From the IMG/VR virus record IMGVR_UViG_3300042566_000324, positions 1 through 43,283 of that record: a stretch of 43,283 nt of DNA, one strand, 5' to 3'. Both the position numbers and the translations under genes were made by a program. Below the pieces are notes generated by a model, which did not search any database, had not been told where the DNA came from, and saw only the letters and a program-made list of their open reading frames with translations. Below are positions 1 to 43,283 of this stretch, one piece after another (the first letter of the stretch is position 1; every line of letters starts with the position of its first letter). The stretch comes from a virus.

Positions 1-533
1 TGATATACTCTAGTTACATCTACAGTAGAACTACCACTAAATATTTCAGAAAAATTTCTACCACTTTCAACATCAACTGCTCCAGACATTAAATTATATA
101 TTTGAACGGATGCCGTTAAATCTACATATGCTTTTTTAATTGATGTAGAACCCCCAACACCTGCAAGTGTTCCGTATTGTTGAGACATACGAACCGTTGT
201 TGGTAAAAATGAACCATCAACAAGTGTTTGAGAATAATTTGCAACTTTTCCTTTTGGTTGTCCTCTTAAAATATCTAAGTTATTTCTAAGATTGAATTGA
301 TTTACTTGTGCAGAATATTCGGATGTTGCTTCTTCAAAACATGCCCAAATTTGTTCATTATCTAATTCAATATTAACAATAGGATATCCCAATCTCTTTG
401 CAACCCAAATGGATGTTCTTGGTGCGTCATTTATAAAATCAGTATCATTGTCATATATTCCGAACGGAGTTGGCATTAATGATGATGAAAATTCTAAAGT
501 TGATGAACCTGACCAGTATGTATTTACAGACAT
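1..533 (-). CDS. Virion structural protein, C-terminus cut by window edge
   Basis: The ATG at 533 opens a frame that runs off the left edge, so only the first 177 residues are visible. The N-terminus is rich in Ser/Thr and Pro (MSVNTYWSGSS). A helical segment follows around residues 40-75 with the pattern IELDNEQIWACFEEATSEYS, as in the first helices of head-tail connector or neck proteins. Then come Gly/Ser-rich stretches. It is the last gene of the head block seen here, downstream of the capsid gene and of a terminator at 573-598, so it probably has its own promoter. In T4-like phages a neck, head-completion or vertex protein would fit this place, but I cannot assign a gp number. Structural role likely; exact function inferred only from position and helix pattern. 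Confidence 0.55.
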   Translation of the reverse strand, partial: MSVNTYWSGSSTLEFSSSLMPTPFGIYDNDTDFINDAPRTSIWVAKRLGYPIVNIELDNEQIWACFEEATSEYSAQVNQFNLRNNLDILRGQPKGKVANYSQTLVDGSFLPTTVRMSQQYGTLAGVGGSTSIKKAYVDLTASVQIYNLMSGAVDVESGRNFSEIFSGSSTVDVTRVY

Positions 534-572
534 ATCTAAAATTTATAGTTTTACTACTATAAATATAAGAAT

Positions 573-598
573 AAAAAAAGAGTAGATAAAACTACTCC
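573..598 (-). terminator. Rho-independent terminator after the decoration-like gene
   Basis: On the minus strand a 6-bp stem GAGTAG/CTACTC (592-597 with 580-585) closes a 6-base loop and is followed directly by seven U residues (579-573). It lies just after the stop codon at 604, where a terminator for the 604-1239 gene is expected. Confidence 0.8.
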
Positions 599-603
599 TT
601 TTA

Positions 604-1239
604 TTATAATGTTCTATGATTTTGTGTTCGTTGTATGAATATAACTATATCTGCAATATAAACCGTATCACCAAAAGGTTGTAATTTCCATCTATTTCCG
701 TTTGTTAAAAAGTCTGCATCTGCATAATATTGAAATACTTCGTGGAATTCGTGCCAAGTATTATTTCCTTTTCCAAAAAATAAATCTTTTCCAACTCTTT
801 CATATGGAGTTCCAACGGTATTATCCAATTGAATTCTAATATATGTTCCGTTTGCATTTGGAGTTTTTGCTTTGAAAACTACCGTACACATATAAACATC
901 TGCATTATTTTCAACTTGTATTTTTTGATTGGTTGGATTATAAAACGATACGGATGAATGCATGTGTGTTTCAATCGTATTTCCACCATTATTAGGTAAA
1001 GTTACTTCACCCCCAGCAAGACTTGCAGTAAATGCAGATGAGGTTGTATATAATGTATCATCATATCTTGCCCAACCCAAAAGTCCACTACTAAAATCTG
1101 CAGTTTTTACATATCCAAATTGACCATCGGGTGTTCTAACTAAGGTATATGACCCATCACGAATTGTATAAATGTCATGTTCATTTAAATCCCATGCTTT
1201 AAATTCAATATTTGCGTGACCAGGAATGTGTGATTTCAT
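604..1239 (-). CDS. Putative capsid decoration or head-fibre protein
   Basis: A 211-aa protein starting at the ATG at 1239; the TTG two codons upstream (1245) is in frame but less likely. The sequence is almost entirely short beta-strand-like segments rich in Tyr, Thr, Asn and Gly (for example FSSGLLGWARYDDTLYTTSS and DVYMCTVVFKAK), without long helices or a signal peptide, as in jelly-roll or receptor-binding-type phage structural proteins. It sits directly after the major capsid gene and between two terminators (1262-1297 upstream, 573-598 downstream), so it is its own transcription unit. That position and fold type favour a decoration protein or head fibre. I do not recognise a named family; the assignment is an inference. 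Confidence 0.5.
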   Translation of the reverse strand: MKSHIPGHANIEFKAWDLNEHDIYTIRDGSYTLVRTPDGQFGYVKTADFSSGLLGWARYDDTLYTTSSAFTASLAGGEVTLPNNGGNTIETHMHSSVSFYNPTNQKIQVENNADVYMCTVVFKAKTPNANGTYIRIQLDNTVGTPYERVGKDLFFGKGNNTWHEFHEVFQYYADADFLTNGNRWKLQPFGDTVYIADIVIFIQRTQNHRTL

Positions 1240-1261
1240 ATACAAATAAATATTATATAAA

Positions 1262-1297
1262 ATAAAAAAGGGATAACTTTCGTTACCCCTTTTCTTT
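1262..1297 (-). terminator. Rho-independent terminator after the major capsid gene
   Basis: On the minus strand an 8-bp stem (GGGGTAAC with GTTATCCC, one G-U pair; 1282-1289 with 1270-1277) is capped by a GAAA tetraloop and followed by six U residues (1269-1264). It lies about 40 bases after the capsid stop codon and should end the gp22-gp23 transcript. Confidence 0.88.
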
Positions 1298-1335
1298 TTA
1301 TTGTAAGTTTATTACTTATCTAATCTACTCAAAGA

Positions 1336-2946
1336 TTATAAAGTGTTTAAACCTTCAACGATAATCTTACCGTAGAATTCTGGTCTTACGATTTTCTTAG
1401 CGTATCTAGTCATAACACCTCTTCTTGGAGTGAAGTTAGTTGGGTCATAAACTAATGGAGTCATAATCAACGGAACATATGGAGCGTATACAGCACCTGT
1501 TTCGAAGAAGTTAGAACCTTTGAAACCTAATAAGATTACATTCTCAGTCATGTATGGGTTTTTGTAAACATCATATCTGTTAGAGATTGAACCGATATTA
1601 GTAACACCTGCTGCGAAAGTTAACGCATCCTTACCAGGATTTGCAGAGAAACCGTTCATTGATTCTAAAATAGTAGCTACGTTTGGAGATACAACTAAGA
1701 AGTTAGCACCACCTCTCATAGTTAACTGATGGATTTTGTTAGATACCTTTTGTAATTTGATACCTAAAGTTTGATACCAAGTACTCTTAGTGTAAGCAGA
1801 TGCAGCGGCTGCATTTGCGTCGATTGCAAATGCACCAGTTCCTGCGTTATAATCGTATCCAACTCTTGCAGACCAATAATCAGTTGTGAAAGCGTTTTGT
1901 TGTAACATATCTAAGATTTCTAAGTCGATTTCTAAAGAGATGTACTCAGACAACATTTGAGTTAACTCAGCTTCAGCGTCTACACTATGGTAAGCGTTTA
2001 AGTCTTGAGCTAATTCTGGAGTCCAAATTGCTTTTAATTTTCTTGTCTTAGCAACGATTGGTTCAGATTTCAATTCTAATTCGATTTCTGGGATAGCTAA
2101 GTCAGAACCTCTATCTTCGAAGTCACCTCTGTTGTAATCGGTTGGTTGAACGTGGTAAGTCAATACTTGACCTGCCAAGTTAACGTCAGTTGCAGCAGAA
2201 CCAGAAATGATAAATGATGCAGAACCTTCAGACAATGTAGTGAATTCTGGGAATAAAGTTGTTGTTGCAGAACCAGAAACTTTGAAAGCTTTGATTCCGT
2301 TGTAATCAGCGTCAGCTGGTAAACCAACTGTTACTTTCATTACTCTGTGGTTAGCAGTTGCGATAGATGCAGATAATGCAGAATCAAATCTAACATCAGC
2401 AACAGATGCAGAAGCTACAGTAGCTGTTACATTTGCAGTTGTGTCGTTGATTGTGTATCCGAATCTACCAGAACCATAAAGACCACCTTCAGTAGCTTGA
2501 GTAGAACCCAATTTGTTACCCGCTGGAGATAAATTGTCTTTACCGAAAGTACCACCATTACCGAACATAGAAGAACCAGATGCTGGTCTACCTAAAGTTG
2601 TGTTAGTACCATATTTAAAGTCCATGTAGAAAATAAGACCTGAAGGTAAGTTCATAGGTTGTACTGAAACGAACTCTTTAGAAGCGATAGAACCGAAGAT
2701 TCTTCTTACTAAAGGTAACGCAACACCAGCCCACTCTTCAGAACCTGAAGATGTACCTGTTCTTGTAGCCTCATCTAATAATTGTTTAGCTTGGTTTTCT
2801 AACATTACTGCCATACCATGCTTGCTTGTTTCAGAACCTGCGTTCTCTAACAAACCTGTTTTTTCCCACTTAGCTTTCAAACCTCTTGTTTGCTCTAACA
2901 TAAGAGTTTGAGGGTTTGCGCCAGTCATTAATTTTTTTAAGTCCAT
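1336..2946 (-). CDS. gp23: Major capsid protein, T4 gp23 type
   Basis: This 536-aa protein (T4 gp23 is 521 aa) forms the hexamers of the prohead shell. The signature region around residues 75-110 reads VALPLVRRIFG, then FVSVQPMNLPSGLIFYMDFKYG-like sequence, the classic gp23 motif of T4-related phages. T4 gp23 is matured by the gp21 protease after a (I/L)xE site. Here LLDE-A at residues 56-60 (cut after Glu59) lies at the equivalent place, about 15 residues before the conserved region. The gene follows the scaffold gene by 28 bases, has an A-rich leader without Shine-Dalgarno, and ends in a strong terminator. By eye its codon use is more GC-rich and regular than its neighbours', as expected for the most highly expressed virion protein. 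Confidence 0.96.
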   Translation of the reverse strand: MDLKKLMTGANPQTLMLEQTRGLKAKWEKTGLLENAGSETSKHGMAVMLENQAKQLLDEATRTGTSSGSEEWAGVALPLVRRIFGSIASKEFVSVQPMNLPSGLIFYMDFKYGTNTTLGRPASGSSMFGNGGTFGKDNLSPAGNKLGSTQATEGGLYGSGRFGYTINDTTANVTATVASASVADVRFDSALSASIATANHRVMKVTVGLPADADYNGIKAFKVSGSATTTLFPEFTTLSEGSASFIISGSAATDVNLAGQVLTYHVQPTDYNRGDFEDRGSDLAIPEIELELKSEPIVAKTRKLKAIWTPELAQDLNAYHSVDAEAELTQMLSEYISLEIDLEILDMLQQNAFTTDYWSARVGYDYNAGTGAFAIDANAAAASAYTKSTWYQTLGIKLQKVSNKIHQLTMRGGANFLVVSPNVATILESMNGFSANPGKDALTFAAGVTNIGSISNRYDVYKNPYMTENVILLGFKGSNFFETGAVYAPYVPLIMTPLVYDPTNFTPRRGVMTRYAKKIVRPEFYGKIIVEGLNTL

Positions 2947-2974
2947 TTTAAATGAATTTATTTTTTTTGTTTAA

Positions 2975-4207
2975 TTATTTTATAATACCTGCTAATTTCT
3001 TAAATCTGTCGGAGAAATTTGTGCTTTCTGCAATTACTGCTTTAGCTTGTGCTGGCTTAGTAGATTTTGATACTTTGCTAGCAATTCCTTCAGAAATAGA
3101 TTTTTTAGTAGATTTTTGTGTAGTTGAAGTATATTTGAAGTTCTCTGCTAATGTAGAGAATACCAATTTAACCTCTCTTACTGATTTTGTTCTATCCAAA
3201 GTTTCAATCACTTTAACTTTTTGTTCGTTAGTCATGTTGTGTGCTCTGAATAATTTATTAGCGAATAATAACTTAGCGTTTAATAAGTTTACTTCGTTAA
3301 TTGTTCTTTGTAAAGATTTGATAGTCTTGTAAGCTTCGTTTAATTCAGCATCTTTTTCGTCAGCTTTCTTATCTTCCGCATCACCTTTCATATCATCTTC
3401 CATTTCTCTTAAGATTTCTTCTAAATCAACAACTTCTTTGTCATCTTCTTTAGAATCTTCTTCAGCTTCGTTAGTTGATTTCTTTTCGTCATCTTCTTCT
3501 TCAGCTTCGTTGGTTGCTTTTTCATCATCTTCTTCTTCAGCTTCATACATAGAATCTTCTTCTTTTTCAGAATCGTCTCCATCTAATTGTGCTTCCAATT
3601 CTCTGATGATTGCTTCTAAGTCCATATCATCTTCAGACTCTTCGTCATCAGAACCCATGTCCATTGAATCGTCACCCATTTCAGAATCCATGCCCATGTC
3701 ATCCATGCCCATTTCATCTTCACCTTCTGCTTGTGCAAATGGATTTTCTTCTTCTTCAGAATCTTCTCCTTCTAATTCTGCCAATCTAGCTTTCAATTCT
3801 GCAATTTCTGCATCTTTGTCACCTTCTTGGTCATCAGCGAATGGATTTTCTTCTTCAGAAATGTCTGCTACTTTCTTATAGTCAGTACCAGCTTGTTCTG
3901 GCTTACCACTATCTTTTTTTACACCTACTGATAAATCAGTATCTGCATCTAAAGTTGGTGTTGCACCAGGAGTCTCAGCGTATCCTGCTTCAACTTTTGA
4001 ACCGATTCCAGTAGAATCTAATTCTTCGTCAACTTTTTTAGCGTCATCATCTTCCATTTCTGCTTCTGCTCTCATCTTTTGAGATAAGATAGATTGTAGT
4101 CTTGGAGTAAATGCTTCTTCTAAAGCTAACTTTGCGTTTGCTAAAGCGGTTTCTTTAACTGCTTTGGCATCAGCGATTGCTTCTTTCAATAATTTTGAAT
4201 TTGCCAT
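2975..4207 (-). CDS. gp22: Prohead core scaffold protein, T4 gp22 type
   Basis: A 410-aa acidic, low-complexity, helical protein (T4 gp22 is about 270 aa) that should build the internal core around which gp23 assembles. The start is the ATG at 4207, preceded by AAGGAG at good spacing; a TTG at 4258 is also in frame but lacks such a signal. The N-terminal 50 residues (LLKEAIADAKAVKETALAN) contain LKE-A and LEE-A sequences that fit gp21 protease sites. Residues about 130-310 are Asp/Glu-rich with Met-Gly-Asp repeats and NEAEEEDDEK repeats. The C-terminal third (NEVNLLNAKLLFANKLFRAH, then QKVKVIETLDR and VKLVFSTLAE) is the part I recognise from gp22 of environmental T4-like phages. The position between protease and capsid genes agrees. 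Confidence 0.88.
   Translation of the reverse strand: MANSKLLKEAIADAKAVKETALANAKLALEEAFTPRLQSILSQKMRAEAEMEDDDAKKVDEELDSTGIGSKVEAGYAETPGATPTLDADTDLSVGVKKDSGKPEQAGTDYKKVADISEEENPFADDQEGDKDAEIAELKARLAELEGEDSEEEENPFAQAEGEDEMGMDDMGMDSEMGDDSMDMGSDDEESEDDMDLEAIIRELEAQLDGDDSEKEEDSMYEAEEEDDEKATNEAEEEDDEKKSTNEAEEDSKEDDKEVVDLEEILREMEDDMKGDAEDKKADEKDAELNEAYKTIKSLQRTINEVNLLNAKLLFANKLFRAHNMTNEQKVKVIETLDRTKSVREVKLVFSTLAENFKYTSTTQKSTKKSISEGIASKVSKSTKPAQAKAVIAESTNFSDRFKKLAGIIK
3455..3550 (-). repeat. Imperfect tandem repeats in the scaffold gene
   Basis: Direct repeats with periods of 39 and 36 bases (units starting near 3462, 3501 and 3537 on the plus strand) encode repeats of the type TNEAEEEDDEKK. They lie in the acidic spacer of the scaffold protein and probably tolerate copy-number change. 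Confidence 0.7.
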
Positions 4208-4395
4208 CTGTTTTCTCCTTAAATTTTGTTGTGAAGTTATTCTTGTAGGGAACTCCAATGTAATTATGTTGATTGTTCGGTCACACCTTATAGAGAAGGG
4301 TATTCATTAATCAACGATGTCTTGTAATCTTATAATAAAAAAATAAGATATTTGGTAATAAATATGTAAATTTTTTAGAAAACTAAAGAAAACTA
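4208..4395 (-). promoter_or_regulatory. Leader of the scaffold/capsid genes with an SD sequence
   Basis: This 188-base stretch holds no gene that I can support. It separates bS21 from the scaffold gene. An AAGGAG Shine-Dalgarno sequence lies at 4215-4220 before the scaffold ATG, unusual in this window where most starts have none. Further upstream is a very AT-rich segment (4325-4375) with a 7-bp inverted repeat (4327-4333 with 4343-4349) and no following U-run. The stretch is long enough to carry the promoter for gp22-gp23, but I cannot point to the exact element. Confidence 0.45.
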
Positions 4396-4572
4396 CTAAA
4401 ATAGTTTGTTTTTTCTTATAGTTTCTTCTTTTTGTAACCTTTTTCTTTTAGAGGGTTTAGTAAAATTCTTTCTATCCCTCAATTCTTCTATTTGTTTTGT
4501 GGACTGAACTTTCTTTTTATATTCTTTTACTGCCCATTCTATATTCCCACCCTTAACACTAACTATTAACAT
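4396..4572 (-). CDS. rpsU: Phage-encoded ribosomal protein bS21
   Basis: A 58-aa basic protein, ATG at 4572 and TAG at 4396-4398. It begins MLIVSVKGGNIEWAVKEYKK and continues with IEELRDRKNFTKPSKRKR, the bS21 layout: an N-terminal beta strand, then two basic helices, with the F-x-KPS-x-x-R motif typical of Bacteroidota-type bS21. bS21 sits on the 30S subunit near the anti-Shine-Dalgarno end of 16S rRNA and influences mRNA selection. Phage copies are known from several environmental phage groups. The gene starts 13 bases after the preceding gene's stop and lies just before the scaffold gene, so it is expected to be made late with the head proteins. It may bias host ribosomes towards phage mRNAs (inference). 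Confidence 0.85.
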   Translation of the reverse strand: MLIVSVKGGNIEWAVKEYKKKVQSTKQIEELRDRKNFTKPSKRKRLQKEETIRKNKLF

Positions 4573-4585
4573 ATTTGGATAATCA

Positions 4586-4891
4586 TTAATGCTTATAACC
4601 GGCCAATGCCTTTGTTAAAGCTCTTTCGTATTTATCGTGTAACCTATCTAATAATGTTTTAGCATTTGATAAATTATTTTGATTTGATTTTAAGTTTGAT
4701 AAAGCTTGTAATTTATCATCTTCGTTTTTTGCATTAAAATATGACTTAGAAAAATCTTTTTGTCTTTGAGATAATGTATCAAATTTACTCAATGCATCAG
4801 TATACTCTTTTGCAATTGGATTGAATATTTCCATATCCTTTTTTCTAGGTTCTTCAATTTCTTTTAATGGTATGAGATTTACTAATTTCAT
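4586..4891 (-). CDS. Small helical prohead-core protein candidate
   Basis: A 101-aa protein with no family that I recognise. Its N-terminus (MKLVNLIPLKEIEEP) closely resembles that of the 83-aa protein at 5697-5948 (MAKLINLIPGREVVKED), although the rest of the two proteins differs. The remainder is charged and helical with a probable coiled coil over residues 25-95 (many Lys, Asn, Leu, Asp). In T4, internal head proteins share a short N-terminal capsid-targeting leader that gp21 cuts after (I/L)xE; LKE at residues 9-11 would fit. The location between gp21 and gp22 supports a core or internal-protein role. This is an inference from leader and position, not from homology. Confidence 0.6.
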   Translation of the reverse strand: MKLVNLIPLKEIEEPRKKDMEIFNPIAKEYTDALSKFDTLSQRQKDFSKSYFNAKNEDDKLQALSNLKSNQNNLSNAKTLLDRLHDKYERALTKALAGYKH

Positions 4892-4892
4892 A

Positions 4893-5264
4893 TTATTGTA
4901 AATTAACCAATTTATATTTTGTAGAGTATAATAATGTTACAATCGTATCTATATCGTTTTGTAACCAACTCATTTGTAATTTTTCGTCTTTTCTTAATTT
5001 TGCAACTGCTGCAATCAATTTATCGAAATATGCAATTACATTTTTGATATCATTGTTTGTATCTAAACCACTAACAGGTTGTAATTTAATTAAACCATAT
5101 TGTCCTTGATAAGCTTCTACTAATCCGTCTACTATTCCACCGATTGAGTCGTAATAATTTCCTAATGCTAAATGTGCAGATAATGCACCAACACCCTTTA
5201 CACCAACATGGAACGAATGTGTTTGTGTTCTACTATGTAATAATAAAGATGCTAATTGTTCCAT
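4893..5264 (-). CDS. Ferritin/Dps-like small phage protein (DUF5856-like)
   Basis: A 123-aa all-helical protein. The first helix reads LASLLLHSRTQTHSFHVGVK and the second AHLALGNYYDSIGGIVDGLV, followed by EAYQGQYG. A His-rich helix, then a Tyr/Asp-rich helix with D-x3-D spacing and an EAYQG end, recalls the Dps/ferritin-like four-helix bundle and a phage family I remember as Pfam DUF5856. Metal binding by the His residues and by Asp/Glu of the second helix is possible but cannot be proven from sequence. It lies one base after the 5265-5693 gene and one base before the next, within the prohead-core genes, so it could be a head-associated protein. Family resemblance moderate; function unknown. 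Confidence 0.6.
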   Translation of the reverse strand: MEQLASLLLHSRTQTHSFHVGVKGVGALSAHLALGNYYDSIGGIVDGLVEAYQGQYGLIKLQPVSGLDTNNDIKNVIAYFDKLIAAVAKLRKDEKLQMSWLQNDIDTIVTLLYSTKYKLVNLQ

Positions 5265-5693
5265 TTATTTACAAGTTTTGCATTCGTTTAATCCTAATCT
5301 TTGTTTCATAACATCTTCCGATAAATCTGCTATTTCGAAATATCTACCTAACACATGTCCCATATCTTCATAAAGAGCTTCTAATCTTTGTTGTTGAGCC
5401 TGTGCTTCTACTGCTTCTTTCTCAAATGAAGTTTGTAATTTCTTTAACTCATTCATATTTCTTTTAATAGTAACTCTATCAAACCAATCACCACCTTCTC
5501 TCAAAGTATATTCTTGAGCTGCGTCTGCTATACCACCCAATGTTTCTGCAATTTGTATGATATCGGATTTTCTACTCATACCTTCTCTATGTTGGTTATA
5601 AGTTGAAATAATTTCTAAAAAATGCTTTTTTAATTCGGATGGTAATTGTTGAAACTCTTCAGTTTCTTTCAATATATCTCTTAACTTTATCAT
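5265..5693 (-). CDS. Helical prohead-core-region protein with CKTCK tail
   Basis: A 142-aa, largely helical protein that I do not recognise. The N-terminus MIKLRDILKETEEF resembles the short leaders of its neighbours and has an ILKE-T sequence that would suit the prohead protease. Residues 85-125 (IKRNMNELKKLQTSFEKEAV and onwards) should form a coiled coil. The C-terminus ends in CKTCK, a CxxC pair that could bind metal or form a disulfide. It is three bases downstream of the 83-aa gene and abuts the ferritin-like gene, so the three are probably translated together. Core or internal head protein is the best guess from context. Confidence 0.6.
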   Translation of the reverse strand: MIKLRDILKETEEFQQLPSELKKHFLEIISTYNQHREGMSRKSDIIQIAETLGGIADAAQEYTLREGGDWFDRVTIKRNMNELKKLQTSFEKEAVEAQAQQQRLEALYEDMGHVLGRYFEIADLSEDVMKQRLGLNECKTCK

Positions 5694-5696
5694 ATA

Positions 5697-5948
5697 CTAT
5701 TTCTTTAAAATATCGTTTTTCTTAATTTTTGTAATTGCTTGCATTAATTGTTGTCTATCCATACCCAATGCATCAATTATTTTTGCAATAATCAATTGCT
5801 CTTTTTTCTTTGGTAAATTGTATCCTTTTACTATACTAATTGTTCTATCCAAAAATCTTTGTACTTGAGATGGTAAAGCAACATCCATATCTTCCAAATC
5901 TTCTTTTACTACTTCTCTACCAGGTATTAAATTTATTAACTTTGCCAT
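5697..5948 (-). CDS. Small protein with prohead-type leader
   Basis: An 83-aa protein. Residues 1-17 (MAKLINLIPGREVVKED) match the leader of the 101-aa protein at 4586-4891 (KL-x-NLIP). The remaining 65 residues are helical and basic (VQRFLDRTISIVKGYNLPKK, then a DALGMDRQQLMQAITKIKK helix). It starts one base after the protease gene stop. T4 has small core proteins (gp67, gp68) near gp20-gp21, and this may be a functional counterpart, but no homology to them is visible. Confidence 0.6.
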   Translation of the reverse strand: MAKLINLIPGREVVKEDLEDMDVALPSQVQRFLDRTISIVKGYNLPKKKEQLIIAKIIDALGMDRQQLMQAITKIKKNDILKK

Positions 5949-5949
5949 A

Positions 5950-6540
5950 TTAGTTTAATTCTATTATAATTTCTCTCATTAAATCTTGCGACTTACACCA
6001 CTTACCACATTCCTCTGCCACCTTTGCCCATTGTTTACTTTCGTTCATAGGAGCCATAAATGCACCATGTGTAGATGGATTAGATACAAAATCCCAACCT
6101 ACCAGTTCAAAATCTTCCTGAACCATTACAGTTCCATCTTTTAATTCTTTTACGGAACCTAAACCTCTTGATGAAATTCCTAAACGAATATTATTCTTTA
6201 ATAATTCTTTTAATATATTACCAGATGGAGTTGAAAGAATTTCTACTACACCACATACATCATCACCTTCCCAATAGATTTCTCTAATATTATGTGATAC
6301 ATTTTTTAAATTGATAACCGGAGATTCTGGATGGTCTAATTCACCCAATGCTCTTCTTTCCTTAATAAGTTGTTCGTATTTTTTACACTCTCTTTCTAAG
6401 ATTTCTCTAGGATATCTTCTATGATTTTGATTTGGAGCACCTGCTCTTTGTAGGATTCCCTTAACTAAATAAGTTCCGTTTTCTTCTTGTTGAAGTTTTG
6501 CTTCAAACAAATGTGTTTCTATCAATAATCCTTTACTCAT
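5950..6540 (-). CDS. gp21: Prohead maturation protease, T4 gp21 type
   Basis: A 196-aa serine protease (T4 gp21 is 212 aa) that cleaves the scaffold and the capsid N-termini during head maturation. The family signature is clear: GELDHPES at residues 66-73 supplies the catalytic His70, and GISSRGLGS at 121-129 the nucleophile Ser (123/124). The conserved tail ELVGWDFVSNPSTHGAFMAP at about 145-165 closes the domain. The N-terminus contains LFE-A (residues 11-14), a plausible self-cleavage site of (I/L)xE type. The start codon overlaps the stop of the preceding gene (TAATG at 6540). Position between portal and scaffold is canonical. Confidence 0.93.
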   Translation of the reverse strand: MSKGLLIETHLFEAKLQQEENGTYLVKGILQRAGAPNQNHRRYPREILERECKKYEQLIKERRALGELDHPESPVINLKNVSHNIREIYWEGDDVCGVVEILSTPSGNILKELLKNNIRLGISSRGLGSVKELKDGTVMVQEDFELVGWDFVSNPSTHGAFMAPMNESKQWAKVAEECGKWCKSQDLMREIIIELN

Positions 6541-6914
6541 TATTTTAAATCCTTTTTAACTTTTTCAACCGCATTTCCACTCATTGGTGTCCATGATTTG
6601 ATAAGTATGGTCTTTAATTGGTTTTTTAATTCCGTTTCATCTAATTCACCATTTGTACTATCCACTACTTTAATTATTTGTGTTTGTACATATCCCATAT
6701 TCACAATAGATTCAGCCGTATTATTATCAATTCCTCTTTTTGGGTCAATCATTTTAGACATATCTTCAATTACATTTTTATTATCTGCAATAGAATCTAA
6801 AATCTTTTTTACCTCTTTTTTATAGTTTGGTTTTCCTTGGAAATATTTCATTCCCCTTTCTGCCAAATCTACAACATAATAAAATAAAATCTTACCAACT
6901 ATAATACTACCCAA
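6540..6914 (-). CDS. Membrane-segment protein; TTG start or -1 frameshift product
   Basis: The open frame has no ATG before its hydrophobic N-terminus. The only conventional choice is TTG at 6914, giving 124 aa (MGSIIVGKILFYYVVDLAER). The frame stays open upstream through residues VNENLAIGILTTL to the A10 run of the preceding gene (6951-6960). A -1 slip there would fuse this frame to the 104-aa protein encoded at 6947-7261. The joined product would have an N-terminal leader and acidic domain, then a membrane helix (IGILTTLGSIIVGKILFYYVV), then this helical Lys-rich tail. An ATG 21 codons further in would lose the hydrophobic segment. The stop overlaps the gp21 start. Function unknown; a core or head-membrane role is a guess. 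Confidence 0.6.
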   Translation of the reverse strand: MGSIIVGKILFYYVVDLAERGMKYFQGKPNYKKEVKKILDSIADNKNVIEDMSKMIDPKRGIDNNTAESIVNMGYVQTQIIKVVDSTNGELDETELKNQLKTILIKSWTPMSGNAVEKVKKDLK

Positions 6915-6946
6915 TGTGGTTAATATTCCAATTGCAAGATTCTCAT

Positions 6947-7261
6947 TTACTTTTTTTTTTGAGCTACTTCATTTTTAGCTCTCAATTGTTTTAAATCACT
7001 TCCTTCAATTTCACCATCACCATCTACATCTAATTTTTTTTGACCTGCAGTTAATTCAGCTTCATTGTATCCTCTTAATCTACCTTCTGATTTTGCTTTG
7101 TATGCAGTATCTACGGCATTAAAGAATTTTTTCTTATCATCATCAGACATAGAAGAAATATCTTTACCACTCTTATCTAACATTGTTTTAAATAATTGTT
7201 GGTAATCTTGTTCTTCTTTTACTACTTGACGGATAAGTTCTTTTAATTCTGATTTTTTCAT
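6947..7261 (-). CDS. Small acidic protein with EF-hand/dockerin-like loop
   Basis: A 104-aa protein. The first 20 residues (MKKSELKELIRQVVKEEQDY) are a basic-amphipathic leader of the sort found on many small proteins of environmental T4-like phages. Residues about 77-95 read QKKLDVDGDGEIEGSDLKQL, a Ca-binding-loop pattern (DxDxDGxIxxxD) typical of EF-hand or dockerin repeats, here single. The protein ends NEVAQKKK followed by TAA, and the last codons lie in a run of ten A. The start overlaps the stop of the DUF3008-like gene (TAATG). It probably acts in or on the head core; the single loop may bind Ca. Confidence 0.65.
   Translation of the reverse strand: MKKSELKELIRQVVKEEQDYQQLFKTMLDKSGKDISSMSDDDKKKFFNAVDTAYKAKSEGRLRGYNEAELTAGQKKLDVDGDGEIEGSDLKQLRAKNEVAQKKK
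6951..6960 (-). promoter_or_regulatory. A10 slippery run, possible -1 frameshift site
   Basis: The coding strand has C followed by ten A, then GTAAATGAG. In the zero frame it reads CAA AAA AAA AAG TAA (stop). In the -1 frame it continues GTA AAT GAG into the next gene, which lacks an ATG. Runs of this kind cause ribosomal or polymerase slippage, but they are also the commonest place for sequencing indels. Confidence 0.4.
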
Positions 7262-7848
7262 TATTCTGAAATTTGTCTGATTTTTTGGTCTAATTTTAAT
7301 AGTCTCTCTTTTATACTATAAATATGACTATTTGTTCTTTTCCAATAACTTTTATTATTCACACCACTTTCATTCTTAATTTTACCATACCAATTAAGAA
7401 ATCTTTCCATTTCTTTTAATTGTTTATTGATATTAGAAATACCTCTACCTATTTTTGCTTGTGCAGTTGCTTCTTCATTTTTTAATTGTAACCAACGGTT
7501 TTCATTAACAGGAGTATATCCCGTAAGGTCTGCTTGTCTTTTAGCTTTTTCTTTTTCACCACCTTTTTTACTAAATGCAAATGGTGTATTATATCCTTCC
7601 GCATTACCGGTAGTATTCATTTCGTCAATCATACTCTTTCTAAGTATTTCACGAATTTTTTGTTTAAAAGCTTCTTTAACATGGTCAGGTAAACCATCAT
7701 GAGATGTCGATGCAAAATCTTTAGCATCTTTGTCTGACATTGAGTCTGCTGCTTTTTGAACTTCTGGAGATGGGTTTTCCATATCACCCTTTTGGGCTGC
7801 ATGAACCATACCCATAAATCTTTGTTGTGCTTTACTTTTTGCTGGCAT
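7261..7848 (-). CDS. DUF3008-like phage protein
   Basis: A 195-aa protein. Its first 60 residues (MPAKSKAQQRFMGMVHAAQK, later MSDKDAKDFASTSHDGLPDH) match the small domain I know as Pfam DUF3008: MPAKSKAQQR start, a Ser-Pro turn, then KDFAxTxHxGLP. That domain occurs alone in bacteria and fused to other parts in T4-like phages. Here it is followed by a helical extension: a KKGGEKEKAKRQADLTGYTP linker and a coiled coil up to the C-terminus. Its 3' end overlaps the next gene by one base and its 5' end overlaps the 290-aa gene by 17 bases. Role unknown; the location suggests a prohead core component. Confidence 0.75.
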   Translation of the reverse strand: MPAKSKAQQRFMGMVHAAQKGDMENPSPEVQKAADSMSDKDAKDFASTSHDGLPDHVKEAFKQKIREILRKSMIDEMNTTGNAEGYNTPFAFSKKGGEKEKAKRQADLTGYTPVNENRWLQLKNEEATAQAKIGRGISNINKQLKEMERFLNWYGKIKNESGVNNKSYWKRTNSHIYSIKERLLKLDQKIRQISE

Positions 7849-8704
7849 TTCTTAATTCATTTAATAATTCATATGTCATCATTAATGCAGAAAGATGTTG
7901 TTCTTTTATTTTCTTAACAGACTTAATCTTTTTAATATTTGCAATTGTTTCTGCTAATTTAATCTTTGTTACTTTGTCTGAAATCTTACCACCAATTTCT
8001 TTTAAAGAATTTACCAAACTACCAACTTCGTTTGAAACATATTCATTTAATTTACCAGTATTATTGATATTATTAATATATTCCCTTAATAAACCCTTTT
8101 GGTCATTTGTTAAATTTTTATATTTTGTATTAAATGATTCTACCAATAATTTATAAGATACTGCTCTCAAATCCTCATCTTGCTTTCTATATTCTTCCAT
8201 AACAGCATCTTTAATCTTAATATCTTTATTTTGAATAGATGAATTGATTATATTTTCTGCTATTGTAAATCTAGAAGATACAATATCGGTTGGGTCAAAT
8301 GATTCTTCTGATGTAACCGTTTCAAATATCTTATAGATAGATGCTAACGTTTTATAATTAGAAATTGGAGATTTAATAAACTCATCTAAATTATAAGTTT
8401 CTTTAATCTCTTTGATAAGATTATACTTTTCTTTTGTAAGTTTTTTCTCATCTATTTTTTTACGAGCTTCTAATATCGTATTGATGAATTGTTCAGCTTT
8501 ACTTTCTGAATTATATTTTTCATTAATAAGGTATTGATACAATTTCAATTCTTTTGATAATTCTTTTTTAGAATTAAAATGTTCTTTTAAAATCTTTTCT
8601 GCTACTGATTTGTTAGCAGACATAATTTCAGATGTAATTTGTCTTACTAATAATTCAAATATAAATCCAGTATTTTTAAACTTCGAATGTTTTATTTTTT
8701 TCAT
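7832..8704 (-). CDS. Conserved helical protein between portal and protease genes
   Basis: A 290-aa, Lys/Glu/Asn-rich helical protein. I chose the ATG at 8704 (MKKIKHSKFKNTGFIFELLV); an upstream TTG at 8707 is also in frame. The N-terminal motif KIKHSKFKNTGFIFELLVRQ is familiar from uncultured T4-like phages, where it also lies between gp20 and gp21, but the family has no function that I know. There is no membrane segment or metal motif. The rest alternates helices with short loops, compatible with a scaffold-core or portal-associated protein. Start codon region is A/T-rich with no Shine-Dalgarno. Confidence 0.65.
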   Translation of the reverse strand: MKKIKHSKFKNTGFIFELLVRQITSEIMSANKSVAEKILKEHFNSKKELSKELKLYQYLINEKYNSESKAEQFINTILEARKKIDEKKLTKEKYNLIKEIKETYNLDEFIKSPISNYKTLASIYKIFETVTSEESFDPTDIVSSRFTIAENIINSSIQNKDIKIKDAVMEEYRKQDEDLRAVSYKLLVESFNTKYKNLTNDQKGLLREYINNINNTGKLNEYVSNEVGSLVNSLKEIGGKISDKVTKIKLAETIANIKKIKSVKKIKEQHLSALMMTYELLNELRNASKK

Positions 8705-8751
8705 CAATTTGTCTAATTTGTCAGATATAAATATATTTTTCTATTGGTTTA

Positions 8752-10491
8752 TTACTCTTTATCGTAATCTTCCGTTAAAATAGTTTTTTTATTACCATTC
8801 ATATCTTTAAATATCTCTTGATAATTGTTTCTAGGTTTATATTTTACGGAACCTTCTTTTGCTTTAAGAGTCTTAATTCCCAACGGGTCTCTACCTTCAG
8901 GATGGTCATCCTTACCATATCTAACTGGGTCTTTTGGTCTACCAACACCATCTTCTGCCAATTCTTCCTTTAATCTATTTAATTCTTCCTCTACATTGGT
9001 AGTTCCATCAGTACCTGTTTCTTTTGCCGGGTCCATACCTTGTGTTTCGATTGAAGTTAAACGGAATGTTTGTTTGGTATCATCTAAAACTTGCAATGTC
9101 ATTGTATCTTGTTCATCTTTGGCCATTTTCATCACTGCATCATACATCCATTCTTTTGAGAACATTTTAGTTGCTTGCATTTGTTGAATTAATGCTACCT
9201 TTGAAGTATACAATTCAACTTGCTCTTGCTCATAGATTTTAGATGGTATTGTAAGTTCTAATGAAAAATTAGTTAATCTATCATCATCTATACCTTGTGC
9301 ATATAGATGGACAATTGCAATTTTTGTTAATTCTGAAATCATAACTCTTTGAATTCTTTCAATAGTTTTTGCAAATCTAATGTCCATTGCTGCAAGAGTT
9401 GCTTTACCGTTTGTATCTTCTTCGTATCCCATGTAAGCTTTTGGAATTTTCAATGCTGCCATTAACTTACCTTTTAAGTAGTTAATATCATCAATCATAT
9501 TGTATTCCAAACCTTTCAAAGTATCAATTGAAGTTCCATTATCATTACCACGAACAGGCATATAATAATCTTCAATAAGGTTTTGCATATTATATTTCAA
9601 ATTATACTCACCGGTTCTTTCATCAACAAAAGGAACTTTTTTAGATGAATTGATAATTTTCTGCATGTAATTATCCACTTCATTTGGTGGAATATTACCA
9701 ACATCTATTTTAAAAATTCTTTTTTCAGGGGCCCTCATTACTCTATGAATTAACATAGCATCTTCCATTAACATCAATTGTTTCCAAACTCTTCTACCAC
9801 CTTCAATCATTGATTTACCATAAGGTAAAAAATTTGAATCCGAATTTAAACGGAAATGGGCCATTTCATAATTTTCAAATTCTTTCTTTGCAGATTGTCC
9901 TACTGCATTGTATGGATTTTGATATGGTGCATATACAAATTTAACTCTTTGTGGATTAGTTGGGTCAAATCCCTCAACTCTACTCATTTCATATACCGAT
10001 AATGGTGCAACACCTACAATACCGATTTTATCTGCCATCTCTAATTGTAAAAAGAAATCACCATATTTAACTAAATTTCTAGCCCATGGCCATAAGTTAA
10101 ATTCTACATTAAGAATATCGTAAAATAAATTTTCTAATATTTGTTTAACATTGTCATCTTCATGATGAATTTTCAATACATTTCCTTGCTCATTTCTGGC
10201 AGTACATTCATCAGCGTAAACATCCAATGCCGATGATAATATCGGGTCTGTATCCATAGAGTCGTAATCTCTAAATAAATCAATTCTAACTTGTTGATAT
10301 GCCATTGAAGATTCAACCTGGCCACTACCATAGTTAGTGACTTTCATTTTCATAAATCTATCTACCAAATTTGTGGTCATATTTTGCCACTCATCAGTAT
10401 CGACTACTTTAATACCCTTTTGTGTCTGACGAACAATGGTATTGGTCGAAAATAATTTTTGTAACCTATTAAATATTGATTTATCTGCCAT
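8752..10491 (-). CDS. gp20: Portal vertex protein, T4 gp20 type
   Basis: A 579-aa protein (T4 gp20 is 524 aa) that forms the dodecameric DNA channel at one head vertex. Conserved segments include YDSMDTDPILSSALDVYADE (about residues 75-95), the LVKYGDFFLQLEM block, and MRAPEKRIFKIDVGNIPPNE with KAYMGYEEDTNGKATLAAMD further on, all characteristic of T4-type portals. The C-terminal 90 residues are charged and glycine-rich, longer than in T4. It follows the micro-module gene by 54 bases and leads the core-protein cluster. The leader is A/T-rich without Shine-Dalgarno. Confidence 0.95.
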   Translation of the reverse strand: MADKSIFNRLQKLFSTNTIVRQTQKGIKVVDTDEWQNMTTNLVDRFMKMKVTNYGSGQVESSMAYQQVRIDLFRDYDSMDTDPILSSALDVYADECTARNEQGNVLKIHHEDDNVKQILENLFYDILNVEFNLWPWARNLVKYGDFFLQLEMADKIGIVGVAPLSVYEMSRVEGFDPTNPQRVKFVYAPYQNPYNAVGQSAKKEFENYEMAHFRLNSDSNFLPYGKSMIEGGRRVWKQLMLMEDAMLIHRVMRAPEKRIFKIDVGNIPPNEVDNYMQKIINSSKKVPFVDERTGEYNLKYNMQNLIEDYYMPVRGNDNGTSIDTLKGLEYNMIDDINYLKGKLMAALKIPKAYMGYEEDTNGKATLAAMDIRFAKTIERIQRVMISELTKIAIVHLYAQGIDDDRLTNFSLELTIPSKIYEQEQVELYTSKVALIQQMQATKMFSKEWMYDAVMKMAKDEQDTMTLQVLDDTKQTFRLTSIETQGMDPAKETGTDGTTNVEEELNRLKEELAEDGVGRPKDPVRYGKDDHPEGRDPLGIKTLKAKEGSVKYKPRNNYQEIFKDMNGNKKTILTEDYDKE

Positions 10492-10545
10492 TTTTATATA
10501 ATTCTATTTTGTTAAATATATGGAAAATTTTCCATTTTTCCAAAT

Positions 10546-11586
10546 TTACCATTTTCTACAACTCCAATATCTAGCTTTATGTCTTGGACCAGGACTATCA
10601 CAATTGTGTCTTGCTCTAAAACTTCTTCTTCTATCAGGATTATTTTTTTTAATTTTTACTCCTTTTTGGCCAAAGTTTACTTTAACAACATTTCCAGCTG
10701 GATTTTTTACATATACTTTAAATTTCTTAACATCACCCGCCATTGGTTTGCCCAATTTTACTTCTCTACCTTGATATTCTGCTTCAAATACACATGGACA
10801 ACCTTCTTCATTTAAGTCTTTTGCGTAACTTCTCATAAATGAAATAAAATCTTCCATATCCTCATCTTCCACATCATATTCTTCAGGTTCAACTAAACCA
10901 TAATTTACATCATCATCACTATCTATATCTTCACTTACAGGTACACAATTTGGAACCATCTTGCCATCTTTCATTTTTCCACCAACGGCTTTATATCCAT
11001 CCCAACAATCTTCACAAAGTGCATTGACTTCTCCCTCATTACAAGTTTTCCATCCACCACCTTTTGATTTGTAATTTTTTGCTGCCCAGCCGTTTGCATA
11101 TGCCGATGGATATACATCAAATTTAGACTTAGCAGCTGCTTTAGATGCAGACCACTTACCTGGGTCGGTTGGACAATTTTTTTCTAAAAATAAATTTAGT
11201 TTTTCTTCTATATTCATAGTTTCATTTTTTTTCTTTCCTTGACAATGTGCTTTTTGAGAGAAACCTTTTGGATTATTACAATCTATACTATTTTTATATT
11301 TTTCACTCCACTCTTCGTTTTTCGGTTTAGTAGAAACATATATTGGTGTTTTACCTTGTCCTTTACTATCCTTACCACCTCTTCCTGCATCATTTTGTGC
11401 ATCTCTCTTTCTACGAGTTGCACTTTCTTTTTCTTTTTTACTCATTCCGGCAGCTTTTGCAGCAGGAACACATTTTGCATAACCCTTTTTTTCTCCCGAA
11501 GTTCCACATGGTGGATGCTTTCCATCAACTTTTTTGCCGATGTTTACCCATTTTTCTTTAAACCATTTATTTAAATCTTCGTTCAT
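10546..11586 (-). CDS. Mosaic of five Cys-rich viral micro-modules (DUF5872-like)
   Basis: A 346-aa protein built of short modules joined by linkers. Residues 8-62 are DUF5872-like (KWVNIG, PPCG, YAKCVPAAKAAGM). Residues 100-120 are a DCNNPKGFSQKAHCQGKKK module. Residues 138-182 hold KWSASKAAAKSKFDVYPSAY followed by ANGWAAK. Residues 194-216 hold CWDGYKAVGG with MVPNCVPV. Residues 287-346 are a YVKNPAGNVVKVNFG module ending in FRARHNCDSPGPRHKARYWS. I know these modules in differing combinations from environmental phages and giant viruses. Paired Cys and His may bind zinc. The gene is between terminase and portal, where T4 has gp18 and gp19. It is probably virion-associated, but no activity is known to me. 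Confidence 0.75.
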   Translation of the reverse strand: MNEDLNKWFKEKWVNIGKKVDGKHPPCGTSGEKKGYAKCVPAAKAAGMSKKEKESATRRKRDAQNDAGRGGKDSKGQGKTPIYVSTKPKNEEWSEKYKNSIDCNNPKGFSQKAHCQGKKKNETMNIEEKLNLFLEKNCPTDPGKWSASKAAAKSKFDVYPSAYANGWAAKNYKSKGGGWKTCNEGEVNALCEDCWDGYKAVGGKMKDGKMVPNCVPVSEDIDSDDDVNYGLVEPEEYDVEDEDMEDFISFMRSYAKDLNEEGCPCVFEAEYQGREVKLGKPMAGDVKKFKVYVKNPAGNVVKVNFGQKGVKIKKNNPDRRRSFRARHNCDSPGPRHKARYWSCRKW

Positions 11587-11619
11587 CTATAAGAGTTTCA
11601 ACATATAAATATAAAAAAA

Positions 11620-13227
11620 TTACTTAAGTAACCAAGTTAGGTTTTCTTTATCACCTCTACCCAAATCCATTTCATATGGATTTTGTTTTAAATGATTTGT
11701 TGTTATCAATCCTTCATATTTATTTATATGTGCAGAATTTAACATTTGTTTTGTTAAATCTATACCCTCTTGTTTTAATCGTAATGCAGTATTACGAACC
11801 CAAAGGCCAATACCTAACGCCATAATAAGGTCATCGTTGTATCCTTTCATCGCTTCTGCTCTACCACTATGCCAAACAAATGTAAACATTTCATCTATCA
11901 ATCTACTTGAACGAATTAGAATATCTTTATCATTTATATAGGTGTCTAATGCCGATATGATAAGTGGACGAGTTTTACTGGTTGTCGAAAATCCTGCCAC
12001 CATTTGTCTTTCATCTCTATAATATTTGTTAGACATTTGTCTTTCGGTATCAATATATTTCAAATCATTACTCATATAGAATAAATTTTGATATCCTCTA
12101 TTGATAATTTGTTGAATACATGCCCAACCGACATTTGAATTCTCCACTATTAAAAGTGCATTATTATATTCGGTTGCAAGTGCTGTTAGGAAATTACCGA
12201 AATCTTTTGTTTCAATTTTACCTCTATATTCGGCAACTTGTGAACTATCTTCGATATCAATTACTTGTGCAGTAGAATAATCGGCTCCATCACCTCTGGC
12301 CACGTCGGCTGATATCATATAAGCTCTATTATAGTTTGGATGTTCCCATACCCAAAGATTGTTATCAAATCCTCTTTTTTGTGCAGGTTCCATTACATAA
12401 GTGTCCTTATACCAAGTCAATAATGCGGGTTCAAAAACAGTATCACCCGAACCAACAAAGTCACAATCACATTCCTGCGCTGCACCTTTAACTCCTAATA
12501 TACGAGTTTGTTCATCTCTCCATGCCTGATTTCTTTCTGGGTGAACTGTCCAATGTAGATTGATATTATTAAATCCGTTTTGACCACTCTCACCATCTAC
12601 CCACATTTTATGAAACCAGTTACCAATACCATTTGGAGTAGACAATACGATTGCAGAACCACCCGTTGATAAGGTTGATTGAGCTGATAACCAAATTTCA
12701 TCAATATCTCTAATGAATGCAGCCTCATCCACAACTAATAAGGATAGGGCTTCCGAACGACCTGCGTCTGGAGAACTTGCGATTGCTTTTACTTGTGAAC
12801 CATTTTTTAATTTAAGGGAAAGTTTGTTATCTTCTGCAGCCGCAGTTCCACCATCTCTCAACCAAATAGGAAGCAAATCGTGCATAACTCTTACCTTCTC
12901 TACCAGATTCTTAGCTACAGTCACTTTCGTTGCAATTACCAACGCATTGAAGTCCTGATTGAATATCATCTTCCAAAGAATAAACCCTGCAGATAAGGTC
13001 GATAGACCCAACTGACGAGATTTAAGAATAATGTTAAAACGATTGTCTTTGAAGTCTGTTAAACATTCTTCCTGGAAAGGATAAAGGTGAAAGGGAATTT
13101 TTCCTCTCACCGGATGCTGAATGACACAATACTTTTTCATAAAGTAAATTGGGTCTAACGCACACTTGCGATATTCTTCAGCAATTATCTCTTTTAAGGT
13201 TTTCTTAGGTTGCCCTTGAACTCCCAT
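11620..13227 (-). CDS. gp17: Terminase large subunit, T4 gp17 type
   Basis: A 535-aa packaging motor ATPase and headful nuclease (T4 gp17 is 610 aa). Residues 69-77 (KSRQLGLST) form a Walker A of the variant type in which the Lys sits at the start of the loop rather than before Ser/Thr. Walker B is LLVVDEAAF (163-170) and the coupling motif is VLSTPNG (193-199). The C-terminal RuvC-like nuclease shows ISADVARGDGADYS (first Asp), LIVENSNVG (Glu) and YNDDLIMALG (last Asp). The start overlaps the preceding stop (TAATG), with no Shine-Dalgarno. A small terminase subunit is not obvious nearby, although the 222-aa protein upstream is a candidate by position. Confidence 0.95.
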   Translation of the reverse strand: MGVQGQPKKTLKEIIAEEYRKCALDPIYFMKKYCVIQHPVRGKIPFHLYPFQEECLTDFKDNRFNIILKSRQLGLSTLSAGFILWKMIFNQDFNALVIATKVTVAKNLVEKVRVMHDLLPIWLRDGGTAAAEDNKLSLKLKNGSQVKAIASSPDAGRSEALSLLVVDEAAFIRDIDEIWLSAQSTLSTGGSAIVLSTPNGIGNWFHKMWVDGESGQNGFNNINLHWTVHPERNQAWRDEQTRILGVKGAAQECDCDFVGSGDTVFEPALLTWYKDTYVMEPAQKRGFDNNLWVWEHPNYNRAYMISADVARGDGADYSTAQVIDIEDSSQVAEYRGKIETKDFGNFLTALATEYNNALLIVENSNVGWACIQQIINRGYQNLFYMSNDLKYIDTERQMSNKYYRDERQMVAGFSTTSKTRPLIISALDTYINDKDILIRSSRLIDEMFTFVWHSGRAEAMKGYNDDLIMALGIGLWVRNTALRLKQEGIDLTKQMLNSAHINKYEGLITTNHLKQNPYEMDLGRGDKENLTWLLK

Positions 13228-13874
13228 TATTTTTTAAATTTAATCTTCCAATATACACCTGCACCAACATATGGTGATAATGCTCCGTTAGTTCCGTCTG
13301 TTACTCTATTTGCAACACCCACACCAACTTGGTAGATTTTATCTTTTTTAGTTTTTACTATAACACCTGCACCTATATTAGATACCACATCTGCCTTATT
13401 GAATCCACCATTGAATCCATAATATACTTGTGTTTTAGGTAATTCTTTAACAATAAGAGTTTCTTTAATTTCTCTTTGTTTTACACTTGCATTGAAAGTT
13501 CTACCCAATATCTTATTTTGTGTAATAGTATCTGTTACTGCTACCATACCCAATGAATCAGGTAATCTTAAAGTATCTTTGTAAACATTTTTAGCAAAGA
13601 AATCTTTTAATAACGCTGCTGTGTCTACTATTGTAGGAATTACAACTTCTTTTTCAACAATTGTTTCGTGATAAATATCTGCACCCTTTTTAGTTACAAC
13701 TTTAGTTTTTACAACTTCAAATGTATCTATATCATGTTTAATAACTTCATATTTTTTACCATCAATTCTAATAGTTCTTCCTGGCATTTTACCACCTGGA
13801 TTAAAATATTCTAACAATACGATTACAACTAATACTGCAATTGCGATGTTTTTTAAATTTAATAATTTTTTCAT
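13227..13874 (-). CDS. Membrane-anchored protein with beta-rich C-terminus
   Basis: A 215-aa protein with one N-terminal membrane helix (NIAIAVLVVIVLLEYF, residues 9-24) after a Lys-rich start, so it should be anchored in the inner membrane with the rest in the periplasm. The middle is beta-rich (KKYEVIKHDIDTFEVVKTKV and onwards). The C-terminal 65 residues (YYGFNGGFNKAD, GAGVIVKTKKD, YQVGVGVANR, YVGAGVYWKIKF) have the Gly/aromatic alternation of outer-membrane beta-hairpins. Lack of a lipobox argues against an ordinary o-spanin. An envelope-spanning lysis protein is one possibility, an envelope-interacting virion protein another. The gene lies between the 222-aa gene and terminase, overlapping the latter. 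Confidence 0.5.
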   Translation of the reverse strand: MKKLLNLKNIAIAVLVVIVLLEYFNPGGKMPGRTIRIDGKKYEVIKHDIDTFEVVKTKVVTKKGADIYHETIVEKEVVIPTIVDTAALLKDFFAKNVYKDTLRLPDSLGMVAVTDTITQNKILGRTFNASVKQREIKETLIVKELPKTQVYYGFNGGFNKADVVSNIGAGVIVKTKKDKIYQVGVGVANRVTDGTNGALSPYVGAGVYWKIKFKK

Positions 13875-13879
13875 AATTT

Positions 13880-14548
13880 TTATTTTTTAATTAATTCTGG
13901 ATGATTTAATTCAACCAATTTTTCTTCTAATAACCTTTTTCTTTCTATTAATAATTCAATGGCCTCATATGCACCATCAATATCTTTTTTCAAATCTTCT
14001 TTTACTTTTTCAATATCAACATCCCATGTCCACGTTTCTATTCTACCATCTTCACCAACCATTTCAAGTTGTTTTTTGATACCAATTAAAGCTTCTTCGT
14101 ATCTATCCTTTAATTCTCTTACAAAAGCTAGTTTATTTCTAGTTATTTTGTAATCTTCATAAAATGGATATGTTCCATCTTCTTTTAATAATCTCTCTTG
14201 TTTTGACAAACAAACTGTACATAATCCTGTTTTACGAATTAGTTTTTTATCAGCTGAACTATATTTGTCAGTTTCACAATTTTCAGATTGACATGTATTT
14301 AATTTTTGTAAAAATTGTCTTACATCGTCCATTTGAGTAACTGCAACTTTAAAACCATTTTTTTGTTCCCACTCTTTACCATCTTTATCAGTCCATCTTT
14401 CACCCACTTCTCTTTTTTCTTCCACTACACCTTCATATCCATGTACTCTTTGTGTATTATCTTCTCTACCAAAAACCGTGTCAATGATGAGTTTACGAGA
14501 TTTGTGCATTCCCTTTGATTTCTCATCAAAACTTTTTCTTTTTGCCAT
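13880..14548 (-). CDS. Zinc-binding coiled-coil protein upstream of terminase
   Basis: A 222-aa protein with an AAGGA Shine-Dalgarno-like sequence before its ATG. The N-terminus (residues 1-75) is basic with a distinctive NTQRVHGYEGVVEEKREVGE segment, then KWEQKNGFKV-like sequence. Around residues 90-120 there are Cys pairs: CQSENC, and LIRKTGLCTVCL about 25 residues later, a likely zinc knuckle. The C-terminal 90 residues are a long coiled coil (DIEKVKEDLKKDIDGAYEAI, then ELLIERKRLLEEKLVELNHP). I remember similar unnamed proteins next to terminase genes in environmental phages. A DNA-binding packaging partner such as a small terminase analogue would fit the position, but nothing in the sequence proves it. 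Confidence 0.6.
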   Translation of the reverse strand: MAKRKSFDEKSKGMHKSRKLIIDTVFGREDNTQRVHGYEGVVEEKREVGERWTDKDGKEWEQKNGFKVAVTQMDDVRQFLQKLNTCQSENCETDKYSSADKKLIRKTGLCTVCLSKQERLLKEDGTYPFYEDYKITRNKLAFVRELKDRYEEALIGIKKQLEMVGEDGRIETWTWDVDIEKVKEDLKKDIDGAYEAIELLIERKRLLEEKLVELNHPELIKK

Positions 14549-14595
14549 ACTAATCTTCCTTTTTGTAACTGTTTATTATTATAATATATATCAAA

Positions 14596-17500
14596 TTAAG
14601 AGTAAAAAATACCAAGTATTTGATTTAATGGTGCAAATGTACCCGTTAATTTATAAGTTTTACCATTGTAAAAGAATACCAATCCTTCATTTGCTACTAT
14701 TTTATCAATACCACCCAATTGATTTAATCGTTCTAATTCCGATTTTAGTTTTTGGATTTGTGTTGGATTTCCTGCAGTTCTGACTTGGTCTGCAACTTGT
14801 TTGAATTTTTGTTTCATTGCTCTTATTGCATTTTCAGGATGAACGGTTAATACACTTCCAACAAAGTCTAAAACATCTGCACCAACTCCTAAAAATATTT
14901 CTTCAAATGGTTTTATATTTTCTTTTTGTTGTTTTGCAACATTTACTTTATCATTTTGCATTGCCCATTTTTGCAATTCTACATTTGAAATTGTATTTAA
15001 TCTAAATGATTTATCACCAAATGCCCATCTTCTAATTAAAGATTCTTTTGTAAGTTTGTCAACTTTTACTGGACTATTTGATGTAATCCACCAATCCCAC
15101 CAACTTTGATGATAATCTGCAACATTATCGTTATCTTTTAAATGAAATTCTGATTGTAATTTGTTTAATTTAGATAAATATTTACCTTGCTTAGAACTAA
15201 GGTCTGCGGATTTTGGAATTGATGTAATCGGTGGTCCTTGAATTGTATACTTTGATTGAACATCTGCGTTTACTTGTTTAATCATTCCAGCTAATGTAGA
15301 AGCTGCCGAACCATCTGCACCAATTGCTTCACCTTTTTCATTATAACAAGTTGTATTATGAAATACTAATAAAGCCTGTCCATACGGAATTACATTAACC
15401 GAATCTGGCCATATTACTTCCAAATTCATAAAACATTTTCCCTCATTAAATATTTTTTTTCTTTGAGCTTCCGAAAGAGATTGAATAGCTGCCGATAAAT
15501 CTTTCATTGCAAAATTGTATGCATCGGTTAAACCACCTCTTCCACCAAACTTGGATGCAACATCTTCTATACCCATTGCATTTTCTCCTGCATTTGCTAG
15601 GTTACCTTTATTACGGGCTGCAATTAATCTACCATTTTTCCAACTTATTGCTAAAGCTTGTCCGTCTGTTTTTTCTCTAACTACTCCTAAATCACCATTA
15701 AGTGCTTTTGTGATAATATTTTTTAAATCACCAAAAGTTAAATCCATATCATCGAATGGATGTGACATATGCCCATATGCACCACCTTCCATCAATAATC
15801 CTTCTTTAATAAATTCGGTTTTTACATATTCTATATCTGGTAGGTTTTTTATACTATATGTAATCGTTCTCTCCTCTGCATCTTCATCGCCAAATATTGC
15901 ATCTGCTTTTGGAAATTCCGTTTGAGTATACCCACCATTTTTATACCAATCCTCACTCTTATCGGTATTTAATTTTCTTTTTTTACCTTTTTTAATAAAT
16001 GAACCATCTGGAACATCAGCTGTGTTTGCGGTTGCAACATTACTAACTTCGTTTAAATCGGGTTCAATGTTTAATTCTTTTTCCATTCTTGTAATATCAT
16101 CATACCCCATATTACGAAGTTCTCTTGCTACATCATTTGGATTATTATGATTTGGATTGCCAAATAAAAATGCATTAATTCTTTTTCTGTATTTAGAATC
16201 TCTATATAATTTAATAATATTTTTAAAATGAATATCTTTATTACCCATTTCGTAAATATTTTGTCCTTTTTTACCAATTCTAAATGTAGTTGCTTGCTTA
16301 CCATTGATTGTTGGCATTCCGTGGTCATCGGTTCCAATATCTTTAACGGTAACTTTTTTGTTTTTAAATTTGCCCATTAAAACTTCATCCCCTTTGTTCA
16401 CATTTACATTTATATTTTCATTATAAATTTGTTTATTTATTTTACCATAATTTCTCATTAAGATACCAGCAACAGCATGAGCTTGATTTTCAATTGGAGA
16501 ACCGGTTGCACCATCTTTAACTTCATCTCTCACTAAACCCAATTCATCTTGTTTCCTATGAACCATTTCGTGTGCAAGTGTTCTTAAAATATCAGCAGTT
16601 AATCTACCTTCAATTGCAACATATATTTCTTTAGACATTGGATTATATCCACCTAAACTGGTTTTTGCTTCTGAATATTCTTTACCTGATACTAATGTTA
16701 TTTTTGGTTGTTCTTTTAATTTTAATTTTTTAGTTGCATATTCTACAAAGTGATTTATAGAATTTTGTTTTGATTCAGAAATATTTTCTCTTAATAAGTT
16801 TGCAGCGTTTTGCTTTGGTTTATTTTTTTTATAATCTTCAATTGATTTAAGAAGTTGTTCGTCTGATAATTTATAGGTTTTCATTTTTTCAATTACTTTA
16901 CCAATAAAATTATAAATAAATTTTTGACTACCATTTTCTTTATTTGTATCAATACTTTCTAAAATACCACCAGTTGCTGCCGATAATCCAGCTCCTGCAA
17001 ATGGTGCATGGTGAGCTTGTAATCCCAATGTTTCAAATGATGCATGTTTTATAATATCTTTACCCAAATGTAAACCAAACGAAGTTGCACCATGCGTAAA
17101 TGCACCAACAGTTGATGTACTACCTGCTGAAAGTGCTGCCATTAACCCCTTTCCTGCTACTGCCGCCTTTACACCACCTACCGCAAATGCACCCAATGCA
17201 ATTGAACCTAAGATTAATGCACTATCAAATGCAAAATCCCACATATCTTTCTTTTGTTTTTTGGTTTCTTTCCAAGATGCTTCAAATAATTTCTTTTGTT
17301 CATCGGTAGCGGATTCCGATATTTTTGGTTTTTTTTCTTTTTTCTTTTTTCCTGTTGGTTGACCATGTGAATCTAACACATCGGTTTCAACTTCTTCATA
17401 TTCTTTTTTACCATCTGGCCCAACGGAAGTAAATTCACTCCAATGTCTACGTTTTCCGTCTTTGTCTTTTATGGTACCAATTTTACCAGTTTTTGAAAGT

Positions 17501-18942
17501 GATATTAGTGCATCCATAGTTCCACCAACTATTTCTTTTTTATGATGAAACCAGTTTTTAATTCCTTTTCCAAATTTTGAAACACCCTTTAATATTGTAT
17601 CTACTACATTTTTTCTTTCTGGAGATTCCGGATTATTATATAAATCAATGTCTTTATTATCTTCTGCAGACATTTCTTTTCTAGCTTTGTCGATTGCATC
17701 TTTAGTTTGTGCTGCAATTTTATCTGCAGGTGTTGTTTCTGCAGATGACTTTAATTCGGTTCCACTTAATTTTTGTTCAGGTGGTGGCCCTTGTTCTTCT
17801 CCAGGTGTTGTTATACCGGCTGCGTTTGGTTGTTCTTTATCAATTTTACCTTGTGCAGTTTGGTCTTTTTTAGTTGGTTGTCCCGGTTGAGCAGGCTTAG
17901 CTGATTGTGTTGCAGCTTTTCCTGGTTCTTCTTTTTTCTTAGGTTCATTTACAGGAGCATCATCTGGTCCTAATATTTTTGCAGCTTGTACATGTGCAGG
18001 ATGTTCTTTTGGTAATCTTAAAGCATTTCTCGCTTTAATTTTTTTTGGTCTACCTTTGCTATCCGTATATGGAATTTCAACATCCAATGCTTTATTTACA
18101 TCTTCTTCAAAATAGTTTTGGGCCCAAACTTCGAACATCTCATTTGTAATAACCCTTTCTATTATTTCTGAAATTGGGTCATACGGGTCATTTTTTTTGT
18201 GCCAATCAGGTTCATCGGATGGATGTTCTTTTTCATGTCTTGTAGGATGTGGTTCTGGTCTCATTTCGTAAGATGGGTTTGTATTATTACTTTCATCTAC
18301 TGAACCCGTTGGTGCACCATTAATATATCCTCCTGGTAAATTTAATCCAACTCCTATACCACCCGGAAAATCTTCGTTTAATTTTGATGTTATCATCTTA
18401 AAAATATCTTTGTCAAATTTTGGATATGCTTTTAAGAAAAACTTTTTAGCTTTTTCTTTATCATTATTTCCTAAACCATTTCTAACCTCTGTTCCACTAA
18501 TTGGATTCTCTTCGGCAGGAATTGGATATGTGTAACCAATTTCATCATAACCATATCCAGCTTTACCTTTATATGGTTTAAAATATTTACCTTGCAATCT
18601 TGTAGCATCCTTTTCACCAACTGCTGCAATATATGCAATGGTTTGTCCATCGTATTTTTTTAATATTTCAACAGGTCTATACGGATTATTTACTTTTACA
18701 AATTTAGTAGACGGAACACCAAACATCTTAGTTGCAATTTCCTTTTTTTCATTAAAAGAAAATGGAGATTTATCAGAAGATGTATCGTTTGATGTTGCAA
18801 TATAAACATTTGCAGAACCAAATTCGTTTACCAAATTTTGATATGCTGCATAATGTCCTTTATGAAATGGTTGGAAACGACCTGCGTAGATTGCTACTTC
18901 ACCTTGTATTTTTGGTTTATCTTTTTCTAATAATGAATTCAT
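14596..18942 (-). CDS. 1448-aa nucleotidylyltransferase/metallopeptidase/ligase-like fusion
   Basis: A giant three-enzyme fusion. (1) Residues 15-185: HxGH nucleotidylyltransferase (GRFQPFHKGH at 21-30, ISGTEVR at 148-154), closest in pattern to NMN/nicotinate or other small-molecule adenylyl- or cytidylyltransferases. (2) 320-560: Pro/Gln/Lys-rich disorder, then a Gly/Ala hydrophobic stretch at 570-615. (3) About 720-840: zincin-like peptidase, LAHEMVHRKQDELG (HExxH 791-795) with ENQA at 818-821 as third ligand. (4) About 1045-1448: covalent nucleotidyltransferase (ligase) fold: REKTDGQ with Lys1091, ARNKG, NLE (Glu1174), EGLVFF (1419-1424) and YKLTG with Lys1431, matching motifs I, III, IV and V; I recall related sequences as DUF6267. 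It lies upstream of the packaging genes. Substrates are unknown; a virion-carried enzyme is conceivable. Confidence 0.8.
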   Translation of the reverse strand: MNSLLEKDKPKIQGEVAIYAGRFQPFHKGHYAAYQNLVNEFGSANVYIATSNDTSSDKSPFSFNEKKEIATKMFGVPSTKFVKVNNPYRPVEILKKYDGQTIAYIAAVGEKDATRLQGKYFKPYKGKAGYGYDEIGYTYPIPAEENPISGTEVRNGLGNNDKEKAKKFFLKAYPKFDKDIFKMITSKLNEDFPGGIGVGLNLPGGYINGAPTGSVDESNNTNPSYEMRPEPHPTRHEKEHPSDEPDWHKKNDPYDPISEIIERVITNEMFEVWAQNYFEEDVNKALDVEIPYTDSKGRPKKIKARNALRLPKEHPAHVQAAKILGPDDAPVNEPKKKEEPGKAATQSAKPAQPGQPTKKDQTAQGKIDKEQPNAAGITTPGEEQGPPPEQKLSGTELKSSAETTPADKIAAQTKDAIDKARKEMSAEDNKDIDLYNNPESPERKNVVDTILKGVSKFGKGIKNWFHHKKEIVGGTMDALISLSKTGKIGTIKDKDGKRRHWSEFTSVGPDGKKEYEEVETDVLDSHGQPTGKKKKEKKPKISESATDEQKKLFEASWKETKKQKKDMWDFAFDSALILGSIALGAFAVGGVKAAVAGKGLMAALSAGSTSTVGAFTHGATSFGLHLGKDIIKHASFETLGLQAHHAPFAGAGLSAATGGILESIDTNKENGSQKFIYNFIGKVIEKMKTYKLSDEQLLKSIEDYKKNKPKQNAANLLRENISESKQNSINHFVEYATKKLKLKEQPKITLVSGKEYSEAKTSLGGYNPMSKEIYVAIEGRLTADILRTLAHEMVHRKQDELGLVRDEVKDGATGSPIENQAHAVAGILMRNYGKINKQIYNENINVNVNKGDEVLMGKFKNKKVTVKDIGTDDHGMPTINGKQATTFRIGKKGQNIYEMGNKDIHFKNIIKLYRDSKYRKRINAFLFGNPNHNNPNDVARELRNMGYDDITRMEKELNIEPDLNEVSNVATANTADVPDGSFIKKGKKRKLNTDKSEDWYKNGGYTQTEFPKADAIFGDEDAEERTITYSIKNLPDIEYVKTEFIKEGLLMEGGAYGHMSHPFDDMDLTFGDLKNIITKALNGDLGVVREKTDGQALAISWKNGRLIAARNKGNLANAGENAMGIEDVASKFGGRGGLTDAYNFAMKDLSAAIQSLSEAQRKKIFNEGKCFMNLEVIWPDSVNVIPYGQALLVFHNTTCYNEKGEAIGADGSAASTLAGMIKQVNADVQSKYTIQGPPITSIPKSADLSSKQGKYLSKLNKLQSEFHLKDNDNVADYHQSWWDWWITSNSPVKVDKLTKESLIRRWAFGDKSFRLNTISNVELQKWAMQNDKVNVAKQQKENIKPFEEIFLGVGADVLDFVGSVLTVHPENAIRAMKQKFKQVADQVRTAGNPTQIQKLKSELERLNQLGGIDKIVANEGLVFFYNGKTYKLTGTFAPLNQILGIFYS

Positions 18943-18963
18943 ATGTATAAATATCTTATTTTA

Positions 18964-19089
18964 TTAGAAATTATTATAAACAAATGGGTCTCTCTTTTTG
19001 AGTTCTTCTAGTTTTTTCTTAAATCTTTGTTTTCTTTTTCTATCTTCGTATAATTTTACAAAGAATGATATTATTGGCCAATTTTTCAT
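18964..19089 (-). CDS. Conserved 41-aa basic protein
   Basis: A 41-aa protein, MKNWPIISFFVKLYEDRKRK at the start and KKKLEELKKRDPFVYNNF at the end. Its ATG overlaps the stop of the HAD gene (ATGA at 19086-19089), a strong sign of real translational coupling. It combines a short hydrophobic N-terminus with a basic amphipathic helix and a conserved-looking RDPF-Y tail; I have seen similar miniproteins in environmental T4-like phages. Function unknown. It fills the gap between the sugar block and the 1448-aa gene. Confidence 0.7.
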   Translation of the reverse strand: MKNWPIISFFVKLYEDRKRKQRFKKKLEELKKRDPFVYNNF

Positions 19090-19454
19090 AATAATGATTT
19101 TAATTTTGTTTTTGCTTCATCCAACCCCATTGCTTTATCATCTATAAGTAAATCGTAATGAATTTTACCCATATATAATCCGTTATGTTTTACACCCCAT
19201 TTTTCCAAACTACTTAATGTTATATCATATAGTTTTGAATATATTTCTTTAACATCACCATTCAATGTATTCATACCTCTTGCAGTATAAATATATATTG
19301 TATATCCTTTATCATATAATGAATTAGATAAATCTATCATTTCTTGTATTGGTTCACAATACTGATACTTTTCTATTCCCAATGATTCTTTATCGTTGGG
19401 ACGAAAACACAATGTATCATCTAAATCAAATGCTAAAATTTTTTTATTGTTCAT
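19086..19454 (-). CDS. HAD-superfamily phosphatase
   Basis: A 122-aa minimal HAD phosphatase. Motif I is FDLDDTL (Asp10 nucleophile, Asp12 acid), motif II YTARGM (Thr), motif III/IV LLIDDKA with a preceding Lys in MGKIHYD. It has no large cap domain, like the small HAD enzymes found in capsule and lipopolysaccharide loci that remove phosphate from sugar or polyol intermediates. It overlaps the aldolase-like gene by one base upstream and the 41-aa gene downstream. It probably dephosphorylates an intermediate made by the neighbouring aldolase-like or kinase domains; the substrate is unknown. Confidence 0.85.
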   Translation of the reverse strand: MNNKKILAFDLDDTLCFRPNDKESLGIEKYQYCEPIQEMIDLSNSLYDKGYTIYIYTARGMNTLNGDVKEIYSKLYDITLSSLEKWGVKHNGLYMGKIHYDLLIDDKAMGLDEAKTKLKSLL

Positions 19455-20407
19455 TATGGTAAATTATTTAATTTTATTTTAATTGTATCTTTTATTATAT
19501 TTGTTATATCATTTAAAATTGGTAATTTATCATAATTGTAATGTCCACATATTTTTATTAATGATAATTCATCTTTAATATCAAAATCATTTACATTATT
19601 TACCCATCTTATCCATTTTTTTGATTCTAAACATATTTTATAAAATTCAGTTATTTCTTTTTTATTCATATGTTGTAAATAGATATCCGTTTCAATCTGT
19701 GCTATTTCAGGACCTATATTAATACTATCAATGCCAGCATCAAATCTAATGCTCAATTCTTCGTTTGATAAATAATCTCCATTATGCTCTTTTACTTTTT
19801 TATCAAAAGATTTAACAACATCAATCATCTCTTGCATTCTTTTTTTATCAAAAGAACCTATATTTTTTCTATTAACCAAATCAATTGCAACTCCGGATTG
19901 AATTACAACATATTTTATATTAGAAAATTCCTGATTAGTTAAACTTGTTTTTAAATATTTTAGGATTCTATTTAAATCTACGTTTTCAAATTTTTTGATG
20001 GTTTCTTCCGTTCCAATTTCGTAAAATACATTTGGATTTAATTTATATAATAATTTTATAGTTTCTTCTGTTGAAATTAGACCATCTAATAATTGATTAC
20101 TATAAAATTTCCATGGGTCTATATGAATTATATTAAAATAATCCAAATCATTTATATATGACACCTTACCATCATCTTCCGTTATACCTTGCCATTCACC
20201 ACCGTGGTCTCGTCCTATTACAATATTATTACTTTTGCTTTTTACATAATTTGTAAACTCTTTAGTATCCCAACCATTTACATATCCACCATTCCAATCA
20301 ATTTGTCTTCTAGTTGGTATTAATCCAAATTTACTTGAATTAATTTCAATTACAGCATCTACAATATTTTTTGATATTGGACATATAAAATATTTTGGAT
20401 TATTCAT
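19454..20407 (-). CDS. GatZ/KbaZ-like class II aldolase family protein
   Basis: A 317-aa TIM-barrel protein resembling the GatZ/KbaZ family (subunits of D-tagatose-1,6-bisphosphate aldolase) and related sugar-phosphate enzymes found in surface-polysaccharide loci. Visible blocks are GLIPTRRQIDWNGGYVNGW (28-46) and IVIGRDHGGEWQG (62-74), the IDPWKFYS strand end, and YEIGTEE. Full-length GatZ is about 420 aa, so this is a short version. It overlaps the AroE-like gene by 8 bases. A role in splitting or joining a phosphorylated sugar is suggested by the family, but a role as a non-catalytic partner is equally possible. Confidence 0.65.
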   Translation of the reverse strand: MNNPKYFICPISKNIVDAVIEINSSKFGLIPTRRQIDWNGGYVNGWDTKEFTNYVKSKSNNIVIGRDHGGEWQGITEDDGKVSYINDLDYFNIIHIDPWKFYSNQLLDGLISTEETIKLLYKLNPNVFYEIGTEETIKKFENVDLNRILKYLKTSLTNQEFSNIKYVVIQSGVAIDLVNRKNIGSFDKKRMQEMIDVVKSFDKKVKEHNGDYLSNEELSIRFDAGIDSINIGPEIAQIETDIYLQHMNKKEITEFYKICLESKKWIRWVNNVNDFDIKDELSLIKICGHYNYDKLPILNDITNIIKDTIKIKLNNLP

Positions 20408-21023
20408 AATCTATTTGTGTATATAATTTAAATTGTTCTATTGCTTGTAATCGTGCAATTTCCTTTCCATCCATTGTAAATGGTCTTGCATCAATTATTA
20501 TATTGGTGTTTGATTTTATTTCAATAGGTGTCGCATTTATAAAATATTGGTTAGTAACATCATCTATATTTGAAATATCATTTCTATTTACGATTGAGAA
20601 ATTGATGTTTAATTTTGAAAATGCATACATAATTGCTTTTGCAAAACCACCGGTTCCAATTATGTTTATATGTTTTATTGGTTTATTTTTAAAAAAATTA
20701 TAAACTCCAATCCAATCGGTATTATATCCGTATAGTTTTGAATTATTTATTATAACCGTATTACATGCACCGATGTTGATAACGGAATCATCGTATTCAT
20801 CCAAATAATCATATACTTCGGTTTTTAAAGGCATACTTAATGCAAATCCTGCAAATTGTAAGTGTTTGGTAGACTGAATAGTTTGTTCTATGTCTACCGA
20901 ATAAAATGATTTGTATATTGCATTTATGTTATATTTTTTAAATGCGTTATTAAAAAATATACAACCATTATTTCCAGGATTATCTGAAAATGAACCATAT
21001 AGTTTAGTATCTTTATCTATCAT
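20400..21023 (-). CDS. Short shikimate dehydrogenase-like protein (AroE family)
   Basis: A 207-aa AroE-family protein (usual length about 270 aa). The substrate-site signatures are intact: FALSMPLK ends in the catalytic Lys67, GACNTV is at 85-90, and GYNTDWIG at 99-106 carries the catalytic Asp103. The cofactor loop IIGTGGFAKA (121-130) is the NAD(P) glycine loop. The N-terminus starts at the usual YGSFSDNPGNN equivalent of the G-x-P-x-x-x-S motif, with S retained but changed spacing. The C-terminal helices that close the active site are missing or rearranged. Given its sugar-biosynthesis neighbours it may reduce a keto group on a sugar-like ring rather than 3-dehydroshikimate. It overlaps both neighbours. 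Confidence 0.75.
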   Translation of the reverse strand: MIDKDTKLYGSFSDNPGNNGCIFFNNAFKKYNINAIYKSFYSVDIEQTIQSTKHLQFAGFALSMPLKTEVYDYLDEYDDSVINIGACNTVIINNSKLYGYNTDWIGVYNFFKNKPIKHINIIGTGGFAKAIMYAFSKLNINFSIVNRNDISNIDDVTNQYFINATPIEIKSNTNIIIDARPFTMDGKEIARLQAIEQFKLYTQIDYE

Positions 21024-22923
21024 AGTTAGACATTAGTTCTATTGATTTAAACCACAACATTTTACTAAACTTTTCATTGTGTAAGGGAGCCATATTTAAA
21101 AATATAATAGAAGTTAACAATTTAACTTTCTTTAAATCAAAATTATTTTTTGTTATCCAGCTTTCTAAATAACTTTTAAATTCTATTAATGAATGTGATA
21201 TTTCAAAACTATAATTAACAGAATATTCACCTCTAAGAAATATTATATTATTTTCATCTTTCATAGAATTATATGGAATTAAACATCCACCATATAATTT
21301 TGCCAAATCGTAATATAAGTCTCCAGATGTAGTTAATCCGGCAAAGGATTCTCTCCAATCTATGTATATAAATTCATCCGTATTAGAATTATATATAACA
21401 TTATCGAATTGTAAATCACCATGAAATAATTTATAAAATGGATTGGTATGAAAATCTTTAAAATTTACTTTTGATAATAATGATTTCATACTATCATATT
21501 CAATACCATTAATATTATGCTTTGAATTGTAATAATCATTTGAATATTTTTTTAAAAATAATTCCAATCTATGATTTGTTTTGTTTATGTAAAAATCATC
21601 AATATAATTTGAATAATCACCATTTTCTTTTATATCAAAATTTGATTTAAATTTTTCTAAAAATTTCTTATATAAATCAATTGAATTAATTTCATATAAA
21701 GTTTTACCATCTTGCCATTCGTATGATATAAAGTTATTAGTATAATTGAAGCCAGACGGTATTTGATTTTTTAATTCTTTTGCTCTAATTATTCTATTGT
21801 TTAGAACTGATTTATTTGGTGTGAATTTTATAAATAAATTATTTTCTTTATATGTTATTTCACCATTGTTTTTTTGTAAAGATAATGGATTGTCTTTTAA
21901 ATATTCTTTTGTTTTGTTCAAATCATCTAAATTGCCGGTATCTAACCATTTTAGTTTTTTAGCTTTAAATGTTGGATATTTTTGTGGATTTTCAAAAGCA
22001 GACACTATTTCACCATCTATAATATTATTTTCCAATTCTTTCCAGAATATATCATAATCCCACATTCCCGCTAAACCAATAAATGCCATATCAAATCCAT
22101 TTACATTTTTATTAGAATATTTTATTATATTATCATTATCTAATAAAACCGTTGAGTATTTTTCAGGATATGATGTTGGTTGTATACCCAACCAATTACC
22201 ATCCAGATATGGTAGTGGTGAATCTATCAAACAATCACAGGTTGTAATATAAAATGGTCTTTGAAGTAAATTTTTACATTTTAGAGCAGAGTATCCTGGA
22301 CCCGAATCTTTACCTTCTATATTGTCTATTTTTACAAATGTAAAATTGTGATTAGGAAATGCTAATTTACAATATTCTTCTACTATATCTCCTTTATAAC
22401 CAATAGCAATAATAAATTGATACTCTTTTGGAAACTTTTCAATTATATGAGAAATTATTGCACGATTATTAATAGGTAAAAGTGCTTTGTTTGTATATTG
22501 TGTAAGCGTTTCTAATCTAGACCCAATACCAGCTGCCAATATTAATACTGCGGGTGTTTGGTGTTCTCCTTCTATTTTTCCATTTGCTCTATGAAACTCA
22601 TCATCAATTCGGATAACATCATCTACCTCTGGTGTAGAAACTTCTTGTAAAATAATATCAGTTAATGCAATAACTCTATGTTTTTTTGGTGGAGTTACAT
22701 TAAAATATTCTCCAGCTTTCATTAATTTTTTTTCAACAACACCATTATCATTTTCTAACCATATTTCAGCTTCACCTGATATTATATAGTTTGTTTCTCT
22801 TTTAAGATTATGATATTGAAAAGATGTTTTATATCCTGCATTTATATAAATCCTTTTGTAACAGTACCTATCATTTAATTCCAACCATTCTTCTTTACCC
22901 CATGGTTTTATAACCGTTTTCAT
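21013..22923 (-). CDS. Cupin / NTP-transferase / APH-type kinase fusion
   Basis: A 636-aa three-domain protein. Residues 1-105: cupin like the type II mannose-6-phosphate isomerase domain (KPWGKEEWLELNDRYCYKR, YHNLKRETNYIISGEAEIWL). Residues 124-345: sugar-NTP transferase of GT-A fold (LILAAGIGSRL at 128-137, NKALLPI with Lys147, TTCDCLID with the metal Asp230). Residues 355-636: APH/choline-kinase-like phosphotransferase (HGDLQFDN at 501-508, YIDWRESF with Asp522). One chain could therefore phosphorylate a small alcohol or sugar and then activate it as an NDP or CDP derivative, as LicA plus LicC do for phosphocholine. The substrate is unknown. It heads the minus-strand precursor genes and overlaps the AroE-like gene by 11 bases. 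Confidence 0.88.
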   Translation of the reverse strand: MKTVIKPWGKEEWLELNDRYCYKRIYINAGYKTSFQYHNLKRETNYIISGEAEIWLENDNGVVEKKLMKAGEYFNVTPPKKHRVIALTDIILQEVSTPEVDDVIRIDDEFHRANGKIEGEHQTPAVLILAAGIGSRLETLTQYTNKALLPINNRAIISHIIEKFPKEYQFIIAIGYKGDIVEEYCKLAFPNHNFTFVKIDNIEGKDSGPGYSALKCKNLLQRPFYITTCDCLIDSPLPYLDGNWLGIQPTSYPEKYSTVLLDNDNIIKYSNKNVNGFDMAFIGLAGMWDYDIFWKELENNIIDGEIVSAFENPQKYPTFKAKKLKWLDTGNLDDLNKTKEYLKDNPLSLQKNNGEITYKENNLFIKFTPNKSVLNNRIIRAKELKNQIPSGFNYTNNFISYEWQDGKTLYEINSIDLYKKFLEKFKSNFDIKENGDYSNYIDDFYINKTNHRLELFLKKYSNDYYNSKHNINGIEYDSMKSLLSKVNFKDFHTNPFYKLFHGDLQFDNVIYNSNTDEFIYIDWRESFAGLTTSGDLYYDLAKLYGGCLIPYNSMKDENNIIFLRGEYSVNYSFEISHSLIEFKSYLESWITKNNFDLKKVKLLTSIIFLNMAPLHNEKFSKMLWFKSIELMSNYDR

Positions 22924-22975
22924 AACTATTTAGTTTATATCGTAAAGATACAAATATTTTTTTAATTTACCAAAA

Positions 22976-23722
22976 TTAATTTACTTCCAAATATCGCAAT
23001 ATCTCATCTTTTAAAAAATATGGATTCATTGGAAATTGTATACTTATTCCCCAACTATCCAAACGTGTATCGTGAAAATCTCTTGCATTAAATATTGCAA
23101 TTCTACAATCAAAATCATAAATAATATCATTAACATTATCATATATAAACAATGTTTTACTTTCAGACATTATCATATGCAATTTATAAGTTGTTTTTAC
23201 AAATTGTAAATAATTTTCATTTTGTTCATTTTTCAAACATGTTTCATAATCAAAATCAACCAAATTATATATTGGATTTGTATCTTCTAAAATTGATGTT
23301 ATTTTAAAATCATTTTTATTTAATAATAAATTATGAAATGAATTTGTCAATTCTTTTTTATAATCAAAAGAAAACGTCTCCCACGACCTATTGTGTTGAA
23401 CGGATGGTTGTGCATCTCTATGCAATAAAACAGAATTTACATCTTTTGCTGAATATCTAATATTAAATGGGACTACTTCTTTGGAAAACGATTTAATGTA
23501 ATTCCAAGTGTGTGGTAAAGCCGTTCTTTGTCTATTTTGAAATTCATCATTTCCATTCCAATCAGGACCATTATAACCAACAAATATTTCTACACCATTC
23601 ATATCTTGTTTTTCTTTATATTCGGCAAGTTCTTGCATTGATAAATTTAATAAATTTTCATCTACAAAATTTTCTAGTGAAATGAATGGAAGTTTGTTTC
23701 TATTTTTGTATACACCAACCAT
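22976..23722 (-). CDS. Possible 2OG-Fe(II) oxygenase-like protein
   Basis: A 248-aa protein with no clear family name. A possible iron site is visible: VLLHRDAQP gives His101-x-Asp103, and FNARDFHDTRLDSWGISIQF near the end gives a distal His217 and Arg220, in the order HxD...H...R of 2-oxoglutarate/Fe(II) dioxygenases. The long insert between them (residues 105-200) is Asn/Lys-rich. Phages often carry such oxygenases near structural or sugar genes. It is divergently oriented to the plus-strand island, with 52 bases between start codons. The call rests on a spaced motif only; it could also be an unrelated beta-barrel protein. Confidence 0.45.
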   Translation of the reverse strand: MVGVYKNRNKLPFISLENFVDENLLNLSMQELAEYKEKQDMNGVEIFVGYNGPDWNGNDEFQNRQRTALPHTWNYIKSFSKEVVPFNIRYSAKDVNSVLLHRDAQPSVQHNRSWETFSFDYKKELTNSFHNLLLNKNDFKITSILEDTNPIYNLVDFDYETCLKNEQNENYLQFVKTTYKLHMIMSESKTLFIYDNVNDIIYDFDCRIAIFNARDFHDTRLDSWGISIQFPMNPYFLKDEILRYLEVN

Positions 23723-23774
23723 ATTGCTTTTATTATAAATATGTTTTTGTATATTTATTTTTAAAGTTTATATA
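23723..23774. promoter_or_regulatory. Divergent promoter region
   Basis: Only 52 bases separate the start codons of a minus-strand gene (23722) and a plus-strand gene (23775). Both promoters must lie here or inside the coding ends. The stretch is over 80% A+T and holds a TATAAATA octamer at 23733-23740. No operator-like GC palindrome is visible. Confidence 0.5.
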
Positions 23775-24323
23775 ATGAGTTATAATAAATGGGATGAGTT
23801 CATAGAAACTCCATCAAAAAAATTTGGATATCAAGTTCCGTCATTTCAACCATCCGTTTTTAGGGAATATAGAGGTGAAATATTTACGACTTTCCATTCG
23901 GAAGAGCATCCTGCAATGAGGCATGTTCATTATGATAAAAATGAATTATCAATTCATAGTAGATTTTCTCGTTCTTACAAAGGTGTATTGAGAGGATTAC
24001 ATGGTGATAATAAGACATGGAAATTGGTTCAAGCTACCGTTGGAGACATTTATTTAGTTGTATTGGATGCAAGAGAAAGTTCCGATACATATGGAGATTG
24101 GGAAAGTTATATTATAAGTGAAAGATTAAGAAATCAAGTTTTAATTCCACCAGGATTTGTAAATGGACACTATGCATTAACTGATTGTATGTTTCATTAT
24201 ACCCTATTATACAATGGTTCGTATGTCGATTCTCCGGAACATAAAGTAATTAAATGGAATGACCCAGAGTTTCAAATAGAATGGCCTACAAATAATCCAA
24301 TACTTCAATCAAAAGATAAATGA
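23775..24323 (+). CDS. RmlC-like sugar 3,5-epimerase
   Basis: A 182-aa cupin-fold protein of the dTDP-4-dehydrorhamnose 3,5-epimerase family, the same length as RmlC. Visible are GVLRGLHGDN (70-79) with the catalytic His76, KLVQATVGDIYLVVLDAR (83-100) with its Asp98, the DTYGDWESY segment, and IPPGFVNGHYAL (124-135). It should epimerise an NDP-4-keto-6-deoxy sugar, a product of an NDP-sugar 4,6-dehydratase such as the SDR two genes downstream. It opens the plus-strand island and its stop overlaps the next start (ATGA at 24320). The first 30 residues diverge from typical RmlC. Nucleotide specificity cannot be read. Confidence 0.88.
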   Translation: MSYNKWDEFIETPSKKFGYQVPSFQPSVFREYRGEIFTTFHSEEHPAMRHVHYDKNELSIHSRFSRSYKGVLRGLHGDNKTWKLVQATVGDIYLVVLDARESSDTYGDWESYIISERLRNQVLIPPGFVNGHYALTDCMFHYTLLYNGSYVDSPEHKVIKWNDPEFQIEWPTNNPILQSKDK

Positions 24324-24952
24324 TAAATTATTTAAAAAATCATCCAATTGTGAAAGAATCACAATATACAAAAGATGATTTAATAAAATTTGAAAGATTA
24401 ATTGCAGACCATTGGGAATCAGGTAGAATAAAAGGGCCTGTGCATCTTAGTGGTGGGAATGAAGATGAGTTAATTGAAATTGGAAAAAGAATATCCCCAT
24501 CGGATTGGGTTTTTTCAACTTGGCGTTCTCATTATCATGCATTGATTAAAGGTATTGACCCACAATGGTTAGAGAATGAAATATTAGAAGGAAGGTCTAT
24601 TACAATTGTAAATAAAGAACAAAAATTCTATTCAAGTGCAATTGTTGGTTCTATTATTCCTATTGCAGTTGGTGTAGCAATGGCAAATAAAAGAAATGGT
24701 AATGATGATAAAGTATGGTGTTTTGTTGGTGATATGGCGTTTGAAACTGGCGGGTTTTATGAAATGAACAAATATGCAGAACGATATGATTTACCAATTA
24801 CATTTGTAATAGAAGATAATGGAGTATCAACAAATACACCAACGGAAGCAACCTGGAATGGTCAAAAAAGAGACATCCCAAGTAAAACAATATGGTATAA
24901 CTATGAAAAAAAATGGCCGCATTACGGAACAGGAAAATGGGTAGTGTTTTAA
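24320..24952 (+). CDS. E1-alpha-like TPP-dependent enzyme subunit
   Basis: A 210-aa TPP-binding subunit resembling the alpha chain of pyruvate/acetoin dehydrogenase E1, but about 120 residues shorter. Residues 102-125 (FYSSAIVGSIIPIAVGVAMA) are the typical helix before the cofactor loop. The TPP/Mg motif is GDM-x26-DN (FVGDMAFETGG through FVIEDNGVST), a GDG-x26-NN variant. The N-terminal STWRSHYHALIKG segment corresponds to the conserved HPLYLA-type region. Its last 16 bases overlap the SDR gene. With the beta-like subunit at 25949 it could transfer or remove a two-carbon unit on a sugar or keto-acid precursor. No E2 or E3 gene is present, so ordinary dehydrogenase function is unlikely. Confidence 0.8.
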   Translation: MINYLKNHPIVKESQYTKDDLIKFERLIADHWESGRIKGPVHLSGGNEDELIEIGKRISPSDWVFSTWRSHYHALIKGIDPQWLENEILEGRSITIVNKEQKFYSSAIVGSIIPIAVGVAMANKRNGNDDKVWCFVGDMAFETGGFYEMNKYAERYDLPITFVIEDNGVSTNTPTEATWNGQKRDIPSKTIWYNYEKKWPHYGTGKWVVF

Positions 24953-25947
24953 TAACAGGAATAACAGGAATGGTAGGTTCACATTTAACGGATTTTTTAT
25001 TAGAAAATACCGATTGGAAAATATATGGGTTTTGTAGATGGAATGATAATTTGGAAAATATAGAACACCTTTCTTCGGAAATAAATAATGGTAAAAGATT
25101 ATCATTAATATATGGTGATTTAAATGATTTATCTTCATTAATTAATGCCGTAAACATTTCTAAACCAAAATATGTATTTCATTTAGCTGCACAATCTTAT
25201 CCACAAACTAGTTTCATTTCTCCAATAGAAACATTACAAACAAATATAATAGGAACTACAAATTTATTAGAATCACTAAGGTTGTCAAATTGTAAAGATG
25301 CGATAATTCATATATGCGCATCATCGGAGGTTTTTGGTAAAGTTCCAAAAGATAAATTACCAATAGATGAAGAGTGTGGATTTCATCCAGCATCCCCATA
25401 TGCCATATCAAAAGTTGGAACCGATTTAATTGGTAGATACTACGCCGAAGCATATGATATGCGTGTTATGACAACAAGAATGTTTACACATACAGGCCCA
25501 AGACGTGGAGATATATTTCACGAATCCACTTTTGCAAAACAAATTGCAATGATTGAAATGGGATTACAAGAACCAAAAATATATGTTGGAAATTTAGAAT
25601 CACTTAGAACATATGCAGATGTTAGAGATGCAGTTAAAGCATATTATATGTTAGTAACGATTAATCCAATAAAAGGTGAATATTACAATATCGGTGGAGA
25701 ATATACATGTGAGGTTGGTGATACATTAAATTATTTAATAAACAAATCAACAATTAAAAATATAGAAATAGTAACGGATGTCGATAGACTTAGGCCGATT
25801 GATGCCGATTTACAAGTTCCCAACACTACAAAATTTAAAAAACATACTGGATGGGAACCAACAATACCCTTCAATAAAACAATGGATGATTTATTAGAAT
25901 ATTGGAGGGATAAAGTAAAAACAGGTAGAAAATTTTTAAAAAGATAA
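24937..25947 (+). CDS. GDP-mannose 4,6-dehydratase-like SDR
   Basis: A 336-aa extended SDR; I start it at the ATG at 24937 (MGSVLITGITGMVGSH), preceded by AGGAA, rather than an in-frame ATG eight codons upstream that lies inside the previous gene. NAD(P) loop TGITGMVG (7-14), CASSEVFGK with Ser130 and Glu131, and YAISK with Tyr155 and Lys159 give the dehydratase-type catalytic set of GDP-mannose 4,6-dehydratase. Further agreement: THTGPRRGDIFHESTFAKQI and a YNIGGEYT block. It should convert an NDP-hexose to its 4-keto-6-deoxy form, which the RmlC-like protein could epimerise. It sits between the two TPP-enzyme halves. Confidence 0.88.
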   Translation: MGSVLITGITGMVGSHLTDFLLENTDWKIYGFCRWNDNLENIEHLSSEINNGKRLSLIYGDLNDLSSLINAVNISKPKYVFHLAAQSYPQTSFISPIETLQTNIIGTTNLLESLRLSNCKDAIIHICASSEVFGKVPKDKLPIDEECGFHPASPYAISKVGTDLIGRYYAEAYDMRVMTTRMFTHTGPRRGDIFHESTFAKQIAMIEMGLQEPKIYVGNLESLRTYADVRDAVKAYYMLVTINPIKGEYYNIGGEYTCEVGDTLNYLINKSTIKNIEIVTDVDRLRPIDADLQVPNTTKFKKHTGWEPTIPFNKTMDDLLEYWRDKVKTGRKFLKR

Positions 25948-25948
25948 T

Positions 25949-26497
25949 ATGAATAAACCAGAATATACACCATATAAAGATGCATTAACAAATGCGATGT
26001 CAGAAATTGCTAAAATAGAAAATTCAATTTTCATTGGCCAACAGATTTTATTTTCAGGAAATCCAATGAGCACAACATTAGATGGAGTTTCAAAAGATAA
26101 AATGATTGAAGTTCCTGTTATGGAAGAATCTCAAATGGGAATGAGTTTAGGTATGGCTATGACTGGAAACTTTGTTGTTACCTTTTATCCTCGTTGGGAT
26201 TTTTTAATTTGTGCTACAAATCAATTGGTAAACCATATTGATAAAATTGGTTTAATGAGTAATAACAAATGGAAACCAAATATGATTATCCGTGTTGGCA
26301 AGGGTAGTGATAAACCATTAGACCCAGGTCATCAACATAAAGGAAACTATTTTGATGAATTTAAATCAATGTGTCCTAATATTGAATTTCATAATTGTAT
26401 GAGATGGCAAGAAATTGAATTGTCATACAAATATGCTATAAACAATGGAGGTATTAATCTTATTGTTGAATATCCTGAGTTGTATTATTCCAACTAA
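25949..26497 (+). CDS. E1-beta-like TPP-dependent enzyme subunit
   Basis: A 182-aa protein matching the pyrimidine-binding domain of E1 beta chains and transketolases. The sequence VPVMEESQMGMSLGMAMTGN (about 52-71) holds the catalytic Glu that protonates TPP, and DFLICATNQLVNH with IRVGKGSDK and DPGHQHKGN follows as in E1-beta. The usual C-terminal transketolase_C domain is absent (E1-beta is about 325 aa). It starts directly after the SDR stop and is the likely partner of the alpha-like subunit at 24320. Its 3' end overlaps the convergent minus-strand gene by 38 bases. Confidence 0.8.
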   Translation: MNKPEYTPYKDALTNAMSEIAKIENSIFIGQQILFSGNPMSTTLDGVSKDKMIEVPVMEESQMGMSLGMAMTGNFVVTFYPRWDFLICATNQLVNHIDKIGLMSNNKWKPNMIIRVGKGSDKPLDPGHQHKGNYFDEFKSMCPNIEFHNCMRWQEIELSYKYAINNGGINLIVEYPELYYSN

Positions 26498-26891
26498 CTT
26501 CCCATACTTGCATATCAGCTGCTAGACAATCTATTTTATAATCCTTTCTACCACCGGATACTTCTTGTATTTTGTTTTTAGCTGTGTTTCTAATACCATT
26601 CAGTCCATGAGTAAGTTCCAAACTATTACCATCTTTGATTCCTTTACGAACATTTGATTCGTTGTGCCAGATATGTAAATTCATTTGCGATAATACTACA
26701 ATTGCTCTTATTGTTTCGGCAGTAACAACACCTTTATTTTCATCTAAACACATTTGAATATCATGCACAATATCTTGGATTTCTTTTGCATATTCGGATT
26801 TGTGTTCTGGAATAAATACTTCTTTTAACTGTACAATGGATAATCTATCTACCAATTCACTTAAAGTTGGTAAGTATTTTCTGTGTTTCAT
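26460..26891 (-). CDS. Conserved phage protein of unknown function
   Basis: A 143-aa protein that I recognise as a recurrent, unnamed protein of environmental T4-like phages: RKYLPTLSELVDRLSIVQLK at the start, HIWHNESNVRKG in the middle, LTHGLNGIRNTAKNKIQEVS and GGRKDYKIDCLAADMQVWEV near the end. It is helical and has no metal or nucleotide motif. The ATG overlaps the stop of the SGNH gene upstream (ATGA). It is the last gene of the long minus-strand glycan block and ends inside the convergent E1-beta gene. Function unknown. Confidence 0.75.
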   Translation of the reverse strand: MKHRKYLPTLSELVDRLSIVQLKEVFIPEHKSEYAKEIQDIVHDIQMCLDENKGVVTAETIRAIVVLSQMNLHIWHNESNVRKGIKDGNSLELTHGLNGIRNTAKNKIQEVSGGRKDYKIDCLAADMQVWEVSWNNTTQDIQQ

Positions 26892-27670
26892 ATTTTATTT
26901 TTTATAAATTTTAAAAATTCTTGTGAAAAATTATAGTGCCAATTTTTTCCAGGATGTTCACCATCTCTGGCCAATTTATCATTTTTATAACAATTTTTTG
27001 GTTCAAAAAATCCATGATAATTTATAGTATAATTTAATTCGGGTTGTAATTCTTTAAATACATCATAATAATATCCTGCAACCGTATGAAATATTTTTAT
27101 ATTATACAATTTTGCAATAGTTTCTACAAATTTATAGGATTCCCAAAATATCATTAAGTCTTGATAATCATTTCTCAATTCTAAAAATAATAAATCTTCG
27201 GTTTCATTTTTCCAAACTATATCTTTACTATGTGCAGTTCTAAATCCACCCACTTTTTTAAAAGAACCATCATCTTTCATATAATCTCTTCTACTAAATC
27301 CAGGCCACATTATTAATACTAAATTTGGAGTAAATTGTGATGATACAAATTTATAAAATGTTTTTGCAACAAAAGAAGTTGATACACCATACATTGAGTA
27401 GTTAAATGTTTTTCCAAATTCATTACCAATTAACATTGGCCACGTTTCATCCACATTAAGACCGATTCCCATAGTCCAAGAACAACCCAATGTTAATATG
27501 TTAAAATCTGACTTTTCTTTTATTGAATTAGAACGATACCCATGTTCATTCATATCATATACAATGGTTCCATCGTCAATCAAATCGGTTGCTAATGTTG
27601 ATAGTTTTTTATTTTTATATTTTTCTAATACAAAAATATTATCGGATAGTATGTTTTCTATATTTCCCAC
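26888..27670 (-). CDS. SGNH-hydrolase-like protein (copy 1)
   Basis: A 260-aa SGNH/GDSL-type protein. Block I is LTLGCSWTMGIG with nucleophile Ser64; the C-terminal block V is ARDGEHPGKNWH with Asp236 and His239. The long middle is aromatic-rich. The start is a GTG at 27670, preceded by AAAGGAAAG and lying inside the last codons of the GT10-like gene. SGNH enzymes are esterases or O-acyltransferases, often acting on acetylated glycans. It is one of four such proteins in this block and the most distant in position, separated from the others by the GT10-like gene. Catalysis is likely but the substrate unknown. Confidence 0.72.
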   Translation of the reverse strand: MGNIENILSDNIFVLEKYKNKKLSTLATDLIDDGTIVYDMNEHGYRSNSIKEKSDFNILTLGCSWTMGIGLNVDETWPMLIGNEFGKTFNYSMYGVSTSFVAKTFYKFVSSQFTPNLVLIMWPGFSRRDYMKDDGSFKKVGGFRTAHSKDIVWKNETEDLLFLELRNDYQDLMIFWESYKFVETIAKLYNIKIFHTVAGYYYDVFKELQPELNYTINYHGFFEPKNCYKNDKLARDGEHPGKNWHYNFSQEFLKFIKNKI

Positions 27671-29097
27671 TTTATCTGCTTTCCTTTACAAAAATCGGCC
27701 AGTTCACCAATTAATTCTTCTCCAAATATTTTTACATTATTGTAATTTTTTAATGTTCTATGATTATGTAAAAGTATATCTTCCATTTGCCAATACCAGT
27801 TATGTATTTCTTCCTTTGACATTGCCGATAATCTTACAATTTCATTATATATTTTATTCATTCTTATTTTTTGGTCAGGTTCATTATCATAACTTTCATC
27901 AATAAATCCTTCAAAAGTTTTAAATCCTAAACTTTTTAAAAGTTCTAATGCTCCCGGAAATGCTACAAATAAAAATGGTTGAAAATTTATTATTGGTTTA
28001 AATACTTTTTCAGTTAATGATTTATGTTCACCATCAATGAATGTTTCAAAACAAACTTCAAAATATGAATTTATATATTGTTCAAAATTTAAATCAGTCC
28101 ATGCATTAATATCATCTACATTTTGATTATTTTCACTTTTTAATTTATGTGGTTGTGTATCATATAATTCTTTTATTTTATCTAAATCTAATGTTTCGAA
28201 AGCAAATTCTTCTTCGATTTGTTTAATTCTATCAGGTTGATATACACTTTGTAAAGCATAAAAAGACCAATCGGCTTTTGATAATACATCATTTGTGGAT
28301 ACCAATTTATATAATAGTGCAAGTCTATGTGGTCTATTATTTCTCATTTTCATTAAAAAATGATTATCTCTAATTTTTGACTTTGAATCAAAAAAGTTTT
28401 GTTCATTCATACACATCGTATCACCCTGATTTATATATGTGTTAAAAAACCAAGAACTATGGTCTAAACAAAATGGTAAATTTACTATTTTTAATTTTCG
28501 TTGCTCTAATGGAAACCAACTTTCATATAATTCTTTTGCATTAAAACTATTAATACAAATTATAACAGAATCATTTGGTAATCCACTATATTCAATTGAT
28601 TTATGAATATCTAAATAGGTATTAAAATCAATATATGGTTCCATAGAGTAATCTATTAATATTTTTACTCTATTTTGAAATATATACTTTATTGTTTGTT
28701 TTGAGATATATTTCCAAAAATATTCTCCTATTAAATTTTTACCATTTACTGGACTTATTCCAAAAAAGTTATTTAATGAAGGACTAGGTTTTATTGGGTA
28801 TATAAATGCTTCCGTACTTCTTTTTGCAAAATATATTGCTTCTTCGTTTGGATTTAGAATTGTATTGTATACCGACGCATGATAAAAAAATCCAGTACAA
28901 GATATAGGCCAATGTCCATATTCATCTTCAAACATATCTTTTAATGATATACCTGTTTCAAATATAGTTGCTCCTGTTTTTTTTGTGGAATACAATGATG
29001 ATAAATAATTCATTACTCCTATTTCAGGCATAGTTGCGTTTGGTAATACAAATGATGAAAACACATTATCAAATACAAAATTTACTTTATGTTTCAT
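27658..29097 (-). CDS. GT10-like glycosyltransferase candidate
   Basis: A 479-aa protein starting at the ATG at 29097, which overlaps the upstream stop (ATGA); a TTG at 29103 is less likely. The C-terminal third (CFETFIDGEHKSLTEKVFKP, then INFQPFLFVAFPGALELLKS and GFKTFEGFIDESYD) has the donor-site pattern of GT-B enzymes of the alpha-1,3-fucosyltransferase (GT10) type: a FE...TEK core followed by a proline-containing strand and GFKTF. The N-terminal part shows no clear motif. It probably transfers a deoxyhexose or similar sugar, which would fit the 4-keto-6-deoxy pathway on the plus strand. Family assignment is from motif memory only. Confidence 0.55.
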   Translation of the reverse strand: MKHKVNFVFDNVFSSFVLPNATMPEIGVMNYLSSLYSTKKTGATIFETGISLKDMFEDEYGHWPISCTGFFYHASVYNTILNPNEEAIYFAKRSTEAFIYPIKPSPSLNNFFGISPVNGKNLIGEYFWKYISKQTIKYIFQNRVKILIDYSMEPYIDFNTYLDIHKSIEYSGLPNDSVIICINSFNAKELYESWFPLEQRKLKIVNLPFCLDHSSWFFNTYINQGDTMCMNEQNFFDSKSKIRDNHFLMKMRNNRPHRLALLYKLVSTNDVLSKADWSFYALQSVYQPDRIKQIEEEFAFETLDLDKIKELYDTQPHKLKSENNQNVDDINAWTDLNFEQYINSYFEVCFETFIDGEHKSLTEKVFKPIINFQPFLFVAFPGALELLKSLGFKTFEGFIDESYDNEPDQKIRMNKIYNEIVRLSAMSKEEIHNWYWQMEDILLHNHRTLKNYNNVKIFGEELIGELADFCKGKQIKWEI

Positions 29098-29885
29098 ATC
29101 CAATTATTTTTTTTAAGTTTATTTAAAACATCATTATACACTTTTATATGACCTTCTTTAGAAGTATGTAATGTATTTAAATCATCAGGAAAATCAATAG
29201 CTAATTTGTGCCAATCTACATTTACCAAATATTGTTTATCAATATAATTTGCAAATTCAATATCCCAGGTTAATATACAATGTTTTATATTATTCTTTTT
29301 AAGAAGCATGTGTGCCATATTTATTATACCTATATCAAATTGTCTTTGTATTTTTTCATCAAAAATTTCTGCATAAAAATCTCTAAGAACTTTCATTTTT
29401 TCGTCTGGTTCTTTTCTAAATTTTGCAAAGTAATTTCCTGTTTTATGGCGTGTATTCATTATATTGTCGACATAATCTACTACACCAAAATAATTTTCGG
29501 TAAACATTTTTCCAACATAATTCGGGTCATTTTGTAGTGGATTTTCCAAAAGATATTGATATGTATCTTTGCCAAATGGTGGATATTGATGATAGTTTAC
29601 ATCTGTTAATTTTATATCAGGATTGGCCAATTGTGTATCATATGGAAACCAATCTACTCTATTATAACTTGTGACACTTAGACATAATAAATCTATATCT
29701 TTTACATTTTCTAATGCATATTTCACCTGTAATAATATGGAAAAATTCGTACTAGACCCTTTTGCAAAATTAATTAATTCTTTGTTTAATTTTTCAGCAA
29801 GTAATGAACCATATGGTTCTTTTTTTAAATCATGTACACCAATTCCGATATTAAAGGAATCTCCACAAATAACTAATTTTCCCAT
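29094..29885 (-). CDS. SGNH-hydrolase-like protein (copy 2)
   Basis: A 263-aa SGNH-type protein. Block I is VICGDSFNIGIG with Ser10 at the very N-terminus. The region around residues 30-50 (LINFAKGSSTN) resembles block II/III with Gly and Asn. The C-terminus HTSKEGHIKVYNDVL has two His (240 and 246) in place of a full DxxH. It lacks a signal peptide, so it acts in the cytoplasm. Its stop overlaps the GT10-like start (ATGA) and its start abuts copy 3. Likely an acyl esterase or transferase on a glycan; substrate unknown. Confidence 0.72.
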   Translation of the reverse strand: MGKLVICGDSFNIGIGVHDLKKEPYGSLLAEKLNKELINFAKGSSTNFSILLQVKYALENVKDIDLLCLSVTSYNRVDWFPYDTQLANPDIKLTDVNYHQYPPFGKDTYQYLLENPLQNDPNYVGKMFTENYFGVVDYVDNIMNTRHKTGNYFAKFRKEPDEKMKVLRDFYAEIFDEKIQRQFDIGIINMAHMLLKKNNIKHCILTWDIEFANYIDKQYLVNVDWHKLAIDFPDDLNTLHTSKEGHIKVYNDVLNKLKKNNWI

Positions 29886-30754
29886 TATAATAAATTATGT
29901 TGTTTAATATATCTTGTTAATTCTTCTGCCCACAATTTATGAGATGAAGGTGATGGATGCCATCCATTATATATAGTTTCATTATTATTTTGTTCCATAA
30001 AACTTTTAAAGGTATTATTGTTTTCATCTTTTTTATAAAACTTTATTTTATCAACAGTATCCCACAATGAAACATATTCATAATTGTGAACATCTCTTCT
30101 ATTTTTTTTTGTAGAATAATATGGTGTTCCGTTTAGTTGTAATTTTTTTAATTCCTCTTTGATATTTAAATCATTCCACTCCCATGGTTGTTTTCCAGGA
30201 GTTTGATAAAATGAGTTAAAACACATCCATTTTATTTTATTTTTCTCACAAAAATTTTGTAGTTGTATAACATTCATAACATATCTTGGTAAATATTCTT
30301 CCGGATTCCACAAATATGTCACATATAAATCCCAAAAATCTTTTTGTGCAGGTGCATCAAAATGTTGAACTTGTGGCCATAATCTAAATCTAGAACTAAA
30401 TTTTTCATCTTTATACCAAAATGAATTTCGTTCAGGAGATGACCATCCAACTATTACAAATAAATCATCGGTAGGTAATCCTTTTGCCAAATAATTTGTT
30501 GAAATATATGTAATAATTCTGTTTAATATTGTCCCATTGTCATCTGCTGGCCAAGATAAATTAATAACATCTGCATTTAAAAAATTTGAAAGATGTGTTG
30601 GGAATATTTTTGGTATTCTATACGCATCATTCTCTTCTGTCCAATCATATTTTCCAGGATGTGTTGCATTATCATATCGTTTACTTATCTCAGGGTCAGC
30701 TATTTCTGAACCAAATACCCAACTATCTCCGTCACATATTATTTTTTTACTCAT
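29885..30754 (-). CDS. SGNH-hydrolase-like protein (copy 3)
   Basis: A 289-aa SGNH-type protein. Block I is ICDGDSWVFGSE with Ser11, block II/III is INLSWPADDNGTILNR with Gly/Asn, and the end block is NGWHPSPSSHKLWAEEL with His266 and His272. I recall similar phage proteins under the name DUF6071, from memory only. The middle is Trp- and Tyr-rich, as in carbohydrate-binding sites. It shares single-base overlaps with copies 2 and 4, so copies 2-4 form one translational unit. Confidence 0.75.
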   Translation of the reverse strand: MSKKIICDGDSWVFGSEIADPEISKRYDNATHPGKYDWTEENDAYRIPKIFPTHLSNFLNADVINLSWPADDNGTILNRIITYISTNYLAKGLPTDDLFVIVGWSSPERNSFWYKDEKFSSRFRLWPQVQHFDAPAQKDFWDLYVTYLWNPEEYLPRYVMNVIQLQNFCEKNKIKWMCFNSFYQTPGKQPWEWNDLNIKEELKKLQLNGTPYYSTKKNRRDVHNYEYVSLWDTVDKIKFYKKDENNNTFKSFMEQNNNETIYNGWHPSPSSHKLWAEELTRYIKQHNLL

Positions 30755-31410
30755 TATATTATTTTTTTATCCAACATTGGATTATTAATCATATCAATCA
30801 TTTTTTTTGCAAAGATTTTATGTCCTTCGAAAGACCAATGCGTATCGTGTATTTTTCCATTTGTTGCATTATGAATAGTTTGGAATTTATTATCATAATC
30901 CAATACATTCCATATTATACACTTTTTAACACCTTTTGATAAAAATAATTTTTTAAAAAAATTAAATCTATCATCAAATCTTTTTCTTATTATATCACAA
31001 TCCATATAAGTTAATGTATTCATTATATGTTCACTTTCTATACTATTGTATCCTGCACTTTTAAACATATCTTCTGGTACAGGTGTTACGGTAACTGGAT
31101 TATTTAAGTAATCCATTTCTTTGTTTGTTAGTCTATTTTCTATATCGAATCTATGACTAAATGTTTTTTGTATTATTACATAATCACCAGAATTAACTTC
31201 GTCAAATGTTCTAATCATAGAATCTATTATTTTATCATTTGAATTTCTACCAAGTGAATAGTTTTTTAATTCTAAATCAAATTCTTCAGCAACAATTTTA
31301 GTCCAAATTTTATCTGATTTTGATTTTTTATATTTCTTATAATATGGTTCATAAGAAAAACAACCATTACCATTTGTAAAAGAACAACCATATGTAAACA
31401 ATCTATTCAT
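30754..31410 (-). CDS. SGNH-hydrolase-like protein (copy 4)
   Basis: A 218-aa, shortest member of the quartet. Block I is FTYGCSFTNGNG with Ser10, then NYSLGRNSNDKIID with the Gly/Asn pattern of blocks II/III, and the final block DTHWSFEGHKIFAKKM with His191 and His197. It resembles copy 1 in using G-C-S instead of G-D-S. It starts one base after the glycosyltransferase-like gene upstream and overlaps copy 3 by one base. Role as for the other copies; not demonstrated. Confidence 0.72.
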   Translation of the reverse strand: MNRLFTYGCSFTNGNGCFSYEPYYKKYKKSKSDKIWTKIVAEEFDLELKNYSLGRNSNDKIIDSMIRTFDEVNSGDYVIIQKTFSHRFDIENRLTNKEMDYLNNPVTVTPVPEDMFKSAGYNSIESEHIMNTLTYMDCDIIRKRFDDRFNFFKKLFLSKGVKKCIIWNVLDYDNKFQTIHNATNGKIHDTHWSFEGHKIFAKKMIDMINNPMLDKKII

Positions 31411-31411
31411 A

Positions 31412-32278
31412 TTAGTTTATGTGTTTCCAATTAAAATATAATTCTTGAACTTTTCTCCAATCATTTATACTATGCAAATTTTCTTTTTCTGCAACATTTC
31501 TATATAAATAATTATAGTTATCCTTTAATGATGTAACTAATATACCATATGAAGTGGCATATTTGTATAATAATGTTCCTGGTCCATAATAATATTCACC
31601 ATCTTCTATGTATTTTCCGGCCATCATTAAATCATAATTTCTCAATTTAATTTCTTTAAACCATCTGTATAAATTAGCTACTACATCCATAGTAGGTGAA
31701 TCCGCATAGAAAAAACAATCATCCATATTATTGTAATTATATTCCATAGGGAATTTTTTAATACTTGCCAATGATGATGCATATAGTGTTAATGGTGAAC
31801 AAAAATGTGCTTTAAATTTATTCGTTATTAGTGAATTAGAATTTGGTAATATACTTTCTGGTGGGAAATTTACATCAAATCTAGTTTTAATAACCATATC
31901 GTAAACAATATCATTTTCTATTTCATATTGTCTTTTTAAATAGATACTTTTCATAAAACTATAAAAAAGTGATGTCCATGCTTCTATAAATTTCGTTTCA
32001 TCAAAGTTTTCATATATCATACCTTTTGGTGAAAATGCAGCCTTTATTTCATCTGCCTCATTTGGATTTTCTATTTTATAATTTTTACTTTCCCAATGTG
32101 GTGTCAAACTATCTCTATATGTATTTGTATCCCAAGTATGTATAAAATAATCAATTTCAATTTTTGTATTTCTTTCTGGAAATATTTTTGTATTAAAGTA
32201 TTGTAAAATGTTTTCCTTTGCATTTTTCCAAGTTCTAGGTTGTCCACTAATACAAACAGCGATTCTAAATGGTCTCAT
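31412..32278 (-). CDS. Glycosyltransferase-like protein, tandem paralogue A
   Basis: A 288-aa protein beginning FRIAVCISGQPRTWKNAKEN, with IDYFIHTWDTN (42-52), a LKRQYEIENDIVYDMVIKTR block followed by FDVNF, and DDCFFYADSPTMD. The order of a Rossmann-like first strand, HTWD, and an R-x-D near residue 130 resembles a group of phage and capsule proteins annotated as putative glycosyltransferases. The next gene is a clear paralogue. The R-x-D could be the metal/nucleotide-sugar site. No membrane segment. It lies three bases from its paralogue and two from the SGNH gene. Confidence 0.6.
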   Translation of the reverse strand: MRPFRIAVCISGQPRTWKNAKENILQYFNTKIFPERNTKIEIDYFIHTWDTNTYRDSLTPHWESKNYKIENPNEADEIKAAFSPKGMIYENFDETKFIEAWTSLFYSFMKSIYLKRQYEIENDIVYDMVIKTRFDVNFPPESILPNSNSLITNKFKAHFCSPLTLYASSLASIKKFPMEYNYNNMDDCFFYADSPTMDVVANLYRWFKEIKLRNYDLMMAGKYIEDGEYYYGPGTLLYKYATSYGILVTSLKDNYNYLYRNVAEKENLHSINDWRKVQELYFNWKHIN

Positions 32279-32281
32279 AAT

Positions 32282-33088
32282 TTATCGTTTTACTATTGGG
32301 TCTATTTTTACTTTAACATTTTTTATATCAAACATTCTTATATAATATGCCATTATAATTTCCAAAGAAACTGTATTGGGAAATAAATCTAAATCAAATT
32401 TTGGTATCCAATTATATAATGAAGTCAAATTATCGTAAGTTATTGAATCTGAATAGAAAAATATATCTCCTATAATATCAAATGGAAAATATGAAACATT
32501 TTTACTATGAACAGAATATATTGTTTTTTTCTTTATTGGTTCAAAGTCTTGTGCAAACATAATTCTACTAAATTCTTCAAAATCAATATCAGGTCTAAGA
32601 CGCATACACATATCATATTCAAAATTATTTTCAATTTCATATTGTCTTTTTAAATTGCCGGCCATCATAATACCATATAATTGACTACCTGCCCAAGTTA
32701 CAGGTGGCCATTTAGTATCACCCGTTCTAAACCAAGAACATTCATCTAACCAATGTTTTCTAGATAAACTTTTTTCTTGATTTTCAATCAAATATTTTTT
32801 TGGATTTAAATGATTTAAAAATTCTTGTATTTCTTTTTCGTCAATAGTTTCTCCAGGAGGAGGGATGTATATGTCTATATTATTTTCATTATTCGATTTG
32901 ATATACTGATTACTCCATTCAAAAAATGGTTGGCTATTAAAATCCCAAGTATGAACAAAATAGTCAACTTCTAATTTTTCATTAATACAGTTATCCGCAT
33001 ATTGTAATTCTTTAAATAACTTTTTCCAAGAACCAATACATTGTTTCCAAGTTCTAATTTGTCCACTAACACATACTGCTATTTTCAT
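32282..33088 (-). CDS. Glycosyltransferase-like protein, tandem paralogue B
   Basis: A 268-aa paralogue of the 31412-32278 product: MKIAVCVSGQIRTWKQ aligns with its start, VDYFVHTWDFNSQ with its HTWD block, LKRQYEIENNFEYDMCMRLR then PDIDFE with its R-x-D region, and GDIFFYSDSITYD with its DDCFFYADSP segment. The C-terminus is shorter. It lies between the paralogue and the LamG-like gene. Divergence is high outside the motifs, so the duplication is old or the two were acquired separately. Predicted to add a different sugar. Confidence 0.6.
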   Translation of the reverse strand: MKIAVCVSGQIRTWKQCIGSWKKLFKELQYADNCINEKLEVDYFVHTWDFNSQPFFEWSNQYIKSNNENNIDIYIPPPGETIDEKEIQEFLNHLNPKKYLIENQEKSLSRKHWLDECSWFRTGDTKWPPVTWAGSQLYGIMMAGNLKRQYEIENNFEYDMCMRLRPDIDFEEFSRIMFAQDFEPIKKKTIYSVHSKNVSYFPFDIIGDIFFYSDSITYDNLTSLYNWIPKFDLDLFPNTVSLEIIMAYYIRMFDIKNVKVKIDPIVKR

Positions 33089-33094
33089 AAAAAA

Positions 33095-33853
33095 TTAATA
33101 ATTTAAATTATTTTTATTTGTAAATAATTGTAAATAGTTTCCATTAAATGCATAATTCCAAAATTTATAACGATTTCTGTCTTTAAAATCATAGAAAAAA
33201 TAAAAATCTTTTGTCAATTCCCAATCTCTTTTAAATATTTCAAAATCATCAAAAATAACTTCTAAATAATTAGTTTTATAATTTTCTATAATATCATATA
33301 TGGTATCGGTATTGAGATTTTTTCTTATACAAAATGTTAAATCATATTCAAATTTACCAATAGGGTGATTATCAGGATTAACCATATTAGATGCACCAAA
33401 CCAATATTGCGACTCATCGTAGTCTGCCAGAGTAAACCCATCATAATCCATTACACCGACTAATTCTTTATTATAATAACAATTAATTTTTGAATTTATA
33501 CTATCGTTTACAATGTAGATATCATTAAAATTATTCAAATCATCTTCCTCAATTTTATGCTGTATTTGTTTTACTTGTATTTCTGCATTTCTATTATTTT
33601 TTTCCCAAAACCAATATGTAAACTGTATATAATAATTGTAATGATATTTATCCGTTAATATTGATATTCCCGAATGTGCACCATTTCTACTTATTATAAA
33701 TGAGTCCATTTCTTGCAATTCACTTTCATCTACTTTAACTCTTACAAATAAAGTAAAATCTTTTATCATAAAATCATATCCATTTATTTCTTTAAAATCA
33801 CGATTTTTAGGATGCATGAAATATATGTTATTTTTATCTATTTTTAAACTCAT
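33095..33853 (-). CDS. Stand-alone LamG/concanavalin-like domain protein
   Basis: A 252-aa beta-rich protein without a signal peptide. The pattern FMIKDFTLFVRVKVDE ... FIISRNGAHSGISI ... INCYYNKELVGVMDYDG ... YWFGASN is that of a concanavalin A-like/LamG jelly roll: a first strand, a ligand-side loop, the short hairpin with N-x-E/K, and the closing W/Y-FG strand. The two GT7-like proteins upstream carry an inserted domain of the same type. It overlaps the radical SAM gene by four bases. It probably binds the glycan or positions it for the neighbouring transferases; no catalytic residues are seen. Confidence 0.55.
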   Translation of the reverse strand: MSLKIDKNNIYFMHPKNRDFKEINGYDFMIKDFTLFVRVKVDESELQEMDSFIISRNGAHSGISILTDKYHYNYYIQFTYWFWEKNNRNAEIQVKQIQHKIEEDDLNNFNDIYIVNDSINSKINCYYNKELVGVMDYDGFTLADYDESQYWFGASNMVNPDNHPIGKFEYDLTFCIRKNLNTDTIYDIIENYKTNYLEVIFDDFEIFKRDWELTKDFYFFYDFKDRNRYKFWNYAFNGNYLQLFTNKNNLNY

Positions 33854-35256
33854 AGTTGAATTGTTTTACAAAAGTTATAAAATTCTTCTAATTCTGGAAA
33901 TGTTTTTACAAAATTAGTTCCTCTTCTTTTATCATGTTCTGAAAAATATTTATAGAAATCATATCTATTTTTCATTTGTTCTTCAGGATTTTGTTTTGCT
34001 TGCATCCAATCGTAAATTCTTTTTACTTTTTGAACTTCAACTTCATGGTAACCAACATACATTGGGTCATTTGAAGGAGCTGCGTAATACGATATTAACT
34101 TAGATTGGTCTAATACATATTTTGAAAAATCAGATGGTAATACTTGCACAGTTTGATGTTTTGGATACCTTAAATATGATGTGTCTAAAAATGTATATGC
34201 ATTGTGATATCTATCCGGACTTGCAAAGGTTTCTTTTAGTTTATAAACTTCTTTAATTAATTTATCATATTTGAATACCGATAATGCATTATATGTAGAC
34301 ATAAATGTTAATACAACTCTAGGACATTGTGTAAGTATTTTATTCACATTATCCCAAAATTTATTAAATTCCAAACCTGTTCTAATATATTCCGCATGGT
34401 TTCCCCAAGTATCTACTGATGTAAATATTACGATTTCTTTGACTCTTCCTTCATCCTCTATTCTTTTTATTTTTTGTATTAATTTATCTATAAGAGCATC
34501 CGGAGAACCTAAATTTGAATTTATGCCTAATTTCAATTCTCTATTTGGATTTGGTTCATTGATAATATAATCTAATACATCCCAAGTATCTTTTGATAAT
34601 AAAGGTTCACCACCTGTAATTCTAAATGTATTTAAATCTCTATATAATTCAGGCCACCATTTCCAAAATGCTTCAGTATATGGGTTATGTTCAGAATGTT
34701 TAAGTGGAACTTTATTTTCTCTTTCCATCCAAGTCATATCATTGAAACCAGTAGATGTTGGGTATCCACCAAATTTTTCAATCTCTTCCACCCATTTTGA
34801 ACTAAATGATGGGCCACAATAAGAACATTTAAAATTACAAGTATTACTAAATGCAACTTCAACATAACGAGGATTATAATCATCTCTAAAATCGGAATTA
34901 ATAATTTCTTCCATATGTGGAAATGACCAACTGTCTGCCGATTTAAATACTCTATCGGAAAATTGTTCCGAATTATCTTCTACACCCCAACAATATTCAC
35001 ATTCGGATGGTCGTTCTCCTTCTAACATTTCCTTTCTACGCATTTTTTTATATCTCGTATTATGCAATGCAGATGGGTTTCTAGCAATCTCTGCCTGTGA
35101 AATTTTATGTGTTTGGGGATGGTGACAACTATGATTGTGGCCGGACTGAAGTTGTAGTGTAACTTGTGTCCATTTGGCTAGACACATACCAGGTCCAACA
35201 TCATCGAGTTGTCTTTTTACATTTGTATAAAACGGATTTTGTAATGCTTTTGTCAT
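33850..35256 (-). CDS. Twitch-domain radical SAM enzyme
   Basis: A 468-aa radical SAM protein. The 4Fe-4S site is NTCNFKCSYCGPS (Cys140, Cys144, Cys147) and the SAM loop is RITGGEPLL (213-220). Before the barrel, residues 20-95 hold Cys25, a SGHNHSCHHPQTHKI block and SECEYCWGVED, the N-terminal twitch-type auxiliary cluster region known from phage radical SAM proteins (I recall an NCBI family of this name). These enzymes do radical chemistry on small molecules or peptides; which one here is unknown. Placement between LamG-like and GT7-like genes suggests modification of a sugar or of the glycosylated protein. Four-base overlap downstream. Confidence 0.88.
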   Translation of the reverse strand: MTKALQNPFYTNVKRQLDDVGPGMCLAKWTQVTLQLQSGHNHSCHHPQTHKISQAEIARNPSALHNTRYKKMRRKEMLEGERPSECEYCWGVEDNSEQFSDRVFKSADSWSFPHMEEIINSDFRDDYNPRYVEVAFSNTCNFKCSYCGPSFSSKWVEEIEKFGGYPTSTGFNDMTWMERENKVPLKHSEHNPYTEAFWKWWPELYRDLNTFRITGGEPLLSKDTWDVLDYIINEPNPNRELKLGINSNLGSPDALIDKLIQKIKRIEDEGRVKEIVIFTSVDTWGNHAEYIRTGLEFNKFWDNVNKILTQCPRVVLTFMSTYNALSVFKYDKLIKEVYKLKETFASPDRYHNAYTFLDTSYLRYPKHQTVQVLPSDFSKYVLDQSKLISYYAAPSNDPMYVGYHEVEVQKVKRIYDWMQAKQNPEEQMKNRYDFYKYFSEHDKRRGTNFVKTFPELEEFYNFCKTIQL

Positions 35257-35259
35257 ATT

Positions 35260-36666
35260 TTATAATTTTACATTTATCATAACAGATTTGTCCGTTATAT
35301 TTTCTATACTTATTAATTCGTATTTTATATTATTTATTCCATCGGTTTTATAGTCTATTTTACCCTGTTGCATTTGTAAAATATATCTTTTTTCATTTTT
35401 TGCAGTTGTTTCACCTTTTGCCCATTTATCAACACCACCGACACTAATCAATCCTTCCGTTTGATGTGGTAAACATTTAAATTTACCATCTCTTCTGTAT
35501 GGTAATACCGTATGTGGTATTTCTATTTTTTCTTTTGTTAATTTAACATTATGTGAATTACCAAATTCTAAATTCATAGTAAAAATATCCAATATTAAAT
35601 TATCTTCAGGAGTTTTTTTATGTAAATTTTTAATTTCATTTGAAGTTAAACATCTATTCCACATTTTAATATCGGCAATTGCTCCTTTAAAAAAAGATTC
35701 AACAGGTGATTTTGAATAACCAATATAAAATGGTTCACTTCCATATCTCTTAAGTGGTTCATCATATATTAAAGGAGATTGTGTACCCGTTCCCAATCTT
35801 GCGTCACTTTCTTTACCATTTAAATAGAAATGTATTTTTTTATTTTCAGAATCGACTGACATTGTAATCCAACTCCATTGATTTTCATATCTTTTAATCC
35901 ATTGATACAAATGTGTTTTCATTCTATCCCAAAGTTGCATTGTGTATGCTCTACTATTATTAAAAGATAAACCCCAATCATAGCCAGGTTTTCTGAAAAT
36001 AGGGTATTCTACAAATCTTCTATCTTCATCACCGATTAACCAAATAGGAACTTTTTCTATTTGTTGTTCTGCTTTTACTAAAATAGAAATAGTGTGTGAA
36101 TTTGAAATACAATCTTTTTGTTCTTTTGATGCTGGCAATTCTATCTTTGAATTTATTCCATTAAAATTTGCTACATATTTTTCCTCAGTATAATTTAATT
36201 TTGTTTTATCGGCGTATCCTTCCATTACACATCTCCAAAATAGGTCATCATCTTCCATACCCCAATCCCAATAACCATTTGAATAACCATTCGTTCTCTC
36301 TACTTGCTCTTTTGAAAATACAACTGCACCTCCAAAGTATTCTTCATACTTTAATTGGTAATCAGATTGTGAAATACGAACTGCAATATGTTGTGGGTTA
36401 TCGGTTGGAAATGAATAATCGCAACTATCATCTTCTGGAACCATATCTATATCGTGCCATACAATGTAATCACATCCATCTTCAAATGCATGTTTAGCAG
36501 CAATATTTTTCATTGCTCCTCGATTAAAAAGTTTATCGTCGCATTGGTGGCCAAAATAAATGGTATACTCAATTCCTCTTTCTTCTAAGAATTTTGATAT
36601 ATGAGGAATAAACACTTTCATATGTTCTTCTCTATTTCTATATGGTACACATACACCCAATTTCAT
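35260..36666 (-). CDS. GT7 galactosyltransferase-like, split by a LamG insert (A)
   Basis: A 468-aa protein. Residues 1-150 are the N-terminal part of a beta-1,4-galactosyltransferase (GT7): VCVPYRNREEHMKVF, HDIDMVPED with the metal Asp72-x-Asp74, FGGAVVFSKEQ, and NGYWDWGMEDDDLFWR (W-G-x-E-D-D). Residues about 160-365 are a LamG/concanavalin-like insert (HTISILVKAEQ, KKIHFYLNGKESD, PFYIGYSKSP, IADIKMWNRCLTSNEI). Residues 385-468 return to GT7: LPYRRDGKF, then YKTDGINNIKYELISIEN, matching the DGLNSLxY end of animal GT7 enzymes. It should transfer a UDP-hexose to a glycan acceptor, with the insert perhaps binding substrate. Confidence 0.85.
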   Translation of the reverse strand: MKLGVCVPYRNREEHMKVFIPHISKFLEERGIEYTIYFGHQCDDKLFNRGAMKNIAAKHAFEDGCDYIVWHDIDMVPEDDSCDYSFPTDNPQHIAVRISQSDYQLKYEEYFGGAVVFSKEQVERTNGYSNGYWDWGMEDDDLFWRCVMEGYADKTKLNYTEEKYVANFNGINSKIELPASKEQKDCISNSHTISILVKAEQQIEKVPIWLIGDEDRRFVEYPIFRKPGYDWGLSFNNSRAYTMQLWDRMKTHLYQWIKRYENQWSWITMSVDSENKKIHFYLNGKESDARLGTGTQSPLIYDEPLKRYGSEPFYIGYSKSPVESFFKGAIADIKMWNRCLTSNEIKNLHKKTPEDNLILDIFTMNLEFGNSHNVKLTKEKIEIPHTVLPYRRDGKFKCLPHQTEGLISVGGVDKWAKGETTAKNEKRYILQMQQGKIDYKTDGINNIKYELISIENITDKSVMINVKL

Positions 36667-36668
36667 AT

Positions 36669-38096
36669 TTATATTCCAACCGTTATGTGAGTTTGATTAC
36701 CTACTTTAGTTTTATTATGTTCTACATATTCTAACGTATTTAATCCATCCGTTTTGTAATTAAATTTATTATTTTCAACTTCATTATGAAATTTTATTTG
36801 ATTGTATCTTGTTGTTATATTTTTCCAAGAACCATTTGAGTATCCATTTTCATCGTGGTTTAATAATTCAAATAAACATTCTCTTCTATATGGTATTTTT
36901 AATGTTTTATCATCTTCTATACTATACTCTACTAAATTAGAATTATTTACAATACCATTATTATTACCAAAAGATAAATCTATCAATTCATTATTTTTTA
37001 TAATTCTACAATCATAATATAATTTTAAATTATCAGCTGATTTATAATTTTTAAAGTTGGATGTTAATCCAAAAAACTTATTGTTTGATATTTCTAAAAT
37101 TTCAAATCGTGATAATATTTTATCATAGTATGCAAACGAACTAATTGAACCTTTAAAATTATTTTTTAATTCATTTTCTATATGGCCGGATTGTCCTAAA
37201 TAAAAATATGGTGCAGATGCATAGTCATATAAATTACCATTAAAATATGTATTATTTACAAATTCTCCATCTTGATACATTGTTATCAATTTTTTGGTTG
37301 GGTCAATTGTAACACATATTGTCGTTTTATAATTTGATTTTATGTCAGAATTTATATAACTTATTTCTTTTAGTTCATTGTATAATTCAAAATTATATCT
37401 ATTGTATGAATTATACGATATTCTTAAATCAAATCCAGGTATTGAAAATATAGAATAAGTATCATCATACTTATTTATATCACAAAGTATCTTATCAGGA
37501 AAAAATGAAATAAAAAATGTTATTTCTTTTTTAAAATTAAATTCATTTTTACCCCTTACATATGAATCATTGTTATTAAAGTAAAGTGCTGCAGTACCAC
37601 TAACCGATGATTTTATAGTTTTTTCATCCAAAGCAACACGTGTCGTTTTACATCTAAATAACAAATCATTATCTTCATATCCCCATCCCCAATATTCATT
37701 ACTATATCCATTTATTCTTTCAAATGCAGCAATGGGAAACATAGTAACACCGCCAAAATATTCATCAAATATTATTTTAGATGTTTCATTATTTTTAGAA
37801 AAAAATTTAGTTGCCAAATGAATTGGTGTATCTGCGTATGAATAATCCACTTCATGTGGTAGCATATCAATATCATGAAATACCACATAATCACATTTCA
37901 TTTTTTTAGCCAATACAAACCCTATATTTAATAATTTACCTCTATTAAAACTTTTAGCATCATCTTGTTCAACTACTATTAATTCAAATGGAATACTCCT
38001 TTGTTTTAAATAATTTATTATAGAATGTTTAAATGCATATAGATGTTCATATCTATTTCTAAATGGAACAATTACTCCTAATTTTTTATTTTCCAT
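36669..38096 (-). CDS. GT7 galactosyltransferase-like, split by a LamG insert (B)
   Basis: A 475-aa paralogue of the gene downstream with the same split design. N-terminal GT7 part: VIVPFRNRYEHLYAFK, FHDIDMLPHEVDYSY (Asp75-x-Asp77), EYFGGVTMFPIAAFERINGY, WGWGYEDNDLLFR. LamG-like insert about 155-385: FFISFFPDKI, TICVTIDPTKKLITMYQDGE, APYFYLGQSGH, SISSFAYYDKILSRFEI. C-terminal GT7 part about 395-475: IPYRRECLFELLNH and NYKTDGLNTLEYVEHNKTKV then THITV, the canonical DGLNxLxY...TxITV end. The ATG overlaps the 64-aa gene by 11 bases. Confidence 0.87.
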   Translation of the reverse strand: MENKKLGVIVPFRNRYEHLYAFKHSIINYLKQRSIPFELIVVEQDDAKSFNRGKLLNIGFVLAKKMKCDYVVFHDIDMLPHEVDYSYADTPIHLATKFFSKNNETSKIIFDEYFGGVTMFPIAAFERINGYSNEYWGWGYEDNDLLFRCKTTRVALDEKTIKSSVSGTAALYFNNNDSYVRGKNEFNFKKEITFFISFFPDKILCDINKYDDTYSIFSIPGFDLRISYNSYNRYNFELYNELKEISYINSDIKSNYKTTICVTIDPTKKLITMYQDGEFVNNTYFNGNLYDYASAPYFYLGQSGHIENELKNNFKGSISSFAYYDKILSRFEILEISNNKFFGLTSNFKNYKSADNLKLYYDCRIIKNNELIDLSFGNNNGIVNNSNLVEYSIEDDKTLKIPYRRECLFELLNHDENGYSNGSWKNITTRYNQIKFHNEVENNKFNYKTDGLNTLEYVEHNKTKVGNQTHITVGI

Positions 38097-38280
38097 TGGT
38101 ATCTTCTACATTATTTTTTGTAGTAGTTTTATGCCATTCTGCTAAATACCATTGGAGTCTTTGAGACCAATCTTCTTTATCTATTTCTTCAAACCAAACA
38201 GTTAATGCGTCTAAAGAATTTGCAATCTTTTCTAATGCTTTTACTTTTTTGGTTTCTAATAATAATTCTTCTTCTGTCAT
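38086..38280 (-). CDS. Conserved small phage protein (64 aa)
   Basis: A 64-aa helical protein: KALEKIANSLDALTVWFEEI followed by DKEDWSQRLQWYLAEWHK. I recognise the ALEKIANSLDAL...WFEEIDKExWSxRxQ pattern from many marine T4-like phages, often beside glycosyltransferase or structural genes, but no function is known to me. It starts after a short AT-rich gap (38281-38328) and overlaps the next gene, so it leads the downstream GT7 pair. Confidence 0.75.
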   Translation of the reverse strand: MTEEELLLETKKVKALEKIANSLDALTVWFEEIDKEDWSQRLQWYLAEWHKTTTKNNVEDTNGK

Positions 38281-38328
38281 AGCTTATTTATTTTTATAAA
38301 TGTAATATATTTTTTTGATAATACCAAA

Positions 38329-39177
38329 TTAAATTGATATTATTTTTTTGAATAATTTGTTCCACTGCCCATAATCTTTAAATCCATCATTTTCAATCAT
38401 AAATTCTTTTTCATTAATATCAATTTGAAATCTGGTTTTAGCTAAAGCTCTATACATTTTTCTATATTCTTCGGAATAAGAATAATCTTTTTTAATGTTT
38501 GCAACTTCTCTAATTCTTTCACCGCAAGTAGAATCCCATTTAAAATGATGAACCTGAACACTATATTCATCTATTGGTGCGATAATCGGATGATTCCAAC
38601 CTTGCCATCTCCAAGTTGTTTGTCCATTAATCTTTGCATAATGTTGACCAGGTGTTATTTCTATATAACCCTTCATTATACAAACTTTATTTGGACATGC
38701 TCCTGATAAAGGGTATCTAAAAAATCCTGCTAATGGAAATTGTTTAAATATATCTACATTATTTTTTATTTCAGGAAAAGTTCCATCAGGTCCTATTCTA
38801 TCAACAAATCCACCTCTTACCAATTCCCAACCATTATTATCACACTCATCTATGATTTGTCTTAAATCTTTTGAATATACATGAAGTTCATCATCATCTG
38901 CCACTACCCACCAATCTTTTGGATGCATTAATTTTGTTTCATTATATAATTGAGTTACATATTCCCAATTATATTTTTCTTTTACTTCTCTTCTTACTAT
39001 TTTGGCATTAGGAAAGTATGAAACAATTTCTTCTACTGAATTGTATGTAGAAAAATTTTCCCATTCATAAACTACAACATAAATTTCATCAACTAAGTCT
39101 TTATAGTGATTCAACATATGGGGAAGTGTCGTTGTTCTTGAACCTGTTACTGTAACTAATCTTATTTTTTTATTCAT
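38329..39177 (-). CDS. GT2-like glycosyltransferase
   Basis: A 282-aa GT-A type protein. RLVTVTGSRTTTLPHMLNHY is the first strand/helix with the nucleotide loop, WWVVADDDELHV (89-100) the DxD metal site (Asp94-Asp96), and YSVQVHHFKWDST a late His motif typical of GT2-like and GT92-like enzymes that coordinate the metal. No membrane anchor is present. It should transfer a sugar from a nucleotide donor to an acceptor in the glycan assembled by this locus. Eight bases separate it from the methyltransferase gene upstream. Confidence 0.75.
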   Translation of the reverse strand: MNKKIRLVTVTGSRTTTLPHMLNHYKDLVDEIYVVVYEWENFSTYNSVEEIVSYFPNAKIVRREVKEKYNWEYVTQLYNETKLMHPKDWWVVADDDELHVYSKDLRQIIDECDNNGWELVRGGFVDRIGPDGTFPEIKNNVDIFKQFPLAGFFRYPLSGACPNKVCIMKGYIEITPGQHYAKINGQTTWRWQGWNHPIIAPIDEYSVQVHHFKWDSTCGERIREVANIKKDYSYSEEYRKMYRALAKTRFQIDINEKEFMIENDGFKDYGQWNKLFKKIISI

Positions 39178-39185
39178 TCTTTTTT

Positions 39186-39944
39186 TTAAACTTTTTTAGT
39201 TAGTAGTGCTAAACCAGTGCTAGTAACTTTTTTCTCTAACATACGAAAATTTTTTAAATTTACCAAATTCCAATTTTTATCTTCTTCTAATTCTTTAATA
39301 AATTTACAAGGGCCGTCAAAAGGAACGAAATCTTTTTTTGCATTTTCGGTTACTAAAAATGTATCATGATAGGTTTGGTCGGTGTCATGTATTGTTATAA
39401 TACCATTTTCTGCCATAATAGTTGAATATAATTCAAAATCCTTTTTAACACCCTCATATGAATGGTCACCATCAATATGTAAATAATCTATTTTAATATC
39501 CTGTCTTACAAAATAATCATAAAAAGCTTTTTCAGATGTTTCTAAAATAACTTGTGGTTGAAAATAATTTCTCATAAATGAATTTTCTGCAGTCCAATCC
39601 GTAAACCCACCAACGCCATTTACAGCATCAATTATTATTGTAGTTCCAATATCACCCCATTCAACTATATTATTACCATCAAATATTTTTTGTTCCCATA
39701 AATCTTTTCTTGCTTGCGTCATAAGACGTGGTATAAATCCACCTCCCGACCCAATACAGACGCATATCTTTGCTCTAATAAATTGAATGAAAGAATATAC
39801 CAAAAGCCCATCACCTAAGTGTAAATCGGTTGCACCATGTGTCCAACGATATTTAACCGGCTCCAAAATCATATCACCATTTTCATCAATACTATGATTA
39901 TTTGTAAGATATTCCTTTATTAATTTTTCATTAAGTAATTGCAT
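39186..39944 (-). CDS. Class I SAM-dependent methyltransferase
   Basis: A 252-aa Rossmann-fold methyltransferase of the Methyltransf_24 type. Motif I is ICVCIGSGGGFIPRLM (around residue 60) and the later strands are IDYLHIDGDHSYEGVKKDFE with HDTDQTYHDTF after it, typical of small-molecule and sugar O-methyltransferases of surface-polysaccharide loci, where the Asp/His set binds the metal. It could methylate a glycan residue. It overlaps the GT4-like gene by 25 bases, so both are co-translated. Acceptor unknown. Confidence 0.82.
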   Translation of the reverse strand: MQLLNEKLIKEYLTNNHSIDENGDMILEPVKYRWTHGATDLHLGDGLLVYSFIQFIRAKICVCIGSGGGFIPRLMTQARKDLWEQKIFDGNNIVEWGDIGTTIIIDAVNGVGGFTDWTAENSFMRNYFQPQVILETSEKAFYDYFVRQDIKIDYLHIDGDHSYEGVKKDFELYSTIMAENGIITIHDTDQTYHDTFLVTENAKKDFVPFDGPCKFIKELEEDKNWNLVNLKNFRMLEKKVTSTGLALLTKKV

Positions 39945-40903
39945 ATTTGTTTAATCCAATTTTGTTTGTTTGTATATTTTGTTAGTCCTTTTCTTAATTT
40001 ACAAAATTGTAAATTTACTTTTTCAAACCCATCCTCTTGTATTTCTAAATATCTTTGATGAAATTCTCCTTTACTACTTGCTCTATATTTGTAATCAACA
40101 TGTTTCATCCAATCGGTATGTATGATTGGAACTTTACCATTATCAACTGCATCAAAGATTGCATACCCAAATGGTTCTTTTGTATAACATCCATGAAATA
40201 TTTGAAAATTACCTTCAAAAAATTTATTATGAAATGTATAATCAAATTCTATAAACCTATGATAATCTGAATTTGTTTTTGACCCTTCTAACATTCGTTT
40301 GTAATCATATTTATTTGAAAATATAATTGATGGAATGTAATCTAAATAATGTGCATTTTTTCGGGTTTCACATCTTGCAGCGTATCCAATTTTATTACTT
40401 ACAATTCCTGTAAATGGTTTGTTACGTTTCCATTCATAATAATTTGTAATAGTTTTTGTTTTTAAATATTGTTTATGTATAGTATCATCTTCATATCCAA
40501 TCCAAACTATATTGTCGGAATTATCTAATATTTCTTTTTGCCACTCCCAATCAATTTTCGTCATTATATTTTCATAATCGGAATTTAATCCTAACATATC
40601 GGGAATAAAAGCATGAACGAATGTAAGATAAGTTTTATGTAAATAATTTTTAATAATTGGATTTTGTTTGTAAGAGTGATGTAAGAAAATTATCTTATCA
40701 CATTCATTTAATATTTTATCAACTTCTTTTTCGTTTTCGTAAGTGTATATTGCACCAAATTCTTTAATCAAAGGCCTGCCATCAATTACAATTTTATAAT
40801 CTTCTTTGACTAATGGTAAAACATTTTCTATAAAGTTATTGCACCACAAATCTGCACCACCAATAACATTTTTTCCGTAACCTGTTGTAATAAAAACTAT
40901 CAT
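39920..40903 (-). CDS. GT4-like glycosyltransferase coupled to the fibre gene
   Basis: A 327-aa GT-B protein. The N-terminal domain begins MIVFITTGYGKNVIGGADLW with the Gly-Gly acceptor loop. The donor domain has IGYAARCETRKNAHYLD (172-188) and FHGCYTKEPFGYAIFDAVDN then GKVPII (236-261), the E-x7-E-type GT4 donor motif with Asp251 as the second acid. Its ATG overlaps the fibre-protein stop (ATGA at 40900-40903), so it is translated in register with that gene. It is the first transferase of the block. The fibre protein itself may be an acceptor (inference). Confidence 0.82.
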   Translation of the reverse strand: MIVFITTGYGKNVIGGADLWCNNFIENVLPLVKEDYKIVIDGRPLIKEFGAIYTYENEKEVDKILNECDKIIFLHHSYKQNPIIKNYLHKTYLTFVHAFIPDMLGLNSDYENIMTKIDWEWQKEILDNSDNIVWIGYEDDTIHKQYLKTKTITNYYEWKRNKPFTGIVSNKIGYAARCETRKNAHYLDYIPSIIFSNKYDYKRMLEGSKTNSDYHRFIEFDYTFHNKFFEGNFQIFHGCYTKEPFGYAIFDAVDNGKVPIIHTDWMKHVDYKYRASSKGEFHQRYLEIQEDGFEKVNLQFCKLRKGLTKYTNKQNWIKQICNYLMKN

Positions 40904-43283
40904 ATCGAACCACTTTCCATTTTAGCTAAATTCTCTTCTACTAAAATTCGAGAATATTCTGATGTATATCTTTCTGGTTTATAATTACCATTTGAATCAT
41001 ATAATGGGCTATTTAAAATATCTTCATCCTTTCTTTCCGCAACAACCATCCAACTAATCACATCATTTGAATTAATATTTTCCGAAATTACACTTATAGA
41101 ACCACTTATCACATTTCCTCTTACTTTATCAAAACCATTTTCATTTTGTAAAAATAATTGTGAGTTTTTTGTAAGGGATTCAAATGTACCATCTGACATT
41201 CTAGATACTGAATCTATTAAGCAACTACCACTTCCGTTTTCCAATTGTATATGACCTCTATAAATCAAATCTGCTCTAGGTGCCTCAATTGATGTATGAT
41301 ATAACCATTTATTTTCATTAACGGGATGTTTAATCTTAAATTGTTTATTAGCTGCACTAAATCCTGAAGTAACATTTAATGAACCAATGACTTCAGTTTT
41401 ACCTTTAATTAAACAAAAATTACTAGCTACTCCGGTTGAACCTGATGGACTCGATACATTCATATAGTTTCTAAAACCCTGATAAACTTGTAATCCACCG
41501 GGTGACAAAGTTGAAAAACCATTTGCTACTCTACCAAATCTTACCACAATCGGATTAGCTGGTCTATTTAGAGATATAGACTCAAATTCACCAATTCCAG
41601 CTGCATTACCATACCAGTTCTGATATATTTCAACTCTATACCAATTGGCCGAACCGGGTGTATTTATACCACCACCACCCGCAGCTTCTATTGTTGCACC
41701 ATATACATTACTAACATCTATATATGTAGTTCCATTATTTTTAGCCAACTCAGCTTCCGCTACCACAACTTGTTTATCACCAAACGCAACCTCCGCATTG
41801 GTTTGATTTACCGCATCGGTGGATGTTGGAAATTTCCTTACTCTTAAGGTACACCTATATTCAGAATATGAACTCACCGTGGTGGTATAATCTTGAATAA
41901 CATTTACAATACTTGGAAACTCGGAGGGGTCTATTCCTATTTCTTCGGTTGCATATTGTAATCCAATAATACCAAAATATCCTGTTCCATAATCACTTGA
42001 ACCACCATTACCCAAAACAAATCCGGTATTAGTAGATACAACAGTATTTGAATCGTTCACTGTAGCCACCGTTTCTCCAGAATTTGGATAATTAATAGTT
42101 CCAGTATCACTTGCAACAATCTGAGGAATTGTCTCCGATGCATCCAATACAACTACATCCAAAAAATCTATTGGATTTGTTTTTGTAATTGATATTTTTG
42201 TTCCAGATGAACTTAATTTTAAAATATAATTACCAGTTGTTTTTTGTAATCCATTTGATGCATCAATTGTCCACCCCGCAATACTTCCAGCTTCTGTTGC
42301 AGTTAATGTTCTAGCTGTTATATTACCATCTACGGATAGAGTTGTTCCATTAAAACTAAGTTTATTACCTAATGAAAAATTTCCACTATTGTCTACATAA
42401 AATCCAGTATTAGCATTTCCATATGTTCCACTACCTATATAAATTCTTTTATTTACACCATCTAATACTATTCCCGCATTACCAACTCTAAATTGATTAC
42501 TAAAATATCCGATAGTTCCACCAACTACTGGAGAAAAAATTTCTTTACTACTAATAAATGTTCCTGTATAACCACCATCTGCTAGTAATTTAACTTGTGC
42601 AGCTGCGTTATCAAATGCTGTATTGGATTTGGTTGTTGCATCGGCCGCTGCTGCAGCAATTGCAGCATCTTTGGCTGCATTTGATTTTGTAGTCGCATCT
42701 CCTGCTGCAGTTGAAATTGCATTTGCTTGAGCTGCACTTGCCGATACAGACGCAGACACTACTGCTCTTGTTGAATATAATAATGCATTTGCATCCGTTG
42801 CAGCATTTCCACCCGTAACATTTATGGTTCCATTTACAGTTAGTGCACTACCATTCCAAGACAATTGATTACCCAATGAAAACTTACCGGTGCTATCCAT
42901 ATAAACGGATGTATTGGAATTATTATATGAACCGGAATCGGTTACTCCACCAATAAATATTTTTCTTGGGTTTTGTCTTGCATCTAAATAAATCGAAGGA
43001 GAAGTTCCTACTTTAAATAAATCACTAATATACCCCTGTTGTCCGCCTATTGTCGGTGAATAAATTACAGTATCTCCAATGAATGAACCACTATATTGTC
43101 CATTTGCTAATTGTTGAACTTTGGATAGTGATGATGATAATATAAATGTATTTGATGAACTAACCGATGAACTTAATAATGAAATTGTTCCACTAACAGA
43201 ACCACTTAATGTAGTTATCGTTCCACTCACAGAACCACTTAATGTGGTTATACTTCCACTAATAGACCCACTTGTTACAACAA
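40900..43283 (-). CDS. Tail-fibre-like protein, N-terminus cut by window edge
   Basis: At least 794 residues; the frame is open to the right edge, so the GTG at 43230 is not the true start. It opens with repeats of SGSVSGTITTL type. Two homologous modules of about 95 residues follow (numbered from the GTG: 41-136 and 215-304), each with GxxIYSP-x-x-GG, a GYxSxxFxVG strand, KIFIGG/RIYIGS, and FSLGNxLSxNGxxLxV. They are joined by an Ala-rich coiled stretch (AAIAAAAADATTKSNTAFDN). Beta-rich Ser/Gly/Thr sequence fills the rest, ending in a possible chaperone-like region (ISVISENINSNDVISWMVVA). A trimeric fibre or tail-tip protein is likely. Its stop overlaps the GT4-like gene. Confidence 0.78.
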   Translation of the reverse strand, partial: VVTSGSISGSITTLSGSVSGTITTLSGSVSGTISLLSSSVSSSNTFILSSSLSKVQQLANGQYSGSFIGDTVIYSPTIGGQQGYISDLFKVGTSPSIYLDARQNPRKIFIGGVTDSGSYNNSNTSVYMDSTGKFSLGNQLSWNGSALTVNGTINVTGGNAATDANALLYSTRAVVSASVSASAAQANAISTAAGDATTKSNAAKDAAIAAAAADATTKSNTAFDNAAAQVKLLADGGYTGTFISSKEIFSPVVGGTIGYFSNQFRVGNAGIVLDGVNKRIYIGSGTYGNANTGFYVDNSGNFSLGNKLSFNGTTLSVDGNITARTLTATEAGSIAGWTIDASNGLQKTTGNYILKLSSSGTKISITKTNPIDFLDVVVLDASETIPQIVASDTGTINYPNSGETVATVNDSNTVVSTNTGFVLGNGGSSDYGTGYFGIIGLQYATEEIGIDPSEFPSIVNVIQDYTTTVSSYSEYRCTLRVRKFPTSTDAVNQTNAEVAFGDKQVVVAEAELAKNNGTTYIDVSNVYGATIEAAGGGGINTPGSANWYRVEIYQNWYGNAAGIGEFESISLNRPANPIVVRFGRVANGFSTLSPGGLQVYQGFRNYMNVSSPSGSTGVASNFCLIKGKTEVIGSLNVTSGFSAANKQFKIKHPVNENKWLYHTSIEAPRADLIYRGHIQLENGSGSCLIDSVSRMSDGTFESLTKNSQLFLQNENGFDKVRGNVISGSISVISENINSNDVISWMVVAERKDEDILNSPLYDSNGNYKPERYTSEYSRILVEENLAKMESGSI
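43165..43266 (-). repeat. 33-base tandem repeats in the fibre gene
   Basis: About three imperfect copies with a period of exactly 33 bases (for example accactt at 43201 and 43234 on the plus strand). They encode an 11-residue unit of the form SGSVSGTITTL and continue towards the window edge. Such units are common in trimeric fibre shafts. Confidence 0.8.

Follow-up and report, generated by a model that had tools for sequence, protein, structure and literature searches.

A phage ribosomal protein bS21 with arginine at position 54, encoded upstream of the scaffold gene of a T4-like phage, and a candidate leader RNA

Introduction

Whether phages change the mRNA choice of the host ribosome through a bS21 of their own is an open question. 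An earlier note on the DNA studied here stated that bS21 helps to hide the anti-Shine-Dalgarno (anti-SD) in Bacteroidota, which holds for Bacteroidia (McNutt 2023, PMC9976891). In Flavobacterium johnsoniae, Tyr54 of bS21 stacks on A1534 and steers the 16S 3' tail into the bS18/bS6 pocket, where its docking hides the anti-SD, and either Y54A or a C-terminal truncation (dC) increases the translation of strong-SD mRNAs (PMC9976891). For Bacteroidota phages, the published reading is that the aromatic residue gripping the tail is kept, so that the phage bS21 acts like that of the host; in the survey of Chen et al. 2022, position 54 was reported to be aromatic in each of 61 phage bS21s (PMC9723584). 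The locus described here, a bS21 gene upstream of the scaffold gene of a T4-like phage, raises the question again.

Results

A bS21 gene within the head-gene cluster

The window, a linear IMG/VR record analysed over its whole 43,283 bases, belongs to a T4-like phage with the following genes in its head cluster:

1336-2946, minus strand: gp23 major capsid (head) protein, without SD
2975-4207, minus strand: gp22-type scaffold gene, 410 aa, ATG start at 4207
4396-4572, minus strand: phage bS21 gene, 58 aa, assigned by Pfam and PHROG matches and by alignment
5950-6540, minus strand: gp21-type prohead protease, here with AAGGA upstream
8752-10491, minus strand: Gp20 portal
11620-13227, minus strand: TerL

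The gp22 start is the ATG at 4207 and not the upstream TTG of the listed open reading frame, leaving a gap of 188 nt to the bS21 gene, which lies upstream. Minus-strand translation of 4396-4572 gives MLIVSVKGGNIEWAVKEYKKKVQSTKQIEELRDRKNFTKPSKRKRLQKEETIRKNKLF; the plus-strand reading is full of stops. The product scores 45.9 bits with Pfam PF01165 (Ribosomal_S21; E 4.7e-12), for which the curated cut-off is 27, and the match spans the whole domain (residues 4-55, profile positions 2-54/55). It also matches PHROG 21469 ('ribosomal protein S21'). The earlier note had read both the bS21 identity and the placement before the scaffold gene in the head cluster from the letters, and both readings are borne out. 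An alignment-based structure model has three helices (mean pLDDT 79); its Foldseek matches in the PDB were weak (E 0.4-7, nothing under E 0.001), and all of them came from ribosome or mitoribosome entries.

In 45 of 80 contigs found by capsid similarity, bS21 occupies the same slot, two of the 45 holding a 3' fragment only. The gene is under purifying selection (median dN/dS 0.148, 1551 pairs), and this ratio, together with the occurrence at the same place in dozens of relatives, indicates that the frame is not due to chance. Among the contigs with enough sequence to judge, eight lack bS21 and keep the order of the other genes (L007, L008, L009, L020, L026, L028, L047 and L068); no bS21 was found elsewhere in the records of the first six, which are fragments of 15-102 kb. 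In three of these relatives, L007 (4061-4577), L008 (4287-4559) and L009 (4284-4556), the slot between o123 and the gp22 leader encodes one or two small proteins that combine a membrane-like stretch with a coiled-coil-like tail.

A phage bS21 within the head-gene cluster has already been published (Mizuno 2019, PMC6375957; Chen 2022, PMC9723584). The phages of Chen 2022 are likewise T4-like, associated with Bacteroidota, and carry bS21 inside a TerL/portal/protease/capsid cluster, an arrangement that L349 fits; however, their bS21 lies on the reverse strand, whereas that of the window is co-oriented with the late genes on the minus strand. The L349 gene (8001-8189), which encodes Tyr54, sits inside the head cluster but on the strand opposite to it. 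The bS21 of Pelagibacter phage HTVC008M is also a phage bS21, but of alphaproteobacterial origin, and its host ribosome is not of the anti-SD-hiding kind (PMC6375957).

Elsewhere in the window, a minus-strand gene (14596-18942) encodes a 1448-aa protein with an N-terminal cytidylyltransferase-like domain, and downstream, to ~40 kb, are genes with sugar-nucleotide, glycosyltransferase, radical SAM and methyltransferase domains. Together they look like surface-glycan or virion-modification genes.

Arginine replaces Tyr54 in the window clade

The phage bS21 shares with the F. johnsoniae protein (PDB 7jil; PMC9976891) the core, the alignment, the N-terminus MLI and the KPS hinge. It differs in length (58 against 64 aa), in lacking an SD before its own gene (1/54 in relatives), where F. 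johnsoniae has an extended one, and in the residue aligned with Tyr54, which is Arg (residue 53 of the phage protein). No gaps occur in the alignment between the KPS..KR anchor and this position. Among 93 distinct bS21s of the window clade, position 54 is Arg in 86, His in six and Tyr in one, which contradicts the published generalisation of an aromatic residue at this position in phage bS21s (61/61 in Chen 2022). The nearest Bacteroidia cellular genes have Tyr54 in 80 of 80 cases, as do all 38 Bacteroidia-type host bS21s in a second sample of 395 genomes of the phylum. The same sample contains another bS21 type (IDRALKRFKKKYERSG) with Arg54 in 11/11, which in our reading represents non-Bacteroidia classes.

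The comparison of host and phage bS21s proposed in the earlier note grouped the window clade with Bacteroidota host and phage sequences (63 columns, 96/97), apart from the bS21s of other T4-like phages and of E. coli and B. subtilis, the last two of which were entered by hand. When column 54 was left out (62 columns), the window clade and the Chen-type phage L349 came together (99/95), nested in the Bacteroidia-type set (91/89, also 92/55), and Arg54 is accordingly best read as derived in the window clade.

These data bear on the host. A Bacteroidota host outside Bacteroidia (Chlorobia- or Ignavibacteria-like) with its own Arg54 bS21, which the phage would only match, would fit the 11/11 Arg54 type, subject to our own class assignment, and the report that Chlorobia bS21 lacks Y54 (PMC9976891); a topology that unites the window clade and the Arg-type cellular group was not rejected (AU p 0.112). 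The best tree without column 54 nonetheless nests the clade among Bacteroidia-type sequences, its members have the Bacteroidia-type MLII-VKDG N-terminus and LRDRQTFTKPS stretch, one of them keeps Tyr54 and several have His54, and a Flavobacterium phage is among the near isolates, so that we regard such a host as unlikely. The nearest isolates by TerL identity are Flavobacterium phage immuto (52%) and Microcystis phage Mel-JY01 (50%), and SDs are missing from the head genes, as they are in immuto (0/19) and in Tyr54 Bacteroidota-type phages. Judged from the sequence, a Bacteroidia host is most likely.

Residue 54 was also inspected in other genomes. SD-using T4-like phages (L367, L375, L378, L385 and others) carry bS21 in the same slot, with an N-terminal extension and either Tyr or Arg at position 54. 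Tyr54 was thus rejected as a general mark of SD-less phages, and, given its occurrence in SD-using phages, the state of the anti-SD must depend on more than residue 54. A second, divergent bS21 gene with Tyr54 retained is present in some Bacteroidia genomes (L506, from Mesonia aquimarina, and L518, L519, L520 and L522), with no SD before the start except in L518 (GGAAGG).

A Shine-Dalgarno sequence at gp22

The SD of the scaffold gene lies 7 nt before its ATG:

4215-4220, minus strand: gp22 SD, AAGGAG, at the 3' end of the leader RNA described below

The earlier note had confined AAGGAG to gp22 and a few other genes, and rightly so: strong anti-SD pairing was found in only four besides gp22 among the 47 listed genes of the window. 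In relatives, gp22 has an SD in 27 of 38 distinct upstream regions with bS21, against ~6% expected from shuffles, and in 4 of 10 distinct upstream regions without bS21. For gp23 the counts are 0/55 with bS21 and 0/10 without, and the remaining head genes are at or near expectation, the largest counts being those of o195 (6/45) and gp21 (5/48). These gene-by-gene counts tie the SD to gp22 itself and not to late genes in general. The same holds within Arg54 phages, where gp22 alone stands out; genome-wide SD use was discarded, the pooled 16.5% reflecting gp22-centred loci and many near-copies.

The raw association between Arg54 and the gp22 SD is strong (80/92 against 7/20, Fisher p 5e-6), on rows that are related and with a coding (Arg54 versus His or none) picked after a first look at the data. 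On the gp22 tree bS21 changed seven times and the SD five times, and independent pairs hardly ever change together; no relation was found in independent pairs on the gp22 and concatenated trees, and on the gp23 tree the direction was as predicted but not significant (median p 0.06-0.25). Coupling of the gp22 SD to bS21 across the clade is accordingly not supported. Four relatives without bS21 (L007, L008, L009 and L020) have the SD, and several Arg54 relatives lack it. Members with His54 or Tyr54 were seen only with SD-less gp22 leaders, a count biased by the fetching of part of them with an SD-less pattern.

An SD (AGGAG) in this position is usual for gp22 across the wider T4-like clade, which makes inheritance together with the leader RNA the simplest reading; the gp22 SD probably came down with that RNA and did not arise for bS21. 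Our own estimate of its pairing with an 11-nt anti-SD tail is about -8.2 kcal/mol. Autoregulation of rpsU requires an extended SD below -13 kcal/mol (PMC9976891), a value that the gp22 AAGGAG does not reach. The F. johnsoniae rpsU system is similar in that a single SD gene stands in an SD-less setting with bS21 as the candidate switch, but here the SD gene is the scaffold gp22, the SD is weaker and its link to bS21 is hypothetical.

A candidate leader RNA before gp22

The gap between bS21 and gp22 is the longest conserved non-coding stretch seen in this analysis, and contains three further elements:

4206-4315, minus strand: gp22 leader RNA of ~110 nt with three stems (P1-P3), identified by covariation, without Rfam match
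4327-4349, minus strand: AT-rich hairpin ATCTTA..TAAGAT, upstream of the leader RNA, from an alignment read by eye
4372-4391, minus strand: TTTCTTTAGTTTTCTAAAAA box, conserved in relatives just 3' of the bS21 slot, a possible promoter

The leader RNA ends at the gp22 start, with the SD at its 3' end. Its stems are P1 (GTTGATT/AATCAAC), P2 (TACCCTT/AAGGTGTG, with a bulge) and P3 (TTGGAGTT/AACTTCAC). They were predicted from 47 sequences aligned without structure, in which three P1 pairs show double changes. In an alignment of 33 sequences fitted to the structure, with four distant members carrying much of the signal, 15 of the 20 pairs change on both sides and 99.5% of the cells pair; none of 500 shuffles reached this covariation, and slid controls gave 34-51%. 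Folded singly, the leader sequence has a free energy that does not improve on that of shuffles (z +0.8), so that it is the covariation that carries the case for the structure.

A first leader model found the element in L348, with a rebuilt P2, and scored weakly in Mel-JY01 before the gp22 homologue. In 915 kb of sequence from distant relatives, a second model returned 32 matches with E values up to 2, and 30 of these lie at most ~20 nt from the gp22 start; position was not used in the search, and the model contains the A-rich and SD stretch, which may raise the score. Leaders of distant T4-like phages were located in L083 (8772-8875), L348 (8258-8370), L380 (5015-5111) and L403 (1303-1410), and within the clade the next frame after the leader is gp22 in all 94 loci where it is visible. 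Searches with Rfam 15 at the gathering score returned no match to any known RNA family in the window or in ten distant loci. No description was found in the open-licence literature, and the leader RNA appears to be undescribed in the sources searched. Like the manA and wcaG motifs (PMC2864571), it is a structured RNA in a T4-like phage mRNA leader; it differs from them in having no Rfam match and in that the downstream gene is always gp22. It is a candidate for a new cis-regulatory RNA family, preceding gp22 across a broad range of T4-like phages.

The bS21 gene is located directly upstream of this conserved RNA, and in the same head region in Mel-JY01, as might be expected if the phage bS21 were an extra-ribosomal RNA-binding protein acting on the gp22 leader, in the manner of ribosomal-protein leaders. 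The leader is nevertheless kept in relatives that have no bS21 (L007, L020, L026, L028, L047 and L068), which shows that bS21 is not needed for it and makes this explanation very improbable.

Variants of the hairpin read by eye in relatives are TCCC/GGGA, TCCT/AGGA and TCTC/GAGA, and its arms appear to co-vary (CTTA/TAAG, CCCA/TGGG, CCTA/TAGG). It is possibly a terminator or a further part of the leader element. The TTTCTTTAGTTTTCTAAAAA box was rejected as a recurrent late promoter, having a single occurrence in the window.

Discussion

The reading that we tentatively favour is one in which the T4-like phage would have acquired its bS21 from a Bacteroidia host and retained it among the head genes, where the protein most likely contends with the host's bS21 for a place on the 30S platform while virions are being made. 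In support of entry into the 30S, the bS21 of HTVC008M enters E. coli ribosomes (Mizuno et al. 2019, PMC6375957); bS21-encoding phages express the gene together with structural genes (PMC9723584). Given the Arg in place of Tyr54 and the shorter C-terminal tail, 30S subunits with phage bS21 would have a weaker grip on the 16S 3' tail, and with it on the anti-SD, than those of the host. Subunits altered in this way would keep initiating on the A-rich, SD-less mRNAs of the phage, and the SD that closes the gp22 leader, the only clear one in the head cluster, could become usable to them in addition.

Against this model stand the gp22 SD in relatives without bS21, its absence from several Arg54 relatives, the rarity of joint changes on the gp22 tree and the occurrence of Tyr54 in SD-using T4-like phages. 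Published results weigh on its simple form too. The SD of rpsU is much stronger than the one at gp22, and on a weak-SD mRNA the Y54A and dC ribosomes fall below wild type (PMC9976891). Ribosomes with dC are also poorer with SD-less mRNAs (PMC9976891), a deficit that counts against the model because nearly all phage mRNAs are SD-less.

A plainer explanation is that phage bS21 merely replaces or tops up an exchangeable host bS21 on which SD-less initiation depends, with no effect on the anti-SD, Arg54 being drift at a position where the former constraint has gone and the gp22 SD a relic. Most F. johnsoniae initiation needs bS21 (PMC9976891), the phage is SD-less apart from gp22 and a few genes, the wider clade points to an ancestral gp22 SD, and no relation of that SD to bS21 emerged on the gp22 tree, all of which suit plain replacement. 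What speaks against it is residue 54: Arg is nearly fixed (86/93) and His and Tyr are confined to one SD-less subgroup, a pattern that makes selection look likelier than drift, and Tyr54 is invariant in the host bS21s. We consider plain replacement a serious contender and rank the loosened-tail model slightly above it, as a tentative preference.

The earlier note had suggested that the phage bS21 could retune ribosomes late in infection towards scaffold and capsid transcripts. An altered ribosome is plausible in view of Arg54, but the capsid part is not supported, as no SD was found before gp23. For the scaffold gene, a demonstrated link between SD and bS21 does not stand either, given the SD in relatives without bS21, its absence in some Arg54 relatives and a relation that is not significant once corrected for the tree. 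The more elaborate proposal of specialised ribosomes, in which the Arg54 bS21 would unhide the anti-SD for use on gp22 alone, with the SD presented by the leader RNA, is doubtful.

For the wider question of phage control over mRNA choice, the clade provides a natural series at residue 54, with Tyr, His or Arg or with no bS21 gene at all, in syntenic phages and adjacent to one SD-bearing gene, which makes the question testable with the existing F. johnsoniae reporter system. Separately from this, the leader RNA is a candidate for a regulatory element that stands at the start of capsid assembly, over a wide range of T4-like phages.

Follow-up and report, generated by a model that had tools for sequence, protein, structure and literature searches.

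The window analysed here is the whole 43,283-nucleotide stretch of IMG/VR record IMGVR_UViG_3300042566_000324. One uninterrupted frame on its minus strand encodes a chain of 1448 amino acids that contains, in this order, a nucleotidyltransferase of the HxGH type (NTase), a zincin-like domain with HExxH and, at the C-terminus, a ligase-like domain (LIG), as a sequence-only reading of this DNA had proposed. All the motifs named in that reading were located, and the LIG motif residues are beyond chance because they are invariant in relatives. The features are as follows, with the two neighbouring head genes listed last.

14596..18942 (-), putative polyprotein ORF, ATG start, stop included, 1448 aa, single open frame
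18925..18942 (-), leader MNSLLE, residues 1-6, ending in [LI]xE
18373..18924 (-), HxGH nucleotidyltransferase, NadM/NMNAT-like, residues 7-190 (PF01467, phrog_395, NF002243)
18853..18864 (-), HKGH motif, residues 27-30, last His invariant in the alignment of relatives
18481..18501 (-), ISGTEVR motif, residues 148-154, with S, G, T and R invariant
18373..18381 (-), LNE, putative protease site at the NTase end, residues 188-190
16795..18372 (-), variable linker, residues 191-716, largely missing from compact relatives
17131..17244 (-), hydrophobic Gly/Ala-rich segment from a hydropathy scan, residues 567-604, its character conserved in relatives
16426..16794 (-), zincin-like metallopeptidase domain, residues 717-839, freshwater clade only
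16774..16782 (-), ISE, possible protease site before the zincin, residues 721-723
16558..16572 (-), HEMVH motif, residues 791-795, with E818-N-Q-A821 downstream
16273..16425 (-), mobile 'GKFKNKK...GMPTING' module of about 50 aa, residues 840-890
15787..15798 (-), LLME (followed by GG), putative protease site before LIG, residues 1049-1052
14599..15786 (-), LIG, RNA-ligase-like covalent nucleotidyltransferase by AlphaFold2 model and Foldseek, residues 1053-1448
15661..15672 (-), motif I KTDG, residues 1091-1094, predicted lysine adenylylation site, with K, D and G invariant
15607..15618 (-), ARNK motif, residues 1109-1112 (ARNKG 1109-1113), with A, R and K invariant
15418..15426 (-), motif III NLE, residues 1173-1175, Glu invariant, a strand in the model
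14701..15309 (-), helical insert between motifs III and IV, approximately residues 1212-1414 (DSSP of the model)
14683..14688 (-), motif IV EG, residues 1419-1420, within EGLVFF 1419-1424, invariant
14641..14655 (-), motif V YKLTG, residues 1430-1434, Lys invariant, 14 residues from the C-terminus
11620..13227 (-), terminase large subunit, conserved downstream gene (phrog_2, 6.2e-47), conserved synteny
5950..6540 (-), prohead (gp21-like) protease, candidate processing enzyme (phrog_207 head maturation protease, 1e-52)

Scans of IMG/VR gave at least 455 confirmed relatives of the whole protein and at least 580 of LIG, and relatives occur in only 3 of 50,697 phage records. The combination of domains had been described as very unusual. 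That description has to be amended: fusions of NTase and ligase are common among uncultured T4-like phages, and the suggested search for the same domain order found NTase upstream of LIG in the same chain in 89 of 96 complete LIG ORFs. Our search of the literature found nothing on the NTase-LIG fusion itself. Purifying selection acts on the enzyme domains (dN/dS approximately 0.06-0.30), and the linker evolves faster (approximately 0.33-0.52).

Within this fusion family only the zincin is clade-specific, its distribution being restricted to freshwater relatives. Marine relatives carry in its place P-loop kinase, Nudix, CCA/poly(A) polymerase or exonuclease domains, none of which is present in the window's own protein. 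A scan of the N-terminal parts of 43 relatives found a P-loop kinase in 15; these kinases match AAA_33/zeta toxin and may or may not be polynucleotide kinases. The NTase-LIG core is fused to Nudix in two relatives, to an RNase T exonuclease in one, and in one (L166, E 1e-29) to a CCA/poly(A) polymerase accompanied by the RNA-binding domain of that enzyme. The mobile module lies at differing places among relatives and is a separate ORF in L120 and L124. In the compact relatives L022, L025, L036, L041 and L051-L053, approximately residue 217 is joined to approximately residue 717.

The zincin claim holds for motif and conservation: HExxH and the downstream Glu, the third ligand, are invariant in 31 relatives, two cyanophage proteins among them, and HExxH occurs in 61 of 63 freshwater but in 0 of 29 marine complete relatives. 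The fold prediction lends it no support. The region gave weak matches to metallopeptidase profiles and none in a PDB sequence profile search, and the AlphaFold2 model of residues 540-895, of low confidence and with no significant match in a fold search, was set aside as evidence.

The large terminase gene lies 0.5-3.8 kb downstream of the polyprotein gene in almost every locus that extends far enough to show it, in both clades, and in the window the gp21-like protease belongs to the same cluster. The motif [LI]xE is that of the T4 prohead protease. It occurs within the first eight residues of 51 of 63 distinct relatives, compared with 29 of the 593 remaining ORFs at these loci; at the NTase end in 41 of 42 freshwater relatives (mostly LNE) and 23 of 27 others (mostly LFE or LYE), against approximately 0.10 at random positions; and before LIG in 42 of 42 and 15 of 27 respectively, all these counts being drawn from related rather than independent sequences. 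Most freshwater relatives have ISE or LSE at the site before the zincin. In non-freshwater relatives Met often stands in place of Glu before LIG, and the motif is missing there in nearly half of them; any cut at this position is therefore not universal. The sequence-only reading had suggested self-processing; we reject the zincin as the agent because the putative cleavage motifs are kept in the marine clade, where the zincin is absent.

The further suggestion that the enzyme is borne in the virion receives indirect support from the [LI]xE sites and from the adjacency to head genes, which together are consistent with packaging into the head and cleavage of a polyprotein. In bacteriophage T4 there is a precedent for targeting through the N-terminus, for cleavage by gp21 and for injection (PMC9026906, PMC3012670), and its internal head proteins IPI-III and Alt are cut by gp21 (PMC9026906). 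Like these, the present protein opens with a short leader that closes with an [LI]xE-type site, and it has a gp21-like protease encoded nearby; it differs in being much larger, in its possible internal cuts and in that packaging is inferred from sequence. It is conceivable, if unlikely, that the product is an ordinary cytoplasmic multidomain enzyme made late, neither packaged nor processed, with [LI]xE falling incidentally in the helices at domain ends. That some marine relatives have lost the Glu preceding LIG would fit such an enzyme; however, three boundary sites keep L or I and E in both clades while the middle residue varies, at frequencies far above background, and the gene is located among head genes.

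The structure of LIG was predicted with AlphaFold2 from 54 relatives (pLDDT 87.8, pTM 0.84). Every one of the best 25 Foldseek matches in the PDB was an RNA or DNA ligase. At the head of the list stood Rnl3, Rnl1, Rnl5 and Rnl2, with individual E-values from 0.017 (Rnl3, the best) to approximately 0.5; global TM-scores were low. In the model and the fold search, residues 1045-1448 have the covalent nucleotidyltransferase fold on which the earlier reading had staked its ligase assignment. Eight residues (K1091, D1093, G1094, R1110, E1175, E1419, G1420 and K1431) are invariant in the 54-relative alignment, whose most distant member is 37% identical, and the same eight are invariant in a second set including relatives at 34-38% identity. 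LIG thus appears to belong structurally with the RNA ligases, in a family that looks catalytically intact.

With Rnl3, Rnl1, Rnl5 and Rnl2, LIG has in common the order of motifs I (KxDG), III, IV and V, the predicted fold and the lack of an OB domain. Unlike them, it matches no RNA ligase Pfam family or PDB chain by sequence (chance matches only in both searches, with no RNA ligase profile among the Pfam matches of 36 members, even with E allowed to reach 1, and no ligase in the PDB sequence profile search), has a helical insert of approximately 200 residues between motifs III and IV, ends just past motif V, and is fused to an HxGH NTase. Because the chain stops 14 residues after motif V, the C-terminal OB domain with motif VI, a trait of DNA ligases and mRNA capping enzymes, is absent.

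RNA is the probable substrate, rather than DNA, since RNA ligases top the fold search, the OB domain is missing and the fusion partners in relatives are RNA-related. We consider it rather improbable that LIG is instead the phage's own DNA ligase, sealing nicks in replicated or packaging DNA or repairing the genome on entry. Such a role would suit the position next to the terminase in both clades, and among 12 large relatives a recognisable ATP-dependent DNA ligase (PF01068) is absent in 11 and an NAD-dependent one (PF01653) in all. However, the contigs may not be complete, and a phage can rely on the ligase of its host; moreover, nothing resembling an OB domain or motif VI follows motif V, RNA ligases rank above DNA ligases in the fold search, and the polymerase fused in L166 is a CCA/poly(A) polymerase.

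Two features of LIG sequences suggested readings that were dropped. A conserved HPFDD segment raised the idea of an NAD-dependent ligase with a built-in Ia domain, but by comparison with LigA it stands too close to the catalytic Lys. In L078 and L079 a split intein lies between K and T of motif I, immediately behind the catalytic Lys, a placement that counts in favour of the ligase assignment; we discarded the alternative that the L078 insertion is an RNA intron, there being no Rfam match and the joined intein halves matching PF14890 (1.9e-11).

The assignment of the N-terminal domain as a nucleotidylyltransferase is supported by matches to PF01467 (E 2.8e-6) and phrog_395 (6.9e-13). The nearest type in every relative tested is NadM-type NMN adenylyltransferase, which also provides the best NCBIfam and PDB relatives, and both NadM signatures (GRFQPFHxGH and SGTxxR, here HxGH and SxTxxR) are present. 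The NMNAT profile NF002243 was matched in 31 of 31 relatives, below its cut-off; at 31.8 bits against 127, the score is far under equivalog level. Unlike NadM, including the phage NadM with Nudix, the NTase matches mainly in the N-terminal third and is fused to a ligase. Outside the freshwater clade HxGH is often exchanged for GPHH or similar, with the first His replaced, and NTase activity is therefore not certain throughout the family.

NMN may be the substrate of the NTase. It is quite improbable, though, that the whole protein is centred on NAD, with the NTase making NAD+ and the covalent nucleotidyltransferase using it or making NAD-like or adenylylated products against NAD-depletion defence. 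NAD+ salvage by phages is known, and phages with NadM are reported always to carry NadV (PMC9503650). The consistent resemblance to NadM-type enzymes and the two Nudix fusions, as in NadM, are in keeping with such a role; but no NadV-type gene was found in 12 large relatives, Pfam recognises no NAD-ligase Ia domain, and the scores fall far short of the NMNAT equivalog cut-offs. That separate genes were merged by the assembly or by the annotation is practically negligible as an explanation: the 96 LIG ORFs are closed at both ends on independent contigs, 89 of them NTase-first, and no point in its favour was found.

On our best reading, this gene, which T4-like phages of lakes and oceans carry, links an enzyme of the NAD-synthesis type to an RNA-ligase-like enzyme that had not been catalogued before. 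We give about an even chance to the product being a head-packaged, protease-processed 'polyvalent' protein, with HxGH NTase and RNA-type ligase serving RNA repair or counter-defence. The gene would be expressed late, as a head-associated polyprotein whose invariant core is the NMN adenylyltransferase-like NTase followed by a ligase adenylylating its own Lys1091. The leader would steer it into the prohead, where the protease would cleave after [LI]xE at residues 6, 190, (723) and 1052, releasing NTase, a zincin-containing middle piece and ligase. These would enter the host cell with the DNA. There the ligase would rejoin RNA, most probably tRNA, that defence nucleases of the host have cleaved, and the NTase would replenish or modify nucleotides, with NAD+ the best guess.

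Polyvalent proteins of phages have been described (PMC5512222), and in the available portion of that source they share with the present family several unrelated enzymatic domains per chain, a terminase-portal phage setting, and members bearing zincin, ParB-like and nucleic-acid domains; the HxGH NTase and RNA ligase, the constant core here, are not described as polyvalent domains in that portion. More tentatively, and at rather less than an even chance, the family would form a virion-delivered RNA repair and nucleotide kit cut to size by the prohead protease, in which a new ligase family is combined with an exchangeable kinase, CCA/poly(A) polymerase, exonuclease, Nudix or zincin.

The LIG family lies beside packaging genes and has no Pfam entry. 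If the protein is packaged, a probable RNA ligase conserved in marine and freshwater uncultured T4-like phages would be carried in the virion, so that RNA repair, and possibly NAD+ synthesis, would arrive with the genome before any gene expression, and a prohead protease would be able to process an enzyme polyprotein. Microcystis phage Mel-JY01 makes the packaging idea directly testable. Its 'cytidylyltransferase like protein' (WWT39297.1), a single chain of 639 aa encoded upstream of the terminase, holds both NTase and LIG, is approximately 38% identical to the window's protein, and is without the zincin or middle region. The recorded host of Mel-JY01 is Microcystis elabens.

The 1448-codon gene and every motif named within it in the sequence-only reading were found at the places given there. 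The main features of the window and of the relatives' loci are as follows.

14596-18942 of the window, minus strand: gene of 1448 codons, ATG start
16273-16425 of the window, and L120/L124:6978-7286: 'GKFKNKK...GMPTING' module of ~50 aa, which shifts among positions and proteins
L078:12240-13420, with an equivalent in L079: split intein in KTDG, two halves with a separate ORF between
L083:7941-9894 (Synechococcus phage S-SRM01): zincin and cytidyltransferase genes
L166:540-6257: relative of 1906 aa whose chain includes a complete CCA/poly(A) polymerase head domain as well as a ParB-like segment

The C-terminal domain (LIG, residues ~1053-1448) gave no meaningful sequence match in Pfam or PDB. 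In an alignment of 54 relatives, invariant residues are K1091, D1093 and G1094 (motif I), R1110 (Ia-like), E1175 (motif III), E1419 and G1420 (motif IV) and K1431 (motif V). The AlphaFold2 model made from this alignment is confident (pLDDT 87.8, pTM 0.84), and the 25 best PDB fold matches found by Foldseek are all RNA or DNA ligases, headed by archaeal Rnl3, T4 Rnl1, Naegleria Rnl5 and T4 Rnl2. These matches are individually weak (E-values 0.017 or worse, low global TM-scores); a helical insert at ~1212-1414 probably accounts for part of this. Among predicted viral structures, LIG matched proteins of the same NTase-LIG family (NTase, the N-terminal nucleotidyltransferase) and known phage RNA ligases. 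There is no OB domain, the chain being too short past motif V. The ligase-like domain proposed from motif order is thus upheld by the invariant residues and the fold, and LIG is very probably a covalent nucleotidyltransferase of ligase type.

Two intein halves interrupt the coding sequence of KTDG in L078 and L079, precisely at the junction of the catalytic Lys with the Thr; when joined, they match PF14890 (1.9e-11). An RNA intron was rejected because of this match and because an Rfam scan found none. The ORF between the halves matches PF24308 and is a possible homing endonuclease. In locus L086 (2411-3661) the ligase domain is divided between a 132-aa and a 273-aa ORF, which may reflect a pseudogene or a sequencing error.

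The N-terminal nucleotidyltransferase (NTase, residues ~7-190) matches Pfam CTP_transf_like (2.8e-6) and phrog_395, and its closest solved structures are NadM-type NMN adenylyltransferases. All 31 relatives matched the NMNAT profile NF002243 far under its curated cut-off, and outside the freshwater clade GPHH often replaces HxGH ('freshwater' and 'marine' label two sets of loci, not the habitat of each contig). The class of the NTase is therefore secure and its substrate is not.

Relatives of the whole protein were confirmed in at least 455 IMG/VR stretches and of LIG in at least 580, while LIG occurs in 3 of 50,697 phage records. Of 96 complete LIG ORFs, 89 have an NTase ahead of LIG; the other seven, with no NTase detected, comprise two C-terminal pieces left by the intein split, two fragments of a single broken frame, a gene for LIG alone, L048, and L167, whose N-terminal part is NTase-like by BLAST. 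The terminase lies ~0.5-3.8 kb downstream in nearly every locus with sufficient downstream sequence. It follows that the fusion is a stable gene in these phages. The combination described as very unusual is widespread as regards NTase and LIG; HExxH alone is clade-specific, being found among complete relatives in 61/63 freshwater and 0/29 marine proteins. In 43 marine N-terminal parts, the extra domains were P-loop kinase (15), Nudix (2), CCA/poly(A) polymerase with an RNA-binding domain (1) and RNase T exonuclease (1). The L166 contig was binned as Flavobacteriales.

Across 31 sequences, two of them short cyanophage proteins, HExxH and a Glu downstream of it never vary; metallopeptidase profiles match this zincin region weakly, and the predicted structure of the middle region was too poor for use. 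Compact relatives lack residues ~217-717, and the 'FKNKK' module varies in position within the family and is also present in a separate ORF in L120/L124. In S-SRM01 a stand-alone zincin gene immediately precedes the cytidyltransferase gene, whose product begins MKNFHQFITEA, resembling a T4 capsid targeting sequence.

T4 prohead protease cleaves after the Glu of [LI]xE-like sites, LIE-9 being one of them, and the internal proteins of T4 have a short targeting propeptide at the N-terminus, of 7 residues in Alt (PMC9026906). Such a motif occurs in the first 8 residues of 51/63 distinct family N-termini, compared with 29/593 other ORFs; at the NTase end in 41/42 freshwater (mostly LNE) and 23/27 other proteins (mostly LFE/LYE), where ~0.10 is expected; and ahead of LIG in 42/42 and 15/27, the relatives not being independent and part of them lacking this third site. 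The pattern is suggestive of prohead-protease processing, although not proof. Self-processing, one of the first proposals, is not supported for the zincin: the sites persist in relatives without one, which makes the prohead protease the better candidate. The head gene cluster of the window, a virus record of 43,283 bases, encodes, by PHROGs, a terminase large subunit, a gp21-like maturation protease and a major head protein. We consider it fairly probable that the 1448-aa protein is packed into the head, and the chances that the prohead protease cuts it about even; injection would agree with the leader sites and with the place of the gene among head genes. Upstream of the major head protein, 2975-4258 encodes a scaffold-like protein, very acidic and repetitive, with many Glu/Asp runs.

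The conserved NTase and RNA-ligase-type enzyme, with the kinase, polymerase and exonuclease domains of relatives, fit RNA end repair, and RNA is slightly favoured as the substrate of LIG. Other RNA-ligase-family genes occur in 3 of 12 large relatives. LIG could also act on DNA, since no ATP-dependent DNA ligase is recognisable in 11 of these 12 and no NAD-dependent one in any. That the NTase produces NAD+ is rather doubtful, since NadV is reported to accompany NadM in every phage that has NadM (PMC9503650), yet none of the 12 has a NadV-type gene. If packed and injected, NTase-LIG proteins would count as polyvalent proteins as PMC5512222 uses the term. The commonest domain of such proteins is a zincin; an HxGH NTase and an RNA ligase are both missing from the domains described in the parts of that source used here.

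Elsewhere in the window, 19086-38096 holds a long series of apparent sugar or surface-glycan genes, mostly judged by eye from translations: a cupin/nucleotidyltransferase, an epimerase-like protein, split transketolase-like halves, glycosyltransferase-like proteins and a radical-SAM-like protein.

Follow-up and report, generated by a model that had tools for sequence, protein, structure and literature searches.

Variable arrays of SGNH-type genes accompany putative glycosyltransferase modules in aquatic phages

The locus and its genes

The stretch of DNA analysed here, called the window, is a virus record taken at its whole length of 43,283 bases. It contains T4-like head genes, coding for a major head protein, a head protease, a portal and a large terminase, and its source is an uncultured T4-like phage. 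Among phage isolates, the terminases closest to its own come from Flavobacterium phage immuto (52%) and from Microcystis phage Mel-JY01 (50%). The head genes are adjoined by a large cluster of sugar genes, with four divergent genes of the SGNH type, designated A to D. The features considered below are the following, in order of position:

14596-18942, minus strand: 1,448-aa protein with a nucleotidyltransferase domain at its N-terminus
19454-20407, minus strand: conserved protein, part of the sugar-activation set
20400-21023, minus strand: shikimate-dehydrogenase-like protein of the same set
21013-22923, minus strand: cupin/nucleotidyltransferase/kinase, sugar activation
23775-26497, plus strand: island on the opposite strand with an RmlC-like epimerase, an NDP-sugar dehydratase and two ORFs (24320-24952 and 25949-26497) that are the parts of a split thiamine enzyme
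26888..27670, minus strand: gene A, 260 aa, GCSW...DGEHPG; Ser64, Gly95, Arg127 and canonical Asp236-x-x-His239
27658..29103, minus strand: putative glycosyltransferase, 481 aa, between A and B ("GT10-like", a label given by eye only)
29094..29885, minus strand: gene B, 263 aa, CGDSF...LHTSKEGH; Ser10, Gly43, Arg76, Asp234, His240
29885..30754, minus strand: gene C, 289 aa, GDSW...GWHPSPSSH; Ser11, Asn73, Arg109, Trp265-His266; Pfam DUF6071
30754..31410, minus strand: gene D, 218 aa, GCSF...DTHWSFEGH; Ser10, Gly54, Asn58, Arg87, Asp189-x-His191
31412..32278, minus strand: GTa, putative glycosyltransferase, one of a paralogous pair (phrog_13607, 3.8e-10), co-occurring with C and B
32282..33088, minus strand: GTb, putative glycosyltransferase, second of the pair (phrog_13607, 5.8e-11)
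33095..33853, minus strand: LamG-like protein (by eye), conserved between rSAM and GTb
33850..35256, minus strand: twitch-domain radical SAM protein, rSAM (NCBIfam NF033640, 355 bits against a cut-off of 170; synteny)
35260-36666 and 36669-38096, minus strand: two glycosyltransferase family 7 (GT7) genes, each fused to a LamG lectin domain (Pfam)
40900-43281, minus strand: fibre-like ORF, 793 aa, running off the end of the window

The initial annotation had described A to D as a quartet sharing a G-[CD]-S block near the N-terminus and a His block near the C-terminus, and all four open reading frames are present on the minus strand with both blocks in place. D, C and B are indeed contiguous, the D/C and C/B junctions each sharing one base (TAATG), and A lies, as had been described, beyond the 481-aa GT10-like frame. 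The count of two GCS genes (A and D) and two GDS genes (B and C) is likewise correct.

The proposed GT10-like identity of the 481-aa protein found no support in Pfam or PDB sequence searches. The transferase labels of this gene and of the GTa/GTb pair are based on context and weak similarity; GTb has a distant relative in cyanophage S-SM2, annotated as a capsular polysaccharide biosynthesis protein. The LamG-like label was given because the protein looks similar to the LamG portion of the GT7 fusions beside it, while giving no Pfam match of its own. Gene content of the opposite-strand island suggests a branched or deoxy sugar. The fibre-like ORF at the window end has 22% Ser+Thr, rising to 48% in residues 1-60, contains SGSVSGTITTL repeats and has 4 bases in common with the next sugar gene; it is a possible acceptor of the glycan.

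Fold and homology of the four proteins

When single sequences of A to D were searched against Pfam, PHROGs and NCBIfam, only C gave a significant match, exceeding the cut-off of Pfam family DUF6071 (PF19547) with 49.6 bits against 27 (5.2e-13). A, B and D gave no match to this family. Alignments of 14 to 25 sequences each were assembled for the four proteins from relatives in IMG/VR, and AlphaFold models computed from these alignments are confident for B (pLDDT 90) and C (pLDDT 86). In structural alignment the best Z score is 17.2 for B, obtained with TesA, and 14.8 for C. Among the matches listed for both models, SGNH/GDSL esterases and lipases (TesA, carbohydrate esterases, aryl esterases) prevail overwhelmingly; the first Foldseek ranks are held by TesA for B and by CE2 acetyl-xylan esterases for C. 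On the evidence of these models, the predicted SGNH fold of B and C can be regarded as secure.

Profile comparison extends the relationship to A, D and three further families (E, F and G) present in related phages. It gave 96.5% for A-D, 98.3% for B-D, 98.9% for D-F, 97.0% for D-E, 97.3% for D-G and 98.8% for C-G, with 0.6% and 0.1% for two unrelated controls, and the profile alignments span the whole length for A-D, B-D and C-G. Some direct comparisons, such as those of A with C and of B with A, were not significant, so that the four families are linked through intermediates. A also has a weak PDB match to the GDSL lipase 1vjg (E 0.036), and the D orthologue of locus L012 matches Pfam Lipase_GDSL over its whole length, below the curated cut-off (E 0.0016). 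Profiles of B, C and D, searched against PDB sequences, found nothing significant.

In the closest orthologue pairs, dN/dS amounts to 0.04-0.23 for A, B, C and E and to 0.13-0.35 for D, distant pairs having been excluded for near-saturation of their synonymous sites; the genes are therefore under purifying selection. Whole-length profile matches, the null controls and these low ratios together argue that relatedness of A to D is not due to chance. The alpha/beta SGNH core that the initial annotation had expected in all four proteins is thus found in the models of B and C and is indicated by profile for A and D, whose SGNH fold is well supported by sequence comparison.

Active-site residues in seven families

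Residues of the active site were counted in 172 sequences belonging to the seven families A to G. Serine of block I is never substituted, its single gap falling in a truncated sequence, and histidine of block V is likewise never substituted, with gaps in two sequences; neither member of the Ser/His pair, central to the original proposal, has been lost in relatives. No family has a conserved asparagine at the classical block III position (GxND). Just after the block III strand there is an invariant arginine (172/172; Arg127 in A, Arg76 in B, Arg109 in C and Arg87 in D), and profile alignments place these arginines in register or within one residue of each other.

The block II loop contains an asparagine that is nearly invariant in families B to G. 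Glycine of block II is retained in A (22/23), B (41/43), E, F and most of G and varies in D (16/24), its position in C being occupied by alanine in 37/39 sequences. Aspartate three residues before the histidine (DxxH) occurs in A only; D, E and F have DxH, and B, C and G have no aspartate there. B possesses aspartates at -6 and -5 from the histidine, of which Asp234 is invariant, and in C the histidine is directly preceded by tryptophan, with no aspartate. A division into two classes by the two variants of block I fails, and GCS and GDS were rejected as functional classes: D orthologues carry either variant, those in L012, L018 and L025 having GDS.

Absence of the block III asparagine excludes the classical S-G-N-H subtype and not the fold superfamily, since accepted members of the latter (SASA, AlgX and PatB1) also lack this residue according to the superfamily review PMC9487903. 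Further altered but active SGNH sites are described there: a Ser-His dyad with a block V tryptophan in CE2, DxH together with tyrosine in place of the asparagine in AlgX, and an oxyanion arginine coming from block II in PatB1; a search of the review by term found no block III arginine (PMC9487903). As three of the four genes in the window lack the canonical DxxH aspartate and all four lack the block III asparagine, hydrolase or acyltransferase activity should not be simply assumed.

Cellular location and distribution

The signal peptide that had been reported missing is indeed absent. In B, C and D the catalytic serine stands at position 10 or 11, and strand 1 begins at residue 3-4 in the models of B and C; with the serine block or strand 1 inside the first ~10 residues, these three proteins have no room for a signal peptide. 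A begins with an extension of 57 residues, which is polar. The four proteins are soluble.

No gene of the sugar cluster codes for a clear membrane segment. The sole clear case among the window genes listed is the N-terminal segment of a small protein outside the cluster (13227-13874), and the products of 14596-18942 and 24320-24952 have one internal stretch each whose hydropathy is 1.8-1.9. The genes recognised in the window include no flippase, polymerase or membrane glycosyltransferase; the window is a fragment, and an exporter could lie outside it. The lack of clear membrane segments in the cluster makes it probable that the glycan is both built and attached in the cytosol, the recipient being a virion protein or some other soluble molecule. 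The well-studied SGNH acyltransferases of surface glycans work outside the cytoplasm or together with a membrane partner.

A tblastn search with A to D and members of E, F and G found no match in about 50,000 phage records, and hence no isolate with known host. In a collection of bacterial genomes nothing was confirmed for C and D by a scan with two short peptide patterns each, which does not prove absence. The cyanophage marker psbA is missing from 12 related virus records.

The array and its transferase module in related phages

Related phages have up to six SGNH genes per locus, and gene order in close relatives is rSAM, LamG-like, GTb, GTa, D, C, B, E, GT10-like, A. In a count over 13 contigs, all of them distinct and untruncated, 13/13 contain A, B and C, 12/13 contain D and 10/13 contain E, which is absent from the window. 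In distant phages D, E, the GT10-like gene and A are usually missing, and F and G may be inserted between C and B. One locus (L066) contains five SGNH-type ORFs in a row, as recognised by HMM and motif. In two others a single SGNH gene is split into two ORFs (gene C in L024 and gene A in L027), by decay or assembly error.

In the conserved module the rSAM gene lies upstream of GTb and GTa; it is far more widespread than the SGNH genes. A survey anchored on its product, and so not on the SGNH genes, yielded at least 596 confirmed loci. Of 58 usable non-duplicate loci analysed among the rSAM matches listed, 16 contain both C and B, 2 just one of them and 40 neither. SGNH-like ORFs that belong to none of the families A to G are also present in the survey. 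Where the GTa/GTb pair is present, both C and B accompany it in 16/18 of these listed loci, against 0/40 without the pair (Fisher 2e-12, a value that, like other p-values from these data, overstates the evidence because the 58 contigs are not phylogenetically independent). Linkage between the two couples is clear and nearly all-or-none. The conserved protein, the shikimate-dehydrogenase-like gene and the cupin/nucleotidyltransferase/kinase gene also accompany C and B in relatives; the last of them is found in 13/16 listed loci with C and B versus 1/42 others.

Among the 58 listed loci, none with the GT10-like family downstream of rSAM contains C and B. By synteny, the GT10-like family adjoins A and E in relatives: E directly follows it in several loci and A recurs beside it. 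On this pattern, the window looks like two modules merged together. The initial annotation had suggested a search for conserved co-occurrence of the four genes. Co-occurrence is indeed conserved, but C and B are the sole near-obligate couple; D occurs often, A and E turn up repeatedly next to the GT10-like gene, and the quartet as such is not a fixed unit. It belongs to a variable array that many aquatic phages possess; seven or more related families contribute to it, several of which go with a particular putative glycosyltransferase module. The core of this array is the pair C and B, which travels in near-strict fashion with the putative glycosyltransferase pair.

In viral contigs, the rSAM protein (NF033640; 33850-35256 in the window, loci L068-L147) is a common anchor of interchangeable sugar modules. 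Downstream of the module with C and B, one locus (L030:10875-12347) codes for a carbamoyltransferase-family protein (Pfam Carbam_trans_C, 2e-53), possibly another decoration gene.

Proposed function

The most likely role of A to D is probably that of cytosolic O-acyl transferases or esterases acting on a phage-made glycan. Taking all evidence together, the best explanation, to which we give an even chance, is that they are soluble cytosolic Ser-His SGNH proteins moving acyl groups on a phage-made sugar, in sets of one or more members that differ with the transferase module. We infer catalysis, acyl chemistry, direction of transfer and acceptor from fold, conserved residues and gene context, and the mechanism would be as follows. 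In each of the soluble, single-domain proteins an acyl-enzyme would form through the Ser-His pair, and the acyl group, most simply acetyl from CoA, would be moved onto or off the sugar made by the partner transferases. C and B would probably have one product as their common target, possibly in a complex with each other. The invariant arginine after strand 3 would take the place of the block III asparagine, either by contributing to the oxyanion hole or by binding an anionic substrate or donor. As no clear membrane segment is present in the cluster, the finished glycan would more likely be placed on a virion protein, for instance the neighbouring Ser/Thr-rich fibre, than exported to the host surface. 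The several distinct acyl decorations suggested from the sequence at the outset may exist, which would fit with the several divergent paralogues. A precedent is OctT, likewise of the SGNH type, which uses acyl-CoA to acylate a soluble sugar (PMC4555173). Glycosylation of virions and of DNA by phages is known from work cited in PMC12619734.

Alternatively, A to D might be hydrolytic de-acylases, that is editing or salvage esterases stripping acyl groups from host-derived or phage-made sugars. The hydrolases TesA and carbohydrate esterases have the nearest folds, and the Foldseek list of C is headed by CE2 acetyl-xylan esterases. Fold alone, however, does not separate transferase from hydrolase (PMC9487903). 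Tight linkage to glycosyltransferase-like and sugar-activation modules suits biosynthesis better than degradation, and so do the absence of an export signal and the presence of several divergent copies per locus. We consider de-acylation unlikely, though with a chance that deserves attention.

Some members, especially C and B, could instead be non-catalytic, sugar-binding or scaffold subunits holding the glycosyltransferases together. In favour of this are the loss of the block III asparagine in all families, of the aspartate three residues before the histidine in B and C, and of the block II glycine in C, where alanine replaces it. Pure binding would, however, not need a serine and a histidine that are never substituted among 172 sequences, and activity is known from SGNH enzymes whose sites are altered to a comparable degree (PMC9487903), which makes this alternative improbable.

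Equally doubtful, with a similarly small chance, is modification of the host surface polysaccharide (O-antigen or capsule) against superinfection, the SGNH proteins acylating that polysaccharide. Pelagimyophages possess glycosyltransferase-rich host-recognition cassettes with radical SAM genes, and the glycosyltransferases of these cassettes have been read in this way (PMC7029224). The cluster described here has no evident integral membrane glycosyltransferase, flippase or polymerase, and its SGNH proteins would differ in location from the well-studied acyltransferases of surface glycans, which are extracytoplasmic or membrane-partnered (PMC9487903). Hypermodification of phage DNA, with SGNH proteins finishing a base-linked sugar, is very improbable: there are known cases of DNA decorated by phage glycosyltransferases (from work cited in PMC12619734), but no nucleotide-modifying gene was recognised among the annotated genes of the window, itself a fragment, and the cluster adjoins a fibre-like gene.

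Acyl transfer or removal on a phage-made sugar thus remains our preferred reading. A module-specific acyl-handling set with one strict couple would offer a concrete handle on the many sugar genes of large aquatic phages.

Comparison with known systems

Stand-alone phage SGNH proteins are already present in databases. The uncultured Caudovirales proteins with an "SGNH_hydrolase domain" in BFVD are of the same stand-alone kind, share mostly 13-21% identity with C and are mostly unannotated; we found no operon role described for them in the literature consulted, and no description of the array, of the near-strict pair of C and B with its module or of the invariant arginine. Pfam DUF6071 (PF19547), whose cut-off is exceeded by C and family G and not by A, B or D, is an entry without assigned function.

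With the SGNH/GDSL superfamily at large (TesA, Pfam Lipase_GDSL), A to D share the predicted fold, the serine after strand 1 and the histidine before the last helix. They differ from it in lacking the block III asparagine, in the invariant arginine after that strand and in an aspartate whose position varies or which is absent, and their single-sequence Pfam matches are weak or missing. OctT, the diglucosylglycerate octanoyltransferase, in contrast keeps all four SGNH residues and a Ser-His-Asp triad (PMC4555173), and D reaches only 13.2 bits with the OctT model NCBIfam NF043016, far from the cut-off of 250.

C resembles the CE2 enzymes CtCE2 and Est2A in the tryptophan of the block V loop, and a functional catalytic aspartate is absent from CE2 dyad enzymes as well. 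CE2 nevertheless keeps the block III asparagine and has an extra N-terminal domain, whereas C is one domain of 289 aa, apparently cytosolic. AlgX and AlgJ share with D, E and F the DxH of block V, and with all families the absence of the block III asparagine (PMC9487903). AlgX is however circularly permuted (H-S-G-N) and uses tyrosine, whereas all seven families have the order Ser...Arg...His. With serine, arginine and histidine invariant, the block III asparagine absent and the aspartate optional, these families would represent an unusual solution of the SGNH active site.
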